From: Bacteroidota bacterium
GTDB lineage: Bacteria > Bacteroidota > Bacteroidia > Sphingobacteriales > Sphingobacteriaceae
Assembly (NCBI GenBank): GCA_013286235.1
Contig: JABDGE010000009.1
Span: forward strand, 1-64,000
Reading direction: 5' to 3'
DNA length: 64,000 nucleotides
Of the stretch, positions 1 to 64,000 are shown one piece after another (within the stretch, counting starts at the first letter, position 1; each line of letters starts with the position of its first letter). A model generated the notes under the pieces. That model searched no databases. It was not told the origin of the DNA and was given only the letters and a program-made list of their open reading frames with translations. A program made the translations under genes and the position numbers.

Positions 1-156
1 TTGCTCATCGAAGCATCGGAACATTGGGCTGTGGAACAAGGGTTAAATACTGTGTTGATCAGCAGCGGTAACCGAACAGAAAGGGATGCCGCGCACGCTT
101 TTTATAAAAAAATGGGCTATGCCATCAAGTCATCAGGATTCGTTAAAAAACTCTAA
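1..156 (+). CDS. GNAT N-acetyltransferase, C-terminal fragment (cut by window edge)
   Basis: Frame 1 is open from the first base to a TAA at 154-156 and encodes 51 C-terminal residues. The piece AHAFYKKMGY followed by a short tail is the typical end of a GNAT acetyltransferase fold (last strand and helix, where the conserved Tyr sits). The substrate cannot be told from this fragment. It lies next to the phn island, so an aminoalkylphosphonate acetyltransferase (PhnO-like) is possible, but nothing visible proves that. The start lies outside the window. Confidence 0.7.
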   Translation: MLIEASEHWAVEQGLNTVLISSGNRTERDAAHAFYKKMGYAIKSSGFVKKL

Positions 157-670
157 AAAGGTATTTCATGTGAGCGAAGAGGCCGGCATCGCCTTGTTTG
201 AACCAAGGCCTTCGCCATCATTCTTTTCAGAAATTACCGGCAACGTGGTTTTTGGCATCGAGGAACGTTTATTACACAACTACCTGCTACCAAGGGATTG
301 CCCGCGGGTTACTTATTATCGGGGTGATAAAACTACGGAAGAAGACAGGGAGCAGTTTTTTGGCGAAAGCAAGGCCGGTTTTGTGGTGATCGTCGAGTCG
401 GGTTGGTATGAGCGGATTAAGGGTACAACTTTGCATTGCTATGAACTCCCGGGCAATGGATTCGCATTGCTGGATGAATGCGCAGGGTATTATATTTCTT
501 ACCGGGCGGTTGAACCGGTTTCTGTTCAACCGGTCGACGACATCATGGCTGAGTTGTTAAGGCGTAAGGTTGAGTTGAGGTTCACGCCATCGCTGCTAAA
601 GATTGCAGAAGCGGTAGCAAAGTCGACCTTGAATTTTTCGATCATCAGGATGAGGAATGCGGCGGTCTGA
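119..670 (+). CDS. DUF6886-like small protein
   Basis: A 183-residue protein of unknown function that I recognise as resembling the DUF6886 family, from VSEEAGIALFEPRPSPS near the N-terminus, NYLLPRDCPRVTYY in the middle, and a C-terminal FSIIRMRNA. The start is uncertain. ATG 119 keeps the usual residues before VSEE and overlaps the preceding GNAT gene by 38 bp. GTG 170 has a better purine-rich site (AAAAAGG, 8 bases upstream) but would remove conserved residues. An ATG at 86 is unlikely because it runs deep into the GNAT frame. The gene converges with phnN. No signal peptide or membrane segment is seen. Confidence 0.7.
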   Translation: MPSSHQDSLKNSKKVFHVSEEAGIALFEPRPSPSFFSEITGNVVFGIEERLLHNYLLPRDCPRVTYYRGDKTTEEDREQFFGESKAGFVVIVESGWYERIKGTTLHCYELPGNGFALLDECAGYYISYRAVEPVSVQPVDDIMAELLRRKVELRFTPSLLKIAEAVAKSTLNFSIIRMRNAAV

Positions 671-740
671 ACCGTTGATTGAAGCTGATCTTTTTGATTC
701 ACATGATTGCCGCAATGGCTTTCAACGAGTTTTGTTTAGA

Positions 741-1310
741 TCAAAAAACAGGTGAAATTAAATGCTTGTGCTGACCGGAGATTATCCTTACCAATTCGTC
801 GCCGGCGTTTTCGATACTATCGTCGTTTTGTATTTTGATGCAGTTACTAAGGTCGCAATTGAGTTGGCTGCTGCGCCTGATCCTTTTTTCGATTTCTTCG
901 GTAGTTTCGCGACCGCGGCCGGCCAGGCGGCTGCTGATGGTTTCGGGGCTGGCTTCTACCAGGATGACCGTCATTTCGGGGTATCTTTGTTCGGCAAAGG
1001 GCAGGTATTCCCGCGAACCGTTCACCACAACATTACAGCCTTTTTCCATCCATGCATTTATCTCTGTGCCGATACCGTAGTGGTTGCCGTGGCTTTCCCA
1101 GTGCAAGGCGAAAAATCCCGCTTCAATCCGCAATTTAAATTCCGGGGCTGTTAAATGCACGTGGTTTTCATTGCCATTATTCGGTGGCCGGGTAATATAC
1201 CTATGGGCGAAGATGACCGGCTTTTCGCCATTTATCTTTGTCCGGGCATAATTCATCAGGGTATCTTTTCCGGCCCCCGAGGCGCCGATTACGTAAAATA
1301 ATGTGCTCAT
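741..1310 (-). CDS. phnN: Ribose 1,5-bisphosphate phosphokinase PhnN
   Basis: A 189-residue P-loop kinase of the guanylate-kinase-like fold. In the phosphonate pathway PhnN phosphorylates ribose 1,5-bisphosphate with ATP to give PRPP, the last step of C-P lyase catabolism. The Walker A motif GASGAGKDT covers residues 9-17. The segments RYITRPP and HWESHGNHYGIG match PhnN proteins, as does the RLAGRGRET lid-like stretch. It is the last gene of a three-gene minus-strand unit and overlaps the preceding kinase gene by 4 bp (ATGA type), so the two are probably translationally coupled. Length is normal for the family (about 185 residues). Confidence 0.92.
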   Translation of the reverse strand: MSTLFYVIGASGAGKDTLMNYARTKINGEKPVIFAHRYITRPPNNGNENHVHLTAPEFKLRIEAGFFALHWESHGNHYGIGTEINAWMEKGCNVVVNGSREYLPFAEQRYPEMTVILVEASPETISSRLAGRGRETTEEIEKRIRRSSQLNCDLSNCIKIQNDDSIENAGDELVRIISGQHKHLISPVF

Positions 1311-2098
1311 ATAGGTTGTTCAATTATTTCCAGCATTAGGTCGTTAGAGTGGCGTTTTAAAGAATTTTCGATGATTCGGTAAGTTTGGTCAGCTGCAAGT
1401 TTTAGCGCTTCGTTAAAAGTAAGCCCCCTGTAAAAATGGTTTAAAATAAACAATGCCACAAAGGCATCGCCTGTTCCTCCGAAGCTTTTAGGCAGCAGGG
1501 TATGCCAATACTCAAAGGGTTCTTTGTCGAAAGAAACAATACCGGTTTGTTCACCGTTAACGGCGCTTGTGAGTACGAGCTTTACCAAAGGGTATAGCTT
1601 TTTAAATTGCTCTGCATAGATTGAGAAGGACTGGTCGTCAGTTAGATCAAATCCGGCCAGCAACCTAAGTTCGGTAAGGTTTGGAAATACCATGTCGGAT
1701 AAGCGGATAATAGCCGGCCAGCGGTCAATTACTCCGGGTGAAACATAAATGCGGCCGTGGTCGCCGCAAACAGGATCGGTAATGATCCATTTGATGTTAC
1801 CGCGGAACGCATCGATCATATCGAGAATGATGTCAGCTTGTTCGCCGCTGCCAAGGTAGCCGATATACAGGATCAACTCCAGGTCGCGGTTAACCGCCAG
1901 CTCAAAGCTGCTTTGCAGCAAGTCCCTGAAGGGTGGCTCGAATTTCTTTACGAGCACCATATTCGTTAGCCCGTTGAGCAGCAGGCTTGGGACAGGCAAT
2001 ATCTTCTCGCCCAGAATAGTTATAAACGTTTTCAAGCTTGCTGTCCCGTGAACAGCAAAGCTGCCAATCGCTAAAACATATGGCGTTTTTTCCTGCAT
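1307..2098 (-). CDS. PfkB/ribokinase-fold kinase, pyridoxal-kinase-like
   Basis: A 263-residue kinase of the ribokinase superfamily. The pattern resembles pyridoxal kinases (PdxK/PdxY): the N-terminal VLAIGSFAVHGTASLK, the central DPVCGDHGRIYV followed by MVFPNLTELRLLAG, and the C-terminal anion-hole and base motif GGTGDAF near residue 210. By family it would phosphorylate a hydroxymethyl pyridine or a related small alcohol with ATP. Its position between an EEP phosphoesterase and phnN, with 3 bp to the former and a 4 bp overlap with the latter, suggests that the substrate may instead belong to phosphonate or ribose-phosphate metabolism. That is inference; the true substrate cannot be read from the sequence. 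Confidence 0.75.
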   Translation of the reverse strand: MQEKTPYVLAIGSFAVHGTASLKTFITILGEKILPVPSLLLNGLTNMVLVKKFEPPFRDLLQSSFELAVNRDLELILYIGYLGSGEQADIILDMIDAFRGNIKWIITDPVCGDHGRIYVSPGVIDRWPAIIRLSDMVFPNLTELRLLAGFDLTDDQSFSIYAEQFKKLYPLVKLVLTSAVNGEQTGIVSFDKEPFEYWHTLLPKSFGGTGDAFVALFILNHFYRGLTFNEALKLAADQTYRIIENSLKRHSNDLMLEIIEQPI

Positions 2099-2101
2099 AT
2101 G

Positions 2102-2896
2102 CTAATCTATAACCAGGGATGTGGTGATGCCAAAATGATCGCTGGGATAAATACCGTTTTCGTCCTTTGAATTCAAAACGATCGTTGAATTTACAAATTT
2201 TGGATAAGAACCCGTGCCGGGAAAGGGTAGGGCAAACAGGTGATCGACACATATCCGTATTCCCCGGTCATAAGCTTCTGCCTGGCTGTAGCGCGGTTCC
2301 GCTCCTTTGCCTGCTGCGTAACAATCGATTGCAGGAGCTGTGGATTTTAATGTTTTAATTTCGCTTGAATTCCCCTCGGCATTCATGTCGCCGCAAATAA
2401 CCCGGTAATTATAATGCGCAAATGAGGACGTGATCTCTGCCACAAAAGCTGCCTGCTTGCACCGCAACTCAACATTGCGGAGATGGGTAAGGTGCGTATT
2501 TGCGATCAACAGGTTGTCGTCGCCGGGCAGCGTTATTTCAGCAAGCTGCAGTTTGCGCTCGTCGTCGCCGGGCACTTCGGGCAAGGCGTAGCTTTGCACC
2601 GGCATTACAGGGTAGCGTGATAAAATTCCCAGGCCCGAAAAGCTATTCACCCAGTTCTCCCTGAATATACGTTTACGGAAGCGGGCAGGCAAAAAAATGG
2701 CCTGCATAGTCAGCTCCTTTGCCAGGAAGTGCAGCGTATCGGCCCCTGCTTCTTCGCTCACAAAACATTCCTGGCAGGCGATTACGTCGGGCTGCAGGGC
2801 CTTAAGCTGTGCGGAGAGCAATATTAACCGTTTGTCATAATTGCCGTCGCATTTCCAGGTGTTGATTGTGAGGATGCGTATCGTTTTCATTGTCAT
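2102..2896 (-). CDS. Endonuclease/exonuclease/phosphatase (EEP) family metallo-phosphoesterase
   Basis: A 264-residue member of the EEP superfamily (DNase I/exonuclease III/sphingomyelinase fold). All catalytic elements are visible: the Asn of INTW near residue 11, the Glu of ACQEC, the His of ANTHLTH, Asp and Asn in CGDMNAEG, and the terminal Asp-His in PSDHFGI. These bind a divalent metal and hydrolyse a phosphodiester or phosphomonoester. There is no signal peptide, so it acts in the cytoplasm. It is the first gene of the EEP-kinase-phnN unit. Since phnP is absent, it is one of three candidates in the region for hydrolysing the ribose cyclic phosphate intermediate. Two start codons are possible (2896 or 2890). 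Confidence 0.82.
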   Translation of the reverse strand: MTMKTIRILTINTWKCDGNYDKRLILLSAQLKALQPDVIACQECFVSEEAGADTLHFLAKELTMQAIFLPARFRKRIFRENWVNSFSGLGILSRYPVMPVQSYALPEVPGDDERKLQLAEITLPGDDNLLIANTHLTHLRNVELRCKQAAFVAEITSSFAHYNYRVICGDMNAEGNSSEIKTLKSTAPAIDCYAAGKGAEPRYSQAEAYDRGIRICVDHLFALPFPGTGSYPKFVNSTIVLNSKDENGIYPSDHFGITTSLVID

Positions 2897-3117
2897 TACC
2901 GCCCCCGAAGTTGCTCAATCCTCATTCGGATTTTATTAGGAAGGGATTAGTTGTTTGTTAAGTGTGCAGCGTGGACTGGCGAGCCAAACAGAACCTGCAT
3001 AATCCACCAAAGAACCTTTTTATAGTGATTAAAAGCGGTCTCAATTTATGGAATCGGGCGGCCACATTTTAATTTTAGCTGTTTACAAATACTAAACTAC
3101 CAGCGTAATCTAATTTT

Positions 3118-3199
3118 GGTTTAACCCGATTTAATATGAGTTTATTAGCCATGTGTTAGCATGTTATTAGTGGGTTATGAATTTAACCGTGGGTTAACC
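3118..3199. promoter_or_regulatory. Cluster of GGTTAACC-like palindromes in the divergent phn regulatory region
   Basis: The 395 bp between the EEP gene and the response regulator holds no gene. It is AT-rich and contains GGTTTAACC at 3118-3126, a GGTTA/TAACC pair around 3174-3188, TTAACC-gtg-GGTTAA at 3183-3197, and the perfect palindrome GGTTAACC at 3192-3199. Further GTTA half-sites lie at 3155 and 3163. Two CGTAAAC words follow at 3261 and 3269, just before the start codon. The arrangement looks like an operator for the adjacent regulator, but binding is inferred only. Confidence 0.4.
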
Positions 3200-3291
3200 T
3201 AAAATCCTCCGAAAATCATTAGCAATTAACATTCCGCTAAACTGTACTTTAAATGTGAATCGTAAACTCGTAAACAAATTTACCGGGTAGC

Positions 3292-4008
3292 ATGAAGAAA
3301 AATCGGCTGGTAGTGATCGATGACCATTACGATGTGCTTGAGATGCTGAAGCACCATCTTGTTAACGATGGATACGAGGTTAAAATATTTTTTAATGCGG
3401 TTGATGCATTGAAGTATATCAATATAGACAACACCGACCTGGTGGTAACCGACTGGATGCTGCCCGAGATGGACGGACTGGAACTTTGCCGGAATTTAAA
3501 GATGAGCCAGTCGACCCAGGATATCCCTTTGGTGATGCTGACGGGAAAAAATGAGGAAATCGACGCGGTGACGGCGCTTGAAGTGGGTGCGGAAGACTAC
3601 TTGCCGAAGCCCATCCGGATGCGGGAACTGCTTAGCCGTATTAAAAAGATATTGAAAAGGAGCTCATCAGATGATGTTAGCCGCAATAAAAAGGAAATGC
3701 GCGACATCATTGAATGCGGTCCCTTAAAAATGAATCGTGTTAGCTATAAAGTTTTTTTAGACAATGAGCAACTTGAACTGACCATCGGCGAGTTTAAGCT
3801 GCTGGAACTGCTGGCCGGCAATCCCGGTAAGGTATTTTCGCGCAATCAGCTCATTGAGAAAATTAACGGCGCCCAATATTTTGCTACCGAGCGGTCGATC
3901 GATGTGCAGGTTGCCGGACTGCGAAAAAAGCTTGGACCCTACAAAGAGGCTATTGAGACGGTTCGATCGGTTGGATATAGGTTTAGCGAGGCGGTTCTGA
4001 ACCGTTGA
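3292..4008 (+). CDS. OmpR/PhoB-family response regulator (orphan)
   Basis: A 238-residue two-domain regulator. The receiver domain (residues 3-118) has the acidic pair IDD at 9-11, phosphoacceptor Asp54 in VVTDWMLPEMDG, Thr84 in VMLTG and Lys106 in LPKP, so it should be phosphorylatable. A winged-helix DNA-binding domain of Trans_reg_C type follows (about 138-232), ending in IETVRSVGYRF. No histidine kinase gene is adjacent, so the partner is elsewhere. Its place between the phnN unit and phnG makes it the obvious candidate regulator of the island, possibly sensing phosphate supply as PhoB does. That role is inferred from position. Confidence 0.9.
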   Translation: MKKNRLVVIDDHYDVLEMLKHHLVNDGYEVKIFFNAVDALKYINIDNTDLVVTDWMLPEMDGLELCRNLKMSQSTQDIPLVMLTGKNEEIDAVTALEVGAEDYLPKPIRMRELLSRIKKILKRSSSDDVSRNKKEMRDIIECGPLKMNRVSYKVFLDNEQLELTIGEFKLLELLAGNPGKVFSRNQLIEKINGAQYFATERSIDVQVAGLRKKLGPYKEAIETVRSVGYRFSEAVLNR

Positions 4009-4053
4009 TTCAACTGATTTTTCTGATTTCGTTGAAAAGACCAACTCCAAAAT

Positions 4054-4088
4054 CGTAAATCGTAATTCGTAATTCGTAAATCGTAAAT
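4054..4088. repeat. Five tandem heptamers CGTAAWT
   Basis: Five uninterrupted 7-bp units (CGTAAAT or CGTAATT) lie between the response-regulator gene and phnG. A related CGTAAAC word occurs twice, 8 bp apart, at 3261-3275 upstream of the regulator gene. Heptamer direct repeats can be binding sites for OmpR-family regulators. They could equally be one of the short-period intergenic repeats seen elsewhere in this window. Confidence 0.6.
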
Positions 4089-4190
4089 CAAAAATCATCT
4101 ACAGACCTTAAGATGAAAGCTTCTATTCCTCCTAACCATACCCTAACAGAAATATATTTTTTCACTAATTAATTCCAAATAATTGCCGCC

Positions 4191-4198
4191 TACTTTTG
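4191..4198 (+). promoter_or_regulatory. Putative Bacteroidota -7 box (TAnnTTTG) of the phn operon
   Basis: TACTTTTG is a perfect match to the Bacteroidota -7 element. No clear TTTG -33 element was found at the expected distance. If used, transcription would begin near 4205. That excludes TTG 4196 as the phnG start and favours ATG 4217. Confidence 0.45.
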
Positions 4199-4216
4199 GA
4201 CAAACCAACTGAACGA

Positions 4217-4636
4217 ATGGAAAACAGGGATTATATATTATGCGAATGTGAGTTGGAGCCGCTGGAGCGTTTTGTTGCCTCGCTGGAGGAAAAATTTGAA
4301 GCAAAGATAGCTAAGGCGCCTTCAGTTTGTATGACGATGATTCAGGCAGCGGATTCGGTTGAGCACCAGGAATTTTATTTAGGCGAAGCGCTGACCACCG
4401 AGTGCGAGGTATTGATTCACGGACAGCGCGGGTATGGCGTGTGCCTGGGTGACGAGCCGGTACGCAGCTATTGCATCGCCTTTATTGACGCCCTGGCCCA
4501 ATTGCCTGGCGCCGACCTTAGCTACGTTGAAGCTTTTTTAGCTGAACAGGAAAGCATCATTAATAAAGCCGCACAGCTGGAATATAACCAGATCATGCGC
4601 ACCAAGGTTGACTTTAAATTGATGGAGGAGGAATAA
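4217..4636 (+). CDS. phnG: C-P lyase core subunit PhnG
   Basis: A 139-residue PhnG, slightly shorter than the E. coli protein (150). With PhnH, PhnI and PhnJ it forms the C-P lyase core that links phosphonate to the C1' of ATP, displacing adenine. Recognised from FYLGEALTTECEVLIHGQRGYG, here read as the GE...T.CEV and GYGVCLGDEPV pattern, and the C-terminal E.QR..M.TKVDF-like helix. ATG 4217 is chosen over TTG 4196 because a TAnnTTTG promoter box overlaps 4196. It is the first gene of the long plus-strand run; phnH follows after 1 bp. Confidence 0.88.
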   Translation: MENRDYILCECELEPLERFVASLEEKFEAKIAKAPSVCMTMIQAADSVEHQEFYLGEALTTECEVLIHGQRGYGVCLGDEPVRSYCIAFIDALAQLPGADLSYVEAFLAEQESIINKAAQLEYNQIMRTKVDFKLMEEE

Positions 4637-4637
4637 T

Positions 4638-5258
4638 ATGCAAACTGAACTGAATTACGACGTAGTGTTTGACGCCCAGGAGCATTTCCGCTTGCTGCTC
4701 GACAGCATGTCGAGGCCGGGTAAGATCAATACATACCCGCTGGTGGACATTCTTCCCCCGGAAGGCATTACCCAGGGGGCGGCGCTTACAGGCTTCGCCT
4801 TGCTGAATGCCGACGTGAGCCACTGCATTACCGGCGAAAATGCCGGAGAGATTGCTGATTACCTGCTTATAAATACGGCGTCGCAGCAGGCTGATCCCAG
4901 TGTTGCCGATTACGTTTTTGTACCGGAAGATTACTTTGGCGAAGAACTGTATGGGGCACGTAACGGAACGGCAACTTACCCGGAGGACAGCACGACATTG
5001 ATCATCTCATGCGAATTGATCAGCGACAAGCCGCATGGAAATTCGCGAAAGTTTACCTTAAAGGGGCCGGGTGTAAATGGCATAGCCGAAGTATATGTAA
5101 GCGGCATTAATGCCGACTTGCTTCACTTCATCAAAGACAGCAATTCCGAATATCCGCTGGGCATTGACATGGTGATCACCGACCGGTACAACAACATACT
5201 GGGCATTCCGCGGAGCAATAATTTTAGTTTTTCGCATCCTGAGCATTTTAATCTTTAA
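4638..5258 (+). CDS. phnH: C-P lyase core subunit PhnH
   Basis: A 206-residue PhnH, normal length. The N-terminal FDAQEHFRLLLDSMSRPGKI is diagnostic: the family carries R..L.AMA/SRPG. Later G.ALTGFALLNADVSHC and the C-terminal YPLGIDMVITD..N...IPRS also match. PhnH dimerises within the PhnGHIJ core and resembles a PLP-dependent-enzyme fold without the cofactor. It starts 1 bp after phnG and ends 11 bp before phnI, so the genes are co-transcribed. Confidence 0.92.
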   Translation: MQTELNYDVVFDAQEHFRLLLDSMSRPGKINTYPLVDILPPEGITQGAALTGFALLNADVSHCITGENAGEIADYLLINTASQQADPSVADYVFVPEDYFGEELYGARNGTATYPEDSTTLIISCELISDKPHGNSRKFTLKGPGVNGIAEVYVSGINADLLHFIKDSNSEYPLGIDMVITDRYNNILGIPRSNNFSFSHPEHFNL

Positions 5259-5269
5259 AATATAAGAGT

Positions 5270-6397
5270 ATGGGTTATGTAGCAGTAAAGGGCGGTACCG
5301 AAGCCATTCATAATGCCAGTGAGCTGGCTGAATTTTATCGCGTAAAAGATAATACCACGCCTATCGACGTTAAACAGATCAGGACGCAAATGCGGCTTGC
5401 TATTGACAAGGTAATGGGCGAAGGCGGTATTTATGCGCCTGAATATGCGGCCATCGCCCTGAAACAGGCAGAGGGCGACGTGTACGAAGCGGCATTTATC
5501 CTGCGGGCCTTCCGCACTACGCTGCAGCGCAATTATTATACGGAAGAGATCAATACGCGGGAAATGTTCGTAAGGCGCAAGATATCCGCATCTTTTCGCG
5601 AAATACCCGGCGGGCAGGTGCTTGGGCCGACACGTGATTACACCCAACGGACGCTCGACACCGCAAAGGCAACTGAAACCACTGCCGATATCCATTTATT
5701 CCTTGAACAGGTCGACGCAAAGATCGACCCGGAAAAATTACAGGAGATCAATTCTTTCGGTAAGGTAATTGACCTGCTGAAAAATGAAGGGCTGTTGAAA
5801 CCGATAGATCCTTCGGATGACCGGAAGCTGGTCGACATTACCCGCGAGGCCATCAAATTTCCTGCGCCGCGTTCGGCGAGGCTGCAAATGATGGCACGTG
5901 CCGAAACAGGGGGCCTTATGGCTTTAGGTTACAGCAGCCAGCGCGGCTTCGGCGGCGTACACCCGACGGTTGGTGAATTGCGCTATGGAACTGTCCCCCT
6001 GCGGGTAAAAGATGCGAGCGGCAGGCTGCGGTACATCGGTAAAATTGAAGTGACCGAGTGCGAAATGGTAACCGGCAGCAAGCCTGGCAAGAAAAATACG
6101 CCGCCATACTTTACCATTGGTTATGGTTTGTGTTTTGGCCATAACGAAACCAAAGTTATTTGCATGAGCACCCTCGACAGCGCTATGCGCAGGCCCGAGC
6201 TGGGCGCACCCGCAAACGACCAGGAATTTGTTTTGTACCATACCGAAGGGGTTGAAGCGATGGGCTTTACCAATCACCTTAAGCTGCCGCACTATGTAAC
6301 CTTCCAGTCTATATTAAGCAATACCCGCGCATCGGTTGAGCGTAGCAAAAAAGCAAATCTTGAAGCGGAAGCCTGGCGGCAACTGGCATCGGTTTAA
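5270..6397 (+). CDS. phnI: C-P lyase core subunit PhnI (nucleosidase)
   Basis: A 375-residue PhnI. PhnI carries the nucleosidase activity that, with PhnG and PhnH, replaces adenine of ATP by phosphonate. The N-terminal MGYVAVKGG and LRAFRTT, the central GGLMALGYSSQRG and the C-terminal YHTEGVEAMGF are strongly conserved. The two metal-site histidines of the HxxxxH motif are kept (His336 and His341 in HLKLPH, matching E. coli His328 and His333). The catalytic centre at the PhnI-PhnJ interface therefore looks intact on the PhnI side, in contrast to PhnJ. Spacing to phnJ is 12 bp. Confidence 0.94.
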   Translation: MGYVAVKGGTEAIHNASELAEFYRVKDNTTPIDVKQIRTQMRLAIDKVMGEGGIYAPEYAAIALKQAEGDVYEAAFILRAFRTTLQRNYYTEEINTREMFVRRKISASFREIPGGQVLGPTRDYTQRTLDTAKATETTADIHLFLEQVDAKIDPEKLQEINSFGKVIDLLKNEGLLKPIDPSDDRKLVDITREAIKFPAPRSARLQMMARAETGGLMALGYSSQRGFGGVHPTVGELRYGTVPLRVKDASGRLRYIGKIEVTECEMVTGSKPGKKNTPPYFTIGYGLCFGHNETKVICMSTLDSAMRRPELGAPANDQEFVLYHTEGVEAMGFTNHLKLPHYVTFQSILSNTRASVERSKKANLEAEAWRQLASV

Positions 6398-6409
6398 ACA
6401 TCATATACC

Positions 6410-7324
6410 ATGGTTGAGAATATCAAATTTTCCAATAAATACAATTTTGCCTTTATCGACGAATCCACCAAAAAGGAAATTCGCCGCAAGCTGCTCAAGG
6501 CGGTAGCCATACCCGGTCACCAGGTGCCGTATTCGTCGCCCGAAATGCCGATCTCTCGCGGGTGGGGAACAGGCGGCCTTCACATCACGCTTGCGCTTAT
6601 CGGCCGGAGCGATGTGTTCAAGATCATTGACCAGGGCAGCGACGCCAGCGTAAATGCCTGCAACCTGCGCGAGTTCGTAAACGCAATGACCGGCTGCGAA
6701 ACCACTTTCGACACCTCCAAAGCCACACTGGTGCAAACCCGCCACCGCATTACGGAGGAGGAACTGAACGAAAACCAGATCATTGTTTTCCAGGTGCCAT
6801 TGCCCGAGCCTTTGCGGATGGTTGAGCGCTACGAGTATAAAACGCTGCAAATGCATGCCGAAGCTGATTATTCCAAAATGTGGGTTTCCCTCTACGAGGC
6901 GTATGTACGTTACGGCGCCATTATGCAGGGATCTGGTTATCCTGTAATGGTAAACGGCAGGTATATCATGTCGCCGTCGCCTATCCCACGCTGGGATACG
7001 CCGAACCTGCACCAGGCCAAAACGCTGTTCTTATTCGGCGCAGGACGAGAGAAACGCCTTTACGCGGTACCGCCTTATACAGATGTGGAGCCACTTGAAT
7101 TTGAAGACGTAAACTTTGAGATAGAAGACTTCAGCAAAAGCGCCTGCTATAAAACCGGCTTTAAAAAGGCTTTCCTGGATGAGCTGTACGCCGATGACGG
7201 CTCACAGAAATACGTGATCAGCGACAGCAATTTCCTCGACAAGATCGACAGCGAGGAAGAAACCCATCAATACACCAATAAATACATCGACCAACTGGAA
7301 GCATATGACGTGGAAAGAGGATAA
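6410..7324 (+). CDS. phnJ: PhnJ homologue lacking the radical-SAM cysteines
   Basis: A 304-residue PhnJ (E. coli 281). The body aligns well: the start YNFAFIDESTKKEIRRKLLK, AVAIPGHQVP with the conserved Gly36 (E. coli Gly32), QTRHRI, FQVPLPEPLR, and FGAGREKRLYAVPP. The C-terminal cysteine motif CX2CX21CX5C, which holds the 4Fe-4S cluster and the catalytic thiol, is broken. By ungapped alignment to LDE, Cys246 matches E. coli Cys241, but the positions of Cys244, Cys266 and Cys272 are Thr249 (ACC 7154), Ile270 (ATC 7217) and Leu276 (CTC 7235). Only three cysteines exist in the whole chain (84, 96, 246). The frame is continuous on both sides, so this is not a frameshift. The tail is about 20 residues longer than usual. 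It overlaps phnK by 20 bp. Confidence 0.93.
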   Translation: MVENIKFSNKYNFAFIDESTKKEIRRKLLKAVAIPGHQVPYSSPEMPISRGWGTGGLHITLALIGRSDVFKIIDQGSDASVNACNLREFVNAMTGCETTFDTSKATLVQTRHRITEEELNENQIIVFQVPLPEPLRMVERYEYKTLQMHAEADYSKMWVSLYEAYVRYGAIMQGSGYPVMVNGRYIMSPSPIPRWDTPNLHQAKTLFLFGAGREKRLYAVPPYTDVEPLEFEDVNFEIEDFSKSACYKTGFKKAFLDELYADDGSQKYVISDSNFLDKIDSEEETHQYTNKYIDQLEAYDVERG

Positions 7325-8153
7325 CTGGCTGCTGCGCGTGCGCAACCTGACAAAAATATACGGCGACCCCGGTGAAAATACCCTGGCGCTCACCGGCCCC
7401 GCTTTTAATACCAATCAATGCCCGGATACCGACAGCATTGTGGCCTGTGCCGATATCAGCTTTGACCTTTACCCGGGTGAAGTGCTGGGTATTGTGGGGG
7501 AGAGCGGCTCGGGCAAGAGCACTGTAGTAAAAATGCTCTATTTCGACCTTGAAAAAACCGGCGGTGCAGCCTGGCTGAAACCTTATAACGACGGCTGCAT
7601 CAATATACTGGAGGAATCGAACCAGCGGAAACGCTATATCCGCAATAACCTGATGGGAATGGTGTACCAAAATCCCCGCGATGGCCTGAACTTTGGTTTT
7701 TCCTCGGGCGGGAACATCGCTGAAAAACTGATCATGGCGGGGAATATGCATGTGGGCAACATCAGGGGCCGGGCTTACGACTTGCTGGAGAAAACCGAAG
7801 TACCTGTGCAACGTATGGACGACCGGCCGGGCACCTTCAGCGGTGGCATGCAGCAGCGGGTGCAGATATCCAAAGCGATTGCTAATAACCCGCCGCTGCT
7901 GTTTTTGGATGAAGTAACTACCGGGCTGGATGTTTCGGTACAAGCCAGGGTGCTCGACCTGATCCGCGAACTGCAGAATATGCTGGGTATAGCGATGATC
8001 GTGGTGTCGCATGACCTCTCGGTTATCCGGATGCTCACCGACCGCACCATCGTCATGAAAAACGGCCGGATAGTGGAAAGCGGACTGACTGACCAGATCC
8101 TGCAAGACCCGCAGCACGCCTATTCGCAACTATTAGTAAGCTCATTATTATAA
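7305..8153 (+). CDS. phnK: C-P lyase ATP-binding subunit PhnK
   Basis: A 282-residue ABC-type ATPase (E. coli 252). Walker A GESGSGKST is at 65-73, the Q-loop YQNP at 121-124, signature FSGGMQQR at 178-185, Walker B LLFLDEV at 198-204 and the H-loop His at 236. PhnK binds as a dimer to the PhnJ face of the core complex and is not a transporter subunit. The approximately 30 extra residues lie between the N-terminal strand and Walker A. Translation starts 20 bp inside phnJ, which suggests coupled synthesis of the two partners. All ATPase motifs are intact. Confidence 0.92.
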   Translation: MTWKEDNWLLRVRNLTKIYGDPGENTLALTGPAFNTNQCPDTDSIVACADISFDLYPGEVLGIVGESGSGKSTVVKMLYFDLEKTGGAAWLKPYNDGCINILEESNQRKRYIRNNLMGMVYQNPRDGLNFGFSSGGNIAEKLIMAGNMHVGNIRGRAYDLLEKTEVPVQRMDDRPGTFSGGMQQRVQISKAIANNPPLLFLDEVTTGLDVSVQARVLDLIRELQNMLGIAMIVVSHDLSVIRMLTDRTIVMKNGRIVESGLTDQILQDPQHAYSQLLVSSLL

Positions 8154-8161
8154 AAACACCT

Positions 8162-8878
8162 ATGAACATATTAGAAGTTAATGATCTGAGTAAAGTGTTT
8201 AACCTGCACATCCTTAATGAAAAAAAGATCGAGGCGCTTAAGCAGATCAACTTTGCGATGAAGGAGGGCGAGATCATAGGTCTGACGGGAAAATCAGGCT
8301 CGGGTAAGTCCAGCCTCATGAAATGTATTTACCGCACTTACCTGGCATCGTCTGGAGAGATCATTTACGCGTCGCGGGCAGGTGCAATTGATATGGCAAC
8401 CGCCGATGACCACCAGGTTATTGACCTGCGGAAATCAGAGATCACCTATTGCTCCCAGTTTTTAAGTGTCATCCCGCGGGTATCGGCGGTGGATGTGGTT
8501 TGCGAAAATTTGTTCAGGATAGAAAAGGATAAGGAGCAGGCGCGCGAAACCGCGAAAGGCATGCTTGAAATGCTTGGCTTGCCAACCGACTTGTGGGATG
8601 CCTTCCCTGTAACTTTCAGCGGGGGCGAGCAACAGCGCATCAATGTTGCCCGGGCCATCATTGCCCGGCCACGGTTTTTGCTGATAGATGAACCAACCGC
8701 TTCACTCGACGCCAAAACAAAGGACGTTGTTATTGACCTGATATCCGACCTAAAAAAGAATGGCACTTCGGTGCTTTGCATATCGCACGATGAATACACT
8801 TTGGACCGGCTGGTCGACAGGCGTTTGCATTTGCATTTGGGCGAGATCAACGACGCTGCAGTAGTTGAAGCTAATTAA
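8162..8878 (+). CDS. phnL: C-P lyase-associated ATPase PhnL
   Basis: A 238-residue ABC-type ATPase. Walker A GKSGSGKS is at 43-50, signature FSGGEQQR at 152-159 and Walker B LLIDEPT at 173-179. The PhnL-like stretch FNLHILNEKKIEAL near the N-terminus distinguishes it from PhnC and PhnK. In E. coli PhnL docks on the PhnK dimer of the C-P lyase complex. It lies 8 bp after phnK and 17 bp before phnM, within the same run. Nothing unusual is seen. Confidence 0.9.
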   Translation: MNILEVNDLSKVFNLHILNEKKIEALKQINFAMKEGEIIGLTGKSGSGKSSLMKCIYRTYLASSGEIIYASRAGAIDMATADDHQVIDLRKSEITYCSQFLSVIPRVSAVDVVCENLFRIEKDKEQARETAKGMLEMLGLPTDLWDAFPVTFSGGEQQRINVARAIIARPRFLLIDEPTASLDAKTKDVVIDLISDLKKNGTSVLCISHDEYTLDRLVDRRLHLHLGEINDAAVVEAN

Positions 8879-8895
8879 TAAATATTTAAAAAAGA

Positions 8896-10113
8896 ATGAG
8901 TTTAATCGTTATTACTAACGCAACCGTGGTTACCCCCTTCGAGGTGCTGAATGGCGCATCGGTAGTGATTGAGCAGGGTATAATTAAACAGGTGGCGCAG
9001 CAGGTTGATGAACCAGTTGGCGCTACGGTAATTGATGCAGCGGGAGCAATATTGATGCCCGGCATTATTGACATCCATACCGACGCCATGGACGCCGAGA
9101 TCGTTCCCCGGACGGGAGCCGATATACCTATTGCGGTAGCCTTCAGAGAGCTGGAACGTAAAATGAGCGGCTGCGGTTTCACCACGGTGTATCATTCGCT
9201 GCATTTAGGGTATGACATGGCCGAGGTGCATTCGCGCAGCAAGTATAGCCGTAACCAGGTTTTTGAGACCGTTCACCGCGCGGCAAACGGCAGCACTTTA
9301 CTGAACAATAAAATACACCTGCGTTTCGAGCTATCGGGCGTCAATTCATACGATACCTGCTTGGAACTGATGGATAAGGGTTATGTAGACCTGCTTTCGG
9401 TAATGGACCATACCCCGGGGCAGGGGCAGCTGACCAAGGAACATTTTATAGAATATGCTATAAAAATGGGCAGGTCGGAAGCAGAGGCGCTCCGGTTGTA
9501 CGATGAAAGGACCAGCGTGCCCATCATTGAAGGCGAGCGGCTGGAAGCGTTGATCAGCCATGCGCAAAAACTGAATATCCCTGTCGCCTCACATGATGAT
9601 GATTCGACACAGAAGGTCGATTATTTTCACCGGATAGGGGTAAATATCTGTGAGTTCCCCATCAACATGGAAACAGCACAGCACGCCGCCCGATTGGGCA
9701 TGCATGTGGTAGGGGGCGCTTCGAATATCCTGCGCGGCGGCTCGCTATCAGGGAACTTAAGCATGAAAGAAGCGGTGTTAAATGGCGCCGTGGACACGCT
9801 GTGCTCAGATTATTATCCGCCATCGATCTTGCACTCGGTATTTAAACTTTACAATGAGGAAGGCTTGCCTTTACACGAAGCTGTTAACTTAGCTACGCTG
9901 AACGCGGCTAAGGCGGCCGGCATCAGCCACCTTACCGGCAGCATTGAAGCAGGCAAAGACGCAGACCTTTTGCTGGTTAATTTAGTTGATGGCCTGCCGA
10001 TGGTTACGCATACCATCGTACAGGGGAACGTTGTTGCACAGGCCAGTTATAAAAAATTATATAACGAGCGGGATAGGTTGAACCATAATGTACATGTAAC
10101 CAATGAATTATAA
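8896..10113 (+). CDS. phnM: RPnTP hydrolase PhnM (first copy)
   Basis: A 405-residue amidohydrolase-superfamily enzyme. PhnM removes pyrophosphate from 5-triphosphoribosyl 1-phosphonate. The sheet-end metal motif GIIDIHTD is near residues 57-63. Also present are LLSVMDHTPGQG, SHDDDST, GGASNILRGGSLSGN and LCSDYYPPSIL, all close to E. coli PhnM. One deviation is RGGSL where E. coli and the second copy have RGGSH. It is followed by the 2H phosphoesterase gene with an 11 bp overlap. A divergent second phnM lies at 24396. Confidence 0.92.
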   Translation: MSLIVITNATVVTPFEVLNGASVVIEQGIIKQVAQQVDEPVGATVIDAAGAILMPGIIDIHTDAMDAEIVPRTGADIPIAVAFRELERKMSGCGFTTVYHSLHLGYDMAEVHSRSKYSRNQVFETVHRAANGSTLLNNKIHLRFELSGVNSYDTCLELMDKGYVDLLSVMDHTPGQGQLTKEHFIEYAIKMGRSEAEALRLYDERTSVPIIEGERLEALISHAQKLNIPVASHDDDSTQKVDYFHRIGVNICEFPINMETAQHAARLGMHVVGGASNILRGGSLSGNLSMKEAVLNGAVDTLCSDYYPPSILHSVFKLYNEEGLPLHEAVNLATLNAAKAAGISHLTGSIEAGKDADLLLVNLVDGLPMVTHTIVQGNVVAQASYKKLYNERDRLNHNVHVTNEL

Positions 10114-10918
10114 GACAGCCACAATCGAAACAGCGACTATGAGCGATTTGCCCTTTGTCGACTATACAAACAGGCAGCTTTACGAGGTCTCCGCCGCGAG
10201 AAACCGTGAAAGGGCCTTGAAAACCAAGCCGGCCGGCAATTTTGTTTTTCAACAAAATAAATGGCAGCCGCAGGAGTACGAAGGTTTTGCCGTCGTATCC
10301 ATGCTGAGTGAAAATGAAGGGAACGCGCCGCTGCTGGCCCGGTTGATCTCGGTGCAGGAAGAGTTGAAATATAACCTTGAGCCGCGTTACGGGTTTTACC
10401 TGTTGCCCCCGGATAGCTTCCATCAAACAATTGCCAATACCTTATCAGCCGACCGTTTTAAACAGCACATTTTATATGCCGGCCTTGAAGCAGCATACCC
10501 CGTTTTGGTCGAACAGGCATTTGACCAAATAGCATCATCCGGCGAAGGCAAGGTCTTACCTATGAAAATGATCGGATTGAGCATATTCGGCACCGCTATA
10601 GGCATGCTGGGTATTTTTGAGGATGAAGCAGCTTATCAGCGGGTAACGAATTTCAGGGCCGGATTTTATGGTAACCATGAGCTCGCCGCGCTGGATGTGC
10701 GGATGACACGCCCTTTCATAGGCCATATCACGCTGGCTTATATTGAACATAGCCTCAATAAAAATCAAAAAGACCAGCTCGCCATCGTTGTAAGCGAAAT
10801 CAACGAAGCCTTGCTTTCGGAAAAGCTCCTTTTCAACATTGCGAATGCCGGCCTGCGCCGCTATCATCACCTGGCGGAGTTTATTAAACGGGATGACTAT
10901 CCTGATTTTAAACTGTAA
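10103..10918 (+). CDS. 2H phosphoesterase-like phosphonate-operon protein
   Basis: A 271-residue protein with the two signature HxT motifs of the 2H phosphoesterase superfamily: His107-Gln-Thr109 in DSFHQTIAN and His208-Ile-Thr210 in IGHITLAYI. 2H enzymes act on cyclic phosphates, typically 2',3'- or 1,2-cyclic bonds. DUF1045-type 2H proteins occur in other phn operons. Since phnP is absent here, this protein is the best candidate to open the ribose cyclic phosphate made by C-P lyase. That role is inferred. The first about 80 residues have no match I recognise. ATG 10103 overlaps phnM by 11 bp; ATG 10139 is an alternative. Confidence 0.72.
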   Translation: MNYKTATIETATMSDLPFVDYTNRQLYEVSAARNRERALKTKPAGNFVFQQNKWQPQEYEGFAVVSMLSENEGNAPLLARLISVQEELKYNLEPRYGFYLLPPDSFHQTIANTLSADRFKQHILYAGLEAAYPVLVEQAFDQIASSGEGKVLPMKMIGLSIFGTAIGMLGIFEDEAAYQRVTNFRAGFYGNHELAALDVRMTRPFIGHITLAYIEHSLNKNQKDQLAIVVSEINEALLSEKLLFNIANAGLRRYHHLAEFIKRDDYPDFKL

Positions 10919-10936
10919 AATCAAACAAATATTGAT

Positions 10937-11587
10937 ATGGCATACCTTGAAGCATACCCGCCGGTAACCGAAGAAAAAAAGGAACGCACGTTGGGGGAGG
11001 AACCCTATATCCATCCCAGCTGTATAATCAGGGACAGTTCGATTGGTACATGGGCCGCATTGGGTCCGAATACCTGGCTGGTGGAATCAACCTTCGGCGA
11101 TTACAGCTATACGGCAGGCAATGTACAGATCATCTACTCGGAAATAGGAAAATATTGCTCTATCGCCAATAGCGTGCGGATAAATCCGGGCAATCATCCG
11201 CAATGGCGGGTTACCCAGCACCACATGACCTACCGCCGCAAGCATTATCAATTGGGCGAAGAAGATGACCTGGAATTTTTTCAATGGCGGCGCGACCATA
11301 AATGTACCGTAGGCCATGACGTATGGATAGGACATGGCGCGGTGATTATGCCGGGCGTCACCATCGGTACCGGTGCGGTGATAGGCTCGGGTGCGGTGGT
11401 GACGAAAGACATCGGCCCTTACGAAGTCGCGGTAGGGGTTGCTGCAAAAGTTATAAAAAAACGTTTTGACGATGCTACCATCGAAAAGCTGCTGGCCAGC
11501 GCGTGGTGGGAATGGGACCGCGAAACCCTGGAAAACAATTTTGACGATCTGCTGAATTTAGAAGTTTTCCTGGACAAACACTGTTGA
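10937..11587 (+). CDS. Phosphonate-type hexapeptide acyltransferase (first copy)
   Basis: A 216-residue left-handed beta-helix protein of the CatB/xenobiotic acyltransferase type. It matches the phn-associated hexapeptide family (TIGR03308-like): [20 protein letters not shown] at the N-terminus, [20 protein letters not shown] in the middle, with catalytic-type His, then [27 protein letters not shown] coils, cited here as [12 protein letters not shown]. Such enzymes transfer acyl groups from CoA to amino or hydroxyl groups; the phn family substrate is not established, perhaps aminoalkylphosphonates. It stands between the 2H gene (18 bp) and the first phnD (9 bp). Confidence 0.85.
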
Positions 11588-11596
11588 AAACCAAGC

Positions 11597-12520
11597 ATGA
11601 AACCAGTTATCAAGTTATTCATCCTGTTGCTGGTTTTCACAGCTGTTGGTTGTCAGGATAAAGCGGCGCTGAATGATAAGGGCGTTCCGGGAGAACTGGT
11701 GATCGGGATATTTGGCGGAGAAAATCCCGGCCACACCCAAAAGATTATGGACGGCATCCGGACAAACATGGAAAAGGCTTTGGGCATGCCGGTTAAGATG
11801 CTGGTGACCAACGACTATACAGCGGTTATTGAGGCCCTTCATTCCAAAAAGATCCACATGGGATACCTGGGCCCATTTTCATACATCCTGGCCGCCCAAT
11901 ATAAAGATATCGACCCAATAGCGGTAATAGGTTTGCAGGGCAAGCCTTACATGTATCATAGCAATATTTATGTGCGGACATCGTCGGGCTTGAATAGCAT
12001 GGCTGATGTTAAGGCGCATGCAAAAGACCTTACCTTCTGCTTTACTGATCCGGCATCGACATCGGGTCACCTGGTGCCGAGGGCTTATCTGAATTCTATC
12101 GGCCTGAATCCTGACAGTGCCTTTAAACAAACGGTATTTGCGGGAAGTCACGCTGCCGCGGTATTGAGTGTTGCTGCGGGCAAAGTAGATGTCGGCTGTG
12201 CTACTGATGAATACGGGATCGACTTCCTGGTAAAAAAAGGGCTGATCAAAAAAGGTGTGCTGAAGGTATTGTGGACGTCGGATCCGATCACAGGTAGCCC
12301 GGTGGTGATCCGGAAGGACATTAATAAAGACCTGGTAAGGAAAATTCAGCAGTATTATTTCACCATGGCAAAGCAGCAACCGCAGGCATTTCATGATTAT
12401 ATTATGGCCTATTATGCATTTCCGCCGGCCGACCTAACATATGTCGCGATCGCCGATTCCGACTTTAATTCGATCAGGAAAATGGCAGCGAGCTTGAAGG
12501 ATACGAGGTTGATTCACTGA
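11597..12520 (+). CDS. phnD: PhnD-like phosphonate-binding lipoprotein (copy 1)
   Basis: A 307-residue substrate-binding protein of a phosphonate-type ABC transporter. The signal peptide ends at the lipobox AVGC (Cys near 19), so it should be membrane-anchored, as is usual where the periplasmic protein is lipid-modified. The PhnD motif DPASTSGHLVPRAYL holds the Ser-Thr-Ser anion-binding loop. NDYTAVIEAL, GPFSYI and LWTSDPITGSPVV follow the family. After the second helix it reads CATDEYG, keeping an acidic residue in the ligand pocket. It is the first of three tandem paralogues. Confidence 0.88.
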   Translation: MKPVIKLFILLLVFTAVGCQDKAALNDKGVPGELVIGIFGGENPGHTQKIMDGIRTNMEKALGMPVKMLVTNDYTAVIEALHSKKIHMGYLGPFSYILAAQYKDIDPIAVIGLQGKPYMYHSNIYVRTSSGLNSMADVKAHAKDLTFCFTDPASTSGHLVPRAYLNSIGLNPDSAFKQTVFAGSHAAAVLSVAAGKVDVGCATDEYGIDFLVKKGLIKKGVLKVLWTSDPITGSPVVIRKDINKDLVRKIQQYYFTMAKQQPQAFHDYIMAYYAFPPADLTYVAIADSDFNSIRKMAASLKDTRLIH

Positions 12521-12553
12521 GCGGAAAGCTTAAAGCTGAAAGACCAAAGCTGA
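12520..12553. repeat. Intergenic repeat word AGCGGAAAGCTTAAAG... (copy 1)
   Basis: A roughly 34 bp word beginning AGCGGAAAGCTTAAAG and ending CCAAAGCTGA lies directly after phnD copy 1. A near-identical word is found at 54466-54499 after a different gene. It belongs to the short repeats spread through intergenic DNA here. Confidence 0.65.
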
Positions 12554-12606
12554 AGACGGCTCGTAGTTCAAAGCAGGCGTGGGACTGAGGCAAAATTGAG
12601 GCGGTG

Positions 12607-12639
12607 AGACTTACGAAGTTTTCAAAACTTCGTAAGTCT
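12607..12639. repeat. 33-bp perfect palindrome, copy 1
   Basis: AGACTTACGAAGTTTT, a single C, then its exact reverse complement. The same 33 bp occurs at 47772-47804 with G at the centre. Here it sits inside the phn run, between phnD copies 1 and 2, without a following T-run, so it may act as an attenuator or mRNA-stabilising hairpin rather than a full terminator. Confidence 0.9.
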
Positions 12640-12686
12640 TCGCAAGTCTGACAGGGGGTTAATTTCATTAAATAAAAAAAAAGAAT

Positions 12687-13607
12687 ATGAAGTTCCGGAT
12701 AATGATTCTTAGCTTGTTGCTGGCGGTATATTGCCTGGCGTCATGCAGTAGCCCCGGCGACCTCGATAGCAAGGGTATACCAAGGAAGCTGGTGATAGCC
12801 AACGTCCAGGCGGAGAATATCAACCAAATAAAAGAAGTGCGGGAAAAGATCCGGGCAATCCTTGAGAAGAAATTGGGTATCCCGGTTGAAGCGATCCAAA
12901 CGAATGATTATACCGGTGTTATAGAAGCCCTGAAGGCAAAAAAAGTGGACATGGCCGACATTCCGCCGTTTGCCTATATAATAGCGACCCGCGAAATGAA
13001 ACTTTACCCCCTGGTTACATTGGGGCAGGACGGAAAAGCTTTCACTTACCGGAGCGTGATCATTTCCAACGGACATGGCAATATTAAAACCATGGCCGAT
13101 GTAAAGGCGAACTCGAAGAACCTGACTTTTGCTTTTGTCGACCCGGCATCAACTTCCGGGCACCTCATTCCGCGGGCATATCTCAACTCCATTGGTTTAA
13201 ATCCCGACAGCGCGTTTAAGCAGACCATTTTTGCAGGAAATCACCTGGCCGCGGTACTGGCGGTAAAATCCGGCAAGGTGGACGTGGCCTGCAGCACCAG
13301 CATTATGTTTGGTTTGATGACCAAGCAAAAAATGATAGCCGACGGCGATATCCGCGTGCTGTGGACATCTGACCCGATCGTCGCGCAGCCCATTGTTATA
13401 CGCGACGACATTAATAAGGAGTTCGCAAAAAAAATCCAGGATGCATACCTCTCCATCAACACGGAGGAACCCGAGCTGCTGCAAAAATATATAAAGATAT
13501 TTCTGCCGACGGCAAAAACGGCAACTTTCGTCACCATTAAGGACTCGGACTACGACGGTTTGCGAAAAATAGCGGCCGGCATAAAAGATTTGAGAGACAC
13601 CAAATAA
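12687..13607 (+). CDS. phnD: PhnD-like phosphonate-binding lipoprotein (copy 2)
   Basis: A 306-residue paralogue of copies 1 and 3, with lipobox LASC (Cys near 19) and the DPASTSGHLIPRAYL anion loop. It differs in the pocket: MADIPPFAYI replaces the YLGPFSYI or YLSPFSYV of its neighbours, and CSTSIMFG replaces the CATDEYG or CSTMEYG segment, so the acidic residue there is lost. A change of ligand (for example a phosphonate without an amino group) is plausible but unproved. A 166 bp spacer holding a palindrome separates it from copy 1; copy 3 follows after 14 bp. Confidence 0.88.
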   Translation: MKFRIMILSLLLAVYCLASCSSPGDLDSKGIPRKLVIANVQAENINQIKEVREKIRAILEKKLGIPVEAIQTNDYTGVIEALKAKKVDMADIPPFAYIIATREMKLYPLVTLGQDGKAFTYRSVIISNGHGNIKTMADVKANSKNLTFAFVDPASTSGHLIPRAYLNSIGLNPDSAFKQTIFAGNHLAAVLAVKSGKVDVACSTSIMFGLMTKQKMIADGDIRVLWTSDPIVAQPIVIRDDINKEFAKKIQDAYLSINTEEPELLQKYIKIFLPTAKTATFVTIKDSDYDGLRKIAAGIKDLRDTK

Positions 13608-13621
13608 AAGCTGAAAGTCCC

Positions 13622-14545
13622 ATGAAAACGCACGCACTTATCCTCTTCGCCGCTTTAATGATCCTGGTGAGCGGTTGCAAAAACAGTGCTGACCTGGATG
13701 CAGACGGCGTACCCGGCAAATTGGTGATCGCTATTTATGCGGGCGGCGATAATCCGGCGGCAGTAAAATCAGCCATGGCTGAATTGGGAAAGTATCTTGA
13801 AAAAAAGCTGGATATGCCGGTGAGCTATGCGTTCTCCACTGATTATACTTCCGTAATCGAAGCCATAAGAGCAAAAAAAGCACACATCGCTTACTTAAGC
13901 CCATTCTCCTATGTGCTGGCTTCTCAAACCCACGATATAACGCCCATTGCCTCCCTTGGGGAAGACGGTAAACCGACGATGTACCACAGCGTTATTATTA
14001 CTAACCCCGGCACGCGTATTAACAGCATGGCTGACGTGAAGGCGAGGGCTAAAAGCCTCACGCTTTGCTTTGCCGACCCGGCGTCGACATCGGGGCACCT
14101 TATCCCGCGGGCTTACCTCGTAACCCTTGGACTGAACCCCGACAGCGCCTTTAAGCAGGTGATCTTTGCAGGCAGCCACCCGGCATCGATCTTATCAGTA
14201 GCCTCGGGCAAGATCGACGTAGGTTGTTCAACGATGGAATATGGAATTCAAAAGCTGGAACGCGGCGGGGAGCTAAAGCCGGAACAGATAAAAGTCCTTT
14301 GGGAGTCCGACCCGATTGTTTCGAGCCCCATCGTCGCCCGCAATGACCTCAATAAAGCCTTCGTCAAAAAAATACAGGACCTCTATCTTAACCTGGCCAA
14401 AGACGCCCCCAACGTTTTTGCAGCCTATATCAAGCTTTATCACCCAAAGCTAAACGGGTTGAGCTATATGACGGTAGACGATTCGATGTATAACGGACTG
14501 CGGAAGATAGCCCGCGGAATAAAAGACATAAATGTTGCGCAATAA
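13622..14545 (+). CDS. phnD: PhnD-like phosphonate-binding lipoprotein (copy 3)
   Basis: A 307-residue periplasmic phosphonate-binding lipoprotein with lipobox VSGC (Cys near 19). It shares the DPASTSGHLIPRAYL loop and LWESDPIVSSPIV with its paralogues and keeps the acidic residue in CSTMEYG. It is the copy nearest the phnC-phnE-phnE transporter genes (20 bp to phnC), so it may be the original partner. Start ATG 13622 gives a normal signal peptide. Confidence 0.88.
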   Translation: MKTHALILFAALMILVSGCKNSADLDADGVPGKLVIAIYAGGDNPAAVKSAMAELGKYLEKKLDMPVSYAFSTDYTSVIEAIRAKKAHIAYLSPFSYVLASQTHDITPIASLGEDGKPTMYHSVIITNPGTRINSMADVKARAKSLTLCFADPASTSGHLIPRAYLVTLGLNPDSAFKQVIFAGSHPASILSVASGKIDVGCSTMEYGIQKLERGGELKPEQIKVLWESDPIVSSPIVARNDLNKAFVKKIQDLYLNLAKDAPNVFAAYIKLYHPKLNGLSYMTVDDSMYNGLRKIARGIKDINVAQ

Positions 14546-14565
14546 CGATTTTAACAGAACAGGAT

Positions 14566-15357
14566 ATGCTGGAAGTAAAGAATTTAACCAAGACATTGCC
14601 AAACGGGCGAAGGCTGCTTGATGGCATCAGTTTTAAAGTGAAGAAGGGCGAGTTTGTTGGCATACTCGGATCGAGCGGAGCGGGTAAAACGCTTACGCTT
14701 CGCTGCCTTAACGGTTTGCTTAAACCTGATTCGGGCTCGGTGATCATCAGGGATGAACACGACCGCCCGCTGGATATTTGCAAGATCAACAAAAGGGAAT
14801 TGAGGCGCGTAAGGCAAAAGATTGGGGTGATCTTCCAGGGGTATCACCTGGTAAAACGACTGTCGGCGCTCGAGAACGTGATGATCGGGAAGCTCGGCCA
14901 GATCAATACCTTCAGGAGCCTTTTTTATGGTTTTACGGATACGGAGGCGGAGCAAGCCTTGAAGGCGCTTGATAAGGTCAAAATGTCGGAGTTGGCCGGT
15001 TCGATGACGGGCAACCTGAGCGGCGGCGAAATGCAGCGTGTAGCCATCGCCCGAGCGATCTTCCAGTCACCCACGCTATTGCTTGCCGATGAGCCTATAT
15101 CGAACCTCGATCCCAGCAATGCCAAAACAATTATGAAAATGATCAAGCCGCTCTCGGAACATATGCCTGTAATAGGGGTATTTCATCAGCCTGAAATGAC
15201 TGCCAAATACTGTTCGCGTGTAATCGCTATAAAAGAAGGAAAGATCATTTACGATGGCGACCCAAAGCTGTCAAACAAACGCCTCGAGGAAATATACGGT
15301 GAAGAGTTGGAGCTGATCGAGCAGCAGGAGCACCTTTTGGCGGCAATAGCAAAATAA
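14566..15357 (+). CDS. phnC: Phosphonate ABC transporter ATPase PhnC
   Basis: A 263-residue ABC importer ATPase. Walker A GSSGAGKT is near residues 36-43, the Q-loop VIFQGYHLV near 88-96, the signature LSGGEMQR near 151-158 and Walker B LLLADEPISNLDP near 171-183. The LVKRLSALENVMIGKLG stretch is typical of PhnC, which energises uptake through the PhnE permeases. It starts 20 bp after the third phnD and is followed after 6 bp by the first phnE. Confidence 0.92.
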   Translation: MLEVKNLTKTLPNGRRLLDGISFKVKKGEFVGILGSSGAGKTLTLRCLNGLLKPDSGSVIIRDEHDRPLDICKINKRELRRVRQKIGVIFQGYHLVKRLSALENVMIGKLGQINTFRSLFYGFTDTEAEQALKALDKVKMSELAGSMTGNLSGGEMQRVAIARAIFQSPTLLLADEPISNLDPSNAKTIMKMIKPLSEHMPVIGVFHQPEMTAKYCSRVIAIKEGKIIYDGDPKLSNKRLEEIYGEELELIEQQEHLLAAIAK

Positions 15358-15363
15358 AGCGCG

Positions 15364-16158
15364 ATGCAAGCAAGGATGTATAGTTTTAAGCGGTACAGGA
15401 AATTTATTCTGCCGCTTATTATTTTATTGGCGGTGACCGAAGGCGCGGCCATTATTTGCGGGGCGACTTTCGGGAAGCTATTTGAAGGGCTGTATCGGGG
15501 AATAGCTTTTTTTGGCAACATGTACCCGCCCGACTGGAGCGCTTTTTCGGAAATGCTGGAACCGGCGCTGCAGTCCATCGTTATTGCGTTTTTGGGAACC
15601 GTGTTCGGCGCTTTAATGTCGATTGTTTTTGCATTGCTGGCGGCTTCCAATCTTTCCCATCCATGGGTGCGTGCGATCACCCGTTTCCTGATCGGTTTAG
15701 AAAGGTCGATCCCCGAGATCGTTATCCTGATCTTACTGGTAGCCGCATTCGGGCTGGGCGCTATGCCCGGAGTTGTGGCGCTATCGCTGGGCTGTATCGG
15801 GATGCTGGGCAAACTGCTCGCCGACATTATCGAGGAGATTGACCCTTTGATGATCGAATCCATCGAATCAGTGGGGGGCAATAAGCTCCAGGTAATCGTT
15901 TTCGGCGTGCTGCCGCAAATCATTCCAAATATTATCTCCTATACCTTGTTCCGGTTCGAGATCAATATCCGTTTATCGGTGCTGCTGGGCGCCGTGGGCG
16001 CCGGGGGGGTCGGCTACGAGCTGGATTACTCCTTCGGGATGCTGCAGTATCACCGGGCTTTTACAGCAATGATCATTATCATTGCGATGGTATTCGCCAC
16101 GGAGCAGCTTTCGTACTATTTGCGGAAGAAGCTTAAAATGGAGGGTGCATTGAAATGA
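15364..16158 (+). CDS. phnE: Phosphonate ABC transporter permease PhnE (copy 1)
   Basis: A 264-residue inner-membrane permease with about six hydrophobic segments, beginning with residues 14-36. The EAA loop contacting PhnC is seen in LLADIIEEIDPLMIESIESV..., followed by LPQIIPNIISYTLFRFEINIR, a PhnE hallmark (cited here as LPQIIPNIISY). It overlaps the second permease gene by 4 bp (ATGA type), so the two are probably made together and form the heterodimeric channel. Confidence 0.92.
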   Translation: MQARMYSFKRYRKFILPLIILLAVTEGAAIICGATFGKLFEGLYRGIAFFGNMYPPDWSAFSEMLEPALQSIVIAFLGTVFGALMSIVFALLAASNLSHPWVRAITRFLIGLERSIPEIVILILLVAAFGLGAMPGVVALSLGCIGMLGKLLADIIEEIDPLMIESIESVGGNKLQVIVFGVLPQIIPNIISYTLFRFEINIRLSVLLGAVGAGGVGYELDYSFGMLQYHRAFTAMIIIIAMVFATEQLSYYLRKKLKMEGALK

Positions 16159-16967
16159 GCACGGCTGAGCTTACCCTCCCTTCAAAAAAATACAGGCAAA
16201 AAATGACAGTGTTCAGCATCGTTGTTGTCGCGGTGGCGCTGGCTTGTATCTATACCAATTTTAATCCGCTGGGGATCTTCATGGAGTTTCACTATGTCCG
16301 CGACCTGGTGGGCGAAATGACCCCGCCGAATTATCACGTGCTTTCGGATAATTCGTCAACGGCAATGGCTATCCTCCAAACCTTGTCGTTGGCTTTTTTG
16401 GGCACCCTGTACGGCGGTGTCATCGCGGTGGTTGTCGCCTTCCTGGCAGCTTCCAACACCATGCCATTCAGGGCCATACGTTTAACAGCGCGTTTTGTCC
16501 TTTCGTTTTTGCGGGTTATCCCGATTTTGGTGGTCATTCTCATCTTTGTGATCGCGGTTGGGCCAAGCACGTTTGCCGGCATGCTGACCCTGGTTATCGT
16601 CACCGTAGGTAATTTTGGAAAATTGTTCACGGAGATGATCGAGAATGTGGATAATCCGCCGGCAGAAGCGATTTTTTCGGTAGGCGCCTCGCGGATGCAG
16701 GTGATCAGGTATTCCATCATTCCGCAGATATTGCCGACGCTTATCGCAAACCTTTTATTTGCATTCGACGTGAATATCCGCGCTGCGATAGGGCTGGGCA
16801 TATTTGGAGGCGGTGGCATAGGCTTCCAGTTGCAGTTGGCAAAAAGCGTTTTGCATTATAAAGACGTGACGGCCATTGTGAGTTTGATCATTATCATGGT
16901 GATAGTGGTGGAGAAGATATCGGATTATTTAAGGAGAAAGATACTGGGGGAGGGGAAACTTCGGTGA
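16155..16967 (+). CDS. phnE: Phosphonate ABC transporter permease PhnE (copy 2)
   Basis: A 270-residue permease paralogous to the preceding one, with TM segments from about residue 17 on, the EAA loop FTEMIENVDNPPAEAIFSVGA and the following IPQILPTLIANLLFAFDVNIR region (short motif IPQILPTL). It completes the phnC-phnE-phnE set. After its stop come 70 bp with no gene, then the second hexapeptide acyltransferase. Confidence 0.92.
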   Translation: MSTAELTLPSKKYRQKMTVFSIVVVAVALACIYTNFNPLGIFMEFHYVRDLVGEMTPPNYHVLSDNSSTAMAILQTLSLAFLGTLYGGVIAVVVAFLAASNTMPFRAIRLTARFVLSFLRVIPILVVILIFVIAVGPSTFAGMLTLVIVTVGNFGKLFTEMIENVDNPPAEAIFSVGASRMQVIRYSIIPQILPTLIANLLFAFDVNIRAAIGLGIFGGGGIGFQLQLAKSVLHYKDVTAIVSLIIIMVIVVEKISDYLRRKILGEGKLR

Positions 16968-17037
16968 TCCGCTGATTGATCAATTGTTTGCGTAATTTAA
17001 TGTCGAATTTTGAATATCGAAATAACAATCAGCAAAT

Positions 17038-17697
17038 ATGATTGAAATCAATCACGGTGAGTTTGCCGATCCATGGCGGGGGCCGATGCCCATGACCGAA
17101 GAGCCATGGATACACGAAACAGCGTTGTTGAAAGATAGCCGGATGGGGGCCTGGACGATGGTGGGCCAACGCTGCGAGGTTTTTAAAAGCGACCTGCTGG
17201 ACTATGCTTACCTGGTTAAGGATGTAGAAGTCTTTAACGCCGAGGTGGGGAAGTTTGCAAACATCGCCTCGCATGTGCGGATCAATCCCACCAATCACCC
17301 GATGTGGCGGGCAACGTTGCATCATTTTACGTATCGCTCCAAATCGCATTTTATGGCGGATGATGACGATCAGGAGATTTCGGAGTGGCGAAGCCAGCAC
17401 AGGGTGGTGATCGGGCCGGATGTGTGGATAGGGCATGGGGCCATTTTGATGCCCGGCGTTTCGGTAGGTACCGGCGCTATCATCGGTTCGGGATCAGTGG
17501 TAACGAAGGACGTCGGTGACTATACCATCGTTGCCGGTAACCCTGCCAGGCTGATACGGCGAAGAGTGAACGAAGAAACGGAAGCGGCATTGAAACGGAT
17601 AGCCTGGTGGGACTGGAGCCGTGAGGAATTAATAGCGGCATTGCCCGATTTTAGAAAACTTGACGCAGCGGCGTTCGCGGAGAAGTACGACAGATAA
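17038..17697 (+). CDS. Phosphonate-type hexapeptide acyltransferase (second copy)
   Basis: A 219-residue beta-helix acyltransferase, a divergent paralogue of the one at 10937. It shares EEPWIHETALLKDSRMGAW, RINPTNHPMWRATLHHFTYR and VWIGHGAILMPGVSVGTGA with that copy, given here as the short motifs RINPTNHP and VWIGHGA. The hexapeptide coils are regular. The two copies flank the transporter genes, which suggests duplication and specialisation for two substrates. The downstream S51 peptidase gene starts 10 bp after its stop. Confidence 0.85.
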   Translation: MIEINHGEFADPWRGPMPMTEEPWIHETALLKDSRMGAWTMVGQRCEVFKSDLLDYAYLVKDVEVFNAEVGKFANIASHVRINPTNHPMWRATLHHFTYRSKSHFMADDDDQEISEWRSQHRVVIGPDVWIGHGAILMPGVSVGTGAIIGSGSVVTKDVGDYTIVAGNPARLIRRRVNEETEAALKRIAWWDWSREELIAALPDFRKLDAAAFAEKYDR

Positions 17698-17707
17698 TTA
17701 ACCAGGT

Positions 17708-18358
17708 ATGAAATTTTATTTATCATCCTACCAGTTTGGAAACGAAAGAGAGCGTTTGCGCAAAATGCTGCCCAGCGGGAGTAAGATAGGCCATATCAAC
17801 AATTCGAGGGATTTTACCTGGGCTGACGCGTCTATACGGGAGCGTAGTCAAATTGAGGAGATAACGGAATTGAACGAATTAGCGTTTGTGGCTGAACCGC
17901 TGGATTTGCAGCAGTATTTCGGTAAACCGGAAGCGTTACGGTCAAAAATTGACTCCTTAGACGGGCTTTGGGTAAGTGGCGGGAATACTTTTGTTTTAAG
18001 GCAGGCGATGCGGCTAAGCGGTTTTGACGTTGTTTTTAACGAGTTGCGTTACCGGAAAGGCTTTTTATATGGCGGTTACAGCGCGGGTATTTGCATTCTT
18101 TGCGATTCGCTGAAATACATTGGGCGGGTGGATGAACCCAATGATTTTCCCTACCCGGAAAATAAAGAAACGATATGGGAAGGTCTTGGCGTATTCAACT
18201 ACGGCTTGCTGCCGCACTATGATTCGGATCATTTTGAATCGGAAGCGATAGGTAAGGAAGTGCAGACCTGCATCGACAATAAATGGCTGTTTAAAGCCTT
18301 ACGCGACGGCGAAGTGATCATTATTGAAGAAGAACCCGATGATTATCCGCTGGGCTAA
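17708..18358 (+). CDS. S51-family serine peptidase-like protein (peptidase E type)
   Basis: A 216-residue protein of the class I glutamine amidotransferase-like fold. The nucleophile elbow GGYSAG places Ser125 as the catalytic residue, preceded by VSGGNTFVLRQ near 89-99, both typical of dipeptidase E (PepE), which cleaves alpha-aspartyl dipeptides. A His in LLPHYDSDH could complete the site. It follows the second acyltransferase after 10 bp and overlaps the next gene by 20 bp, so it seems to belong to the phn run. An amidase-like role on a peptidyl phosphonate is possible but purely inferred. Confidence 0.78.
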   Translation: MKFYLSSYQFGNERERLRKMLPSGSKIGHINNSRDFTWADASIRERSQIEEITELNELAFVAEPLDLQQYFGKPEALRSKIDSLDGLWVSGGNTFVLRQAMRLSGFDVVFNELRYRKGFLYGGYSAGICILCDSLKYIGRVDEPNDFPYPENKETIWEGLGVFNYGLLPHYDSDHFESEAIGKEVQTCIDNKWLFKALRDGEVIIIEEEPDDYPLG

Positions 18359-18755
18359 CACTGAAGAATATGCAGCCGTGGCGGACCATTATGCGGAATG
18401 CGGCTACCGGGGTGGGCTGAACGCTGAAGATCGCGTATTAACAGCGGTTGACCAGGACGAAATTATCGGTGCGGTTAGAATCTGTATGGAACAGGATGTA
18501 ATGCTTTTGCGGGGTATGTATATAAAACAGTTATTTCGGGGGAAGGGCATTGGCTTATCGATGCTCCTTTATCTTAAAGCACAAGGAGATGTGGCCGGTT
18601 GTTACTGCCTCCCTTATGCGCACCTTGATCAGTTTTATGGCAAGATTGGTTTTGAAAAGATTTCGATAGCGCAGGCGCCCGGGTTTTTGGCAGATCGGCT
18701 TGCCCAATACCGGAACAACGGAAGCAGGGACATCATTATTATGCAGATAAAATGA
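18339..18755 (+). CDS. GNAT N-acetyltransferase
   Basis: A 138-residue GNAT. The acetyl-CoA loop is visible as LFRGKGIGLSML near residues 65-76, and the C-terminal YGKIGFEKI is motif B. ATG 18339 is chosen rather than TTG 18324; it lies inside the S51 gene, giving a 20 bp overlap. The NUDIX gene starts on its last bases (ATGA overlap). Acetylation of amino groups on phosphonates (a PhnO-type job) is an attractive guess given the context; the sequence does not specify the substrate. Confidence 0.8.
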   Translation: MIIRWANTEEYAAVADHYAECGYRGGLNAEDRVLTAVDQDEIIGAVRICMEQDVMLLRGMYIKQLFRGKGIGLSMLLYLKAQGDVAGCYCLPYAHLDQFYGKIGFEKISIAQAPGFLADRLAQYRNNGSRDIIIMQIK

Positions 18756-19237
18756 CCTTTGAAGAAAGCTATTTCGGCCAAATTCGCGCCTTAACGGGCA
18801 GCCGCATGCTGAAGGTACCTGGCATGCGCATTATCATGGAAAACGATGAAGGCGAAATTCTTTTACAACTCCGGGGAGATGTTGGAAAGTGGGGGTTGCC
18901 GTCGGGGCTGCCGGAGGAAAATGAGGAGATTTCGGAAACTGTAAAGCGGGAAGTTTGGGAAGAAACCGGCTTGATCGTAAGCGGATTTTTCCCCTGGGGG
19001 TTTGCAAGCGCGGTAGAAAGCGAAATATTTGTTTATCCAAACGGGGATGTTATCCATAATTATTCACTTGCTTTTTACAGTGATCAATGGGAAGGCGAGC
19101 TAAAAGCGGACAACGATGAAACGCTGGACCTCAAATTTTTCAACCCTTCTGATCTGCCGGAAATGATCGTCAACCACCGGATAACAGTCGACCGGTTCAT
19201 GCGCTTTAGGGCAACAGGCGAATTTCAATTGTTTTGA
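18752..19237 (+). CDS. NUDIX hydrolase
   Basis: A 161-residue NUDIX enzyme. The full box GX5EX7REVXEEXGL spans residues 52-74, with REVWEETGL as its core, so the metal site is intact. It hydrolyses a nucleoside diphosphate linked to another group; the exact substrate is not readable. It overlaps the GNAT gene by 4 bp and is the last gene of the plus-strand run; a convergent minus-strand gene begins its stop 24 bp later. In this context the nucleotide-like phosphonate intermediates made by PhnGHI are conceivable substrates. Confidence 0.85.
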   Translation: MTFEESYFGQIRALTGSRMLKVPGMRIIMENDEGEILLQLRGDVGKWGLPSGLPEENEEISETVKREVWEETGLIVSGFFPWGFASAVESEIFVYPNGDVIHNYSLAFYSDQWEGELKADNDETLDLKFFNPSDLPEMIVNHRITVDRFMRFRATGEFQLF

Positions 19238-19261
19238 TTACCTGTAATAATCACTATTTGT

Positions 19262-22200
19262 TTACTCAGTCTTCAAACTCTTTACAGGGTTGGCAATCGC
19301 AGCTTTTATCGACTGGAAGCTAACCGTGATCAACGCGATCAATATTGCCAAAAGGCCTGCCGAAGCAAATATCCACCAACGTACGGGTGCGTGATAGGCA
19401 AAGCCCTGCAGCCACTTATACACGGCCCACCAGGCTATAGGCGAGGCGATGAGGATGGCGATGGCTACCAATTTTATAAAATCGTAAGACAGCAATGTAG
19501 TAATACCGCTTACCGATGCGCCCAGCACTTTGCGGATACCGATCTCTTTGCTGCGCTGCTCGGCCATAAAGGCGGAAAGGGCAAAAAGGCCCAAACAGGC
19601 TATGATGATGGCCAGTATGGCAAACGTGGTAAAAATACGGCCCATGCGCTGGACATCGGCATACATGGCGGCGAAGCGATCATCAAGGAAGGTATAGCGT
19701 ATCGGTTGATCGGGCGAAAAGCTTTTCCAGGTATTGGTGATCTGCTGCAACGTATTTTTCATATCCTCGCCCCGGACTTTTACGGTCACCATTGAAGGGC
19801 TGACCCCGAATTGGAGCGCCAACGGGGCGATCTGTTCGTGCATAGAGTCAAAATTAAAATCCTCCACTACACCGATAACGGTAAACGTATTACCGTTGGT
19901 GATGCGCGCGCCGATGGGATGTTTGAGGTTGAGCCTTTTTGCGAGCGTTTGATTGATGATAACGGTTTTGCCGGCTGTATCGTCGGACATATTGTATGAA
20001 AAATTACGGCCTTCAACCAGTTTCATCCCCATTGTTTTCAAATAGGTATCATCAATTTGCCAAAACTGTCCGTCTACTTCGGCATCCAGCTTAGTTCTGC
20101 CGTCAATAAAAAAGGGATTGCCGTTACGGTTGGTGCCTCCAACCGGCAAGTAATCGCTGATGGAGACGCTTTTTACTGATGTCAGTTTGGAAAGTTCGTT
20201 TTTAAAGATTTTGACTTTGTCGCCCAGGGTGTTTGTGCCTTGCAGGATCACTACCTGGTCCTTATCAAAACCGATTTTTTGGTTAAGGAAATAATGCATC
20301 TGGTTGTAAATAACCGTAGTGCCGATAATGAGCATGATGGATGCCGTGAACTGGAACACCACCAGGCTGTTGCGCAGCACCGAGCCTTTGCTCCCGGCAG
20401 CCACCGTGCCTTTTAAAACCTGCACGGGTTTAAATGCCGACAGGTAAAAAGCAGGGTATAAACCTGCAACGATACCGATAACAAATGCCGAAACCAGGAT
20501 GACCGGCAATAACCACCATTCGCCCCAGGGCATGGTCAACGATTTGGCGGCAAGCGTATTAAAATAAGGCAGCAACAGCCAGGCCAGCACCAAGCCAATG
20601 ACAAACGAAAGGCAGCTATACAGCAGCGACTCGGTTAAAAACTGTTTGATCAAACTGCTGCGGTACGAGCCGACCACCTTGCGTAAACCGACCTCCTTAG
20701 CACGGTTGGCCGATTTTGCAGTGGCCAGGTTTACAAAATTGATGCAGGCTATGATGAGGATAAACGCCGCAACGCCGCCAAACAGCCAGACAAAGCGGAT
20801 ATCGCCATGCGAAAGGCCGTCGCGTACATCGTACGAATAGAGATTGATATCGGTGATCGGCTGCAGCACCATATTGATCTTAGCTGCCTGCTGCCAGGGG
20901 TTTTTTGCACCGCCTTTCATAATGCTCGGCAGGAAGTAGTTTTTAACAATCTCGGCCGTCATTTTCTGGCCGAAATCCTTCGCATTGACCCCGGCTTTAA
21001 GGAGCACATAAGTGGGGTAGTTAGATTGACCCCAATTATTTTGCTCACCCGGCCCAAATTCCCTTCCGGTCAGGCTCACCAAAAAATCGTATTGAAGGTG
21101 CGAGTTGGCCGGGAAGTTCTCCATAACAGCGCCAACAGTATAAGGGTTGGTTTTGTCCTTATTAATGTACATAACCTTGCCGACCGGGTTTTGCCCGGGG
21201 AAATATTTGTCGGCTTTTCTTTCGGAGATGACTATCGTGAGCGGACTGGTGAGCGCATGCGCGCGATCGCCATAAACCATGGGTAATTTTAATATATCCA
21301 GCATGCTCTGGTCAGCAAAGGTGGCGCCTTCCTCGTAGCTGTTTTCCACCTGGTCTGCACGGCGTAATTCAAACCCGCCGGTGACGGGGAACAGGCGCCC
21401 TGAAAGTTCTACCTGCGGGAATTCAGCTTTAAGCGTCTTCGCCAGCGGCGCCGGCCATTCCGGGCCTTTTCCAACAGTGCCATTATCCGTGTAATAAATC
21501 AGCACACGGAAAATACGGTTTGCGTCAGGATATGACTTATCGTAACTCATCTCGTTACGGATATATAAGGCAATTAACAAACAGGCCGCGATGCTGAAAG
21601 CAAAGCCCCCAACCTTTATTGCCGCATACATTTTTTGTTTGCGGAGTTGCCGTACGGCGATCTTGAAATAATTTTTAAACATATAGTTGCGCTTTAATTT
21701 CTGATGAGACCACATCGAGGTGGTTTCATGATTCGAAATTACCGCTTCAAACCGGGGGTGTCGCCCCAGTTTATAAACTGGGCGCTCTTTTTTCAGGGCA
21801 TTTTTATATTCCACCGGGCTTTTGCCCGTCACCTCTTTAAAAATACGGTTAAAGGTGCTTTTTGAATTGAAGCCGGAGTCATAGGCGATACCCAACAGGG
21901 TTATGTGATCGTAAGCAGGGTCCTGCATTTTCCTGGCAACTTCCGTAACGCGATATTCACTGATGAAATCATGGAAGTTTTTTTTGAGCGCCGAATTGAT
22001 GATCCGGGATAATTCATGAGGAGTGAGGCCAAGCTTTTCGGCAAGAACGTTTAAACTTAGATCGGGATCCTGATGGTATGGGTTAGCCTGCATGGCTTTC
22101 TTCACCCAGCTACCTTTTTGCCTCAGTGCCCCTGATGCCGACGGTTTTGAAGGTAAAGGCTCCTTGCCATGTTCGCCAACTTCCGGCCTTAAAAAGGCTG

Positions 22201-22921
22201 CGACCGCAATCCAGGTCATCATTACCGCTACCAGGAGATACAAAGGATAGTAAGCATATATGCCAGACCGGTTATGGTAATAAAAATAATCCACTGCTGT
22301 ATAAGGTATCCACAACAGCCAAAGCAGGGCAAAACCCGCGAGTAAGCGATGCAGCCAGCGCAACTCATACCGGTACCTGTCCCTCAGCTCATTAAATTTC
22401 AGCCCCTTATAAAAGCGCTCTATTAGCACGTGGGACCAGCACAGGTAGGCGATAACAGAAATTGCCGCCAACAGCTGCAATGCCGGATTAAGCACCTTAA
22501 AGATCAGCGTATCATAAGTTGCAGCGCCTGTCCTGATGCCCTCCTTAATCTCCAATACCAAAACGCCCGACTCCACCAGCAGCGGACTGAAATGCAGCAT
22601 ATCTTTCCAACGGGATTTATATTCCGGCCGGGTAATTTTGAGCACATAAAAATAGATCAGGGGGCCTAATGCCAGTGAAAATTGCAGCGGGAGCCGGCTC
22701 CAGTCAGCACTGTAAGCCGATAGCCCGGCGTCTATGCACAATAGCCTTGCCATCGACAAAACAACCGTAGCCGTAGCCAGCGCCAAAAACCGGTTTGCGT
22801 CTCGATTGGTCTTTTTGGTGAATCCTAGCAGCAGGATAAAAGTCAGCCCGATAAATATTGTTCCCAGGAGGGCCAGGTCGTATGGGGTGATATGGGAAGT
22901 ATATGCATTCAAGTAGTTCAA
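19262..22921 (-). CDS. Membrane AraC regulator fused to a MacB/FtsX-type ABC permease
   Basis: A 1219-residue protein with three parts. Residues 1-245 hold about seven hydrophobic segments like the sensor part of membrane AraC regulators. Residues 275-378 are an AraC helix-turn-helix domain ending in FKEVTGKSPVEYKNAL. From residue 414 (MFKNYFKIAVRQLRKQK) comes a full Bacteroidota ABC permease with a MacB_PCD periplasmic domain and two FtsX blocks, the last ending in NPVKSLKTE. The linker SMWSHQKLKRNY just before 414 resembles the lead-in found in other such permeases. The frame is continuous and no second start signal is obvious, so a real fusion is preferred over two genes. A matching ATPase is not adjacent. 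Confidence 0.85.
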   Translation of the reverse strand: MNYLNAYTSHITPYDLALLGTIFIGLTFILLLGFTKKTNRDANRFLALATATVVLSMARLLCIDAGLSAYSADWSRLPLQFSLALGPLIYFYVLKITRPEYKSRWKDMLHFSPLLVESGVLVLEIKEGIRTGAATYDTLIFKVLNPALQLLAAISVIAYLCWSHVLIERFYKGLKFNELRDRYRYELRWLHRLLAGFALLWLLWIPYTAVDYFYYHNRSGIYAYYPLYLLVAVMMTWIAVAAFLRPEVGEHGKEPLPSKPSASGALRQKGSWVKKAMQANPYHQDPDLSLNVLAEKLGLTPHELSRIINSALKKNFHDFISEYRVTEVARKMQDPAYDHITLLGIAYDSGFNSKSTFNRIFKEVTGKSPVEYKNALKKERPVYKLGRHPRFEAVISNHETTSMWSHQKLKRNYMFKNYFKIAVRQLRKQKMYAAIKVGGFAFSIAACLLIALYIRNEMSYDKSYPDANRIFRVLIYYTDNGTVGKGPEWPAPLAKTLKAEFPQVELSGRLFPVTGGFELRRADQVENSYEEGATFADQSMLDILKLPMVYGDRAHALTSPLTIVISERKADKYFPGQNPVGKVMYINKDKTNPYTVGAVMENFPANSHLQYDFLVSLTGREFGPGEQNNWGQSNYPTYVLLKAGVNAKDFGQKMTAEIVKNYFLPSIMKGGAKNPWQQAAKINMVLQPITDINLYSYDVRDGLSHGDIRFVWLFGGVAAFILIIACINFVNLATAKSANRAKEVGLRKVVGSYRSSLIKQFLTESLLYSCLSFVIGLVLAWLLLPYFNTLAAKSLTMPWGEWWLLPVILVSAFVIGIVAGLYPAFYLSAFKPVQVLKGTVAAGSKGSVLRNSLVVFQFTASIMLIIGTTVIYNQMHYFLNQKIGFDKDQVVILQGTNTLGDKVKIFKNELSKLTSVKSVSISDYLPVGGTNRNGNPFFIDGRTKLDAEVDGQFWQIDDTYLKTMGMKLVEGRNFSYNMSDDTAGKTVIINQTLAKRLNLKHPIGARITNGNTFTVIGVVEDFNFDSMHEQIAPLALQFGVSPSMVTVKVRGEDMKNTLQQITNTWKSFSPDQPIRYTFLDDRFAAMYADVQRMGRIFTTFAILAIIIACLGLFALSAFMAEQRSKEIGIRKVLGASVSGITTLLSYDFIKLVAIAILIASPIAWWAVYKWLQGFAYHAPVRWWIFASAGLLAILIALITVSFQSIKAAIANPVKSLKTE

Positions 22922-23229
22922 TTACGTCAATCGCTGTTCCAAATCGCTAACCTAATGATAGATAACAAATTATACAATATCTTAAATATGTATTGTAACA
23001 AAAACGGACATGCGGTTGTGCGGTTTTGAATTGATTGTGAGATAATTAAAGCCACCTATCCGTTTTTTTAATTGAAGCACTATAAATTAGCGCCATTGAA
23101 GGTAATCGCGTTTAAAATATCCCGTTATAAAAACTCAACTTTTCCTCTGTGATCTCCGCGCCTTCTCTGTGACCGTGGTTAAAAATTCGTCATCGTTCTT
23201 AAACACACACACTTAAACTATCGGCAATT
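22922..23229. other. Gene-free spacer between two minus-strand genes
   Basis: 308 bp, AT-rich, with no credible ORF. It must hold the promoter of the AraC-permease gene (towards 22990). Around 23141-23180 it contains a CTCTGTGATCTCCGCGCC-like word followed by TTCTCTGTGACCGTGG, which resembles the short-period repeats seen in other spacers of this window. Nothing else was recognised. Confidence 0.5.
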
Positions 23230-24258
23230 TTAAAAGCAATTTCCTTGAGCGCCACTGAACTTCACGACATGTTCGGCATCTACTTCAAATTGGAGCGACG
23301 TTTCTTTCGGCACAAAGCCAAATGTTTCGTTTAGATGAATGATCGCCTTGTTCGCTTCGTAGCAATTGGTCTCAATCGTTTCTACCCCGGGAAAACGACT
23401 GAATGTTTCTTCGGTCATCATAGCTTTCAAATATGCTGCGAGTTTTTTGTTCCTATATTTGCCAATGATTCCTGTCATTTCCTGGTTGGCAATTGTCGAA
23501 CCGGGATAGACAAGCATTATCGACATACCAACCAAGATGTCATTCAGGTCTGAAAGCATAAGGAGGAGCATTTTTACATCGTTTTTTTTGAATAGCTCCA
23601 TTTTTTGCTTCACCCGTTCCACAGTTTCTTCAAAATATTCCCGGTTGTCGGTCCTCACAATATCGTTCATCAGGGTGGTCAACAGCGCTGCATATTCGCT
23701 ATATAAGCCTTCGGGGACGTATTCGTACCTCGTTAATTTCAATTTCCCGGTTTCTATGTATTTATTTTTTTGCCATGTATTTAATAGCTCCCGGTTAATG
23801 TTATTTCGGGAGAGCTGGTAAAAGTTGATTTTATTGAGGATTTGTCCGTTAAAAGACCCGATCATATCGATGATCAAAGGATTCGCGGTGGCGATCCTGA
23901 ATGATCCGAAATGATAGTCATCCATTAATTGGAGAATCGTGTTCGCAGTGGTTGTTGAAAGGTCAATGCATTGCTCCGTCAGGATGGTTTCCATGGCGAT
24001 AAACAGCATTTCATTGCCTGAAGTATCTTTTTTGGTAAAAGATGTCATCACCAAAACCAGGCTATCGTCCTTGTAAAGGAGTTTAAATTTTTTCTGTTTG
24101 CCCTTCAGGCTTTCCTTCAACCAAAATTTGTATTCGCGGGGTGATAACGAGGTTTTGGCAATCGTATTGTAATAGCTGAAATAGTCTTCCCAGGCTTTGG
24201 CATCAGCGTCAAACGGATCAAAATCAACGATTGCAAGCATTTTCGTTTTTAAATACAC
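23230..24258 (-). CDS. GNAT-like protein of unknown substrate
   Basis: A 342-residue cytoplasmic protein. The C-terminal part around residues 262-290 reads TGIIGKYRNKKLAAYLKAMM, which resembles the acetyl-CoA loop of GNAT enzymes, followed by TNCYEANKAIIHLNETFGF, a typical GNAT C-terminus (short cores GKYRNKKLA and NETFGF). The N-terminal half may be a second, degenerate GNAT domain, as in mycothiol-synthase-like proteins. It is divergent from the second phnM (138 bp between starts). I do not recognise a specific function. Confidence 0.6.
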   Translation of the reverse strand: MYLKTKMLAIVDFDPFDADAKAWEDYFSYYNTIAKTSLSPREYKFWLKESLKGKQKKFKLLYKDDSLVLVMTSFTKKDTSGNEMLFIAMETILTEQCIDLSTTTANTILQLMDDYHFGSFRIATANPLIIDMIGSFNGQILNKINFYQLSRNNINRELLNTWQKNKYIETGKLKLTRYEYVPEGLYSEYAALLTTLMNDIVRTDNREYFEETVERVKQKMELFKKNDVKMLLLMLSDLNDILVGMSIMLVYPGSTIANQEMTGIIGKYRNKKLAAYLKAMMTEETFSRFPGVETIETNCYEANKAIIHLNETFGFVPKETSLQFEVDAEHVVKFSGAQGNCF

Positions 24259-24395
24259 AAAACTAATATCCGCCTTTGAGCTGTTAAACAGATGTTAGAA
24301 TTCTTATCAGAATTTAAACTTAGCCTTATTAATGCCTAATAGAATGCTAACAATAGGGCTATACTTTTACTTCTGTAAAAAATACGTCTGCTTAA

Positions 24396-25595
24396 ATGAA
24401 CACCCACGTCCTTACCAACGCGCGCATCGTTACCCCACATGAAAACTTTATCGGAACGGTCGAAATTGAAAATGGCCTGATCGCATCGGTGATAAAAGAT
24501 AAATTTTATGCGTCGGGTATCGACATGAAACAGCAGTGGCTGATACCCGGTTGTATCGATATTCATACCGATTACCTCGAAAAAGAGCTTTATCCACGTG
24601 CAAGCGCCGCATTCCCTTTGCCTTTTGCGCTTCACTTTATGGATGCCCGCGCTGCGGCTTGCGGTATCACTACTGTATTTAGCGCGGTAAGTTTTTCCGA
24701 TAACGAAGGGAAGAACCGCAGCCTGGGCGAAGCACTTGAACTGGCACAACAGATTGACCGGGCGCGGCATTCCATGCTGGTGCGCCATTTTCTGCATGCG
24801 CGGATCGACCCGAACACGGACAACATATTGCCCTACCTCGAGCCCATGCGGCAATTGGAAAGTCTGTACATGGTGGTGTATAATGAGCAGATCCCCGGGC
24901 AGCGGCAATTTACCATGGAACAACAGGTGGTGTTGCGAATGAAAGCTTTTTCTATTAGTCGCGAAGAGGCGCTGGACAGGCTCCTGGTACAAATTGAAAA
25001 AGCAAAACAGATCAATAACCGCCACGCGATACTTGACGCATTTAAGGATAAATATATCATCGGCAGCCACGATGATACCACCACGGAACATGTGGAGGAA
25101 GGCCGGGTTTTTGGCGCCACGCTTTCGGAAATGCCTACCAGCCTTGCGGCAGCACGACGAGCGAAGGAACTTGGTTTATGGGTTTGCCTGGGCGCGCCTA
25201 ACTACTACAGAGGCGGCTCGCATTGCGGAAACCTGTCGTGCTGGGAGGCATTGGACGAAGACCTGGCAGATATCCTGTGCAGCGACTACCATTTCCCAAC
25301 CATGCTGGCCAGTGTGGTAAAAATGATTGACGAGGGTATTAGTCCGAGTAAAGCTGTGAACATGGTTTCGCTAAACCCCGCAACGCTGTTGAATTTCCAT
25401 CATGAAACCGGCAGTATCGAGATAGGTAAAAGGGCGGACCTGGTAGCCTTTGAGAGTAAAGGGTCCTTTGCCTCGGTGTCGCATGTTTTTGTTGATGGCG
25501 TGAGTAAATACCGCGCCGATTATACGCACGGCGTACAGCCACTATCGGCTGAAAAAACCCAGGATTGGGGTGTGTTGAAGGACAGTTTGTTGTAA
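24396..25595 (+). CDS. Divergent PhnM-like amidohydrolase (second copy)
   Basis: A 399-residue paralogue of Phn[13 protein letters not shown] near 53-64, [27 protein letters not shown] and [11 protein letters not shown] match E. coli PhnM. Where PhnM has SLMDHSPGQ it reads [10 protein letters not shown], so the MDH segment is lost, and the HLRCEL segment is HARID. It therefore may hydrolyse a related but different substrate. It heads a tight unit with a calcineurin-like phosphoesterase (4 bp downstream) and a YtcJ-like amidohydrolase. This unit lies about 5 kb from the phn run. Confidence 0.8.
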
Positions 25596-25599
25596 GAAA

Positions 25600-26355
25600 A
25601 TGAAAATCGGTATTATCGGCGACATTCACGAAGACATAGTGGCCCTAAAAAAAGCATTTGAGCTGCTGGAGGCGGCAGGATGCGACGAGGTGGTGTGCCT
25701 GGGCGATATAGTCGGCTATAAGGTAAACACCTACCATTACCTGGATACCCGCAGCGCCCATGAATGTATTGCCATGGTAAAGGCTAACTGCAGCGTGGTG
25801 GTGATCGGTAATAATGACCTTTACCAGGCCAAAAGGATACCCCGTTACAGCGGCGATTTCGAGTTTCCTGAAAACTGGCATGAGCTTGATTTTTTTGAGC
25901 GGAAGGCCCTGAGCGACAACCACGTGTTCCTTTATGAAGACGTTCAGCTGCCGGCTTTGATCACCGCCGCCGACAAGGCATACCTTCATGACCTGCCTGA
26001 ATTTGAAGTAAGGGATTACGGCGGGCATAAGGTGTTTTTTTCGCATTTCGCCTACCCGGACCTGCATGGGGTTAAGACCTGTTTCCCGCAGGAGGCCTCG
26101 GCTTACCACGACCACCTCGGGTTTATCAGCCGGCACAATTGCCGGACGGGGTTTTCGGGGCATATGCATTTTGAAGGCCTTAGTGTTTGTAATGAAGACC
26201 ACATCGAGCGCAACCCTTTCGGTAAATACAAGCTGAATAACCAACTGCAATGGCTGTACGGTCCCTGTGTTGCGCGTTGCCAGTTTAATAACGGGCTGCT
26301 GATCTTTCACCCCGAAAAATTTGAGGTGGAGGCTGTGCCGCTCCTGTTTGTGTGA
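25600..26355 (+). CDS. Calcineurin-like metallophosphoesterase
   Basis: A 251-residue metallophosphoesterase. The metal motifs are GDIH at 7-10, GDIVGY at 35-40, GNND at 70-73, HFAYPD, and GHMH in FSGHMHFEG. The third motif has Asn where GNHD is most common, as in YfcE/MJ0936-like enzymes. It should hydrolyse a phosphodiester or phosphomonoester in the cytoplasm. It starts 4 bp after the PhnM-like gene, so the two likely act in sequence; it is a further candidate for the cyclic ribose phosphate step. The substrate is not known. Confidence 0.82.
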
Positions 26356-26370
26356 CAAAAAATCCGACCA

Positions 26371-28053
26371 ATGAAATACTTATATCTTGTTGCCGCGTTG
26401 ATCCTGTTTATCAACTTCGGCAAAACGCCTAAAGCCAGCCTTGTATTGCTGGACGGTAATATCGTTACGCTGAAAGCTAAAGGTGACCGTGCACAGGCCA
26501 TCGCTATTACTGACGGCAATATTGTGGCCGTTGGACCTGATGCGGTTATCCGGACTTTTATCGGCGATAGTACCAAGGTAATTGACCTTAAAGGCAAAAC
26601 CGTTGTTCCGGGCTTTAACGATGTGCACATGCATCCGGCGGCCATCTACACATTTGACGAGCCTTATGCCGTATTGAAGCTCGATACGGTTACGTCCATG
26701 CGAAACCTGATCGCTTTGCTGAAAAAGAAAGCAGCAATTACCCCAAAGGGTATGCTCATCAGGGGCGTTGGCTATAATGAGACAAAGCTGGGCGGCCAGC
26801 CCATCCGCGACAGCCTCGATGAAGCATCCACCGATCATCCTATTCAAATATCTCATGTGAGCGGGCATTTGTCGGCAGCCAACTCCTACCTGATGGACCT
26901 TAACGGGATTGACGAAAACACCAAAGACCCCGCCGGTGGGGCCTTCGAACGTTACCATGGCACCAATAAACCCGATGGCATTTGTAAAGAAACAGCCGCC
27001 GGGTATTTGCACCGGTCGAAGAAGATCATCGAACCGCCCCGGCCGACAGAAGCCGAGGAGATGGAAGGGTTTCGCAACTTTTTTAACGATGTGCTGGCCA
27101 ACGGGGTAACCAGCATAGGCGATGCCTGGACCACGCCGGAAAAAGTTGTGGTTTACCGTAAACTGGTGGCGGAACATTTCCCAATGCGCTTTAATATTTT
27201 AATGGGCACGCCGTATGCCAATGACCTGATCACCGGGAAAATAGCGCATATCAATACGCCTTATTTGAGAATTGAAGGAGTTAAAGTGATACAGGGTAAC
27301 TCCTTAAGCGGAAAGACCTGCTGGCTGTACGAGCCTTATGATATGATAAACCCGGTTACCGGGAAAAAGGATTACTACGGCATCCCTCCGGCCAGGAGCC
27401 AGGCCTCACTGGACAGTTTATTTTTAAGAATACACAAGGCGGGTTTGCAGATCGCCGTTCATTCAAATGGCGACCGGGAGATCGACATGGTGATCTCGGC
27501 AATGGAAAAAGCACAGAAAGCTGATCCCCGGCCCGATCCGCGTCATCGAATTGAACACTGCAGCATTACCAACCAGGGAATTTTGGATAAGATCAAAAAG
27601 GACAAGATCATACCGGTATTCCATTGTTATATGTACGAGTTGGGTGATAAGATGCTGGTTTATGGTGCAAAGCGGATGGCTATGCTGCATCCCACCAAAA
27701 CGGCAATGGACATGGGCATTATTTATGCCCTGCACTCGGACGCACCGATCTCGCCTTACCCGGCCATGATCCGGTTGGGCAGCGCCGTTAACCGTAAAAC
27801 TAAGGACGGCGGGATTGTGATAGGGGGCAACCAATGTATCGGCGCCGAAGATGCCATCAAGGCTTACTGTTATGGAGGCGCTTACTGCACATTTGAAGAA
27901 AAGAAAAAAGGCCGGTTGATACCTGGCGAATACGCGGATATGATCATCCTGGATAACGATCCCACCACCATCGATCCCGAGAAAATCTATGATATCAAAG
28001 TGCTGACGACTATTTCGGGAGGTAAAGTTGTTTATCAGCGGCCCGGAATCTAA
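26371..28053 (+). CDS. YtcJ-like amidohydrolase (Amidohydrolase_3 family), exported
   Basis: A 560-residue metal-dependent hydrolase. The N-terminus MKYLYLVAALILFIN is hydrophobic, suggesting export or anchoring. After a beta-sandwich start (LDGNIVTLKAKGDRAQAIAI) comes the metal motif GFNDVHMHP near residue 85, then VSGHLSAANSYLMDL, HSNGDREID, RHRIEHC and LHSDAPISPYP, all characteristic of YtcJ-type enzymes. Members act on N-acyl or cyclic amide bonds; the substrate is unknown. It starts 15 bp after the phosphoesterase gene. Confidence 0.83.
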   Translation: MKYLYLVAALILFINFGKTPKASLVLLDGNIVTLKAKGDRAQAIAITDGNIVAVGPDAVIRTFIGDSTKVIDLKGKTVVPGFNDVHMHPAAIYTFDEPYAVLKLDTVTSMRNLIALLKKKAAITPKGMLIRGVGYNETKLGGQPIRDSLDEASTDHPIQISHVSGHLSAANSYLMDLNGIDENTKDPAGGAFERYHGTNKPDGICKETAAGYLHRSKKIIEPPRPTEAEEMEGFRNFFNDVLANGVTSIGDAWTTPEKVVVYRKLVAEHFPMRFNILMGTPYANDLITGKIAHINTPYLRIEGVKVIQGNSLSGKTCWLYEPYDMINPVTGKKDYYGIPPARSQASLDSLFLRIHKAGLQIAVHSNGDREIDMVISAMEKAQKADPRPDPRHRIEHCSITNQGILDKIKKDKIIPVFHCYMYELGDKMLVYGAKRMAMLHPTKTAMDMGIIYALHSDAPISPYPAMIRLGSAVNRKTKDGGIVIGGNQCIGAEDAIKAYCYGGAYCTFEEKKKGRLIPGEYADMIILDNDPTTIDPEKIYDIKVLTTISGGKVVYQRPGI

Positions 28054-28080
28054 ACCCAACATATACCAATCCTAACCATC

Positions 28081-28746
28081 ATGAGTAAAAAACTATTTAA
28101 AGCTGTCGACAGGTACATCGAAAACCTGCTTGGCAAAGAAGATAAGGCGCTTAAGTCGGCCGAGCGGCAAATGAAGAAAGCCGGTATTCCGCCCATGAAT
28201 GTATCAGCCAACCAGGGGAAATTTTTGCAGGTTTTGGCGCGTATGGCTAATGCAAAAAAAATACTGGAGATAGGCACCTGTGGCGGCTATAGCACCATAT
28301 GGCTCGCCAGGGCGCTGCCGGTAGATGGGCATCTTATTACGCTTGAAATTGATAAGGATTACGCCGCCGTGGCCAGGGAGAGCATTATTAAAGCGGGGCT
28401 GGATACGGTTGTCGATATCAGAGTAGGGAAGGCGCTGGATATTTTAAATGAGCTGGATGTGGAAGATGGGGGCTCTTTCGATATGATCTTTATCGATGCT
28501 GATAAACCACCTTATACCGAGTATTTTGAAATGGCGCTGAAGCTATCGCGGCCTGGGACGGTGATCGTTGCGGACAACGTAGTGCGTGAGGGCCATATCC
28601 TGGATGAAAAGCATGCGGACGAAAAGGTAAAAGGTGTGCAGCGTTTCAATAAAATGCTGGCGGGGAATGACAAGGTGACGGCCACGATCATTCAAACAGT
28701 AGGGGTGAAGTATCACGACGGAATGGCCATCGCGGTGGTGAATTAG
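28081..28746 (+). CDS. Class I SAM-dependent O-methyltransferase (COMT-like, family 3)
   Basis: A 221-residue methyltransferase. The SAM site ILEIGTCGGYSTIWLA is near residues 61-76, TLEIDKDYAAVA near 93-104, and the metal-binding DMIFIDADKPPY near 139-150, followed by VADNVVREG. This is the catechol O-methyltransferase/caffeoyl-CoA type, acting on a vicinal diol. It lies 27 bp after the amidohydrolase gene, so it may be read from the same promoter, although a functional link to phosphonates is not evident. Confidence 0.88.
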   Translation: MSKKLFKAVDRYIENLLGKEDKALKSAERQMKKAGIPPMNVSANQGKFLQVLARMANAKKILEIGTCGGYSTIWLARALPVDGHLITLEIDKDYAAVARESIIKAGLDTVVDIRVGKALDILNELDVEDGGSFDMIFIDADKPPYTEYFEMALKLSRPGTVIVADNVVREGHILDEKHADEKVKGVQRFNKMLAGNDKVTATIIQTVGVKYHDGMAIAVVN

Positions 28747-28783
28747 TTCTTTGGGGGTAGGTTAACAGCCGACGTTAAGCGAA

Positions 28784-29000
28784 AAGTGGCAGTAGCAGTG
28801 GCAGCTTAATTTAATGTTTGATCCCGTGCCTGCGAGATGGTTCAGGGATGGAAATTGATAGTTTGTTATCATTTGATCGGCGTAAGCGTAGTCACTACCG
28901 ATTCATAATCCAATTTAAAATTGAACATCTTAACACCGCAGTTGCCATGAACTTTGAACCATGAACTATGAACCCCTCGACTGCTACTGCTATTGCCACT
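28784..29000. repeat. Imperfect palindromic island with GCAGTAGCAGTG arms (copy A)
   Basis: The left arm AGTGGCAGTAGCAGTGGCAG (28784-28803) and the right arm CTGCTACTGCTATTGCCACT (28981-29000) are near-perfect inverted repeats flanking about 175 bp. Between them lies a CATGAACTTTGAACCATGAA-type stretch near 28947-28972. A second, differently organised island with the same words is at 38301-38555. No gene is encoded. Confidence 0.7.
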
Positions 29001-29030
29001 CTTCCTGTATAAATCGTAAGGAGGGACGTA

Positions 29031-29534
29031 CTACTCCTTCGCCACAATACTTCCCTGGAACAATATAGGGTCGCGGTGCGAGCTGATCACTTCCAGCGAG
29101 GCGTAGCCATCTGCTGAAATATCCAGCTGCATTTGCTGCACATCGCGCCAGTTGTTCATGTTGTTGTCTTTGGGTTTGATGGAAATTTGCCATCCGCCTT
29201 TTTTGCCTTGCTTTTCGTTGTAGCTAAAATCAGTAGTGGTGAACTTGATTCCACCTTCATCAGAGCCGGGGTTGGGAGCCATATAAGCCCGGCCAAAATA
29301 GGGTAGGTACGCTGTGATGCTATCCTTTGATATTTTGAGGTCGTACATATCCGTTAGCTGACGGCTCTCTCCACGTTGAGGAACGGCGTAGTCGGCTTCA
29401 AAAAAATAGCGGTTGCCTTCAACCATTTCTTTTATCTTTTCCTTCTTATCAGCTTTTGAATTTTGCGCACTGGCAATACCTGCGGTCGCAAATGCAACGC
29501 CGAGCATCAGCGTTATCTTTACTAAACGTTTCAT
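29031..29534 (-). CDS. DUF4251-like exported protein
   Basis: A 167-residue protein with a clear signal peptide (MKRLVKITLMLGVAFATAGIASAQ split here as hydrophobic residues 7-20 and a cleavage after SAQ). The mature part, with RYFFEADYAVPQRGESRQL and YLPYFGRAYMAP, matches the Bacteroidota DUF4251 family of unknown function. ATG 29534 is chosen because longer versions put 32 odd residues before the signal peptide. It stands alone downstream of htpG on the same strand. Confidence 0.82.
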   Translation of the reverse strand: MKRLVKITLMLGVAFATAGIASAQNSKADKKEKIKEMVEGNRYFFEADYAVPQRGESRQLTDMYDLKISKDSITAYLPYFGRAYMAPNPGSDEGGIKFTTTDFSYNEKQGKKGGWQISIKPKDNNMNNWRDVQQMQLDISADGYASLEVISSHRDPILFQGSIVAKE

Positions 29535-29683
29535 ATCTAATGGCTTAACATAATTAAAACGCCGAAAAAAAATAAAAATTGTAAGTGGGTGACAATGAAT
29601 TAACGGAACCTGCAAACTGCCCACTCCCAATGCCTACCGCCCATTCACTACTCCACTCACCATTCACTACTCACCACTCACTA

Positions 29684-31567
29684 TCATATCAAACTTACAC
29701 TTCTTTTCACAAAATCTGTTAATTCCGCGCCGGTTAATAACCCTTGTGAAAGTAATGCCAGATCAAAAGCCTGTTTGCTCAATTGCGCCTGCAATTCCTC
29801 ATTTTCTTCGCTTGCAATACGGCTGATCAGTTTGTGGTTGCCGTTAATGATCACCTTATAATTATCGGGCATGCTGCCATAAAAACCCATACCGCCGCCC
29901 ATCGCTGCCATTTCCTTCATGCGGCGCATAAATTCGTCCATGGTAATAGTCACCGGCAGTTCTTCGGGGTTCAGGCTTTCCACTTCGATTTTATATGCGG
30001 GTTTAGCAATCGCCTTTTCGAAAATGCTTTTCACCTTGGTCGATTGCTCTTCGGTCAATACATGTTCGGGCGCATCGTCCTTTTTTATCAATTTATCTGC
30101 GACATCGGCATCGACTCTCTTAAACGAAGTCTTTTCAAGCTTATGCTCGATGTGGCCGATGAAATGGTTGTCGATAGGGGTGTTCATCAACAAAATGTCG
30201 TAGCCTTTTTTTTCAGCCGAATCAATAAAGGCATGCTGCCTAGCCGGATCGTTGGTATAAATGTAAACCACGTTGCCGTCTTTTCCGGTTTGTTCCGGCG
30301 CAACCTTTTCCTTGTATTCGTTTAAGGTGTAATTCTCCTTTTTGGTGTTGGTAAGGAGTACAAAATCCTTCGCCTTGTCATAAAATTTGTCATCGCTGAT
30401 CACACCGTATTTTACAAACAGCCCAATGTCCGACCATTTTTCCTCGTAAGCCGGGCGGTCGTTTTTAAATAGGTCTGCCAATTTATCAGCTACTTTCTTG
30501 GTGATGTACGTGTTAATCTTCTTTACATTGCTATCGGCTTGCAGGAAGCTGCGCGATACGTTCAGCGGGATATCCGGCGAATCGATGACGCCATGCAGCA
30601 GCATCAGGAACTCGGGAACAATGTCCTTTACCTCGTCGGTAATAAACACCTGGCGCGAGAACAATTTGATCTTGTTGCGCTGCAGCTCAAAATCGTTTTT
30701 CAGTTTCGGGAAATACAGCACACCTGTCAGGTTGAAAGGATAATCCACGTTAAGATGTATCCAAAACAGCGGATCTTCCGAGAAGGGGTAAAGCTGTTTG
30801 TAAAAATCAAGATAGTCCTGGTCTTTTAAGTCAGCAGGTGCTTTGGTCCAAATCGGGTTAGTATCGTTGATGATATTATCTACTTCAACAGATTTATATT
30901 TGGTTTTGCCTTCTTCATCAACACCGTCTTCTTCTTCCTCGGTTTTGGTGCCGAATTTGATGGGCACCGGCAAAAACTTGCAGTATTTATCCAGTATCTC
31001 CTGCAGCTTGTATTTGCTTAAAAATTCTTCCGAATCGGCATTGATATGCAGGGTGATCTCCGTCCCGCGTTCTGCCAAAGTGCCTTCGCTTATCTCGAAC
31101 TGGGTGCTGCCATCGCATACCCAATGCGCCGGTTCAGCGCCTTCCTGATACGATAAGGTTTGTATTTCAACGCTATCGGCCACCATGAATGACGAATAAA
31201 ACCCAAGGCCGAATCGGCCGATGATCTCGTTTGCGTCTTTGGCTTCTTTAAACTTCTCAACAAACTCGGTAGCGCCCGAAAACGCGATTTGGTTGATATA
31301 CTTTTTGATCTCTTCGGCGGTCATCCCAAGTCCGCGGTCGGAAATGGTGATGGTCTTGGCCTTTTCATCAAAGGCCACTTCGATCTTCAGGTCGCCCAGT
31401 TCGCCGTTATACTGGCCAAGCGCGCTTAACCGTTTGATTTTTTGAGTAGCATCCACGGCATTTGATACGAGCTCGCGCAAAAATATCTCGTTATCCGAGT
31501 ACAGGAATTTCTTAATTATCGGGAAAATGTTTTCGGTATGGATCGAAATCGTGCCTTTTTCTTGCAT
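29684..31567 (-). CDS. htpG: Chaperone protein HtpG (Hsp90)
   Basis: A 627-residue bacterial Hsp90. The N-terminal GHKL ATPase has FLRELVSNAVDATQK near 30-43, SDRGLGMT near 77-84 and GRFGLGFYSSFMVAD near 117-131. The middle domain has GVLYFP and LNVSRSFLQ, and the C-terminal dimerisation domain ends with LLTGAEL..FVKRSVSLI. Length is normal. It is monocistronic; a possible promoter lies at 31601-31630. Confidence 0.97.
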   Translation of the reverse strand: MQEKGTISIHTENIFPIIKKFLYSDNEIFLRELVSNAVDATQKIKRLSALGQYNGELGDLKIEVAFDEKAKTITISDRGLGMTAEEIKKYINQIAFSGATEFVEKFKEAKDANEIIGRFGLGFYSSFMVADSVEIQTLSYQEGAEPAHWVCDGSTQFEISEGTLAERGTEITLHINADSEEFLSKYKLQEILDKYCKFLPVPIKFGTKTEEEEDGVDEEGKTKYKSVEVDNIINDTNPIWTKAPADLKDQDYLDFYKQLYPFSEDPLFWIHLNVDYPFNLTGVLYFPKLKNDFELQRNKIKLFSRQVFITDEVKDIVPEFLMLLHGVIDSPDIPLNVSRSFLQADSNVKKINTYITKKVADKLADLFKNDRPAYEEKWSDIGLFVKYGVISDDKFYDKAKDFVLLTNTKKENYTLNEYKEKVAPEQTGKDGNVVYIYTNDPARQHAFIDSAEKKGYDILLMNTPIDNHFIGHIEHKLEKTSFKRVDADVADKLIKKDDAPEHVLTEEQSTKVKSIFEKAIAKPAYKIEVESLNPEELPVTITMDEFMRRMKEMAAMGGGMGFYGSMPDNYKVIINGNHKLISRIASEENEELQAQLSKQAFDLALLSQGLLTGAELTDFVKRSVSLI

Positions 31568-31600
31568 AATATTATATTTTTTGAGTTATTGTTTTTGTGA

Positions 31601-31630
31601 CGAATGTAACACAACAATGGCCGTTCCAAA
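31601..31630 (-). promoter_or_regulatory. Putative htpG promoter
   Basis: Read on the minus strand, TTTG (31630-31627) and TACATTCG (31608-31601) are separated by 18 bp. This fits the Bacteroidota -33/-7 layout, with one mismatch in TAnnTTTG. It lies 34 bp before the htpG start codon. Confidence 0.4.
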
Positions 31631-31713
31631 AGACAACCGGTTGACAAATTGGCAGGATGCCCGCAGATTAAAATAAATGTACATTATACATTTTATTTTT
31701 CAAATCCTTGTTT

Positions 31714-31721
31714 TATCTTTG
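31714..31721 (+). promoter_or_regulatory. Putative -7 box upstream of the GH53 gene
   Basis: TATCTTTG is a perfect TAnnTTTG match, 42 bp before the galactanase start codon. No clear -33 TTTG is present at the usual distance, so confidence is limited. Confidence 0.4.
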
Positions 31722-31762
31722 TAATGGGCCTTTCGGCTTAACCAATTATAAATACCCGTGAT

Positions 31763-32818
31763 ATGAAAAGTGCGTTTCAGATTTGTACCATTATTTGTGT
31801 GTTATTTGTTTTTTCCTGCTCAAATAAAAGCGGCCCACCACCAACACAACCACAAACCACCCCGTATACGCCGCCATCGGTCGCCTCTGGGTTCGCCAAA
31901 GGGGCCGACATCAGCTGGGTTACCCAGATGGAAGCATCAGGAATTAAGTTTTACAATACCAGCGGAACCGAGGAGGACTTGTTCGCATTGATGAAAAGCA
32001 TCGGCATGAATTCAATAAGGCTGCGCGCCTGGGTTAACCCGACCGGAGGCTGGTGCAATACGGCTGATGTACTAGCAAAGGCGGAGCGGGCAAAAAGTGC
32101 CGGGCTAAACATTCTGCTCGATTTTCACTACAGCGATACCTGGGCCGATCCCGGCACCCAAACCCCACCGGCAGCCTGGGCCTCGCTTAGCCTTACGGCA
32201 ATGGAAAGTGCCTTATACTCCTACACGGTCGGCGTTATGGACACTCTGCAGAATCATGGCATCACACCCACATGGGTACAGGTTGGTAACGAGGTTGACG
32301 ATGGCATGCTTTGGCCAACCGGGAATGCAACCTCCAATATGGCTAACTTTGCCGCATTGGTTGAGCAGGGCTATAAAGCCGTTAAGTCGGTTAGCAGCAC
32401 CACCAAGGTTATTGTGCACGTATCAAACGGTTACAATAATTCCCTTTTTGAATGGGTGTTTGACGGATTAAAGGCTAACGGCGCCCAATGGGACATTATA
32501 GGCATGTCATTATACCCATCAACGACTAACTGGCAGACTTATGATTCGGAATGCCTTGCCAACATCAATGCCCTCGTTGCCCGTTACAATACACCCTGCA
32601 TGGTGGTTGAAGTAGGGATGGAGGAAGACCAGCCGGGGACAAGCCGGAGCTTTTTAACCGATCTTATTACCAAGGTGAACTCAGTAGCGGCCGGCAACGG
32701 GCTTGGCGTTTTTTATTGGGAACCCGAAGCTTACAACGGCTGGCAAAGCTATGGTTTGGGAGCGTTTACTTCCAACGGCGAGCCATCGGAAGCGCTGGAG
32801 GCTTTTGGTAACCCTTAA
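31763..32818 (+). CDS. Arabinogalactan endo-beta-1,4-galactanase, GH53 lipoprotein
   Basis: A 351-residue exported glycoside hydrolase. The lipobox VFSC places Cys19 as the lipid anchor; a Pro/Thr-rich linker (25-40) follows. The catalytic domain starts at GFAKGADISWVTQME, the classical GH53 opening. Acid/base Glu177 lies in VQVGNEVDDG and the nucleophile Glu283 in VVEVGMEED. It cleaves beta-1,4-galactan of plant pectin, fitting a soil or plant-associated life. It is not in a visible susCD locus. Confidence 0.93.
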   Translation: MKSAFQICTIICVLFVFSCSNKSGPPPTQPQTTPYTPPSVASGFAKGADISWVTQMEASGIKFYNTSGTEEDLFALMKSIGMNSIRLRAWVNPTGGWCNTADVLAKAERAKSAGLNILLDFHYSDTWADPGTQTPPAAWASLSLTAMESALYSYTVGVMDTLQNHGITPTWVQVGNEVDDGMLWPTGNATSNMANFAALVEQGYKAVKSVSSTTKVIVHVSNGYNNSLFEWVFDGLKANGAQWDIIGMSLYPSTTNWQTYDSECLANINALVARYNTPCMVVEVGMEEDQPGTSRSFLTDLITKVNSVAAGNGLGVFYWEPEAYNGWQSYGLGAFTSNGEPSEALEAFGNP

Positions 32819-32829
32819 TTGCATCCTTA

Positions 32830-33909
32830 TTATGCAGCGGTAAAGATGGTTATCATTGTTAGGAGCACGATGGCAACTGTAAAAGCAACCATGTACATCA
32901 AGCCCATTCCGATCATCTTAAATACCGTTCGCCACCAGCTGCGGTGGTAAACCGCCCGCAACGACGTGAAAACATACCAGGTTATTCCACAAGTTGCCGC
33001 GAATGCAAGCCAGCCACGGACCGGCTCCCATGCCGGGCCTCCGGGTATAAAAAAAGTGATGAGCATGATTACCGTTAAAAACAGGAAGATAAAACAATGA
33101 AGATGGAAGGAGTAGATCAGGTGTTCGACATAAAATTTCTTACTGCGGTAAAAACTGATCATCAGGAACAATGCAAATAACGGCAGCAGCAGGAACATCA
33201 TTTTAGGGAAATTATGCTTCATGCTGTCTTCTACAATATCCGTCACGTCAATGTGTTGCTCGTTCAGAGCGAAGGCCTTTTTGTTATAATACCGCTCAAA
33301 CCAGCCGTCGCGTTTTGCTTCAGGTAGTTTTTGCTGGTTTGCCAGGTACTGCGCGTACGTTGTATCCGTAGTGGTCGCGTTCACCATATGGGCATTTTCC
33401 CTTGCTTTCTCACGCCCTTTTTTTGAGGTATCCTGCACCCAGTGGCCATTTACGGATTTGTAGCCGGCATCTGTGTATATATCTTTTATAGCATCTTTTT
33501 TTGCCTCCGCCGGAATGTACTTGTTCTGCTCGACGGCTTTTACCGCTTTGGCTAACTGCGCAGTGCTGGTTGGTGTTGCATTCACCTGCACTATGCCACT
33601 CTTTTGCTGAAAAAGCACCAGGAAATAAACGATACTAATAAAAATATACATTTTTACCGGGTGCAGGTATTGCACCCTGCGACCGGCCATGTATTCGTTG
33701 GTGAGAAATCCCGGCTTGAAAAGGAGCGGTTTTAGGGTATGGAAAAACTGGTGGTCGAAATGAAAATAATCGCTGATGGCATGGTTCATCATATGACCAA
33801 AGCTTTCTTTTATTTCAAGATTTTCCTGCCCGCAGTTGTGGCAAAACTTACCTTCGAGAATGGTGCCGCAGTTTAAGCAGTTGTTTTCGTGCCGGTAATG
33901 TTTTTTCAT
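32830..33909 (-). CDS. DUF3667-like membrane protein with N-terminal zinc ribbon
   Basis: A 359-residue protein. Two CxxC pairs near the N-terminus (CLNCGTILEGKFCHNCGQE) form a zinc ribbon. Then comes FGHMMNHAISDYFHFDHQFFHTLKPL and a first TM at YIFISIVYFLVLF; several further TM segments occupy the C-terminal third. This is the Bacteroidota DUF3667 layout; function unknown. ATG 33909 is preferred to TTG 33945. It lies downstream of the nucleoside transporter gene on the same strand. Confidence 0.82.
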   Translation of the reverse strand: MKKHYRHENNCLNCGTILEGKFCHNCGQENLEIKESFGHMMNHAISDYFHFDHQFFHTLKPLLFKPGFLTNEYMAGRRVQYLHPVKMYIFISIVYFLVLFQQKSGIVQVNATPTSTAQLAKAVKAVEQNKYIPAEAKKDAIKDIYTDAGYKSVNGHWVQDTSKKGREKARENAHMVNATTTDTTYAQYLANQQKLPEAKRDGWFERYYNKKAFALNEQHIDVTDIVEDSMKHNFPKMMFLLLPLFALFLMISFYRSKKFYVEHLIYSFHLHCFIFLFLTVIMLITFFIPGGPAWEPVRGWLAFAATCGITWYVFTSLRAVYHRSWWRTVFKMIGMGLMYMVAFTVAIVLLTMITIFTAA

Positions 33910-33963
33910 AGGGTTTGGTTGATGTTTGCTTTTTCTGTTTATCAATATAAAATCGTCAGGAAA

Positions 33964-35220
33964 TCATAGCGGCTCAACAGCCAGCTTTACTGCCGGATTG
34001 TGTTTGTACCTGAATACAAAAGGAAAAACAACTGCAATCACAAGCGCGTAGGCGGCAAATGAAAGCCAGATGCCATGCCAGTTGTTGACGTGCTCGGTCG
34101 ACACAAAAAAGCGGTCAATTAGGAAGCCGCTGATTAGGCTTCCGAAAAACGCTCCAATGCCATTTACCATCATCATGAATAGTCCCTGGGCGCTACCCCT
34201 GATCTGAGGCTCAGTCTCTGTTTCGATGAACAATGAGCCCGAGATGTTGAAGAAATCAAATGCCATCCCGTAAACAATACAAGATAATATGATCATCCAT
34301 AAGCCACCGGCAGGGTTTCCAAAGGCAAAAAGGCCGAACCGAAGTACCCAAGCCAACATACTAAATAGCATCACATATTTAATTCCGAACTTTTTGAGAA
34401 AAAATGGTATCGCCAAAATAAATAGCGTCTCGGATACCTGCGAGATCGACATGATGATAGCAGGGTATTTCACTGCTATTGAGTCTTTATATAGCGGAGT
34501 ATCGAAATCGTGCAAAAAGGTGGTCCCATAGGCATTAGTGAGTTGTAAAGCTGCGCCTAATAACATTGCGAAAATGAAAAAAACGGCAAATTTTGACGTT
34601 TTAAAAAGCGTAAATGCTTTAAGCCCCAAGGCGTCAACAAGTGTTCGATTATCGGATTTTTTCCATAACGGCGGACATTTTGGAAGCTTAAAAGCATAAA
34701 ATCCAAGAATGACGGCCACTATGCCCGCAATATAAAATTGGTTTGCTGATGTTTCATTGTGACTGATGCTTACAGTCCACAATGCCGCGATAAACCCGAT
34801 TGTTCCCCATGTGCGAATTGGAGGGAATTCTTTCACAACATCAAGATCGCTATTTTTTAAAGCCGTGTAAGCAATCGTGATTGACAACGATATTGTGGGC
34901 ATGTAAAAAAGCATGTTAAGGAGCATCACCCAAAAAAGCGCCGCTGGACTGTTTATGAAAGGCACGACACAAAGTACAATACCGCCGCATATGTGTAAAA
35001 TCCCGTAAAGTTTTTCAGCATTGATTATCCTGTCAACCATTATCCCGGTGAGCGCGGGCATAAAAACAGCGGATATGCCCATCGTCGAGAATATCGCACT
35101 GAATTGTTCAAACGACCAGTTTTTGTTATGCGAACAGTATGCTCCTATGGTAAGCAGCCACGCTCCCCATATAAAGTACTGCATGAAATTCATGATGATC
35201 AACCGCAACTTAATATTCAT
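33964..35220 (-). CDS. MFS nucleoside transporter (NupG-like)
   Basis: A 418-residue protein with about 12 TM segments. The N-terminus NFMQYFIWGAWLLTIGAYC and the repeated pattern with MVDRIINAEKL, PTISLSITIAYTAL and EFPPIRTWGTIGFI match the nucleoside:H+ symporter family (NupG/XapB). It imports nucleosides across the inner membrane by proton symport. The PPIRTWGTIG loop is typical of the family. It is probably monocistronic, with the DUF3667 gene after it. Confidence 0.88.
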   Translation of the reverse strand: MNIKLRLIIMNFMQYFIWGAWLLTIGAYCSHNKNWSFEQFSAIFSTMGISAVFMPALTGIMVDRIINAEKLYGILHICGGIVLCVVPFINSPAALFWVMLLNMLFYMPTISLSITIAYTALKNSDLDVVKEFPPIRTWGTIGFIAALWTVSISHNETSANQFYIAGIVAVILGFYAFKLPKCPPLWKKSDNRTLVDALGLKAFTLFKTSKFAVFFIFAMLLGAALQLTNAYGTTFLHDFDTPLYKDSIAVKYPAIIMSISQVSETLFILAIPFFLKKFGIKYVMLFSMLAWVLRFGLFAFGNPAGGLWMIILSCIVYGMAFDFFNISGSLFIETETEPQIRGSAQGLFMMMVNGIGAFFGSLISGFLIDRFFVSTEHVNNWHGIWLSFAAYALVIAVVFPFVFRYKHNPAVKLAVEPL

Positions 35221-35423
35221 AGTCTGCCGTTTTTGCTGAATTAGATGAGCATTAATTTGAGCGTTAAAATAGGGAAATTATTTGGGAAGTAGAGATTAGG
35301 GGCCGTCAAGAAATCGAAGTTTTTAAAGCTAAGTCTTCCTACGCGGCGATAGATGGGTCGATAGAACAGGAACTGAATTAGGGGAAACTGTCAGTAACAG
35401 ATAGCGTAAATGTCCTGTTGGGT

Positions 35424-35451
35424 CCCCAACAATGTTGGGGATGACTTTTTT
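35424..35451 (+). terminator. Hairpin with T-run (CCCCAAC/GTTGGGG)
   Basis: CCCCAAC, loop AAT, GTTGGGG, then ATGAC and six T residues. The shape is that of a rho-independent terminator for plus-strand reading, but both neighbouring genes lie on the minus strand. It may be one of the dispersed intergenic palindromes rather than a working terminator of a gene here. Confidence 0.4.
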
Positions 35452-35503
35452 GACTAACCTCTGATCAACTAATCTCTAATAAACTAATCTCTAATCACTA
35501 CCC

Positions 35504-36106
35504 TCACGACGCCTTCCGCCGATTCAGCTCATCACGTATCTTCGCCGCCTTTTCGTATGATTCTTCCGACAGGGCTTCCTGCAAGCGCGTTTTGAGTTCG
35601 TCGACGCTTAGTGTGCTATACCCGCCGGTTGTTGCAGCTGCTGCAGCTTTTTCTTCGGTAGTTTCGTTAATGTTTTCCAGGTACACAAAATCGTTCCCTT
35701 CAATTACGATACCGGCGGTAGAGAGGATGAATTCGTAGGTGTAAATCGGGCAGTCGAACCGCACGGCTACGGCAATGGCATCGGATGTGCGGGCATCGAT
35801 CTCGACGGATCGCTTACCATCCGAACAGATCAGTTTAGCATAAAATATACCGTCGACCAGGTTGTATATAATGATCTCATTTACAGAGATATGGTAGGCC
35901 TGTGCAAAGCTTTTGAACAGGTCGTGCGTAAGCGGCCTGCTCGGCGTCATTTTTTCAATTTCAATGGCGATGGCCTGTGCTTCAAACGCGCCGATAATGA
36001 TCGGCAGCCTTCTGCGACCGCTCACTTCGCCTAAAACCAGGGCGTAAGCACCGGATTGTGTCTGGCTGTAAGACAGCCCGACAATATCCAGTTTTATTTT
36101 CTTCAT
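35504..36106 (-). CDS. Bifunctional nuclease family protein (DUF151) with C-terminal UVR motif
   Basis: A 200-residue protein. The DUF151 domain begins KIKLDIVGLSYSQTQSGAYALVLGE and includes LPIIIGAFEAQAIA and ARTSDAIAVAVRFDCPIY, family hallmarks with conserved Arg and Asp. A C-terminal UVR motif, LKTRLQEALSEESYEKAAKIRDEL, shares the coiled protein-binding element of UvrB. ATG 36106 is chosen over 36121. It follows etfA after 28 bp, an arrangement common in this phylum; the cellular role is not settled. Confidence 0.88.
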   Translation of the reverse strand: MKKIKLDIVGLSYSQTQSGAYALVLGEVSGRRRLPIIIGAFEAQAIAIEIEKMTPSRPLTHDLFKSFAQAYHISVNEIIIYNLVDGIFYAKLICSDGKRSVEIDARTSDAIAVAVRFDCPIYTYEFILSTAGIVIEGNDFVYLENINETTEEKAAAAATTGGYSTLSVDELKTRLQEALSEESYEKAAKIRDELNRRKAS

Positions 36107-36134
36107 ATCATTACCCATCACAAACGAATCCTAT

Positions 36135-37112
36135 TTACGCCGAAGCTTTATATTCTTTTATCGCCGATATTAACTCGGGAACCACCACAAACGCATCGCC
36201 CACTATGCCGTAATCCGCAACCTTAAAAAACGGCGCTTCGGGATCCTTGTTGATCACTACGATCACTTTTGACGAACTTATGCCGGCCAGGTGCTGTATC
36301 GCGCCCGAAATTCCTATTGCAATATACAAATTTGGACTGACAGCAATACCGGTTTGGCCCACATGTTCGCTGTGCGGCCGCCATCCGGCGTCGGATACCG
36401 GTTTTGAGCAGGCCGTTGCGGCCCCCAGCAAGTCTGCCAGTTCCTCAATCATTCCCCAATTTTCCGGACCTTTTAGTCCGCGCCCGCCTGATACGACGAT
36501 ATCGGCGTCCGGCAGCGATACTTTATCAGTTGAACGGACAATCTCTTTGATGACGGTTTTCAGGTCGCCGGGTTTTAAAGCAGGGCCAAAATCTTCAATA
36601 GCAGCGGATGCGCCTTTTTCTTCAATTTTATAGGCATTCGGTGACAGCGAGATTACTTTCTTTTCAGAAATAAGCTCCACGTTGGCAAATGCCTTGCCCG
36701 AAAATGCGGTCTTTTTTACCGTGAATTTACCGTTTGCCTGTTCGGGCAGCGCAACCGCCCCGTCAGCGACACCGGCTTCAAGCTTTACCCCGATCCGCGG
36801 CGCTAAACCACGGCCGGAAAAGGAATTGGAAAGCACTACAATTTCTGCGCCTTCTTTTACGGCAGCTTCGGCGATCACCGATGCATAGGCCTGGTTAATA
36901 AAGTTTTTTAACTTATCATTGGAAACATTTAAGACCTTGTCGGCCCCGTATTTGCCGAGGCCGGCCAATTCTTCCTTGCTTACGTCGCCGATTGAAATGG
37001 CAACGAGGCTGGTTTTATTTTGATCCGCGATTGCGCGGCCATAGGAAACAATTTCAAAGGTTGATTTTTTGAATTTCCCCTCCACATTTTCCGTATAAAC
37101 TAAAACAGGCAT
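36135..37112 (-). CDS. etfA: Electron transfer flavoprotein alpha subunit
   Basis: A 325-residue EtfA. The C-terminal FAD-binding domain shows VSGGRGLKGPENWGM, ATACSKPVSDAGWRPHSEHVGQTG and the tail AIGISGAIQHLAGI, all classical. With EtfB it carries electrons from acyl-CoA and other dehydrogenases to the quinone pool via ETF-QO. It follows etfB after 34 bp, so the two are co-transcribed. Confidence 0.96.
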   Translation of the reverse strand: MPVLVYTENVEGKFKKSTFEIVSYGRAIADQNKTSLVAISIGDVSKEELAGLGKYGADKVLNVSNDKLKNFINQAYASVIAEAAVKEGAEIVVLSNSFSGRGLAPRIGVKLEAGVADGAVALPEQANGKFTVKKTAFSGKAFANVELISEKKVISLSPNAYKIEEKGASAAIEDFGPALKPGDLKTVIKEIVRSTDKVSLPDADIVVSGGRGLKGPENWGMIEELADLLGAATACSKPVSDAGWRPHSEHVGQTGIAVSPNLYIAIGISGAIQHLAGISSSKVIVVINKDPEAPFFKVADYGIVGDAFVVVPELISAIKEYKASA

Positions 37113-37146
37113 ATAATGGTATATAAGATAAGATCAGCGATAAAAA

Positions 37147-37884
37147 TTAAATTACCCTTGCTTCCTCGTGCAATAATCCGACCAGCTTTGCAACATCATC
37201 GGCGGGAACAAGTTTTACCTGGCCGCGGGGCTTTGGCGTTTCATAATCTAACACATTCGATAGTGTACTTACTGCAACTGGTTCGATAACCACCAACGGT
37301 TTGGTACGTGCCGACATAATGCCGCGCATATTGGGTATTTTGGGTTCAGCAACACCTTCGGCAGTACCAGCTACGATGGGCAGGGGAGCACTCAAAACTT
37401 CTTTTCCGCCTTCAATTTCACGCTCTACGGTAACGTCGCTGCCATGCACGTCCAGCTTTTTGATGATAGAAACTGAAGGAAGGTCGAGTAACTCACCCAA
37501 CATTCCCGCTACTTTCGAACCATTGTAATCAATCGACTCACGACCTGTCAATATAAGGTCGAACGGATTCGATTTAACGTAGGCGGCTATTTGCGAGGCC
37601 ACAAACCAGGCATCGTGCGGCTTGGCGTTTATCCTTACCGCATCAGTGGCGCCTATTGCCAGGGCCTTTCGGATCGTTGGTTCTGTGCTTACTTCGCCAA
37701 CATTGATCACGGTAACCGAGCCATTTCCGCCATCCGTCAGCTCGATGGCGCGGGCCAGCGCAATCTCATCGTAAGGATTCAATATAAATTGAACGCCCGC
37801 GGTATTAAATTGCGTGTTGTTATCGGTAAAAGTTATTTTTGTGGTGGTATCAGGCACATTGCTTACACAAACCAGTATCTTCAT
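37147..37884 (-). CDS. etfB: Electron transfer flavoprotein beta subunit
   Basis: A 245-residue EtfB. MKILVCVSNVPDTTTKI, the NPYDEIALARAIEL segment, DLILTGRESIDYNGSKV and the later PNMRGIMSARTKPL match the family. It binds AMP and forms the heterodimer with EtfA. It is the first gene of etfB-etfA-DUF151. Confidence 0.96.
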   Translation of the reverse strand: MKILVCVSNVPDTTTKITFTDNNTQFNTAGVQFILNPYDEIALARAIELTDGGNGSVTVINVGEVSTEPTIRKALAIGATDAVRINAKPHDAWFVASQIAAYVKSNPFDLILTGRESIDYNGSKVAGMLGELLDLPSVSIIKKLDVHGSDVTVEREIEGGKEVLSAPLPIVAGTAEGVAEPKIPNMRGIMSARTKPLVVIEPVAVSTLSNVLDYETPKPRGQVKLVPADDVAKLVGLLHEEARVI

Positions 37885-37983
37885 TGTTATGCTTTTAGTT
37901 TTTACGTACCTGTAAGCTATCGGGGGTGTTGTTTACTCACAAATAGGTTTGTGCAAATTTAGTTAAAAAAGACAGAGTTTAAA

Positions 37984-38304
37984 ATGCAGGCAAACAGATT
38001 AGAAAAGCTGCTGGAATTTATAAAAAAAGAACCGGGCGATCCGTTTTTAAAATATGCGCTGGCGACAGAATATTTGCGCCTCGGCGAAACGGATAAAGCG
38101 CTCTCCTATTACGAAGAGCTGGTAACAAAACACCCGGATTATACCGGAACTTATTACCACCTCGGCAAACTTTACGAAGCATTAGGTCGCCGCCAGGATG
38201 CCATCAATATTTATGAAACCGGCATGAAAACGACGCGGGCGAAGAATGATAACCATGCTTTCGCAGAGTTGAGGGCGGTTTATGATGAACTTATTGAAGA
38301 GTAG
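37984..38304 (+). CDS. Small TPR protein
   Basis: A 106-residue protein consisting of about two and a half tetratricopeptide repeats, visible as PFLKYALATEYLRLGETDKALSYYEEL and TYYHLGKLYEALGRRQDAINIYE. It is cytoplasmic and probably a protein-interaction adaptor. It is divergent from etfB; its stop codon overlaps the start of a GCAGTAGCAGTG repeat island. Specific function unknown. Confidence 0.82.
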   Translation: MQANRLEKLLEFIKKEPGDPFLKYALATEYLRLGETDKALSYYEELVTKHPDYTGTYYHLGKLYEALGRRQDAINIYETGMKTTRAKNDNHAFAELRAVYDELIEE

Positions 38305-38555
38305 CAGTGGCAGTTGCAGTAGCAGTAGCAGTGGAAAGAGTTCATAGCTCATGGTTCATTGCAGCTTCGGCACCTGGTATTGAAAACCAAACTATGAATT
38401 GTCCTGAAATTTCCGGCCATGAACTATCCGCACGTGCGGAATGAACTATGAACCAAAACAAACTGCCGCTTTTCGGATGACTTCGGCCATGAACCATGAA
38501 CTATCAACCATGAACAAAATCAAACCTGCAACTGCTACTGCTACTGCCACTTTTT
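38301..38555. repeat. Imperfect palindromic island with GCAGTAGCAGTG arms (copy B)
   Basis: The left arm (38301-38334) consists of GCAGTAGCAGTG-like words and the right arm (38528-38555) of their reverse complement TGCTACTGCTACTGCCACT. Between them are several CATGAACTATGAAC words (for example near 38440 and 38490). It shares both words with the island at 28784-29000. It fills most of the 279 bp between the TPR gene and the chromate transporter gene. Confidence 0.7.
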
Positions 38556-38583
38556 CCAACTCCCGCCATCAACTATGAGCTAA

Positions 38584-39783
38584 ATGAAAAAACGCCAGCT
38601 CCTTTTTCTCCGCGACGTAGTCATCTATACGTTCACGGCCTTTGGCGGGCCGCAGGCGCATATTGCTGTTTTGTTGCGTGAATTTGTGGAGAAGCGGCGT
38701 TATGTCACCGAAGAGGAATTGATAGAGTTGAATGCCCTCGCGCAACTGCTGCCGGGACCGTCGTCAACCCAAACGCTGGTAGGTATTGCCTGGAAGGTGG
38801 GAGGGCTGCGGCTGGCGATCATCACCTTTTTGATATGGATGCTGCCATCCGCAACTATTATGTGCATTGCGGCCATCAGCTACAAAATGTTCGCCTCAAA
38901 ATCAAAGTTTACCGAGATATTACGTTTTGTGCAACCGGTGGCAGTAGGCATAGTGGCTTATGCTACGTATACGTTTGCAACGCGGTTTTTAAAAAGCCGG
39001 GTAAATACCATGCTGGCGATAGGATCGCTGATCGTTACGCTGATCCTGCAAAATGCTTATGCTTTCCCGATACTGATCCTGCTGGGAGGTATCATTTCCT
39101 CAGCCCTCGAAACCCCACCCCAGGAAAGCGCTTTGCGCATCCGTTTGTTTGCCAACGTCAATCCAAATAAAGTGGGCTATTTTATCGGTATCCTGCTGTT
39201 TTTTGCCGCATTGGGCGCACTTGTAAATCAAACATCTCCTTTTAGCTTGCCTATCCGTTTATTTGAAAACTTTTACCGCAACGGCATCCTCATTTTCGGC
39301 GGCGGGCAGGTGCTGGTTCCGTTATTTTATACCGAGTTCGTCGAGGTAAAGCACTACCTCACCGGATCGGAATTTATCTCCGGTTACGCGCTGCAGCAGA
39401 TCCTGCCCGGACCAACGTTCTCTTTTTCCTCTTTCCTTGGCGGATTAAGCATGGGCAACACCGGCCACGGCATTTTTGGCCAGGTAATCGGAAGCGCGGT
39501 AGCTGTCATCGGCCTGAATGCCCCCGGCCTTATACTCATTTTATTCATCGTACCGTTCTGGGACGACCTGAAAAAAATAACGATGATCAAAAACTCGTTG
39601 AGCGGCATCAACGCAGTGGCTGTTGGTTTTATGGCGACAGCGTTGATCCTCCTTACCCGTCCTTTTGGCTTAAACTGGCTTGCTTACGTGGTTTTGGCGG
39701 CTACTTTTGTGTTGCTGAAGTTCACAAAAGTAAAAGCGCCGGTACTTATTTTGATAGGGATAGGGTTGGGGCTGCTGTTTTAA
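38584..39783 (+). CDS. chrA: Chromate transporter (ChrA family)
   Basis: A 399-residue membrane protein with two homologous halves, each opening with an FGGP or FGGG segment: AFGGPQAHIAVL near 18-29 and FGGGQVLVPLFYTEF near 239-253. Each is followed by QLLPGPSSTQT and QQILPGPTFSF, the paired family motifs. It exports chromate (or a related oxyanion). About 10 TM segments can be drawn. It stands alone on the plus strand. Confidence 0.92.
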   Translation: MKKRQLLFLRDVVIYTFTAFGGPQAHIAVLLREFVEKRRYVTEEELIELNALAQLLPGPSSTQTLVGIAWKVGGLRLAIITFLIWMLPSATIMCIAAISYKMFASKSKFTEILRFVQPVAVGIVAYATYTFATRFLKSRVNTMLAIGSLIVTLILQNAYAFPILILLGGIISSALETPPQESALRIRLFANVNPNKVGYFIGILLFFAALGALVNQTSPFSLPIRLFENFYRNGILIFGGGQVLVPLFYTEFVEVKHYLTGSEFISGYALQQILPGPTFSFSSFLGGLSMGNTGHGIFGQVIGSAVAVIGLNAPGLILILFIVPFWDDLKKITMIKNSLSGINAVAVGFMATALILLTRPFGLNWLAYVVLAATFVLLKFTKVKAPVLILIGIGLGLLF

Positions 39784-39959
39784 CAGGATGGCCTGTGGTG
39801 TACCAATTGAAAATTTACTTAGCGTGTTTAGCAATCGAAAAATTAGGAAAAAAGGGGTTCAAGGGCTTCGGGCTGTGTGGTTCGCTTGCGATAACGATCG
39901 GGATGCCCCGATGAGCGGTGTTTGCCAGGAGATCTCGTGGAACCCAGCTGACGTTAAAA

Positions 39960-40435
39960 TCAAAACCCCATCGGGGTTAAACGTCGGTAGCAAACAAACC
40001 AACCGTTCCTGTGCCGTTAGGTACAGCACAACGCTACGCTGACAATAGGATAAATTTTTGCAATTGTTAAAGGCGATTCCTCAGAATGGATAAATAAAGA
40101 AAAATTCAATCCTTCAGCATTCAGGTGGCAGGAAGGCTATGGCGCTTTTTCCTATTCACGTTCGCAAATAAAACCCGTGGCTAATTATATTGAGAACCAG
40201 GAAGAACATCACCGAAAGAAGACGTTCCTGGAAGAATATAAACAGTTTTTTAAAGAAGTTTGAAATCGAATACGACGAGCGATATATTTTTAAACCGCTG
40301 GAATAAATAGTTCGTTAAGTATTGCACCTACGGCGCAAAATTGCAAGGGTGATTATTTGCTACCGACCTGTTGCACCTACGGCGCAAGAATCCTTTGCTC
40401 CGGATATAAACCCCATCGCGGTCGAACATCAGTAG
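39960..40435. repeat. REP-like palindromes flanking a transposase remnant
   Basis: On the left are AACCCCATCGGGGTT (about 39965-39979) and GTCGGTAGCAAA (39983-39994), then a GTGCCGTTAGGTAC word. On the right are the reverse complement TTGCTACCGAC (40357-40367), two copies of TTGCACCTACGGCGCA (40322-40337 and 40371-40386) and AACCCCATCG near 40409. Inverted REP-like units around a RAYT-type transposase remnant indicate a dead REP-transposase locus. The rest of 39784-40588 holds no gene I can support. Confidence 0.7.
40054..40306 (+). pseudogene. C-terminal remnant of an IS200/REP-associated Y1 transposase
   Basis: The translation from 40063 reads VKGDSSEWINKEKF, then FRWQEGYGAFSYSRSQ and VANYIENQEEHHRKKTFLEEY, the well-known C-terminal part of IS200/REP-associated tyrosine transposases. 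The N-terminal part with the HUH motif is missing. A run of six T at about 40246-40251 shifts the frame: removing one T restores EIEYDERYIFKPLE and a stop at 40304. The gene is dead and truncated. REP-like palindromes flank it. Confidence 0.82.
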
Positions 40436-40588
40436 AAGAAAAATTACACAAAGTTTGCCGTGCCGTACGGAACACAGCCCGTGCATTGGCTCAAATGCCG
40501 CTTCGTTTGTTGCGTATGGCACGCTATCCCATTGTCATTAACTTTAATCCGGGATGGGGTTGGGGTTGCTGTTTTAAAGGAACAAATG

Positions 40589-41320
40589 CTATTTGTTGAT
40601 AGCGATAATGACGAAGTCCTTTGACCTTTCAGTTCCGCTCACCCAAATTTCTCCGTCGCCCAACATCACCGCCCCATTTTTCGTAAATAAGTTGGTCGTA
40701 TAATCCTTTTTGATCTTTGCCTTAAATTTCGGCGTAAAAATTTGGTCGAAATATTTGATAAATAAAGCTGCGTTTTTCACAATCGGATACCCTTTTGGCA
40801 GTACACGTAACACGGGATATTGTATATGCGTTGCCAGCCATTGTTTATCGCCAGTTAATATTGCCCGTTTCGCTGTTCGGACAAAAGTTTCAACTTCGTC
40901 TTCCGTCCCACCTAAATCTGCATACCGATTACCATAATCTCCTGAATTGCTGGATATCGAATATAAACCAAACATTTTTGTCTGACCGGTCGAACTGTCC
41001 GTAAGTGTGCCCTGAAGTTCATCGGGAGGTGTACTGACCATGCCCTTAAAAGCAATCTTTTTGTTGACGGAGTCGGTCAGCAAAAGGATATTTCCATGCA
41101 GGTATCCCGAGACCCTTTGTTTTACACTGTCGGATTTGTAAACGTAATTCCCTTTAACTGTGCTGTCTTTAAATAGGTAAAGCGAAGCCTGGCATCGCTT
41201 ATTGCCGATGCTCCCATTGAAATCCGTCCAACTACCTTCTTCAAATACTTGAGCCCGGGCTGCTAACGTGAAGCAGCTGATAAAAACGATCGGGCAAAAT
41301 ATTTTCGGGTGAAAAATCAT
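40589..41320 (-). CDS. Exported protein of unknown function
   Basis: A 243-residue protein with a signal peptide ending near ARAQ (residue 24). The mature part is mostly beta-strand, with GSIGNKRCQASLYLFKD and VKGNYVYKSD in the first half and WLATHIQYPVLRVLPKGYPI in the second. The second half resembles an NTF2-like or periplasmic domain, but I do not recognise the family. It ends next to the decayed transposase locus and is followed upstream by dnaB on the same strand. Confidence 0.65.
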   Translation of the reverse strand: MIFHPKIFCPIVFISCFTLAARAQVFEEGSWTDFNGSIGNKRCQASLYLFKDSTVKGNYVYKSDSVKQRVSGYLHGNILLLTDSVNKKIAFKGMVSTPPDELQGTLTDSSTGQTKMFGLYSISSNSGDYGNRYADLGGTEDEVETFVRTAKRAILTGDKQWLATHIQYPVLRVLPKGYPIVKNAALFIKYFDQIFTPKFKAKIKKDYTTNLFTKNGAVMLGDGEIWVSGTERSKDFVIIAINK

Positions 41321-41351
41321 TAGCCTGGCTAAAATTCTTTATTGCTGTCAG

Positions 41352-42908
41352 TTAAAACGGCTGCTCATCGTCCATATCATCCATTCGCGACGGCCGGATA
41401 ATAAAATTGCTTGGCTTTTCAAATTCGGTTGAGGGTGCGAGCGAGGTAAACGGATTTGTCTGCTGGAACGCACCGCCCATATCCGCTTCCAGATCGGTGA
41501 ACTTAACGTATTTGCCGACAAATTTCAGTCTTACCCTGCCGGTTTCGCCGTTACGGTGCTTCGCAATGATGATCTCGCCAACGCCTTGTGTGGGCAAATT
41601 ATCCTCGTCAACTTCCAGCCCGTAATACTCCGGACGGTAAAGGAACAGCACCATATCGGCATCCTGCTCGATAGAGCCGGATTCGCGCAAGTCGGATAGC
41701 ATCGGCCGTTTGGAGCCGCCGGGGCGATTTTCAACCGCTCGGCTCAATTGTGAGAGCGCTATAACCGGTACATTCAACTCCTTGGCCACTGATTTTAGTG
41801 CCCTGGATATGCTGCCAATCTCCTGTTCACGGTTACCGCCGCCCTTGCCATCCGCTTTGCCCTGCATCAGCTGGAGATAGTCGATCACGATTAGTTGGAT
41901 ATCATGCTGCGATTTCAGCCGGCGGCATTTCGCCCTGAATTCAAAAATATTTAAGGCCGGGGTATCGTCAATGATCAGCGGGGCTTGCTCTAACCGGTGT
42001 ATCTTAGAGTGTATCTGCGCCCATTCCCACTCTTCCAGGTTGCCTTTGCGTATTTTTTCCTGTTCAATATGGGTTTCGCCCGAGATCAAACGATTCACCA
42101 ATTGTACCGAGGACATTTCGAGCGAAAACACAACAACCGGCTTATTAAAATCGACAGCCGCATTACGGGCGCAGCTCAGTACGAATGCCGTTTTGCCCAT
42201 GGCGGGGCGAGCCGCGATGATGACGAGGTCGGATTTTTGCCAGCCGGAGGTCATCCGGTCAAGGTCCGTAAACCCGGACGCAACACCTGTAAGGCCGTCT
42301 TTTTTATCTTTAAGAGCTTCAATTTCTTTTAACGCCTCATGCATCAGATCATCCATCTTGCGCGAGTCGCGCCGTAGATTATTCTGAGCGATCTCAAACA
42401 GGTTTTTTTCAGCGCGGTCAAGCAAGTCCAACACGTCGGTGGTGTCTTCGTAGGCGAGGTTGATCACATCCGTGGATATCCGGATCAGTTCGCGCTGGAT
42501 ATATTTTTGAATAATGATACGGGAGTGGAACTCAATATTTGCCGCTGAAGCAACCCGGTTGGTAAGCTCAGTGATATAATAAGCGCCGCCGATCATATCC
42601 AATTCGCCGAGTTGACGCAGCTGGGCCGTTACGGTAAGTATATCCACCGGCGAAGATTTTTCAAACAACTGTTTGATCGCCTGGAATATCTTTTGGTGAT
42701 TATCCTTATAAAAAACCTCGGGTTTTAAAATGTCGATCACTGACGACAAGGCGTCCTTCTCAAGCATCAAAGCACCCAAAACTGCTTCTTCCAGGTCGAC
42801 TGCCTGGGGTGGTAATTTGCCCAGGCCTGTGTAGGGGCCAGGGAGGCTAAACCTGGTTTTTCTTTCGGTATTCGGCTTACTGTATTGGTTCTCGTTCTCC
42901 ATAATCAT
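41352..42908 (-). CDS. dnaB: Replicative DNA helicase DnaB
   Basis: A 518-residue DnaB. The N-terminal domain has PPQAVDLEEAVLGALMLEKDA, and the RecA-like domain has Walker A ARPAMGKTAF, DYLQLM Walker B, and SQLSRAVENRPGGSKRPMLSDLRESGSIEQDAD, with the arginine finger region near the end (cores LSRAVE and LRESGSIEQDAD). It unwinds DNA at the replication fork. ATG 42908 or 42902 may be the start. No intein is seen. Confidence 0.97.
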   Translation of the reverse strand: MIMENENQYSKPNTERKTRFSLPGPYTGLGKLPPQAVDLEEAVLGALMLEKDALSSVIDILKPEVFYKDNHQKIFQAIKQLFEKSSPVDILTVTAQLRQLGELDMIGGAYYITELTNRVASAANIEFHSRIIIQKYIQRELIRISTDVINLAYEDTTDVLDLLDRAEKNLFEIAQNNLRRDSRKMDDLMHEALKEIEALKDKKDGLTGVASGFTDLDRMTSGWQKSDLVIIAARPAMGKTAFVLSCARNAAVDFNKPVVVFSLEMSSVQLVNRLISGETHIEQEKIRKGNLEEWEWAQIHSKIHRLEQAPLIIDDTPALNIFEFRAKCRRLKSQHDIQLIVIDYLQLMQGKADGKGGGNREQEIGSISRALKSVAKELNVPVIALSQLSRAVENRPGGSKRPMLSDLRESGSIEQDADMVLFLYRPEYYGLEVDEDNLPTQGVGEIIIAKHRNGETGRVRLKFVGKYVKFTDLEADMGGAFQQTNPFTSLAPSTEFEKPSNFIIRPSRMDDMDDEQPF

Positions 42909-43262
42909 GCCTCAAAAGTATATCAAAAAGTTACCGGCTTATCAACAATTAGCATCTTTTGAAAAGCTGCGGCAAATGCCGTTTTTTCTGGAAATTTAGG
43001 GGGCGGAAATCAACAGTCGATTGTTAAGAAGTATTTTATGGCCTGAAAATCAAGCCCTAATAAACTTGTTAATAACTAAAATTTGCTAATTTCTTAAAAA
43101 ATCAATAATTGTTCAGCGTCACCTAACTTATGTATAACTACAGTTATTTTTCATGAAATGTCTTTCGCAGCGTCTTTCGGACTTTCGGACTTTACTGACT
43201 TTCGGACTTCTTTTAAAGTTAATTAATATGGCTACTTTTGCCGCTTTAATTTTATTAACATT
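42909..43262. other. Divergent promoter region between dnaB and rlmB
   Basis: 354 bp without a gene. It is AT-rich. It contains the repeat word TCTTTCGGACTTTACTGACT at about 43173-43209 (with one extra unit), which also occurs near 61819, and TACTTTTG at 43233-43240, a perfect -7 box for rlmB. No clear -33 element was found. Confidence 0.5.
43233..43240 (+). promoter_or_regulatory. Putative -7 box of rlmB
   Basis: TACTTTTG matches TAnnTTTG exactly, 22 bp before the ATG of rlmB. The leader would be very short. Confidence 0.45.
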
Positions 43263-44045
43263 ATGCCAATAAACCACCGCGACGGCCGCGAATCCAACCA
43301 GTTGATCTTCGGTATTCGTGCTGTTATAGAGGCAATTAAATCAGGCAAAGAAATCGAGTCCTTATACCTTCAACGGGGTCTCGGCGGTGGATTAATAATT
43401 GAGCTGAAAACGCTTTTGCACGAATATGGTATTACCGCTCAGCAGGTACCCATCGAAAAGCTAAACCGCCTTACACCCAAAAACCACCAGGGCGCTGTTG
43501 CCTTCATTTCGCCGATCATCTATCAAAAGATCGAAAACATCATCCCCGAAATTTTTGAGCGTGGCGAAACTCCATTGATTTTGGTTTTAGATGCCATCAC
43601 AGACGTGCGCAACATGGGCGCCATTGCCCGCACGGCCGAATGTGCAGGGGTGCATGCCATCGTTATCCCGGCCAAAGGTTCAGCCCAGATCAACCCCGAT
43701 GCTGTCAAAACATCAGCCGGCGCTTTATACAAGATCCCCGTATGCCGCCACGATAATTTTATTCAAACGGTAAAATTTCTACAGGAATCGGGGCTGCAAC
43801 TGGTTTGCTGTACCGAAAAAACCAACGACTTTATCTACAAACCCGATTACACCGCGCCAACTGCAATCGTTATGGGTTCCGAAGAGGACGGTGTTCGCAA
43901 TGAGATCATCCGCATCGCCGATCACCTCGCAAAAATCCCCATGTTCGGCGAGATTGAATCGCTGAATGTTTCAGTAGCGACTGGGGTTATACTTTACGAA
44001 GTGATAAGACAAAGAGCCCCCCAACCCCCTAAAGGGGGAGTTTGA
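43263..44045 (+). CDS. rlmB: 23S rRNA (guanosine-2'-O)-methyltransferase RlmB-like (SpoU)
   Basis: A 260-residue SpoU-family methyltransferase. The N-terminal substrate-binding domain contains LIFGIRAVIEAIKSGKEIE. The SPOUT knot shows LDAITDVRNMGAIARTAECAG, VKTSAGAL, VMGSEEDGV and IPMFGEIESLNVSVATGVILYE, i.e. motifs 1-3. It methylates the ribose of G2251 in 23S rRNA. The last residues RAPQPPKGGV are encoded by a dispersed intergenic repeat (44016-44043), which also supplies the stop, so the natural C-terminus seems to end near RQR. Confidence 0.92.
   Translation: MPINHRDGRESNQLIFGIRAVIEAIKSGKEIESLYLQRGLGGGLIIELKTLLHEYGITAQQVPIEKLNRLTPKNHQGAVAFISPIIYQKIENIIPEIFERGETPLILVLDAITDVRNMGAIARTAECAGVHAIVIPAKGSAQINPDAVKTSAGALYKIPVCRHDNFIQTVKFLQESGLQLVCCTEKTNDFIYKPDYTAPTAIVMGSEEDGVRNEIIRIADHLAKIPMFGEIESLNVSVATGVILYEVIRQRAPQPPKGGV
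44016..44043. repeat. CCCCCTAAAGGGGG repeat, copy 1 (inside rlmB 3' end)
   Basis: GCCCCCCAACCCCCTAAAGG followed by GGGAGTTT. It is the inverted counterpart of 44135-44162 and related to 55515-55540. It overlaps the last codons and the first base of the stop codon of rlmB. Confidence 0.8.
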
Positions 44046-44134
44046 ATGGGTAAATTATAAAATTTGTTCCCATAAGATAGTTCAAACACTTCGGGTAACT
44101 CATAAGAAAGAGCGCGACATTATATAAACGAATT

Positions 44135-44162
44135 AAACTCCCCCTTTAGGGGGCTGGGGGGC
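44135..44162. repeat. CTCCCCCTTTAGGGGG repeat, copy 2
   Basis: AAACTCCCCCTTTAGGGGGC followed by TGGGGGGC, the reverse complement of copy 1 apart from one position. It lies just before the end of the mannose-1-phosphate guanylyltransferase gene. The pair could fold into a long hairpin between the convergent genes. Confidence 0.8.
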
Positions 44163-44176
44163 GAGGCTGGGGCGTT

Positions 44177-45262
44177 CTATATATACTTCACCCCAAACTT
44201 CTGCTTCACATCCGCCACTACCTTCTTTACATTCTGTTCCTGGTCGCGGGGACAGATCAAAAGGGTGTTGTTGGCCTCCACTACAATGAAATCATGCAGT
44301 CCCTGTAAGATCACCAGTTTTTCGCCGGGGACGTTGACCATGCAGTTGGATGAATCATACATCACAACTTTTTCTGATGGGATAAGCGCGTTTCCGTCGC
44401 CATCTTTGTCGGCCAATTCATAGATAGATGCCCAGGTGCCGAGGTCGCTCCACCCAAATTCTGAAGGTAATACATACACATTGTCGGCCTTTTCCATGAT
44501 GCCGTAGTCGATGGAGATATTGGCACAATGCGCGTAAGACTTGTGAATAAGGCTCTTTTCCTCCGGAGTATTATAAACCGCCCGCGCATCCGCAAAGATC
44601 TCATGCATTTCGGGCAAATACTGGCCAAATGCGCCGACAATGGCTTTGGCCGACCAAACAAATATGCCGGCGTTCCATAAAAAGTCGCCACTCTGGATAA
44701 AGGTTTTTGCTATTTCCAGCGTGGGCTTTTCGGTAAAGGTTTTAACTTTATGAAAATCGTCGGTCAAAGTGCTCTCAGTAAACTGGATGTACCCGTAGCC
44801 TGTATCGGGCCTGGAGGGTTTTATTCCAAGCGTGATAAGGCAATTGTTTTGCGAGGCTACCGCTAATGATTTTTCAATAGTTGCCACAAACGCGTTTTCA
44901 TCCAGTATCAAATGGTCCGAAGGCGCAACAACAATTGCAGCGTCCGGACTCAGGCTCTCAATTTTGAAAGAACCATAAGCTATGCAGGGCGCTGTATTGC
45001 GCATCACCGGCTCGGTAAGGATCTGGTTGTCGGCCATGTCCGGAAGCTGCTTTTTTACCAGGCCGGTATATATTTCGTTGGTAACTACATAAATATTCTC
45101 TTTGGGGCATACTTTCAGGAAGCGGTCGTAAGTATTTTGGATAAGTGTTTTACCGGTTCCCAGGATATCGATAAACTGTTTAGGGTGCGAGGTACGGCTT
45201 ATCGGCCAAAAACGGCTTCCGATACCCCCTGCCATGATAATGGCGTAGTAATTTTTATTCAT
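44177..45262 (-). CDS. manC: Mannose-1-phosphate guanylyltransferase
   Basis: A 361-residue nucleotidyltransferase. The GTP loop MAGGIGSRFWPISRTSHPKQF is near residues 10-30 (core GGIGSRFWP), followed by APSDH, FTEKP and DYGIMEKADNVYVLP. It makes GDP-mannose from mannose 1-phosphate and GTP for surface polysaccharides. It lacks the phosphomannose-isomerase domain of the two-domain enzymes, which is usual for this short type. It is divergent from recQ. Confidence 0.92.
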   Translation of the reverse strand: MNKNYYAIIMAGGIGSRFWPISRTSHPKQFIDILGTGKTLIQNTYDRFLKVCPKENIYVVTNEIYTGLVKKQLPDMADNQILTEPVMRNTAPCIAYGSFKIESLSPDAAIVVAPSDHLILDENAFVATIEKSLAVASQNNCLITLGIKPSRPDTGYGYIQFTESTLTDDFHKVKTFTEKPTLEIAKTFIQSGDFLWNAGIFVWSAKAIVGAFGQYLPEMHEIFADARAVYNTPEEKSLIHKSYAHCANISIDYGIMEKADNVYVLPSEFGWSDLGTWASIYELADKDGDGNALIPSEKVVMYDSSNCMVNVPGEKLVILQGLHDFIVVEANNTLLICPRDQEQNVKKVVADVKQKFGVKYI

Positions 45263-45503
45263 TTTTTTGAACGACTTTTAATTTGGTAAAAGCATGGCAA
45301 AGTTGGCTAATAAATTGTAATTTGAGTATTAAATAAAATTAAATCAACGCTGCCCAAAAGTAACGTAGTTTAAATGGCGAAATAAACAAATTGTTTTTAT
45401 CTGAATAATCATTTTTATTTAAAATTTTAACTAAATTCCATCGTTTATTCAGAAATTTTTGTTACTTTAAACTTTTAATTTAATATACAAGCAGAAGTAA
45501 ATA

Positions 45504-47705
45504 ATGATAGAAACGAAGAAATCACTTTTTGACAACCTCCAGAATTTTTTTGGGTTCGATAACTTTAAGGGGGAGCAGGAAGCGATCATTACGAACATAC
45601 TGGCAGGTAACGACACTTTTGTGATCATGCCGACCGGCGGTGGCAAATCCATGTGTTACCAATTGCCCGCTCTGATGAGCGAGGGCACCGCGATAGTAAT
45701 ATCCCCCCTGATCGCGTTAATGAAGAACCAGGTCGACCAGTTACGGGCCTTCGGTGGCTCTGATAGCATTGCCCATTTCATGAATTCATCCTTAACCAAA
45801 GCTGATATCCTGCGGGTGAAGGATGATGTGCTGGCGGGCAAAACCAAGCTGCTTTACGTAGCGCCGGAGTCGCTCACCAAACAGGAAAACATCGACTTTT
45901 TACGGTTAAATAACGTGTCATTCGTAGCAGTTGACGAGGCCCATTGTATATCAGAATGGGGGCACGATTTTCGCCCGGAATATCGCAAGATCCGGCAGGT
46001 GATCAGCAATATCGGCGATGACATCCCGATTATCGCGTTAACCGCTACCGCAACACCTAAAGTTCAGCAGGACATCCAAAAGAACCTGCAAATGAACAAC
46101 GCCACCATCTACAAATCATCCTTTAACCGCTCCAACCTGTTTTACGAAGTGCGCGCCAAGCGCAATGTGATCAAAGAGATCGTAAAATTTGTAAAACAAA
46201 ATACCGGCAAATCAGGCATCGTGTATTGCCTCAGTCGTAAAAAAGTGGAGGAAGTGGCCGAGGTGCTCACGCTTAACGGTGTGAAGGCCCTGCCATACCA
46301 CGCAGGCCTCGATCCGAAGGTGCGCGCTGACACACAGGACAAGTTTTTGATGGAGGACGTAGATGTTATCGTTGCAACGATTGCGTTCGGTATGGGCATT
46401 GACAAGCCCGATGTGCGCTATGTGATCCATCACGATGTGCCGAAGAGCATGGAAGGCTATTACCAGGAAACCGGCCGTGCAGGGCGTGATGGGGGTGAGG
46501 GCGTTTGCGTTGCATTCTACTCCGAAAAGGACATCGACAAGCTGCAGAAATTCATGAAGGACAAGCCTGTTTCGGAACGCGAGATCGGCACCCAGATATT
46601 GAAGGAAGTAATTGATTATGCGGAATCGTCCGTATGCCGGCGCAAACAGTTATTGCATTATTTTGGCGAAAACTTTAACGAAGCAGGCTGCAACAATATG
46701 TGCGACAATTGCTGTGCCCATCATGAGCATTTCGACGCTGAGGTACACCTGCATAAGGCATTGAGCCTGATCAAGCTGATCGGCGATAAATTTGACGATC
46801 ACCACATCATCAGCCTGCTGCTCGGCGAAGAAACTGCCCAGATAAAGAATTATGAGCACGATCTGCTGGAAGATTATTTTGGCACCGGCAAGGAAGATGG
46901 TAAAAACCTGTGGAACTCTGTGCTTCGGCAGGCTTTGCTGAATAATTTCCTTTCGAAGGATATTGATCAGTACGGGCTGCTGCGCCTAACCAAAACAGGA
47001 GAGTCATTCATCGAAAATCCATACAGCATCAGGTTTGTGCTGAACAGGCCAATGGAAGCGACTGATGAGGACGAATCGGAAGACGGCGGCCCTAAACAAG
47101 GCGGAGGCGCATTAGATACGGAGTTGCTGCAAATGCTGAAGGACTTGCGTAAAAAGCTGGCCAAGCAAAAAGGTTTACCTCCATTCGTCATCTTCCAGGA
47201 TCCATCGCTGGAGGAAATGTGTACGCATTATCCCATTACCAACGACGAGCTGAAACAGATATCGGGCGTGGGGGCGGGGAAGGCGCTTAAGTTCGGAAAG
47301 CCATTTACCGACCTGATCCAGAAATACGTCGAGGATAACGAAATAGACCGCCCGGTTGATATGGTGATCAAAAGCGCGGCCAATAAATCCGCGTTGAAGG
47401 TATTCATCATCCAAAACATCGACAGGCACCTCGACCTGCAGGACATTGCCGCTTCAAAAGGCATCACCTACGAAGAAATACTGAAGGAGATTGACACCAT
47501 TGTCAATTCCGGCACCAAGCTAAACCTGAATTATTATATCGACGAGGTGATCGATGAAGATAAACAGGAGGAAGTATTTGACTATTTCCGGACAGCCGAA
47601 GTCGATTCGATCGATGACGCCCTGGCAGAATTGGGCAATGATGAGTACACCCGCGAGGAAGTGCAGCTGATGCGGATCAAGTTCCTGTCCGAGATGGGGA
47701 ACTAA
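45504..47705 (+). CDS. recQ: ATP-dependent DNA helicase RecQ
   Basis: A 733-residue RecQ. Motif I MPTGGGKSMCYQLPAL is near residues 41-56, DEAH box VDEAHCISEWGHDFRPEY near 138-155, and motif VI QETGRAGRDG near 328-337. The RQC zinc site is formed by Cys residues in CRRKQLLHYFGE and CNNMCDNCC. An HRDC-like domain (KLAKQKGLPPFVIFQD) follows near 545-610, and a further C-terminal region of about 100 residues is present. It acts in recombination repair. Monocistronic. Confidence 0.96.
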   Translation: MIETKKSLFDNLQNFFGFDNFKGEQEAIITNILAGNDTFVIMPTGGGKSMCYQLPALMSEGTAIVISPLIALMKNQVDQLRAFGGSDSIAHFMNSSLTKADILRVKDDVLAGKTKLLYVAPESLTKQENIDFLRLNNVSFVAVDEAHCISEWGHDFRPEYRKIRQVISNIGDDIPIIALTATATPKVQQDIQKNLQMNNATIYKSSFNRSNLFYEVRAKRNVIKEIVKFVKQNTGKSGIVYCLSRKKVEEVAEVLTLNGVKALPYHAGLDPKVRADTQDKFLMEDVDVIVATIAFGMGIDKPDVRYVIHHDVPKSMEGYYQETGRAGRDGGEGVCVAFYSEKDIDKLQKFMKDKPVSEREIGTQILKEVIDYAESSVCRRKQLLHYFGENFNEAGCNNMCDNCCAHHEHFDAEVHLHKALSLIKLIGDKFDDHHIISLLLGEETAQIKNYEHDLLEDYFGTGKEDGKNLWNSVLRQALLNNFLSKDIDQYGLLRLTKTGESFIENPYSIRFVLNRPMEATDEDESEDGGPKQGGGALDTELLQMLKDLRKKLAKQKGLPPFVIFQDPSLEEMCTHYPITNDELKQISGVGAGKALKFGKPFTDLIQKYVEDNEIDRPVDMVIKSAANKSALKVFIIQNIDRHLDLQDIAASKGITYEEILKEIDTIVNSGTKLNLNYYIDEVIDEDKQEEVFDYFRTAEVDSIDDALAELGNDEYTREEVQLMRIKFLSEMGN

Positions 47706-47771
47706 TGTGCGGATGTGCAGATTTCAAAGGTGCAGATGAATTTAAAATTCGAGACTTGAATTTTATATTGA

Positions 47772-47804
47772 AGACTTACGAAGTTTTGAAAACTTCGTAA
47801 GTCT
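47772..47804. terminator. 33-bp perfect palindrome, copy 2, with T-run (likely recQ terminator)
   Basis: AGACTTACGAAGTTTT, a single G, then the reverse complement, followed by TTTTTT. It lies between the convergent recQ and XRE genes and looks like a terminator for recQ. It is identical to 12607-12639 except for the central base. Confidence 0.8.
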
Positions 47805-47807
47805 TTT

Positions 47808-48014
47808 TTAGTCAGGAACAAATTCCAAAATATCGCCCGGCTGGCAGTATAGAACACGGCAAATTGCTTCAAGTGTTTCTATTCTTATTGCCTTCGCCTT
47901 GCCGGTTTTCAGGATGGACAGATTAGCCATGGTAATGCCAACTTTCTCGCTTAGCACTGTTAACGACATTTTTCGTCGTGCCTTCATCACATCAAGATTT
48001 ACAATTATAGCCAT
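47808..48014 (-). CDS. XRE-family HTH regulator (Cro/YozG-like)
   Basis: A 68-residue protein made of one helix-turn-helix domain: MKARRKMSLTVLSEKVGITMANLSILKTGKAKAIRIETLEAICRVL, core GITMANLSILKTG. The C-terminal CQPGDILEFV is typical of the YozG-type regulators that pair with DUF2975 membrane proteins. It starts 2 bp after the DUF2975 gene on the same strand, so the pair forms an operon. It probably regulates its own operon; the signal is unknown. Confidence 0.9.
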   Translation of the reverse strand: MAIIVNLDVMKARRKMSLTVLSEKVGITMANLSILKTGKAKAIRIETLEAICRVLYCQPGDILEFVPD

Positions 48015-48016
48015 TG

Positions 48017-48958
48017 TTATACCGTTAAATCTTGCTCATCTTTTAACTTTTTTCCTTGCTTGAAGGCCTCAAATAGCGCATAAAAAATGACGCCAACCGC
48101 GATGATTTTCCATGTATCCGACCAAATCTCAGGGTTAAGCTCGACATCACCTTCCAGGTACCTGTTAAACAATAACCTAAGCAATAGATTAAGGACAAAC
48201 ACGAAAAGAGGAAGAGCTAAAAGCGCGTATGCGATGCGCTTTAGCCTTTTAACGTTTTGAGTTGTAAAAGAAAGCCCTTTTGCTAAATCAAGAATGAAAT
48301 TTATAAAGCTCGATATCAGAAACAAAGCAAAGATTAGAAATACTATAACAGTTATCAAAAAACTAATCCTTAGTATGCCATAAGTGGTTTTAGAAATGGG
48401 AATCATAACGCATTCGTCCTGTTTGGAATAGCGCACATCCGCAGGCCTATTATATTGTGGATTAACCTTTTTATAGTAGGGCTCAACTGCATTAACAATG
48501 TACTTGTTGTTATTCATCTTGAATATGTCGGAGTCCCCCCATAAATAGTATTTCTCGCTGGCTGTAATTTTCCAGCCCGGCAACAAAATAAAATATGCTC
48601 TTTTTGATGCATCATATATACCATTTCCGTAAAACCATGATAAGCTGCAGGTGTCGCAATTTATTGCACGTCTTAAAGCAAATACCGAGGCAAAGCTACC
48701 ATCACCTTCGTATAGAAAATTATTATCCCTTAAATCCCTCATGGTAACTATACTGTCGTGAAGTCTATTATACGCGTTATAGCCAATGCTATCAGGAACA
48801 TTTCGATCGTAGCGTCTCAAATGGCTGTTCCATTCTTCAGTGGGCATGCCATTGTTCTTAGACACGGCAGTCATAAATGAATCAGATTTTGTGGGGTACC
48901 ATGTCCCTAACCAATACCAGGTTACAAGCAGAATTAAAACGCCGATAACGACGTTCAC
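48017..48958 (-). CDS. DUF2975-like membrane protein
   Basis: A 313-residue protein with a hydrophobic N-terminal segment (5-18), a long extracytoplasmic part of about 180 residues and three TM segments in the last third (LRISFLITVIVFLIFALFLIS, LLALPLFVFVLNLLLRLLF, IIAVGVIFYALFEAF). The last part FEAFKQGKKLKDEQDLTV is characteristic of DUF2975, which is usually four-TM; this one has an added periplasmic insert. It pairs with the XRE regulator. Function unknown. Confidence 0.78.
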   Translation of the reverse strand: MNVVIGVLILLVTWYWLGTWYPTKSDSFMTAVSKNNGMPTEEWNSHLRRYDRNVPDSIGYNAYNRLHDSIVTMRDLRDNNFLYEGDGSFASVFALRRAINCDTCSLSWFYGNGIYDASKRAYFILLPGWKITASEKYYLWGDSDIFKMNNNKYIVNAVEPYYKKVNPQYNRPADVRYSKQDECVMIPISKTTYGILRISFLITVIVFLIFALFLISSFINFILDLAKGLSFTTQNVKRLKRIAYALLALPLFVFVLNLLLRLLFNRYLEGDVELNPEIWSDTWKIIAVGVIFYALFEAFKQGKKLKDEQDLTV

Positions 48959-49098
48959 GGCTCTTTTAAAGATCGTTTGTATATTAATGACAGGCTAATT
49001 TTGAAATGTAAATATATCGAATATTGACAAACAATTATCGAAACTCAATAAATTATATTTTCGATTGGACGGGATAAAAAAGTGAAACGAGCGAGATA

Positions 49099-49746
49099 TT
49101 ACCTAAACTCCAAATAATCAAAATTCATATTCCCGTTTGCCACCACATGCAGAGTAAGAACATGAATACCTTTTTTCAGTACAACCGTCGTTAAAGAATC
49201 AGATTTATTCCAATGATGCCATTGCCGCCAGGCTACAGTATCGCGGTCGTCATGAGTAGAAGATACTTTTAACGGACCGGTGATGGCTTTCCCATCGATA
49301 TCCAATGAGATCGCACCATCGCCATTTGCAGTGTACATCAGGCCAATCTTATAAGGCTGTGTTTGCTTCACCTGTACGGTATAATTTATCCATTCACCAG
49401 GCTTCGTCCATCCCACATATAACTGGCCCATATCCCTGAGAACACGGTTGTAGGGGTTGTCATCGATGCCATGCGGTTTGGTATAGCTGATGTCCACACC
49501 TTCCTTCATCCTGAATTCATTCAAATAGGTGCCGTTAGCAGGGTTTAGCTTGCCGCTGCCATTGTTGATGCTGTCCGAGTCGTGATAAGCAATTCCTTCG
49601 CCGCCTTCATTGTAAAATTCACATTCAACCCTGCCGGGAATAACTTGTATCTTGTTTTGCCATGGCGTCCCGGCATTCATGGTTTTGTAGCGCGGAACAC
49701 AGGAGATAAAGGCAAGGACGAGGAATAGAGCTATTGCAGTTTTCAT
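49099..49746 (-). CDS. Lipoprotein with CBM6-like carbohydrate-binding domain
   Basis: A 215-residue lipoprotein; the lipobox FISC marks Cys16. The mature part has IPGRVECEFYNEGGEGIAYHD, WTKPGEWINYTVQV, YKIGLMYTANGDGAISLDIDGK and HVLTLHVVANGNMNFDYLEF, a beta-sandwich with the pattern of CBM6-type modules bound to glycosidases. No catalytic domain is attached, so it would bind polysaccharide on the cell surface. It is alone on the minus strand. Confidence 0.8.
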   Translation of the reverse strand: MKTAIALFLVLAFISCVPRYKTMNAGTPWQNKIQVIPGRVECEFYNEGGEGIAYHDSDSINNGSGKLNPANGTYLNEFRMKEGVDISYTKPHGIDDNPYNRVLRDMGQLYVGWTKPGEWINYTVQVKQTQPYKIGLMYTANGDGAISLDIDGKAITGPLKVSSTHDDRDTVAWRQWHHWNKSDSLTTVVLKKGIHVLTLHVVANGNMNFDYLEFR

Positions 49747-49906
49747 CTTTAGGTTCTTAAAATGTTGAAAGGTTGTAATGTTGGAAAGTTGTAATGTTAA
49801 GGCGTATATGCCTTATTTTAAGATTCCTCTTTCAGGCTTCCGGACTAAAAAACCACTCACTGTCCTATCGCAAACTGCCCACTGCCTACTCACAATTCAC
49901 CGCTCA

Positions 49907-51811
49907 CTACTTAGCAATTATCTTAAACTCTGTCCTCCTGTTTTTGGCACGCCCTTCATCCGTATCATTCGTTTCAATAGGCTGGGTTTTGCCATAACCT
50001 TTGTATTGCAGCCGCGACGGATCGATCTTGCTGTCGATCAGGAACTGGTAAACGGCTTTGGCGCGGTTTTCTGAAAGGGTTTGGTTCAATTGGTCGTTGC
50101 CCACATTGTCGGTATGGCCGGATATTTCAATCTTTATAGAAGGATTCAAACTTAAAAAATCCACTAATTTTTGCAGTTCGGCCAGCGATTCCGGCTTCAG
50201 ATCGAATTTATTCGTATCGAAGAAAATATTGGTCAGGATAACTTTATTCCCGATCTCGATCGGCTGCAGCAAAACGGTGATATTGTAGGGGTCTTTGGAG
50301 CCATAGCCTGCCAACGAAAAGTTTTGCGAGTAAAACAGATAGCCGCTCTTGGAAATATTTAAACCATAATTTTTGCCCGACGTGAGGGTTGCCAGAAACT
50401 CGCCCTGGTTGGGGTCGCTGTAATCCTGGTAAACCGGCTCATTTTTCTGAAGGTCAATTATCTCCACAGCCGCCTCCAATGGCTGCAGGGTTTTGGCATC
50501 GCTAACCTTACCTTTTACATAGGTGACCAGATGCGGCCGCACAGACTCCGGCAGCTCGAAGGTGTAAATATCAAAACCGCCATAGCCGCCTTCGATATTG
50601 TCCGACGAATAGAACGCATAATTGCCCTGCGCGGTTAGCGAGATACCTCTTTCATCGCCGCTGGTATTAATGGGATAGCCCAGGTTTACAGGTTTTTGCC
50701 ATTTGCCATCTTTACTGAGGCGGCTTACGAAAAGATCCATGCCGCCTAAACCCGGCCAGCCGTTGGAACAAAAGTACAAGGTGCTATCGTCGGGATGAAT
50801 AAAGGGCGACTGTTCATCAAACGAGGTGTTAATGTTTGGCCCCAGGTTTTCCGGCTCGCCCCAGCCCTTGTCGGTTAGCCTCGATTTCCAAATGTCATAT
50901 CCGCCATAACCACCCCTGCGGTTACTCGTAAAATAAAGTGTGCGCCCATCGGCACTGATGGAGGGCTGCGATTCCCAGCCAGGTGTATTCACCGGCGGGC
51001 CCAGGTTAAAGGGCTTTACCCAATCGTCGCCACTTTTCTGCGCGATGAAAATATCGCAGCTCCCCATGCCGTCAGGGCGGTTACAGCCTGAAAAAAACAG
51101 GAATCTTCCATCCTGGGTAATGGATTGCGCGCCCTCATTGTGGTCGGGAGTGTTGATCTTGTCGCTCAAATAAGTAGCCGGCTGCCATACGCCATTCACT
51201 TTCATGCTTTTATAAAAGTCTTCGTTGTTGTTTATTTTCCGGGTAAATATCAGCTCACTTTCGTCGGCGGTTTCCATCGGGTAATATTCGTCATTCGCCG
51301 TATTGATATTCGGGCCCATGTTAACGGGCTTAAATGGCACCGGATGTTGTATAGCGTCGATACTGAAAGTACAATCTTCAATTAACTTTTTGGCAAGAAA
51401 GGCTGTCTGAGTCTGGATATCAGGGTAAGCTAAGTATTTTTGAAGATGGATGAGGGCACTTTCGTATTGGGCTATACTGATCTCTTCCTGCCCAATTTTT
51501 AGATAAACCGCGCGACTAAAATCGGGACTCAGCGCAATTACTTTCCGGTATTGAATTACAGCCTCCTGGTGTCGCCGCATCAGCCGGTTCATGTCGCCTA
51601 ACTCCGAGTGCGCCTCAACAAAACTGCTGTCTTCTCCAACAGCCTTATACAACAGATCAAAAGCTTCGTCGTAGGCATGGTTATCGATGTCCTCCATCGC
51701 TAAGGAGTAATATTTTATCGCTTCCCTGTTGGTAGTGGAGTACTGCCTTTCCTGGCTGAACAGGCATACAGGCAATACAAACAACAGAACAATTACGGAA
51801 AGAAATTTCAT
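49907..51811 (-). CDS. OmpA-family outer-membrane protein with TPR, PD40 repeats and CNA-type module
   Basis: A 634-residue exported protein (signal peptide ending near CLFSQ). In order: TPR units (about 25-130), PD40/WD40-like beta-propeller repeats recognised by DGRFLFFSG, DGRTLYFTSN, DDSTLYFCSN and NYAFYSSD, a carboxypeptidase-regulatory-like module (KGKVSDAKTLQPLEAAVEI), and the OmpA peptidoglycan-binding domain (ISGHTDNVGNDQLNQTLSENRAKAV). This layout is common in Bacteroidota and anchors the outer membrane to the wall. ATG 51811 gives the signal peptide directly. Confidence 0.92.
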   Translation of the reverse strand: MKFLSVIVLLFVLPVCLFSQERQYSTTNREAIKYYSLAMEDIDNHAYDEAFDLLYKAVGEDSSFVEAHSELGDMNRLMRRHQEAVIQYRKVIALSPDFSRAVYLKIGQEEISIAQYESALIHLQKYLAYPDIQTQTAFLAKKLIEDCTFSIDAIQHPVPFKPVNMGPNINTANDEYYPMETADESELIFTRKINNNEDFYKSMKVNGVWQPATYLSDKINTPDHNEGAQSITQDGRFLFFSGCNRPDGMGSCDIFIAQKSGDDWVKPFNLGPPVNTPGWESQPSISADGRTLYFTSNRRGGYGGYDIWKSRLTDKGWGEPENLGPNINTSFDEQSPFIHPDDSTLYFCSNGWPGLGGMDLFVSRLSKDGKWQKPVNLGYPINTSGDERGISLTAQGNYAFYSSDNIEGGYGGFDIYTFELPESVRPHLVTYVKGKVSDAKTLQPLEAAVEIIDLQKNEPVYQDYSDPNQGEFLATLTSGKNYGLNISKSGYLFYSQNFSLAGYGSKDPYNITVLLQPIEIGNKVILTNIFFDTNKFDLKPESLAELQKLVDFLSLNPSIKIEISGHTDNVGNDQLNQTLSENRAKAVYQFLIDSKIDPSRLQYKGYGKTQPIETNDTDEGRAKNRRTEFKIIAK

Positions 51812-51929
51812 CGCGTTTGGCAGGGGCAATTCGTATCCTAAGATACATTATTTAATTCATAATCGGACAAAAGTCAATCATAGGAGTTCCGGTATCACTA
51901 ATTTTACCGCTAACTCCAATACCAGTGGC

Positions 51930-52553
51930 TTAGGGGATATTCAAAAATTTATGCGTTTGCAATGAAATTTCCCATTGCGGGTTGTTCATCACGTATTCAA
52001 CAATCAGCGGCGTCATTTCCCTGGATCTTGACCATTCCGGCTGCAAGTACAGCTTGCAATCCGGGCGCACCAGTTTGGCGTTCTGCTCGGCAAACAAAAA
52101 GTCTGATTTATTAAAGACGATCACCTTAAGCTCGTCGGCTTTTTCGGCAACCTGCTGCTGCGGCGCTTTGAATTTTTTTGGCGAAAGGCATATCCAGTCC
52201 CAGCTCCCCGAAAGGGGATAGGCTCCTGAGGTTTCGATAAATGTCCGGATACCTTTTTGTTTCAGACCGGCGGTCAGGTAGTCTAAATTATAGATCAGCG
52301 GCTCCCCGCCGGTAACTACCACAGCTTTCGACAGAAATTTGGAAGCATTTTCCACGATTTGGTCGGCATAGGTAAGTGCATGCAATTCTGCATCCCAGCT
52401 TTCCTTCACGTCGCACCAGTGGCAGCCCACATCACATCCCCCCAGCCTGATAAAATAAGCAGCTTTCCCGGTATTGTACCCCTCGCCCTGTATCGTATAA
52501 AATTCTTCCATCAAAGGAAGCTGTGTCCCGTCTTCCGGAATTACATGTGCCAT
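51930..52553 (-). CDS. queE: 7-carboxy-7-deazaguanine synthase QueE
   Basis: A 207-residue radical-SAM enzyme. The cluster motif CX3CX2C is in GCDVGCHWCD near residues 40-48, followed by VVVTGGEPL near 99-107. It converts 6-carboxytetrahydropterin to 7-carboxy-7-deazaguanine for queuosine. The GEGYNTGKAAYFIRLGG start is typical. No other que genes are adjacent and no preQ1 riboswitch was found upstream. Confidence 0.93.
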   Translation of the reverse strand: MAHVIPEDGTQLPLMEEFYTIQGEGYNTGKAAYFIRLGGCDVGCHWCDVKESWDAELHALTYADQIVENASKFLSKAVVVTGGEPLIYNLDYLTAGLKQKGIRTFIETSGAYPLSGSWDWICLSPKKFKAPQQQVAEKADELKVIVFNKSDFLFAEQNAKLVRPDCKLYLQPEWSRSREMTPLIVEYVMNNPQWEISLQTHKFLNIP

Positions 52554-52928
52554 ATAGCCCGCAAAATTACCCTTTTTGAGGCGAAAGAGGAAACGTACAC
52601 TGGCTATGAGAGGGCATATGCTATTATGTTAAGAAAAGTACAAAGACTTTACCTTCTTTATCGCCTGCGATAAGAGTGTGGACAAGCGAAGCAAAGCCAT
52701 GGAATACAGGGCTTTACCCTCTTGATCGCCTGCGATAGAGAGGCTCGACCAACGAATCCCGGACGTCCGGGACGGGGTGAGTCAACTGAGCGCGTCAATT
52801 GCCGCCAATGCATCCGATACCTGACCGTATTATAACAGTTCTTGCTGTCAATATTTCATTATAAATAAACAAAAAAAGCTAAAATTTGATAAATGTATTT
52901 TTCGTATACTTACTTAAATTTTCGCTTT
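52554..52928. other. Divergent spacer with a 65-bp-spaced direct repeat and a palindrome
   Basis: 375 bp with no gene between queE and a lipoprotein gene. TTTACCTTCTTTATCGCCTG (52648-52667, continuing CGATA) recurs as TTTACCCTCTTGATCGCCTG at 52713-52732, 65 bp apart. CCCGGACGTCCGGG at 52758-52771 is a perfect palindrome. The last 100 bp are AT-rich and should carry the promoter of the lipoprotein gene. Confidence 0.6.
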
Positions 52929-53690
52929 ATGAAAAAAGTAGTTTACCCCATCCTATTTTTCGTATTGCTTGCCTTGTCATCCTGCTTTGATATTGAAGAA
53001 CATTACGATTTTAAGCCGAACGGATCATGCAATGTGGTTTACAGTTTTGATATGAGCAGCGCCGTTTCGGTTTTGATGAACCTGATGCCTGACTCGGTAA
53101 AGGACACCCCGCAGTTTTCGATGGTAAAGGACACCAGCTTAAATTTTTACTCGGCACTCCCCGATAGCACCCAGCTAAAGATGAGCCCCGAGGAAGCCGA
53201 AATGGCCAAAGCCAGTAATCTATCGGTAAAAATGGACCTCAAAAAAAGCATCATGAAGGTGGGCATTAACCACCTCGCCAAAAACCCTGCCGACCTGGCT
53301 TATTACCTGAAGCATCTTTCAAACATATCCTTAGACCGTCCCCTAAAGGCCGCCACCAATACTAAGCAACCCAAAGGCTTCGACCCGCAGCAGCTAATTG
53401 CCGGTGAAGACTACTATTCGTACGAGATAACCCCCCACAAATTTTACCGCATCATTGATAAAGACAAATTCAATGCATTTTTAAAGAAAACGCAGTCGGC
53501 TTTCTCCATGGCCAAAGCCATGCTGATTGAAACGCCCTACAAGCTGGTTTTGAACTTTGCCACACCTGTTAAGAAAGTGAGTAACCCAAAAGCCATTGTT
53601 TCGGCCGACAGGAAAACGGTAACGCTGGTTACGAATATGGATGATGTGATCAAAAATCCATCCCTTATGAACTTAAAGATTGATTTTTAG
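52929..53690 (+). CDS. Lipoprotein of unknown function
   Basis: A 253-residue protein with a lipobox LSSC (Cys near 18). The mature part begins FDIEEHYDFKPNGSCNVVYSFDMSSA, resembling Bacteroidota lipoproteins with a Gly/Ser-containing beta-strand start; the rest is mixed helix and strand. I do not recognise the family. ATG 52929 is used because earlier ATG adds a stretch with no export function. A Rieske protein gene starts 3 bp after its stop, so the three small genes 52929-54454 appear to be one unit. Confidence 0.7.
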   Translation: MKKVVYPILFFVLLALSSCFDIEEHYDFKPNGSCNVVYSFDMSSAVSVLMNLMPDSVKDTPQFSMVKDTSLNFYSALPDSTQLKMSPEEAEMAKASNLSVKMDLKKSIMKVGINHLAKNPADLAYYLKHLSNISLDRPLKAATNTKQPKGFDPQQLIAGEDYYSYEITPHKFYRIIDKDKFNAFLKKTQSAFSMAKAMLIETPYKLVLNFATPVKKVSNPKAIVSADRKTVTLVTNMDDVIKNPSLMNLKIDF

Positions 53691-53693
53691 CCT

Positions 53694-54029
53694 ATGAAGT
53701 GGTACCGCGTACCAGTTGAAGATATCAATAAGCCTTTTATCAAAAAAATCAAAGCCGGCACTAAAAGTATTTGCCTCGTGGGCTATGAAGGAAAGATTTT
53801 TGCACTTGGCGCCACCTGTCCGCACGCGGGCGGCGATCTGAGCATCGGCTGGTGCAACAATGGCAAGCTGGTATGCCCATTTCATCGTTATTCATACGAC
53901 CTGACAACCGGTAAAGGCAGCACCGGCCAAAATGATTACGTCAACACTTATCCTGTTGAAATACGCGAACAATCGGTGTATATTGGCGTTTCAACATTTT
54001 GGGAAAAACTAAAGACTATTTTTGAATGA
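53694..54029 (+). CDS. Rieske [2Fe-2S] ferredoxin-like protein
   Basis: A 111-residue protein. The two ligand pairs are Cys42-Pro-His44 in TCPHAGGDLS and Cys61-Pro-Phe-His64 in CPFHRYSYDL, holding a Rieske cluster. No membrane segment is present, so it is probably a soluble electron carrier of the dioxygenase-ferredoxin type or a nitrite-reductase small-subunit-like protein. It overlaps the next gene by 4 bp. Partner reductase or oxygenase genes are not visible. Confidence 0.88.
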   Translation: MKWYRVPVEDINKPFIKKIKAGTKSICLVGYEGKIFALGATCPHAGGDLSIGWCNNGKLVCPFHRYSYDLTTGKGSTGQNDYVNTYPVEIREQSVYIGVSTFWEKLKTIFE

Positions 54030-54454
54030 ATACCCGCGCGATAGACTACATCACCGAAGATTTTTACGAGTCCTTAAGCTTTATGGACGACGAACTGCCC
54101 GACCTGGATACCGTTCGGGAGCTTTTTTATGCACCCGGCCTGCTGATTAACATGAGCTTTGGCAATCCAATAACCTATACCGCCGAATCGTTTATCGCCG
54201 GCTTGGAGGAGCAGATTGAAGAACAACAGCTAACGCAATTCATGCAGCGCGAGCTTTATGCCAAAACCGATGTTTTCGGCCGTATCGCCCAGCGTACCAG
54301 CATTTACGAATACAGCCTGGTATACTCCGAAACCGAAAATTTACCACGGGGAATAAACTATATTCAATTTATACAGGTAGGGGACTTGTGGCGCATCAAC
54401 TCGATGATCTGGAACGATGAAAATGCCAATTACAGGGTGCCAGCAAGTTTGTGA
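54026..54454 (+). CDS. SnoaL/NTF2-like small protein
   Basis: A 142-residue soluble protein. The order LREL..APGLLINMSF, SFIAGLEEQIEEQQLTQFMQREL, RIAQRTSIYEYSL, NYIQFIQVGDLWRINSMIWND suggests an NTF2-like cone fold with an alternating strand-helix pattern ending in a WRI..M.W motif often seen in SnoaL-type proteins. There is no catalytic pattern I can name. ATGA overlap with the Rieske gene suggests coupled translation. Confidence 0.65.
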   Translation: MNTRAIDYITEDFYESLSFMDDELPDLDTVRELFYAPGLLINMSFGNPITYTAESFIAGLEEQIEEQQLTQFMQRELYAKTDVFGRIAQRTSIYEYSLVYSETENLPRGINYIQFIQVGDLWRINSMIWNDENANYRVPASL

Positions 54455-54465
54455 GTGTGATATAG

Positions 54466-54499
54466 AGCGGAAAGCTTAAAGCGGAAAGGCCAAAGCTGA
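54466..54499. repeat. Intergenic repeat word AGCGGAAAGCTTAAAG... (copy 2)
   Basis: AGCGGAAAGCTTAAAGCGGA and then AAGGCCAAAGCTGA, nearly the same as 12520-12553. It lies downstream of the NTF2-like gene and before the convergent folD gene; the spacer also holds a CATCTCATAT-type repeat at 54541-54565. Confidence 0.65.
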
Positions 54500-54565
54500 G
54501 TTTACCCGTTTTGCGGCTTTACCGGTGTCCGCCTTATCCCACATCTCATATCTCATATCTCACAT

Positions 54566-55447
54566 CTACTCATAAACTTCCTTATTCGCCGATGCCAGCG
54601 TATTTTTCAGCAAGCCAATAATCGTCATCAAACCAACCCCTCCCGGCACAGGCGTAATCCAGGAAGCTTTTTGTGACACCCCCTCAAAGTCCACATCACC
54701 ATATAACTTATAACCTGATTTGGTTACAGCGGAAGATTCCCGGTTCATACCCACATCGATCACCACAACACCATCCTTCACCATATCGGCCGTGATAAAA
54801 TTCTTTTTGCCGATCGCTACGATCAGGATATCCGCCTGAAGGGTCATGGCCTTGATGTCGGGGGTTTTGCTATGGCAAATGGTTACCGTACAGTTCCCTG
54901 GGTAGGTATTGCGCGCCATCAGGATGCTTATTGGCGAACCAACAATATTACTCCGGCCCACCACCACGCAATGCTTGCCCGAGGTCTCAATGTTATATTC
55001 CTTCAGCATCAGCGTAATGCCAAAAGGCGTCGCCGGTATAAAGGAAGGCAAGTTGCGCTGCATGCGCCCCAGGTTGATAGGGTGGAAGCCGTCCACATCC
55101 TTCCGGTGGTCGATCTTTTCGGTAACTTTTTCCGGGTCGATGTGCTTGGGGAGCGGCAATTGAACGATGATGCCATCAATATCCGCATCGGCATTTAGTT
55201 CCGCCACTTTTACCAACAGGTCTTCTTCCGTAACATCATCCTCATACCTGATCAGCGAAGATTTAAAACCCACCGCCTCGCAATTCCGCATTTTGCTGGC
55301 CACATAGGTTTCACTGCCTCCATCATGACCAACCAAAACCGCTACCAAATGCGGCTTACGACCACGTTTAGCCAATACTGCGGCTGCTTGTTCAGCAATT
55401 TCTACTTTAATTTTTTCTGAAACGTATTTTCCGTCGAGTAATTTCAT
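54566..55447 (-). CDS. folD: Methylenetetrahydrofolate dehydrogenase/cyclohydrolase FolD
   Basis: A 293-residue FolD. Catalytic Lys in [14 protein letters not shown], the [10 protein letters not shown] motif near 96-105 and the NADP site [11 protein letters not shown] near 167-177 are all present, with the C-terminal TPVPGGVG. It interconverts one-carbon tetrahydrofolates. It is downstream of lepA on the same strand, with 95 bp between them. Confidence 0.96.
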
Positions 55448-55456
55448 GCCCCCTAA

Positions 55457-55476
55457 CCTCCGCTATATAGCGGAGG
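55457..55476. repeat. 20-bp perfect palindrome between folD and lepA
   Basis: CCTCCGCTATATAGCGGAGG is its own reverse complement. It sits 10 bp upstream of the folD start on the minus strand, so a hairpin here could affect folD translation or lie in the lepA-folD mRNA spacer. Confidence 0.8.
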
Positions 55477-55514
55477 AATTTGATTATTTATTAAATGATA
55501 ATTTAGCCACCATG

Positions 55515-55540
55515 CCTCCCCCTTTAGGGGGTCGGGGGGC
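55515..55540. repeat. CTCCCCCTTTAGGGGG repeat, copy 3
   Basis: CCTCCCCCTTTAGGGGGTCG followed by GGGGGC, the same family as 44016-44043 and 44135-44162. It ends 2 bp before the lepA stop codon. Confidence 0.8.
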
Positions 55541-55542
55541 GA

Positions 55543-57330
55543 TTAGTCAAGTTTCAGGACCGCCATAAATGCGCTCTGCGGTATTTCCACATTCCCCACC
55601 TGCCGCATGCGTTTTTTACCTTTTTTCTGTTTTTCGAGCAATTTACGCTTACGGCTTATATCGCCGCCGTAGCATTTAGCGGTAACATCCTTGCGGAGGG
55701 CTTTCACCGTTTCCCTCGCGATGATTTTCGCGCCGATAGAAGCCTGTATAATAATTTCAAACTGCTGCCGCGGCAACAATTCCTTTAGCTTTTCACATAT
55801 CTTCTTCCCGAAATCATAGGAGTTGCCGCGGAAGATCAACGACGAAAGCGCATCCACCGGTTCGGCATTCAACCGGATATCCAGTCGCACCAGGTCTGAT
55901 TGCCGGTAGCCTATCTGGTGGTAATCAAAAGAGGCATACCCTTTGGAAATGGTTTTCAATTTATCATAAAAATCAAAAACGATCTCGCCCATCGGCATCT
56001 CGAAGATCAGCTCAACCCGGTCGGAAGTTAAATACGACTGGTTTTTTATAAAGCCGCGCTTTTGAATACACAGGGACATTACCGGGCCAACAAATTCGGA
56101 TTTTGTGATGATCACTGCTTTGATATAAGGCTCTTCCACATGGTCGATCTTACTGGGATCGGGCAGGTCCGAGGGGTTATTTACGGTGATTGCCACGCCC
56201 TTGGTGGTGTGAGCAATGTAGGACACGTTTGGCACGGTGGTGATCACCGTCATATTAAATTCGCGCTCAAGCCGCTCCTGGATGATCTCCATATGGAGCA
56301 TACCCAAAAACCCGCAACGGAAGCCAAATCCTAAGGCGGCCGACGATTCCGGTTCAAAAACCAACGCTGCATCATTCAGCTGCAGCTTTCCCATTGAGTC
56401 GCGCAATTCTTCGTAATCCTCGGTATCGACAGGGTAAATGCCGGCGAACACCATCGGTTTAACTTCCTCAAAACCCTGTATGCCTGCTTCACAGGGCCGG
56501 TCCACATGGGTTATGGTATCGCCCACTTTTACCTCGCGGGCTTCTTTAATGCCGGATATGATATAGCCAACGTCGCCCGTTTTGATCACATCCCTTGGCG
56601 ATTGTTTTAGTTTAAGTGTTCCAACCTCATCCGCGTTGTATTGCTTTTCGGTAGCGAAGAATTTTACTTTTTCGCCCTTACGGATCTCGCCGTTCACCAC
56701 TTTAAAATAGGCTACGATGCCCCGGAAAGAATTGAAAACCGAATCAAATATAAGCGCCTGCAAAGGGGCGGCGGGATCGCCTACCGGGTGGGGAACACGT
56801 TCAACTATCGCCCTCAATATATCATGCACGCCCATTCCCGTTTTGCCGGATGCCGCAATGATCTCCTCGCGTTTACAGCCGATCAACTCCACGATCTGGT
56901 CTTGCACCTCTTCAGGCATCGCCCCCGGGAGGTCCATTTTATTCAATATCGGAATGATCTCCAGGTCGTTTTCCAAAGCCAGGTACAGGTTGGATATGGT
57001 TTGCGCCTGTATGCCCTGGGCAGCATCAACGATTAGCAATGCGCCTTCGCAGGCCGCGATTGAACGCGATACTTCGTAGGAAAAATCCACATGCCCGGGC
57101 GTGTCGATCAGGTTAAGTATATATTTTTGCCCGTCGAGCTCATAATCCATTTGTATGGCATGGCTTTTAATGGTAATGCCGCGTTCGCGTTCCAAATCCA
57201 TGTCGTCAAGCAGTTGCGCCTGCGATTCGCGTTGGGTGATGGTGTGGGTATATTCGAGCAACCGGTCGGCAAGGGTACTTTTACCGTGGTCGATATGGGC
57301 TATTATACAAAAATTACGAATGTTTTCCAT
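55543..57330 (-). CDS. lepA: Elongation factor 4 (LepA)
   Basis: A 595-residue translational GTPase. G1 AHIDHGKST near residues 11-19, [21 protein letters not shown] near 77-83, and NKMDLPGA near 131-138. The C-terminal unique domain ends in [19 protein letters not shown]. It back-translocates stalled ribosomes. Length is normal. Confidence 0.97.
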
Positions 57331-57386
57331 TAAAGCGCAAAAGTAGCGTTTTTGGGCGGGATTTGACGGACGATTTCGGATTTAGC

Positions 57387-57629
57387 CTACTTATATGCGG
57401 AGGAATGAATGTCACGCAAATTTAAAATAGAATTCACTATTTCCGGGTTCTTGATAATATTCACTCCCTCATCGTCATTATCTTCAAAATATAATTCGAG
57501 GGCCCCCTGGAGGTTTGTCAATGCTAATTCTTTTGTATCACCAAAGCTCGAAACATTAACATTTAGGCATTGAGCGACAACATAATCGCCCTCTTTCCAA
57601 ACAACATTGTTTATCTCCAGTGTTTTCAT
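57387..57629 (-). CDS. Solo HicB-like protein
   Basis: An 80-residue protein with the partial RNase H-like fold of HicB antitoxins: WKEGDYVVAQCLNVNVSSFGDTKELALTNLQGALELYFED, core GDTKELALTNLQGALEL. HicB normally neutralises the HicA mRNA interferase, whose gene is not found here. ATG 57629 is preferred over the ORF start 57647. It follows a CPBP membrane protein gene after 24 bp. It may be an orphan regulator rather than a toxin-antitoxin half. Confidence 0.75.
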   Translation of the reverse strand: MKTLEINNVVWKEGDYVVAQCLNVNVSSFGDTKELALTNLQGALELYFEDNDDEGVNIIKNPEIVNSILNLRDIHSSAYK

Positions 57630-57653
57630 GGCAAACTTTTGAGGCAAAAAAAC

Positions 57654-58418
57654 TTACAATCCCGACAGCATGAACATACAGGCAGTAAAATTGAAGAAAA
57701 AATGCATGAAAACGCCATACCAAAGTGTTTTTTCCTTAAACCTGATATAGCCCAGCAATAAAGCGAATGGGATGAGCCAAAATAGCGATAGGAAACTCAT
57801 ATGTATTATGGCAAACAGAAATGACGTGATAAATAATGCCTGCTGTGCATCCGCTACTTTTAAAAGGTTTTGCAGCAAGTAACCTCTGAACCCAAGTTCT
57901 TCGAATATGGCCGGCATTACAGCCACAAAAAATACAAGGATAACTTCTCCCCAAAAATTGCCTTTTAAGGCCGTAAGATTCTCCTGTTGCCTGGAGTAGA
58001 ACGTTACATTTAACCACCCAACCGCATATTGAACAAAAACAGATCCGATTATAGCTATAAAACAATAGGCGCAAAGCTTTTGGAATGAAAATTCCGGCCA
58101 GGCCAGCAGCCTTTTATTCCCGGCCCAGTGGTATGCAAAAAAGCTTATTGAAACAATGGCAAGAACTCCGGCAAAAAATAACGACCAGCCGAGGGTTTGA
58201 AATTGGGCGATAAAGTTAGCTAACGCACATAATACGATTATAACCGCATAAAACAGCCCTGCCTCCTGGATGCGCGCCCATTTGTTATCAATGACGGCGT
58301 CATCGCCGTTTGTTTGCTTGCCGCCGCAGGCATTGCAAAATCTGCTGGTCAAGGAAATCGCGTTACCGCAATGAATACATGGTTTTTTGTCGGAAAGTTG
58401 ATCATTTGAGGGTTGCAA
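57654..58418 (-). CDS. CPBP-family intramembrane metalloprotease with N-terminal zinc ribbon
   Basis: A 254-residue membrane protein. A zinc ribbon CIHCGNAISLTSRFCNACGG opens the chain. After several TM segments come the CPBP/Rce1 motifs: EELGFRG (the EExxxR motif) and FAIIHMS (FxxxH) and the later FMHFFFN. CPBP proteins process proteins in the membrane or mediate bacteriocin immunity; the substrate is unknown. It starts 3 bp after the upstream zinc-ribbon membrane protein gene. Confidence 0.83.
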   Translation of the reverse strand: MQPSNDQLSDKKPCIHCGNAISLTSRFCNACGGKQTNGDDAVIDNKWARIQEAGLFYAVIIVLCALANFIAQFQTLGWSLFFAGVLAIVSISFFAYHWAGNKRLLAWPEFSFQKLCAYCFIAIIGSVFVQYAVGWLNVTFYSRQQENLTALKGNFWGEVILVFFVAVMPAIFEELGFRGYLLQNLLKVADAQQALFITSFLFAIIHMSFLSLFWLIPFALLLGYIRFKEKTLWYGVFMHFFFNFTACMFMLSGL

Positions 58419-58421
58419 GGA

Positions 58422-58976
58422 TCAGGATATATTATTATGCTTTTTGATTTTTTCTATTTCTATTGCGGACTTGATACCCATAATAAGGAAACCAATAATT
58501 AAAGCGATTATCACAAAACTAATCAGGTTTAGATCCGGATTCTGAAACAAATCCAATACCTGAACAATAACATATAAGCACAAGCCAGAGATAAAGCAGG
58601 CCAATGTGTGCTTTTTACTGTATTCGCCAAGCAATAAAAAAACAACGCCTAAAATTAAATATGGAATAACGACTGCCAAAACATCGGGATCATCCTTCAA
58701 TTTAAAAAAGGCAATTATTCCACCCAGGATAAAAAGTCCCGACAAATAATACAACGTTCTCCCCGCTTTATTTATGCTTTTATTGACCCGCTGAGTTAAT
58801 TCCACCGCAGTCACGTCAATCCGGTTCTTTTGGGAAATGAACTTAGCCTGTTCGGCGGCTGTGCCTTTTATCGGGTAACCGCAATTAGTACAGTAAATGT
58901 AATCGGTTCCTATTTCAGTAAAACAGCCATCACAGCGCAATACGTTTTCGGTTGAAGGTGCGGTCTTATTCTCCAT
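58422..58976 (-). CDS. Zinc-ribbon membrane protein
   Basis: A 184-residue protein. The N-terminus has paired Cys (CDGCF...YCTNCGYPI) forming a zinc ribbon, followed by four TM segments from about residue 72. It shares the ribbon-plus-TM plan with its downstream neighbour. I do not recognise a specific function. First gene of a three-gene minus-strand unit (58976 to 57387). Confidence 0.75.
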   Translation of the reverse strand: MENKTAPSTENVLRCDGCFTEIGTDYIYCTNCGYPIKGTAAEQAKFISQKNRIDVTAVELTQRVNKSINKAGRTLYYLSGLFILGGIIAFFKLKDDPDVLAVVIPYLILGVVFLLLGEYSKKHTLACFISGLCLYVIVQVLDLFQNPDLNLISFVIIALIIGFLIMGIKSAIEIEKIKKHNNIS

Positions 58977-59053
58977 TGTTCATTAATAAGGTTTGCAATA
59001 CACCAATGTAGTGATTAAATGAATTCAGTAAATTTATAGTTTATTAACATCAA

Positions 59054-59921
59054 ATGGCCATCAGTGCGCAGGTTATTAATACAATACAGCAAAAACTTTC
59101 GCTGAGCATACAAAATACTACAGCTGTAAGCGGCGGAAGCATAAACCACGCCTGGTGCATTTTAACCGCTAAAGGCAAATACTTTGTTAAGATAAACAAT
59201 ACCTACCAATTCCCCGGAATGTTCCAGGCCGAAGCTAGGGGCCTAACGCTAATCAGAGCAACCGGCGCCATTGCCGTTCCTAAAGTTATACTTGAAGGGA
59301 CCGCTGGCGAAGACAGTTTTTTAGTTTTAGAATGGATCGACGCCAGGCGGCCAACTGCAAAGGCTTCGGAAGTATTGGGAATATCACTGGCCCATATGCA
59401 CAAAAACACCGCGGCTCACTTTGGTTTGGATCACGACAACTATATGGGGTCACTCCGTCAAAGCAATAAAATACACCCGCGCTGGTCGGTTTTTTTTTAT
59501 TGAAGAACGCTTACACCCGATGGTGCACATGGCCACTGATAAAAAGCTGTTGACCAGCAACGATGCCGCGTCATTCGATCGGCTTTACAAAAATCTCGCG
59601 GGCTTGTTTACTGAAGAGGAGCCGTCTCTCATTCATGGCGATCTTTGGGGAGGCAACTACCTGGTTGATACAGAGGAAAATCCTTATTTGATCGATCCCG
59701 CCGTTAGTTATGGGAACCGGGAATTCGATATCGCCATGACAACCTTATTCGGCGGGTTTTCGGATGATTTTTACAGGGCCTACAAAGAAGCCTTTCCCTT
59801 GGCTACCGGATGGGAGGGAAGGGTTGACCTTTGGAACCTATACCCGCTTTTGGTGCATTTGAATTAGTTTGGTTCAGGGTACCTCAGGCAGGTTAAAGAT
59901 TGTTTGCGTCAGTATTTGTAA
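59054..59921 (+). pseudogene. Fructosamine kinase family protein, broken by a frameshift and a nonsense codon
   Basis: The first frame (59054-59503) gives the N-lobe with VSGGSINHAWC and FVLEWI-like LVLEWIDARRP up to NYMGSLRQSN. The second frame continues with FFIEERLHPM, LIHGDLWGGNYLVD (the catalytic loop) and YLIDPAVSYGNREFDIAM. The shift lies in a run of nine T at 59490-59498, where eight T restore one frame. At 59865 a TAG interrupts the conserved ending HLN-(L)-FGSGYLRQV, after which the frame stays open to TAA 59921. Two independent lesions argue for a real pseudogene. Intact members phosphorylate glycated protein amines. Confidence 0.88.
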
Positions 59922-59953
59922 CAAACTGATTTTCAAATATTTTTCCCGGTGTA

Positions 59954-59981
59954 GAGACGCAATACTTTGACTTTGCGTCTC
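59954..59981. repeat. GAGACGCAA hairpin, copy 1
   Basis: GAGACGCAA, a 10-base spacer, then TTGCGTCTC. A closer-spaced copy lies at 63769-63790. It stands between the fructosamine-kinase pseudogene and the convergent glycosidase gene. Confidence 0.75.
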
Positions 59982-60008
59982 CGTCCTGAATCAAATTCCC
60001 TGAACGAT

Positions 60009-61676
60009 TTAAAGTGCCGCCCCCACAAAAACCGGTGTCTCCGTAACATCAACCGTTAATTTGCCATTAACGGTATTAACAGTCGTCTTATCCATCGTAT
60101 CCGCCCCGATCTTTAGATGGTAAATATTCGCCTTTGAAGCCTTGCCCAGGTTCAATGTGTATTTACCCGCGCGGCCGGTTTCATCGGGTATGGTCAATAC
60201 GTACATTATTTTTTTGCCCAGCTTGTATTGATCCACCAGCGGGTCGGCGGATATGGTTTTTACGTAATTATAATCGCCCATCAACTTGCTGGTTTGCAAA
60301 ATATAATCGGCGGCGGGGCGGCGTTTAAGGCCTTCGTTAAGACCGGAAGTTGCAAATTGGGTTGTGCCGCCTGCATGATCGTCAAACAACTGGTAAAAGA
60401 ACAATCGCTTTATGCCATAACGGATGTAGAACAGTGAACTGCGAATCGTCCAATCAGCCTGTTGTTCCAGCGCCGTTTTTTTACCGATGGCATCCGCACG
60501 CTGGTAGCTTGCCGGGTTAATATCGTACCCATTTTCAGTTACCCAAACTTCGGAGTGCTGTGGCAGGCTATTTGCCAGTTTAACAAATGAATTGGCAATT
60601 GTGCCGGCATTACACAGTTCCGGAGCCACGCCCGTAGTGGGATGTTTGTGGGTACGCACATCGCCATTATTGGAGTACAGGTGATAGTTGATCACATCAA
60701 AACAAAGATTCACGCTGCCGTCCTTTTTATAGCCGCGGTTCTTTTTGCACCAGTCGATAACGGCCTGCAGGTACTTTACGTCGGCCGATGCCAGTCCGCC
60801 AAGAACAACCTGCATGCTGGGATCGGCGGTTTTGACACCAGCGTTTGCACCGAGTTTTCCCATATTGCCATCGTAAAAAGCCGACAGGTTGGCTGCATAT
60901 TCTTCGGGGCTTTGCTTTACCTCATCAGGTCCCCACCAGCGGTCGGGCTCATTCCCGCATTCCATATATTTTACCAGGCCCAGCCCTATTTTGACTTCAT
61001 TGGGAATATCGTTCGGCCAGCGCTTCATCCCATTTACCTTAACCAGTACCGGGTTTATCTTTTGATTGTAACCGTACCTCGCCGCGATCTGGAAAGCTGT
61101 CCGTGCCTCGTCCGCGTACGAAGCCGGATCCGAGGTGCTTTGTCCGTAAACTACTGCAACGTCCTGGTTATCACGCTGACTTGCCGGGAAGGTATTGAAC
61201 AACCATTCGGGGCTATTTTTCAAATCGACCAACACCAAAATGCCGTCTTGCTTACACCGTTGGTAAATGATATCATAATCCCAGCCGCCGCTCAACGAGG
61301 GGTTAAAGGCATAACCGCCTTTGGTGGTTTCGATGCGGTTCCAGTTCAGGTAATGCCTTACCGCGCTGAAGGTTTTGATGAGGGCATACTTGTCTTCATA
61401 AATATGATTGCGGTCGTGTGGGCTGCCCGGGTTTTCGAGGAAATTCCATTCGTAGCCGTTGATGCCGAACATGTTTTTTAAAGGTGTGGGCGCACCAGGC
61501 CGGGTATAATTGAGCTGCGGTTCATTTATCGGGTCAATTTTTGTAGTATCCGGCGCTAAGGCTGCTGCCGTAATATTTTTTACAGCGATGCTATCGGCGT
61601 CGGAGTTATCATTGCTGCAATTGCAAAGAAATACAACCGCTGCGATGACTAAAACAAGTTTATTGCGAAAAATCAT
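60009..61676 (-). CDS. GH-A clan glycoside hydrolase lipoprotein (family uncertain)
   Basis: A 555-residue exported protein. The lipobox region FLCNC gives a lipid-anchor Cys at 20 (or 18). A TIM-barrel clan A glycosidase follows. The acid/base Glu243 is in CGNEPDRWW and the likely nucleophile Glu381 in VWVTENGYD. A C-terminal beta-sandwich begins near residue 480 (DQYKLGKKIMYVLTIPD). The arrangement resembles GH39-like enzymes, but the exact family and substrate cannot be fixed by eye. It is monocistronic. Confidence 0.82.
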   Translation of the reverse strand: MIFRNKLVLVIAAVVFLCNCSNDNSDADSIAVKNITAAALAPDTTKIDPINEPQLNYTRPGAPTPLKNMFGINGYEWNFLENPGSPHDRNHIYEDKYALIKTFSAVRHYLNWNRIETTKGGYAFNPSLSGGWDYDIIYQRCKQDGILVLVDLKNSPEWLFNTFPASQRDNQDVAVVYGQSTSDPASYADEARTAFQIAARYGYNQKINPVLVKVNGMKRWPNDIPNEVKIGLGLVKYMECGNEPDRWWGPDEVKQSPEEYAANLSAFYDGNMGKLGANAGVKTADPSMQVVLGGLASADVKYLQAVIDWCKKNRGYKKDGSVNLCFDVINYHLYSNNGDVRTHKHPTTGVAPELCNAGTIANSFVKLANSLPQHSEVWVTENGYDINPASYQRADAIGKKTALEQQADWTIRSSLFYIRYGIKRLFFYQLFDDHAGGTTQFATSGLNEGLKRRPAADYILQTSKLMGDYNYVKTISADPLVDQYKLGKKIMYVLTIPDETGRAGKYTLNLGKASKANIYHLKIGADTMDKTTVNTVNGKLTVDVTETPVFVGAAL

Positions 61677-61818
61677 GGGGTATAAATATGGCCTTTATAC
61701 GAAAAGACCGGCGCATTGTTGGCTGCGGAGGACATTTAAATGATCGCCCGTTGCCTGGTAAAATCTAGTTTTCAAGTCAACTCCCTTTAATTGTAAGTAA
61801 GAAACGTCAGTCGCAGCT

Positions 61819-61846
61819 TCTTTCGGACTTTACTGACTTTCGGACT
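61819..61846. repeat. TCTTTCGGACTTTACTGACT repeat, copy 2
   Basis: The word TCTTTCGGACTTTACTGACT plus TTCGGACT is shared with about 43173-43209. It lies between the ABC exporter stop and the glycosidase gene. Confidence 0.7.
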
Positions 61847-61851
61847 AATCA

Positions 61852-63681
61852 CTAACTCACCCCTTCAAACTGCAGCGAACTCAAATAGCGGTAAAGCCCC
61901 TGATCAATGTTAATGAGCTCATCATGGCTGCCCGACTCAATGATCTTTCCTTTTTCCAGCACGATGATCTTATCCGCTTCGCGAATGGTTGAAAGCCGGT
62001 GGGCAATGATAATAGAGGTGCGGTTTTTCATCAGCACTTCCAGGGCTTCCTGTACCAGGCGTTCGGATTCCGAGTCGAGGGAAGAAGTGGCTTCGTCAAG
62101 AATAAGGATAGCCGGATTTTTTAGTAACGCCCGGGCAATGGCGATACGCTGCCGCTGACCGCCGGAAAGTTTAACCCCGCGTTCACCCACGATGGTATCG
62201 TATCCTTCAGGGAATGAAAGGATAAATTCGCTCGCATTTGCCCTTTCGGCGGCCTGTACAATTTCCTCGCGGGAAGCGCCCAGCTTGCCATAGGCGATAT
62301 TCTCCAATATCGATCCGCCAAAAAGCATCACATCCTGTGGCACAATAGCTACCTGGTTACGGATATCGGTTAGGGCATACTGGCTTGCCGGCTTGCCGTC
62401 GAATAATATTTCTCCGCTTTGCGGGTGATAAAATTGTAGTATCAGCGCCGCCATGGTCGATTTCCCGGAGCCGCTTGGCCCAACAATGGCAACCTTTTGC
62501 CCTGTTTCTGCCTCAAATGAAATTTTGTCCAAAACTGTTATCTCGGGGCGGGAGGGATAGGCAAACTCAACGCCTGAAAATTCGAGCCGGCCGGCAATCT
62601 TTTCCCTGATATCGTTTTCCTTTTCGCTGATCGACACCTCCTCCCCGGTTTCGTCGAGGATTTCGAGCACACGCTCACTCGCGCCTACCGCCTTTTGAAC
62701 GTTGGCGTACAGGTCAGGGAAGCTGCCCATCGCGCTGCCCACAAAAAGGGCGTACAAAGCAAACGTCAAAAGCTTGCCAACATACAACTCGTGGTGATTG
62801 ACCAACACGCAACCGTAGCCCACGAGGCCCACAACGGCGCCGAACATGCAGAACACAATAAACGCAACGAAAATACCGCGGTATTTTGCGCCTTTGATGG
62901 CAATATTCGCTACCTCGCGGATGTTTTTGCCGTACCTGCCGGCTTCAAATGCCTCGTTCACAAAGGCTTTCACTATGGCAATACCTTGCAGCGTTTCCTC
63001 AATAACGGTGTTTGATTCAGCCAGTTTGTCCTGTGCCTGCCGGGATATCTTACGTATGAATCGACCGAAAACAATTGCGACAACGATCAATGGCGGCACC
63101 ATTATAAGAAGGGCCAGTGCAAGTTTTACGGAAATAGTGGCCATAAAAACAACACCCCCAACGAGTAGAAGCGTTTGCCTGATCATTTCGGCGATGGTCG
63201 TGGTTAATGTATCCTGAATTTGCGAGAGGTCTGCAGAAATACGGCTGTTTAGCTCGCCAACGCGCCTATTCGAAAAGAAATTCATCGGCAGGGTGATGAG
63301 CTTAAAATAGGTATCCCGGCGCAGATCAGCCAGCGATCGTTCGGCCACATTCACAAACCACAAAACCCTGAAAAAGGAAACAAATGCTTGTAAAAACAGG
63401 ATAATAAAAGCAAGCAGTAAGATTCCCGAAATGGAGGCCGGCAGAAAACCGGTTTTATGCTTGCCCTGTGCTGTATCTATTAAGGCCCCAATAATTGAGG
63501 GAAAGGCCAGGCCCACAACACTGGATAAAAACAGGAACAACAGTGCGCCAAAAAACTTCCACCGGTAGGGTTTAATGTAGCCCACCAGCCTGGATACCTT
63601 TTTCAGGCTTTCCCGGTTTAATTTTGCCTTTGGTAGATCTGCATCCGGCGCATTGCCGCTGTTAAGTCGTTTTCTTGCCAT
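61852..63681 (-). CDS. MsbA-like ABC exporter (permease-ATPase fusion)
   Basis: A 609-residue half-transporter. Six TM segments occupy residues 40-320. The nucleotide-binding domain has Walker A GPSGSGKST, signature VKLSGGQRQRIA, Walker B LILDEATSSLD and the H-loop IIIAHRLSTI. It belongs to the lipid A/multidrug exporter type and would work as a homodimer in the inner membrane. The specific substrate is not known. Confidence 0.92.
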   Translation of the reverse strand: MARKRLNSGNAPDADLPKAKLNRESLKKVSRLVGYIKPYRWKFFGALLFLFLSSVVGLAFPSIIGALIDTAQGKHKTGFLPASISGILLLAFIILFLQAFVSFFRVLWFVNVAERSLADLRRDTYFKLITLPMNFFSNRRVGELNSRISADLSQIQDTLTTTIAEMIRQTLLLVGGVVFMATISVKLALALLIMVPPLIVVAIVFGRFIRKISRQAQDKLAESNTVIEETLQGIAIVKAFVNEAFEAGRYGKNIREVANIAIKGAKYRGIFVAFIVFCMFGAVVGLVGYGCVLVNHHELYVGKLLTFALYALFVGSAMGSFPDLYANVQKAVGASERVLEILDETGEEVSISEKENDIREKIAGRLEFSGVEFAYPSRPEITVLDKISFEAETGQKVAIVGPSGSGKSTMAALILQFYHPQSGEILFDGKPASQYALTDIRNQVAIVPQDVMLFGGSILENIAYGKLGASREEIVQAAERANASEFILSFPEGYDTIVGERGVKLSGGQRQRIAIARALLKNPAILILDEATSSLDSESERLVQEALEVLMKNRTSIIIAHRLSTIREADKIIVLEKGKIIESGSHDELINIDQGLYRYLSSLQFEGVS

Positions 63682-63768
63682 ATTATCTTGTTCCTAACAG
63701 GAAGACGATTGGTAAGATAAGAAATTTTAAATAATGGTGGAATATTAAAGCCTTTATTCTTCGCCGTA

Positions 63769-63790
63769 GAGACGCAATATTTTGCGTCTC
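63769..63790. repeat. GAGACGCAA hairpin, copy 2
   Basis: GAGACGCAA, loop TATT, TTGCGTCTC, between the ABC exporter gene and the next minus-strand gene. Same arms as 59954-59981. Confidence 0.8.
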
Positions 63791-63870
63791 CACCCGTAAT
63801 CTGCTCGCTAACCAAATCTTAGTAACATCGGATTAGTGGTGCCGAATTAACGATGGTAACGTAAGACCTG

Positions 63871-64000
63871 TTACCCCTCCCTAAAATCGATAATCACACT
63901 ATCCCCGATATTCAATCCCAGCAAACCACTCGCATTGCCTTTGTTGATGGCAATTTCCAAATGATCGCTAATCCCGAACAGGCAAAGCTTTTCACCTTCC
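63871..64000 (-). CDS. SAM hydroxide adenosyltransferase (DUF62) C-terminus, cut by window edge
   Basis: The minus strand is open from the window end to a TAA at 63871-63873, encoding about 42 residues: GEKLCLFGISDHLEIAINKGNA followed by LLGLNIGDSV. This matches the C-terminal beta-barrel of SAM hydroxide adenosyltransferases (fluorinase-like), where the FG...LEIA.N.GNA motif binds the adenosine. The enzyme hydrolyses S-adenosylmethionine. The start is outside the window. Confidence 0.8.
   Translation of the reverse strand, partial: EGEKLCLFGISDHLEIAINKGNASGLLGLNIGDSVIIDFREG

Follow-up and report, generated by a model that had tools for sequence, protein, structure and literature searches.

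A C-P lyase operon clade with a PhnJ lacking three of the four metal-site cysteines and with a cysteine-rich PhnG

The phn operon of the window, the whole stretch of 64,000 nucleotides analyzed here, encodes a PhnJ without three of the four cysteines of the E. coli metal site and a PhnG with six cysteines. Both traits belong to a single clade of C-P lyase operons. The favored reading, drawn from sequence comparison and held with slightly less than even confidence, is a C-P lyase variant whose cysteine-ligated cofactor site would have moved from PhnJ to PhnG. It is favored because no other reading accounts for both the gain and the loss within a single clade whose pathway is otherwise intact.

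PhnJ and its clade

The gene and the positions of interest within it are as follows (Cys2-4 denotes the second to fourth cysteines of the E. coli site).

6410..7324, plus strand: phnJ, form without Cys2-4; ORF of 304 amino acids, PF06007 match of 422.7 bits, model and PDB match
6530..6568, plus strand: PhnJ loop 41-53 (E. coli 37-49); Ser42 and Pro44 fixed in the clade
6581..6583, plus strand: PhnJ His58 codon; His in 28/28 clade rows, Gln in 37/37 four-Cys rows and 7/7 other Cys-less rows
6659..6661, plus strand: PhnJ Cys84 codon; Cys in 28/28 clade rows, 0/37 four-Cys rows, and 1/7 other Cys-less rows
7139..7243, plus strand: C-terminal module (four-Cys site in E. coli); C246 kept, T249, I270, and L276 replacing the other three

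The first-pass annotation described a full-length PhnJ by its body with Cys246 alone of the four cysteines, Thr249, Ile270, and Leu276 occupying the other positions, and a one-residue gap in the motif alignment. This description is borne out throughout. The ORF is open and full length; the PF06007 match (cut-off, 25 bits) covers profile positions 2 to 271 of 275, and the alignments return the same residues with exact numbering (C246 at 7145-7147, T249 at 7154-7156, I270 at 7217-7219, and L276 at 7235-7237). A phmmer alignment with E. coli PhnJ (7z15 and 4xb6) shows the gap. The E. coli pattern CX2CX21CX5C (Cys241, Cys244, Cys266, and Cys272) is not found in the window PhnJ, which lacks counterparts of Cys244, Cys266, and Cys272 and whose cysteines are C84, C96, and C246. 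A conserved Asp-Lys follows the altered module. The AlphaFold2 model (pLDDT, 83; pTM, 0.84; pLDDT below 50 at residues 1 to 14, 47 to 52, and 299 to 304) is a prediction that superposes on E. coli PhnJ 7z19_H over 272 columns with an rmsd of 1.7 Å and a TM score of 0.93 by target. In the model, the C-terminal module forms an ordered hairpin and helix with no metal.

Residues of the substrate pocket are retained. Gly36, Arg111, His112, and Gln128 of the window PhnJ (E. coli Gly32, Arg107, His108, and Gln124, the window numbering being that of E. coli plus four) are kept in 72/72 rows. According to the available portion of PMC9947105, Arg107 and Gln124 contact the ribose, His108 contacts the cyclic phosphate, and loop 37-49 lines the pocket of E. 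coli PhnJ; the conservation agrees with these ligand contacts. The radical-site residue Gly32 is conserved as Gly36, which speaks for the presence of the residue and not of a radical. In the part of PMC11978286 at hand, the four cysteines together with Gly32 serve as a check of PhnJ models.

The 72 PhnJ rows comprise 28 of the clade, 37 with four cysteines, and 7 other Cys-less forms. Second copies from the same genome or contig are dropped from the counts, as are the subthreshold fragment L087 and the plasmid copies L097 to L111; L091, with an insert within the motif, is counted as four-Cys. In a tree of these rows that omits the C-terminal module and the trait columns, the Cys2-4-less form of the window makes up one clade of 28 rows with a support of 100/100, and a quick tree of 52 PhnJ rows gives the clade a support of 99. 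The first-pass annotation had asked whether Cys-less PhnJs form a clade, which they do, and whether that clade is tied to Bacteroidota, to which it is not confined. Its members belong to Bacteroidota, Verrucomicrobiota, and one Acidobacteriota contig, and a Bacteroidota-only trait is ruled out by two Opitutaceae (L025 and L026), the genome G1016 from the phylum of the Opitutaceae, and one Bryobacteraceae record (L024). G1016 carries the clade form on a contig of 4.09 Mb; L024 lies on a contig of 3.6 kb and could be misbinned.

PhnJ is encoded in 11 of 399 genomes drawn from the window's family, all 11 lacking Cys2-4; 10 of these genomes are 97 to 100% complete, and none of the 11 has more than one PhnJ. 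In a draw of 395 genomes across the phylum, PhnJ is found in one, the window's own. A scan of named genomes gives 31 phnJ loci, 14 of the four-Cys form and 17 of the clade form; the latter come from Mucilaginibacter, Sphingobacteriaceae, Emticicia, Puia, Fibrisoma, Cytophagales, and Chitinophagaceae entries, the two Opitutaceae, the Bryobacteraceae record, and an unplaced Bacteroidetes bin. Family draws around Fibrisoma and L041 have PhnJ in 3/200 and 3/195 genomes, respectively, seeds included, always in the clade form. The phylum of L025 has PhnJ in 5/288 genomes with the seed, L053 and L057 being of the clade form and L054 to L056 four-Cys, and the phylum of L024 has it in 1/247, the seed itself. 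In a control draw from the phylum of L028, PhnJ exceeds the cut-off in 14/218 genomes, all of them four-Cys and inclusive of the 4/23 genomes of the L028 class. A single PhnJ is found in each of 24 clade genomes searched: the window's own MAG, 10 relatives that are 97 to 100% complete, 10 more of unstated completeness, and 4 more, with one duplicate pair merged and the genome of L016 left out. The second, canonical PhnJ considered in the first-pass annotation is not found in these 24 genomes, of which the window's own is a MAG with 65% completeness.

Whole-gene dN/dS for phnJ is 0.01 to 0.05 in the 7 of 10 pairs for which it is computable (with dS exceeding 1 in 5 of these 7), and for the stretch of residues 240 to 282, it is 0 to 0.15 in 6/10 pairs, the rest being saturated. 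For phnG, values of 0.08 to 0.18 are obtained in 4/8 pairs with the gene. The low ratios indicate that the altered PhnJ C terminus is kept and is not decaying. An artefact or a decaying operon, be it through assembly error, frameshift, or pseudogene formation, is exceedingly improbable. The window does come from a MAG of 218 contigs and 65% completeness; against this, the same state recurs in 28 rows, including isolates and multimegabase contigs, dN/dS is far below 1 wherever computable, and internal stops are absent. The case that the first-pass annotation named against itself, an assembly error among four-Cys relatives, is contradicted by the family genomes, whose PhnJs share the Cys-less state.

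Seven tabulated PhnJs outside the clade also lack Cys2-4: those of Haematobacter (L065), Rhizobium sp. 11515TR (L066), Sinorhizobium sp. B11 (L088), Nitratireductor (L089), Microvirga (L096), and Thermus (L067 and L112); an eighth, L111, was seen. As plasmid controls, 14 of the 215 matching records were selected by choice, not at random. Like the clade form, the PhnJs of the Rhizobium, Sinorhizobium, Nitratireductor, Haematobacter, and Microvirga plasmids and of the Thermus plasmids, including pVV8, have lost three cysteines and kept the first. They differ from it in retaining the canonical Arg44 and Gln58 and in having neither PhnI Cys298 nor a Cys-rich PhnG (no more than one of the six cysteines). 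The Microvirga sp. VF16 plasmid NZ_CP069355.1 (L096) carries nine PhnJs, seven four-Cys and two Cys-less (L110 and L111), and one of two PhnJs on the Haematobacter plasmid is Cys-less. In these two the Cys-less forms sit beside four-Cys copies, unlike in the clade. The remaining four of the six plasmid records searched hold one PhnJ each. S. meliloti 2011 PhnJ (L093) has the four cysteines. Where annotated, the plasmid Cys-less proteins are labeled as ordinary PhnJ. Among six of these outside loci compared, PhnN and DUF1045 matches lie nearby in L096 only. The 72-row tree calls for two changes between the four-Cys state and its absence; one suffices in 29% of 200 bootstrap trees. That PhnG always compensates for the Cys loss is ruled out by the plasmid and Thermus forms. 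Ohtani 2012 reportedly bears on whether Thermus HB8 carrying pVV8 grows on phosphonate. As far as the available text goes, a paper citing Ohtani 2012 gives phosphonate metabolism genes as enriched on pVV8, and two others make no mention of phosphonate.

Cysteines gained in PhnG and other residues of the clade

4196..4636, plus strand: phnG, Cys-rich form; TIGR03293 match of 90.5 bits, narrowly above the cut-off of 89, and model match to E. coli PhnG

While the body of PhnJ and its losses were read correctly in the first-pass annotation, the six cysteines of PhnG in the same operon were overlooked. Numbered from a TTG start, they are C16 (4241-4243), C18 (4247-4249), C45 (4328-4330), C70 (4403-4405), C83 (4442-4444), and C93 (4472-4474). 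PhnG is countable in 20 of the 28 clade rows, the remaining loci being too short; 16 of the 20 have all six cysteines, 3 have five, and 1 has four. By site, the clade counts are 19/20 for C16, 20/20 for C18, 19/20 for C45, 18/20 for C70, 20/20 for C83, and 19/20 for C93. In the 32 loci with a four-Cys PhnJ, the corresponding numbers are 0, 2, 0, 10, 0, and 0 (none of the six in 20 loci and one in 12), and in the 7 loci with another Cys-less PhnJ, they are 0, 0, 0, 1, 0, and 0 (none in 6 and one in 1). All 39 rows outside the clade thus have at most one of the six, and five of the six cysteines of the clade PhnG are all but absent elsewhere. E. coli PhnG (L064) has no cysteine at any of these positions. 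The sampled canonical PhnGs are 20 to 30% identical to the window PhnG, so the cysteine columns rest on the alignment.

The PhnG model (pLDDT, 91.6; residue numbers 8 lower than in the TTG-start numbering) superposes on E. coli PhnG 4xb6_A with a TM score of 0.79. C45, C70, and C83 lie on the three strands, and C93 is in the helix that follows strand 3; C16, close to where helix 1 ends, and C18, between helices 1 and 2, form a CxC. PhnG is homologous to residues 197 to 321 of PhnI (hhalign probability, 98.2; E value, 2.8e-14), with C93 of PhnG aligning onto C298 of PhnI. In a Foldseek search with the PhnJ model, PhnH ranks next after PhnJ, so that the core complex appears to consist of two duplicated folds, PhnG with the PhnI domain and PhnJ with PhnH.

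Further residues set the clade apart. Ser42 and Pro44 of the PhnJ pocket loop are each found in 28/28 clade rows and in 1/44 rows outside; Tyr41 is likewise present in 28/28 rows, yet also in 9/44 outside. The lone Cys84 beyond the clade is that of the Microvirga Cys-less copies. PhnI Cys298 (6161-6163) is present in 27/28 clade rows versus 1/37 four-Cys rows, the exception being L113, and PhnL Cys97 (8450-8452) is present in 25/26 clade rows. Across PhnG to PhnM, clade-fixed residues that are rare outside the clade number 46, and 8 of them are cysteines; a crude binomial gives 7e-8 for 8/46 at a cysteine background of 1.2%, with sites that are not independent. Two relatives with a four-Cys PhnJ already have parts of the signature: L114 has the Tyr-Ser-Pro loop, with C70 as its only PhnG cysteine of the set, and L113 has PhnI C298 and none of the six. 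L024 keeps Cys2 of PhnJ and lacks C93 of PhnG, the sole such row of the clade. Parts of the signature are thus possible without the loss of the PhnJ cysteines, but the PhnG set occurs only in rows with that loss.

Operon content and product handling

The other genes of the operon and its surroundings are as follows.

741..1310, minus strand: phnN; TIGR02322 match of 212.2 bits versus a cut-off of 156
4638..5258, plus strand: phnH; PF05845 match of 125.4 bits versus 25
5270..6397, plus strand: phnI; PF05861 match of 441.5 bits, zinc-site His231, His336, and His341 (E. coli His219, His328, and His333)
7305..8153, plus strand: phnK; best NCBIfam match TIGR02323 at 235.1 bits, below the cut-off of 302.85; position after phnJ as in related loci
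8162..8878, plus strand: phnL; best NCBIfam match TIGR02324 at 251.8 bits, just below the cut-off of 256.3
8896..10113, plus strand: phnM; NF011990 match of 399.5 bits versus a cut-off of 233
10103..10918, plus strand: 2H-phosphoesterase-like ORF; two HxT motifs (residues 107 and 208), a conserved member of the clade operon
10937..16967, plus strand: hexapeptide transferase (TIGR03308), three phnD-type binding proteins, phnC, and two phnE

The phnGHIJKLM cluster is complete at 4196-10113 in the order G-H-I-J-K-L-M on the plus strand. The gene order given by the first-pass annotation, G, H, I, K, L, M, and N, applies from G to M; phnN lies upstream on the minus strand. The HxxxxH motif of PhnI, recorded there as kept, is present as H336 and H341; these two zinc histidines are found in 72/72 rows and His231 in 69/72, including 27/28 of the clade. 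Among the transport genes, TIGR01098 scores above the cut-off for all three phnD-type proteins and TIGR01097 for both PhnE proteins; phnC reaches 256.3 bits with TIGR02315, below the cut-off of 266.1. The three phnD-type genes are consecutive at 11597-14545, and their number varies among relatives.

The ORF at 10103-10918, which we take to be a 2H phosphoesterase from its HxT motif, occurs in 15/17 clade loci of at least 12 kb versus 0/22 four-Cys loci. It matches no NCBIfam or Pfam family at an E value of 0.001 and has no PDB relative; from its sequence, it is possibly a new cyclic phosphodiesterase family of phn operons. PhnP and DUF1045 are not found in the 17 clade loci by single-query blastp, and PhnN is matched in 9/17. 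The retained pocket residues, together with the frequency of the 2H-like gene and of PhnN, fit a pathway via ribosyl phosphonate and cyclic phosphate.

Several other genes accompany the operon. A second hexapeptide transferase is located at 17038-17697 (TIGR03308, 279.5 bits). The region 24396-26355 encodes a second PhnM-like protein (NF011990, 285.1 bits versus a cut-off of 233), which matches the PhnM of the Opitutaceae loci more closely than the operon's PhnM does, followed by what appears by eye to be a calcineurin-type phosphoesterase. Between phnN and the phn operon, the minus strand at 1307-2896 encodes a pyridoxal-kinase-like/PfkB protein and an endonuclease/exonuclease/phosphatase protein, matched in 3/17 and 5/17 clade loci of at least 12 kb, respectively. 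No Rfam family is found within 2800-4400 at gathering thresholds. Among 272 unmatched ORFs of the 17 clade loci, taken after an overlap filter, no family is shared by more than 6 loci. A radical supplied by another gene of the operon was rejected on this count; such a gene elsewhere in the genome is possible. A TonB-dependent-receptor-like ORF, recognized by eye (e.g., L019:15442-18873), lies near the phn cluster in 6/17 clade loci of at least 12 kb and is possibly an outer-membrane port for the substrate. The other recurrent unmatched family, present in five loci, is large and unnamed.

Interpretation and significance

Compared with the E. coli PhnGHIJKL complex (4xb6 and 7z15-7z19), the window system has the same subunit set, the same G-to-M order, the same folds of PhnJ and PhnG, the same four pocket residues, and the same PhnI zinc histidines. 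It differs in the cysteines of PhnJ and PhnG, in the exchange of Gln for His at E. coli PhnJ residue 54 and of Arg for Pro at pocket-loop residue 40, and in the 2H-like phosphoesterase, which is found near the operon in place of PhnP. A further comparison can be drawn with the noncanonical radical SAM enzyme ThiC (PMC4389238, in the portion available), which has its cluster cysteines near the C terminus, as is proposed for canonical PhnJ in the accessible section of PMC7916636, where ThiC and PhnJ are compared; the clade PhnJ lacks such a C-terminal motif. Neither a description of a Cys-less PhnJ nor growth or activity data for a clade member were found in the open-access literature among the matches listed, and the excerpts of PMC10574752, PMC12455932, PMC10291797, and PMC9381506 hold nothing that bears on it.

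In the relocation of the cofactor site to PhnG, the PhnJ C-terminal module, three of its four metal ligands lost, would be retained as a metal-free scaffold. A metal cluster, probably of the [4Fe-4S] type, would most likely be bound by the six PhnG cysteines and take over the role of the E. coli PhnJ site. PhnJ keeps its substrate pocket with an altered loop and a histidine at residue 58, and Cys84 is a candidate substitute for the catalytic thiol Cys272. The PhnI zinc site is unchanged. The product would be handled by the 2H phosphoesterase and PhnN, the former presumably opening the cyclic phosphate in place of PhnP, and the complex as a whole would still cleave the C-P bond. The signature has weak points in the PhnG C70 of 10 four-Cys rows, the PhnI C298 of one, and the Cys84 of the Microvirga copies, and since loss and gain fall on one stem, their association counts as a single event. 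The plasmid and Thermus PhnJs count against the relocation as well, as Cys loss in them needs no compensation by a Cys-rich PhnG, and the PhnG cysteines could also be structural zinc ligands or redox thiols. The broader proposition, a radical C-P lyase with the ligand set moved from PhnJ to PhnG or, should the PhnG cysteines not be Fe-S ligands, a complex cleaving without a PhnJ-bound cluster, is about evenly balanced between true and false. The first-pass annotation had concluded that C-P cleavage should be impossible by the known route; this holds only if the cofactor ligands cannot sit elsewhere, and the six cysteines of PhnG offer such a place. Its own proposals, a nonradical complex or a structural PhnJ, are possible but no longer the most economical reading.

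A nonradical complex, carrying out phosphoryl chemistry at the PhnI/PhnJ zinc site without SAM, is rather unlikely, though it deserves the most attention among the alternatives to the relocation. Here, the ribose 2-OH would attack the phosphorus of a ribosyl-1-X 5-phosphate to give the 1,2-cyclic phosphate, X being a workable leaving group, such as a phosphate ester, phosphoramidate, activated phosphonate, or phosphite, and the PhnG cysteines would bind a structural zinc. In its favor, the residues examined at the zinc site and for substrate binding are all retained, with only the Fe-S ligands gone; in the available text of PMC9947105, a ligand modelled as PRcP occupies the zinc of the E. coli complex, which had been produced without phosphonate, and ∼30 Å separate the putative Fe4S4 site from the glycine radical site. 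Cys-less PhnJs without a Cys-rich PhnG exist, and in 2/6 plasmid records they stand beside four-Cys copies, as expected for a different task. However, zinc-site chemistry leaves the fixation of the PhnG cysteines in the same clade unexplained, no other PhnJ is found in the clade genomes searched, and the operon retains phosphonate transporters and PhnM. More doubtful still is a purely structural PhnJ in a complex that performs PhnI-type ribosyl transfer, with the PhnG cysteines in redox sensing or structural zinc binding. The C-terminal module ordered without metal and the superposition of the model on the E. coli chain are scaffold-like. The invariant pocket residues speak against it, as do the newly invariant Pro44, His58, and Cys84, two of them in or adjoining the pocket loop, which suggest a changed and not a lost catalysis, and also the retention of PhnM in the window and of PhnN and the phosphoesterase in clade loci.

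The group behind the structures describes the C-P lyase mechanism as an unresolved conundrum (PMC9947105, in the passages available), and the distance between the Fe-S site and the glycyl radical is set out as a problem in the available part of PMC7916636. With the PhnJ cysteines gone, others gained in PhnG, and the remainder of the complex retained, the lineage offers a natural set of mutants with which to locate the true cofactor site. The clade occurs in some soil and freshwater bacteria, in whose enzyme the metal site may have moved or the chemistry may be different. Genes and transcripts of phnJ serve as a measure of the potential for methane formation from methylphosphonate, and phnJ transcripts or genes of Sphingobacteriales are abundant in some lake samples, as far as the accessible text of PMC9617973 goes. 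If these lake phnJ genes are of the clade form, the count may include enzymes that make no methane or make it by another route. If either the relocation or cleavage without a PhnJ-bound cluster is true, the four-cysteine site of PhnJ would not be the invariable heart of the enzyme.
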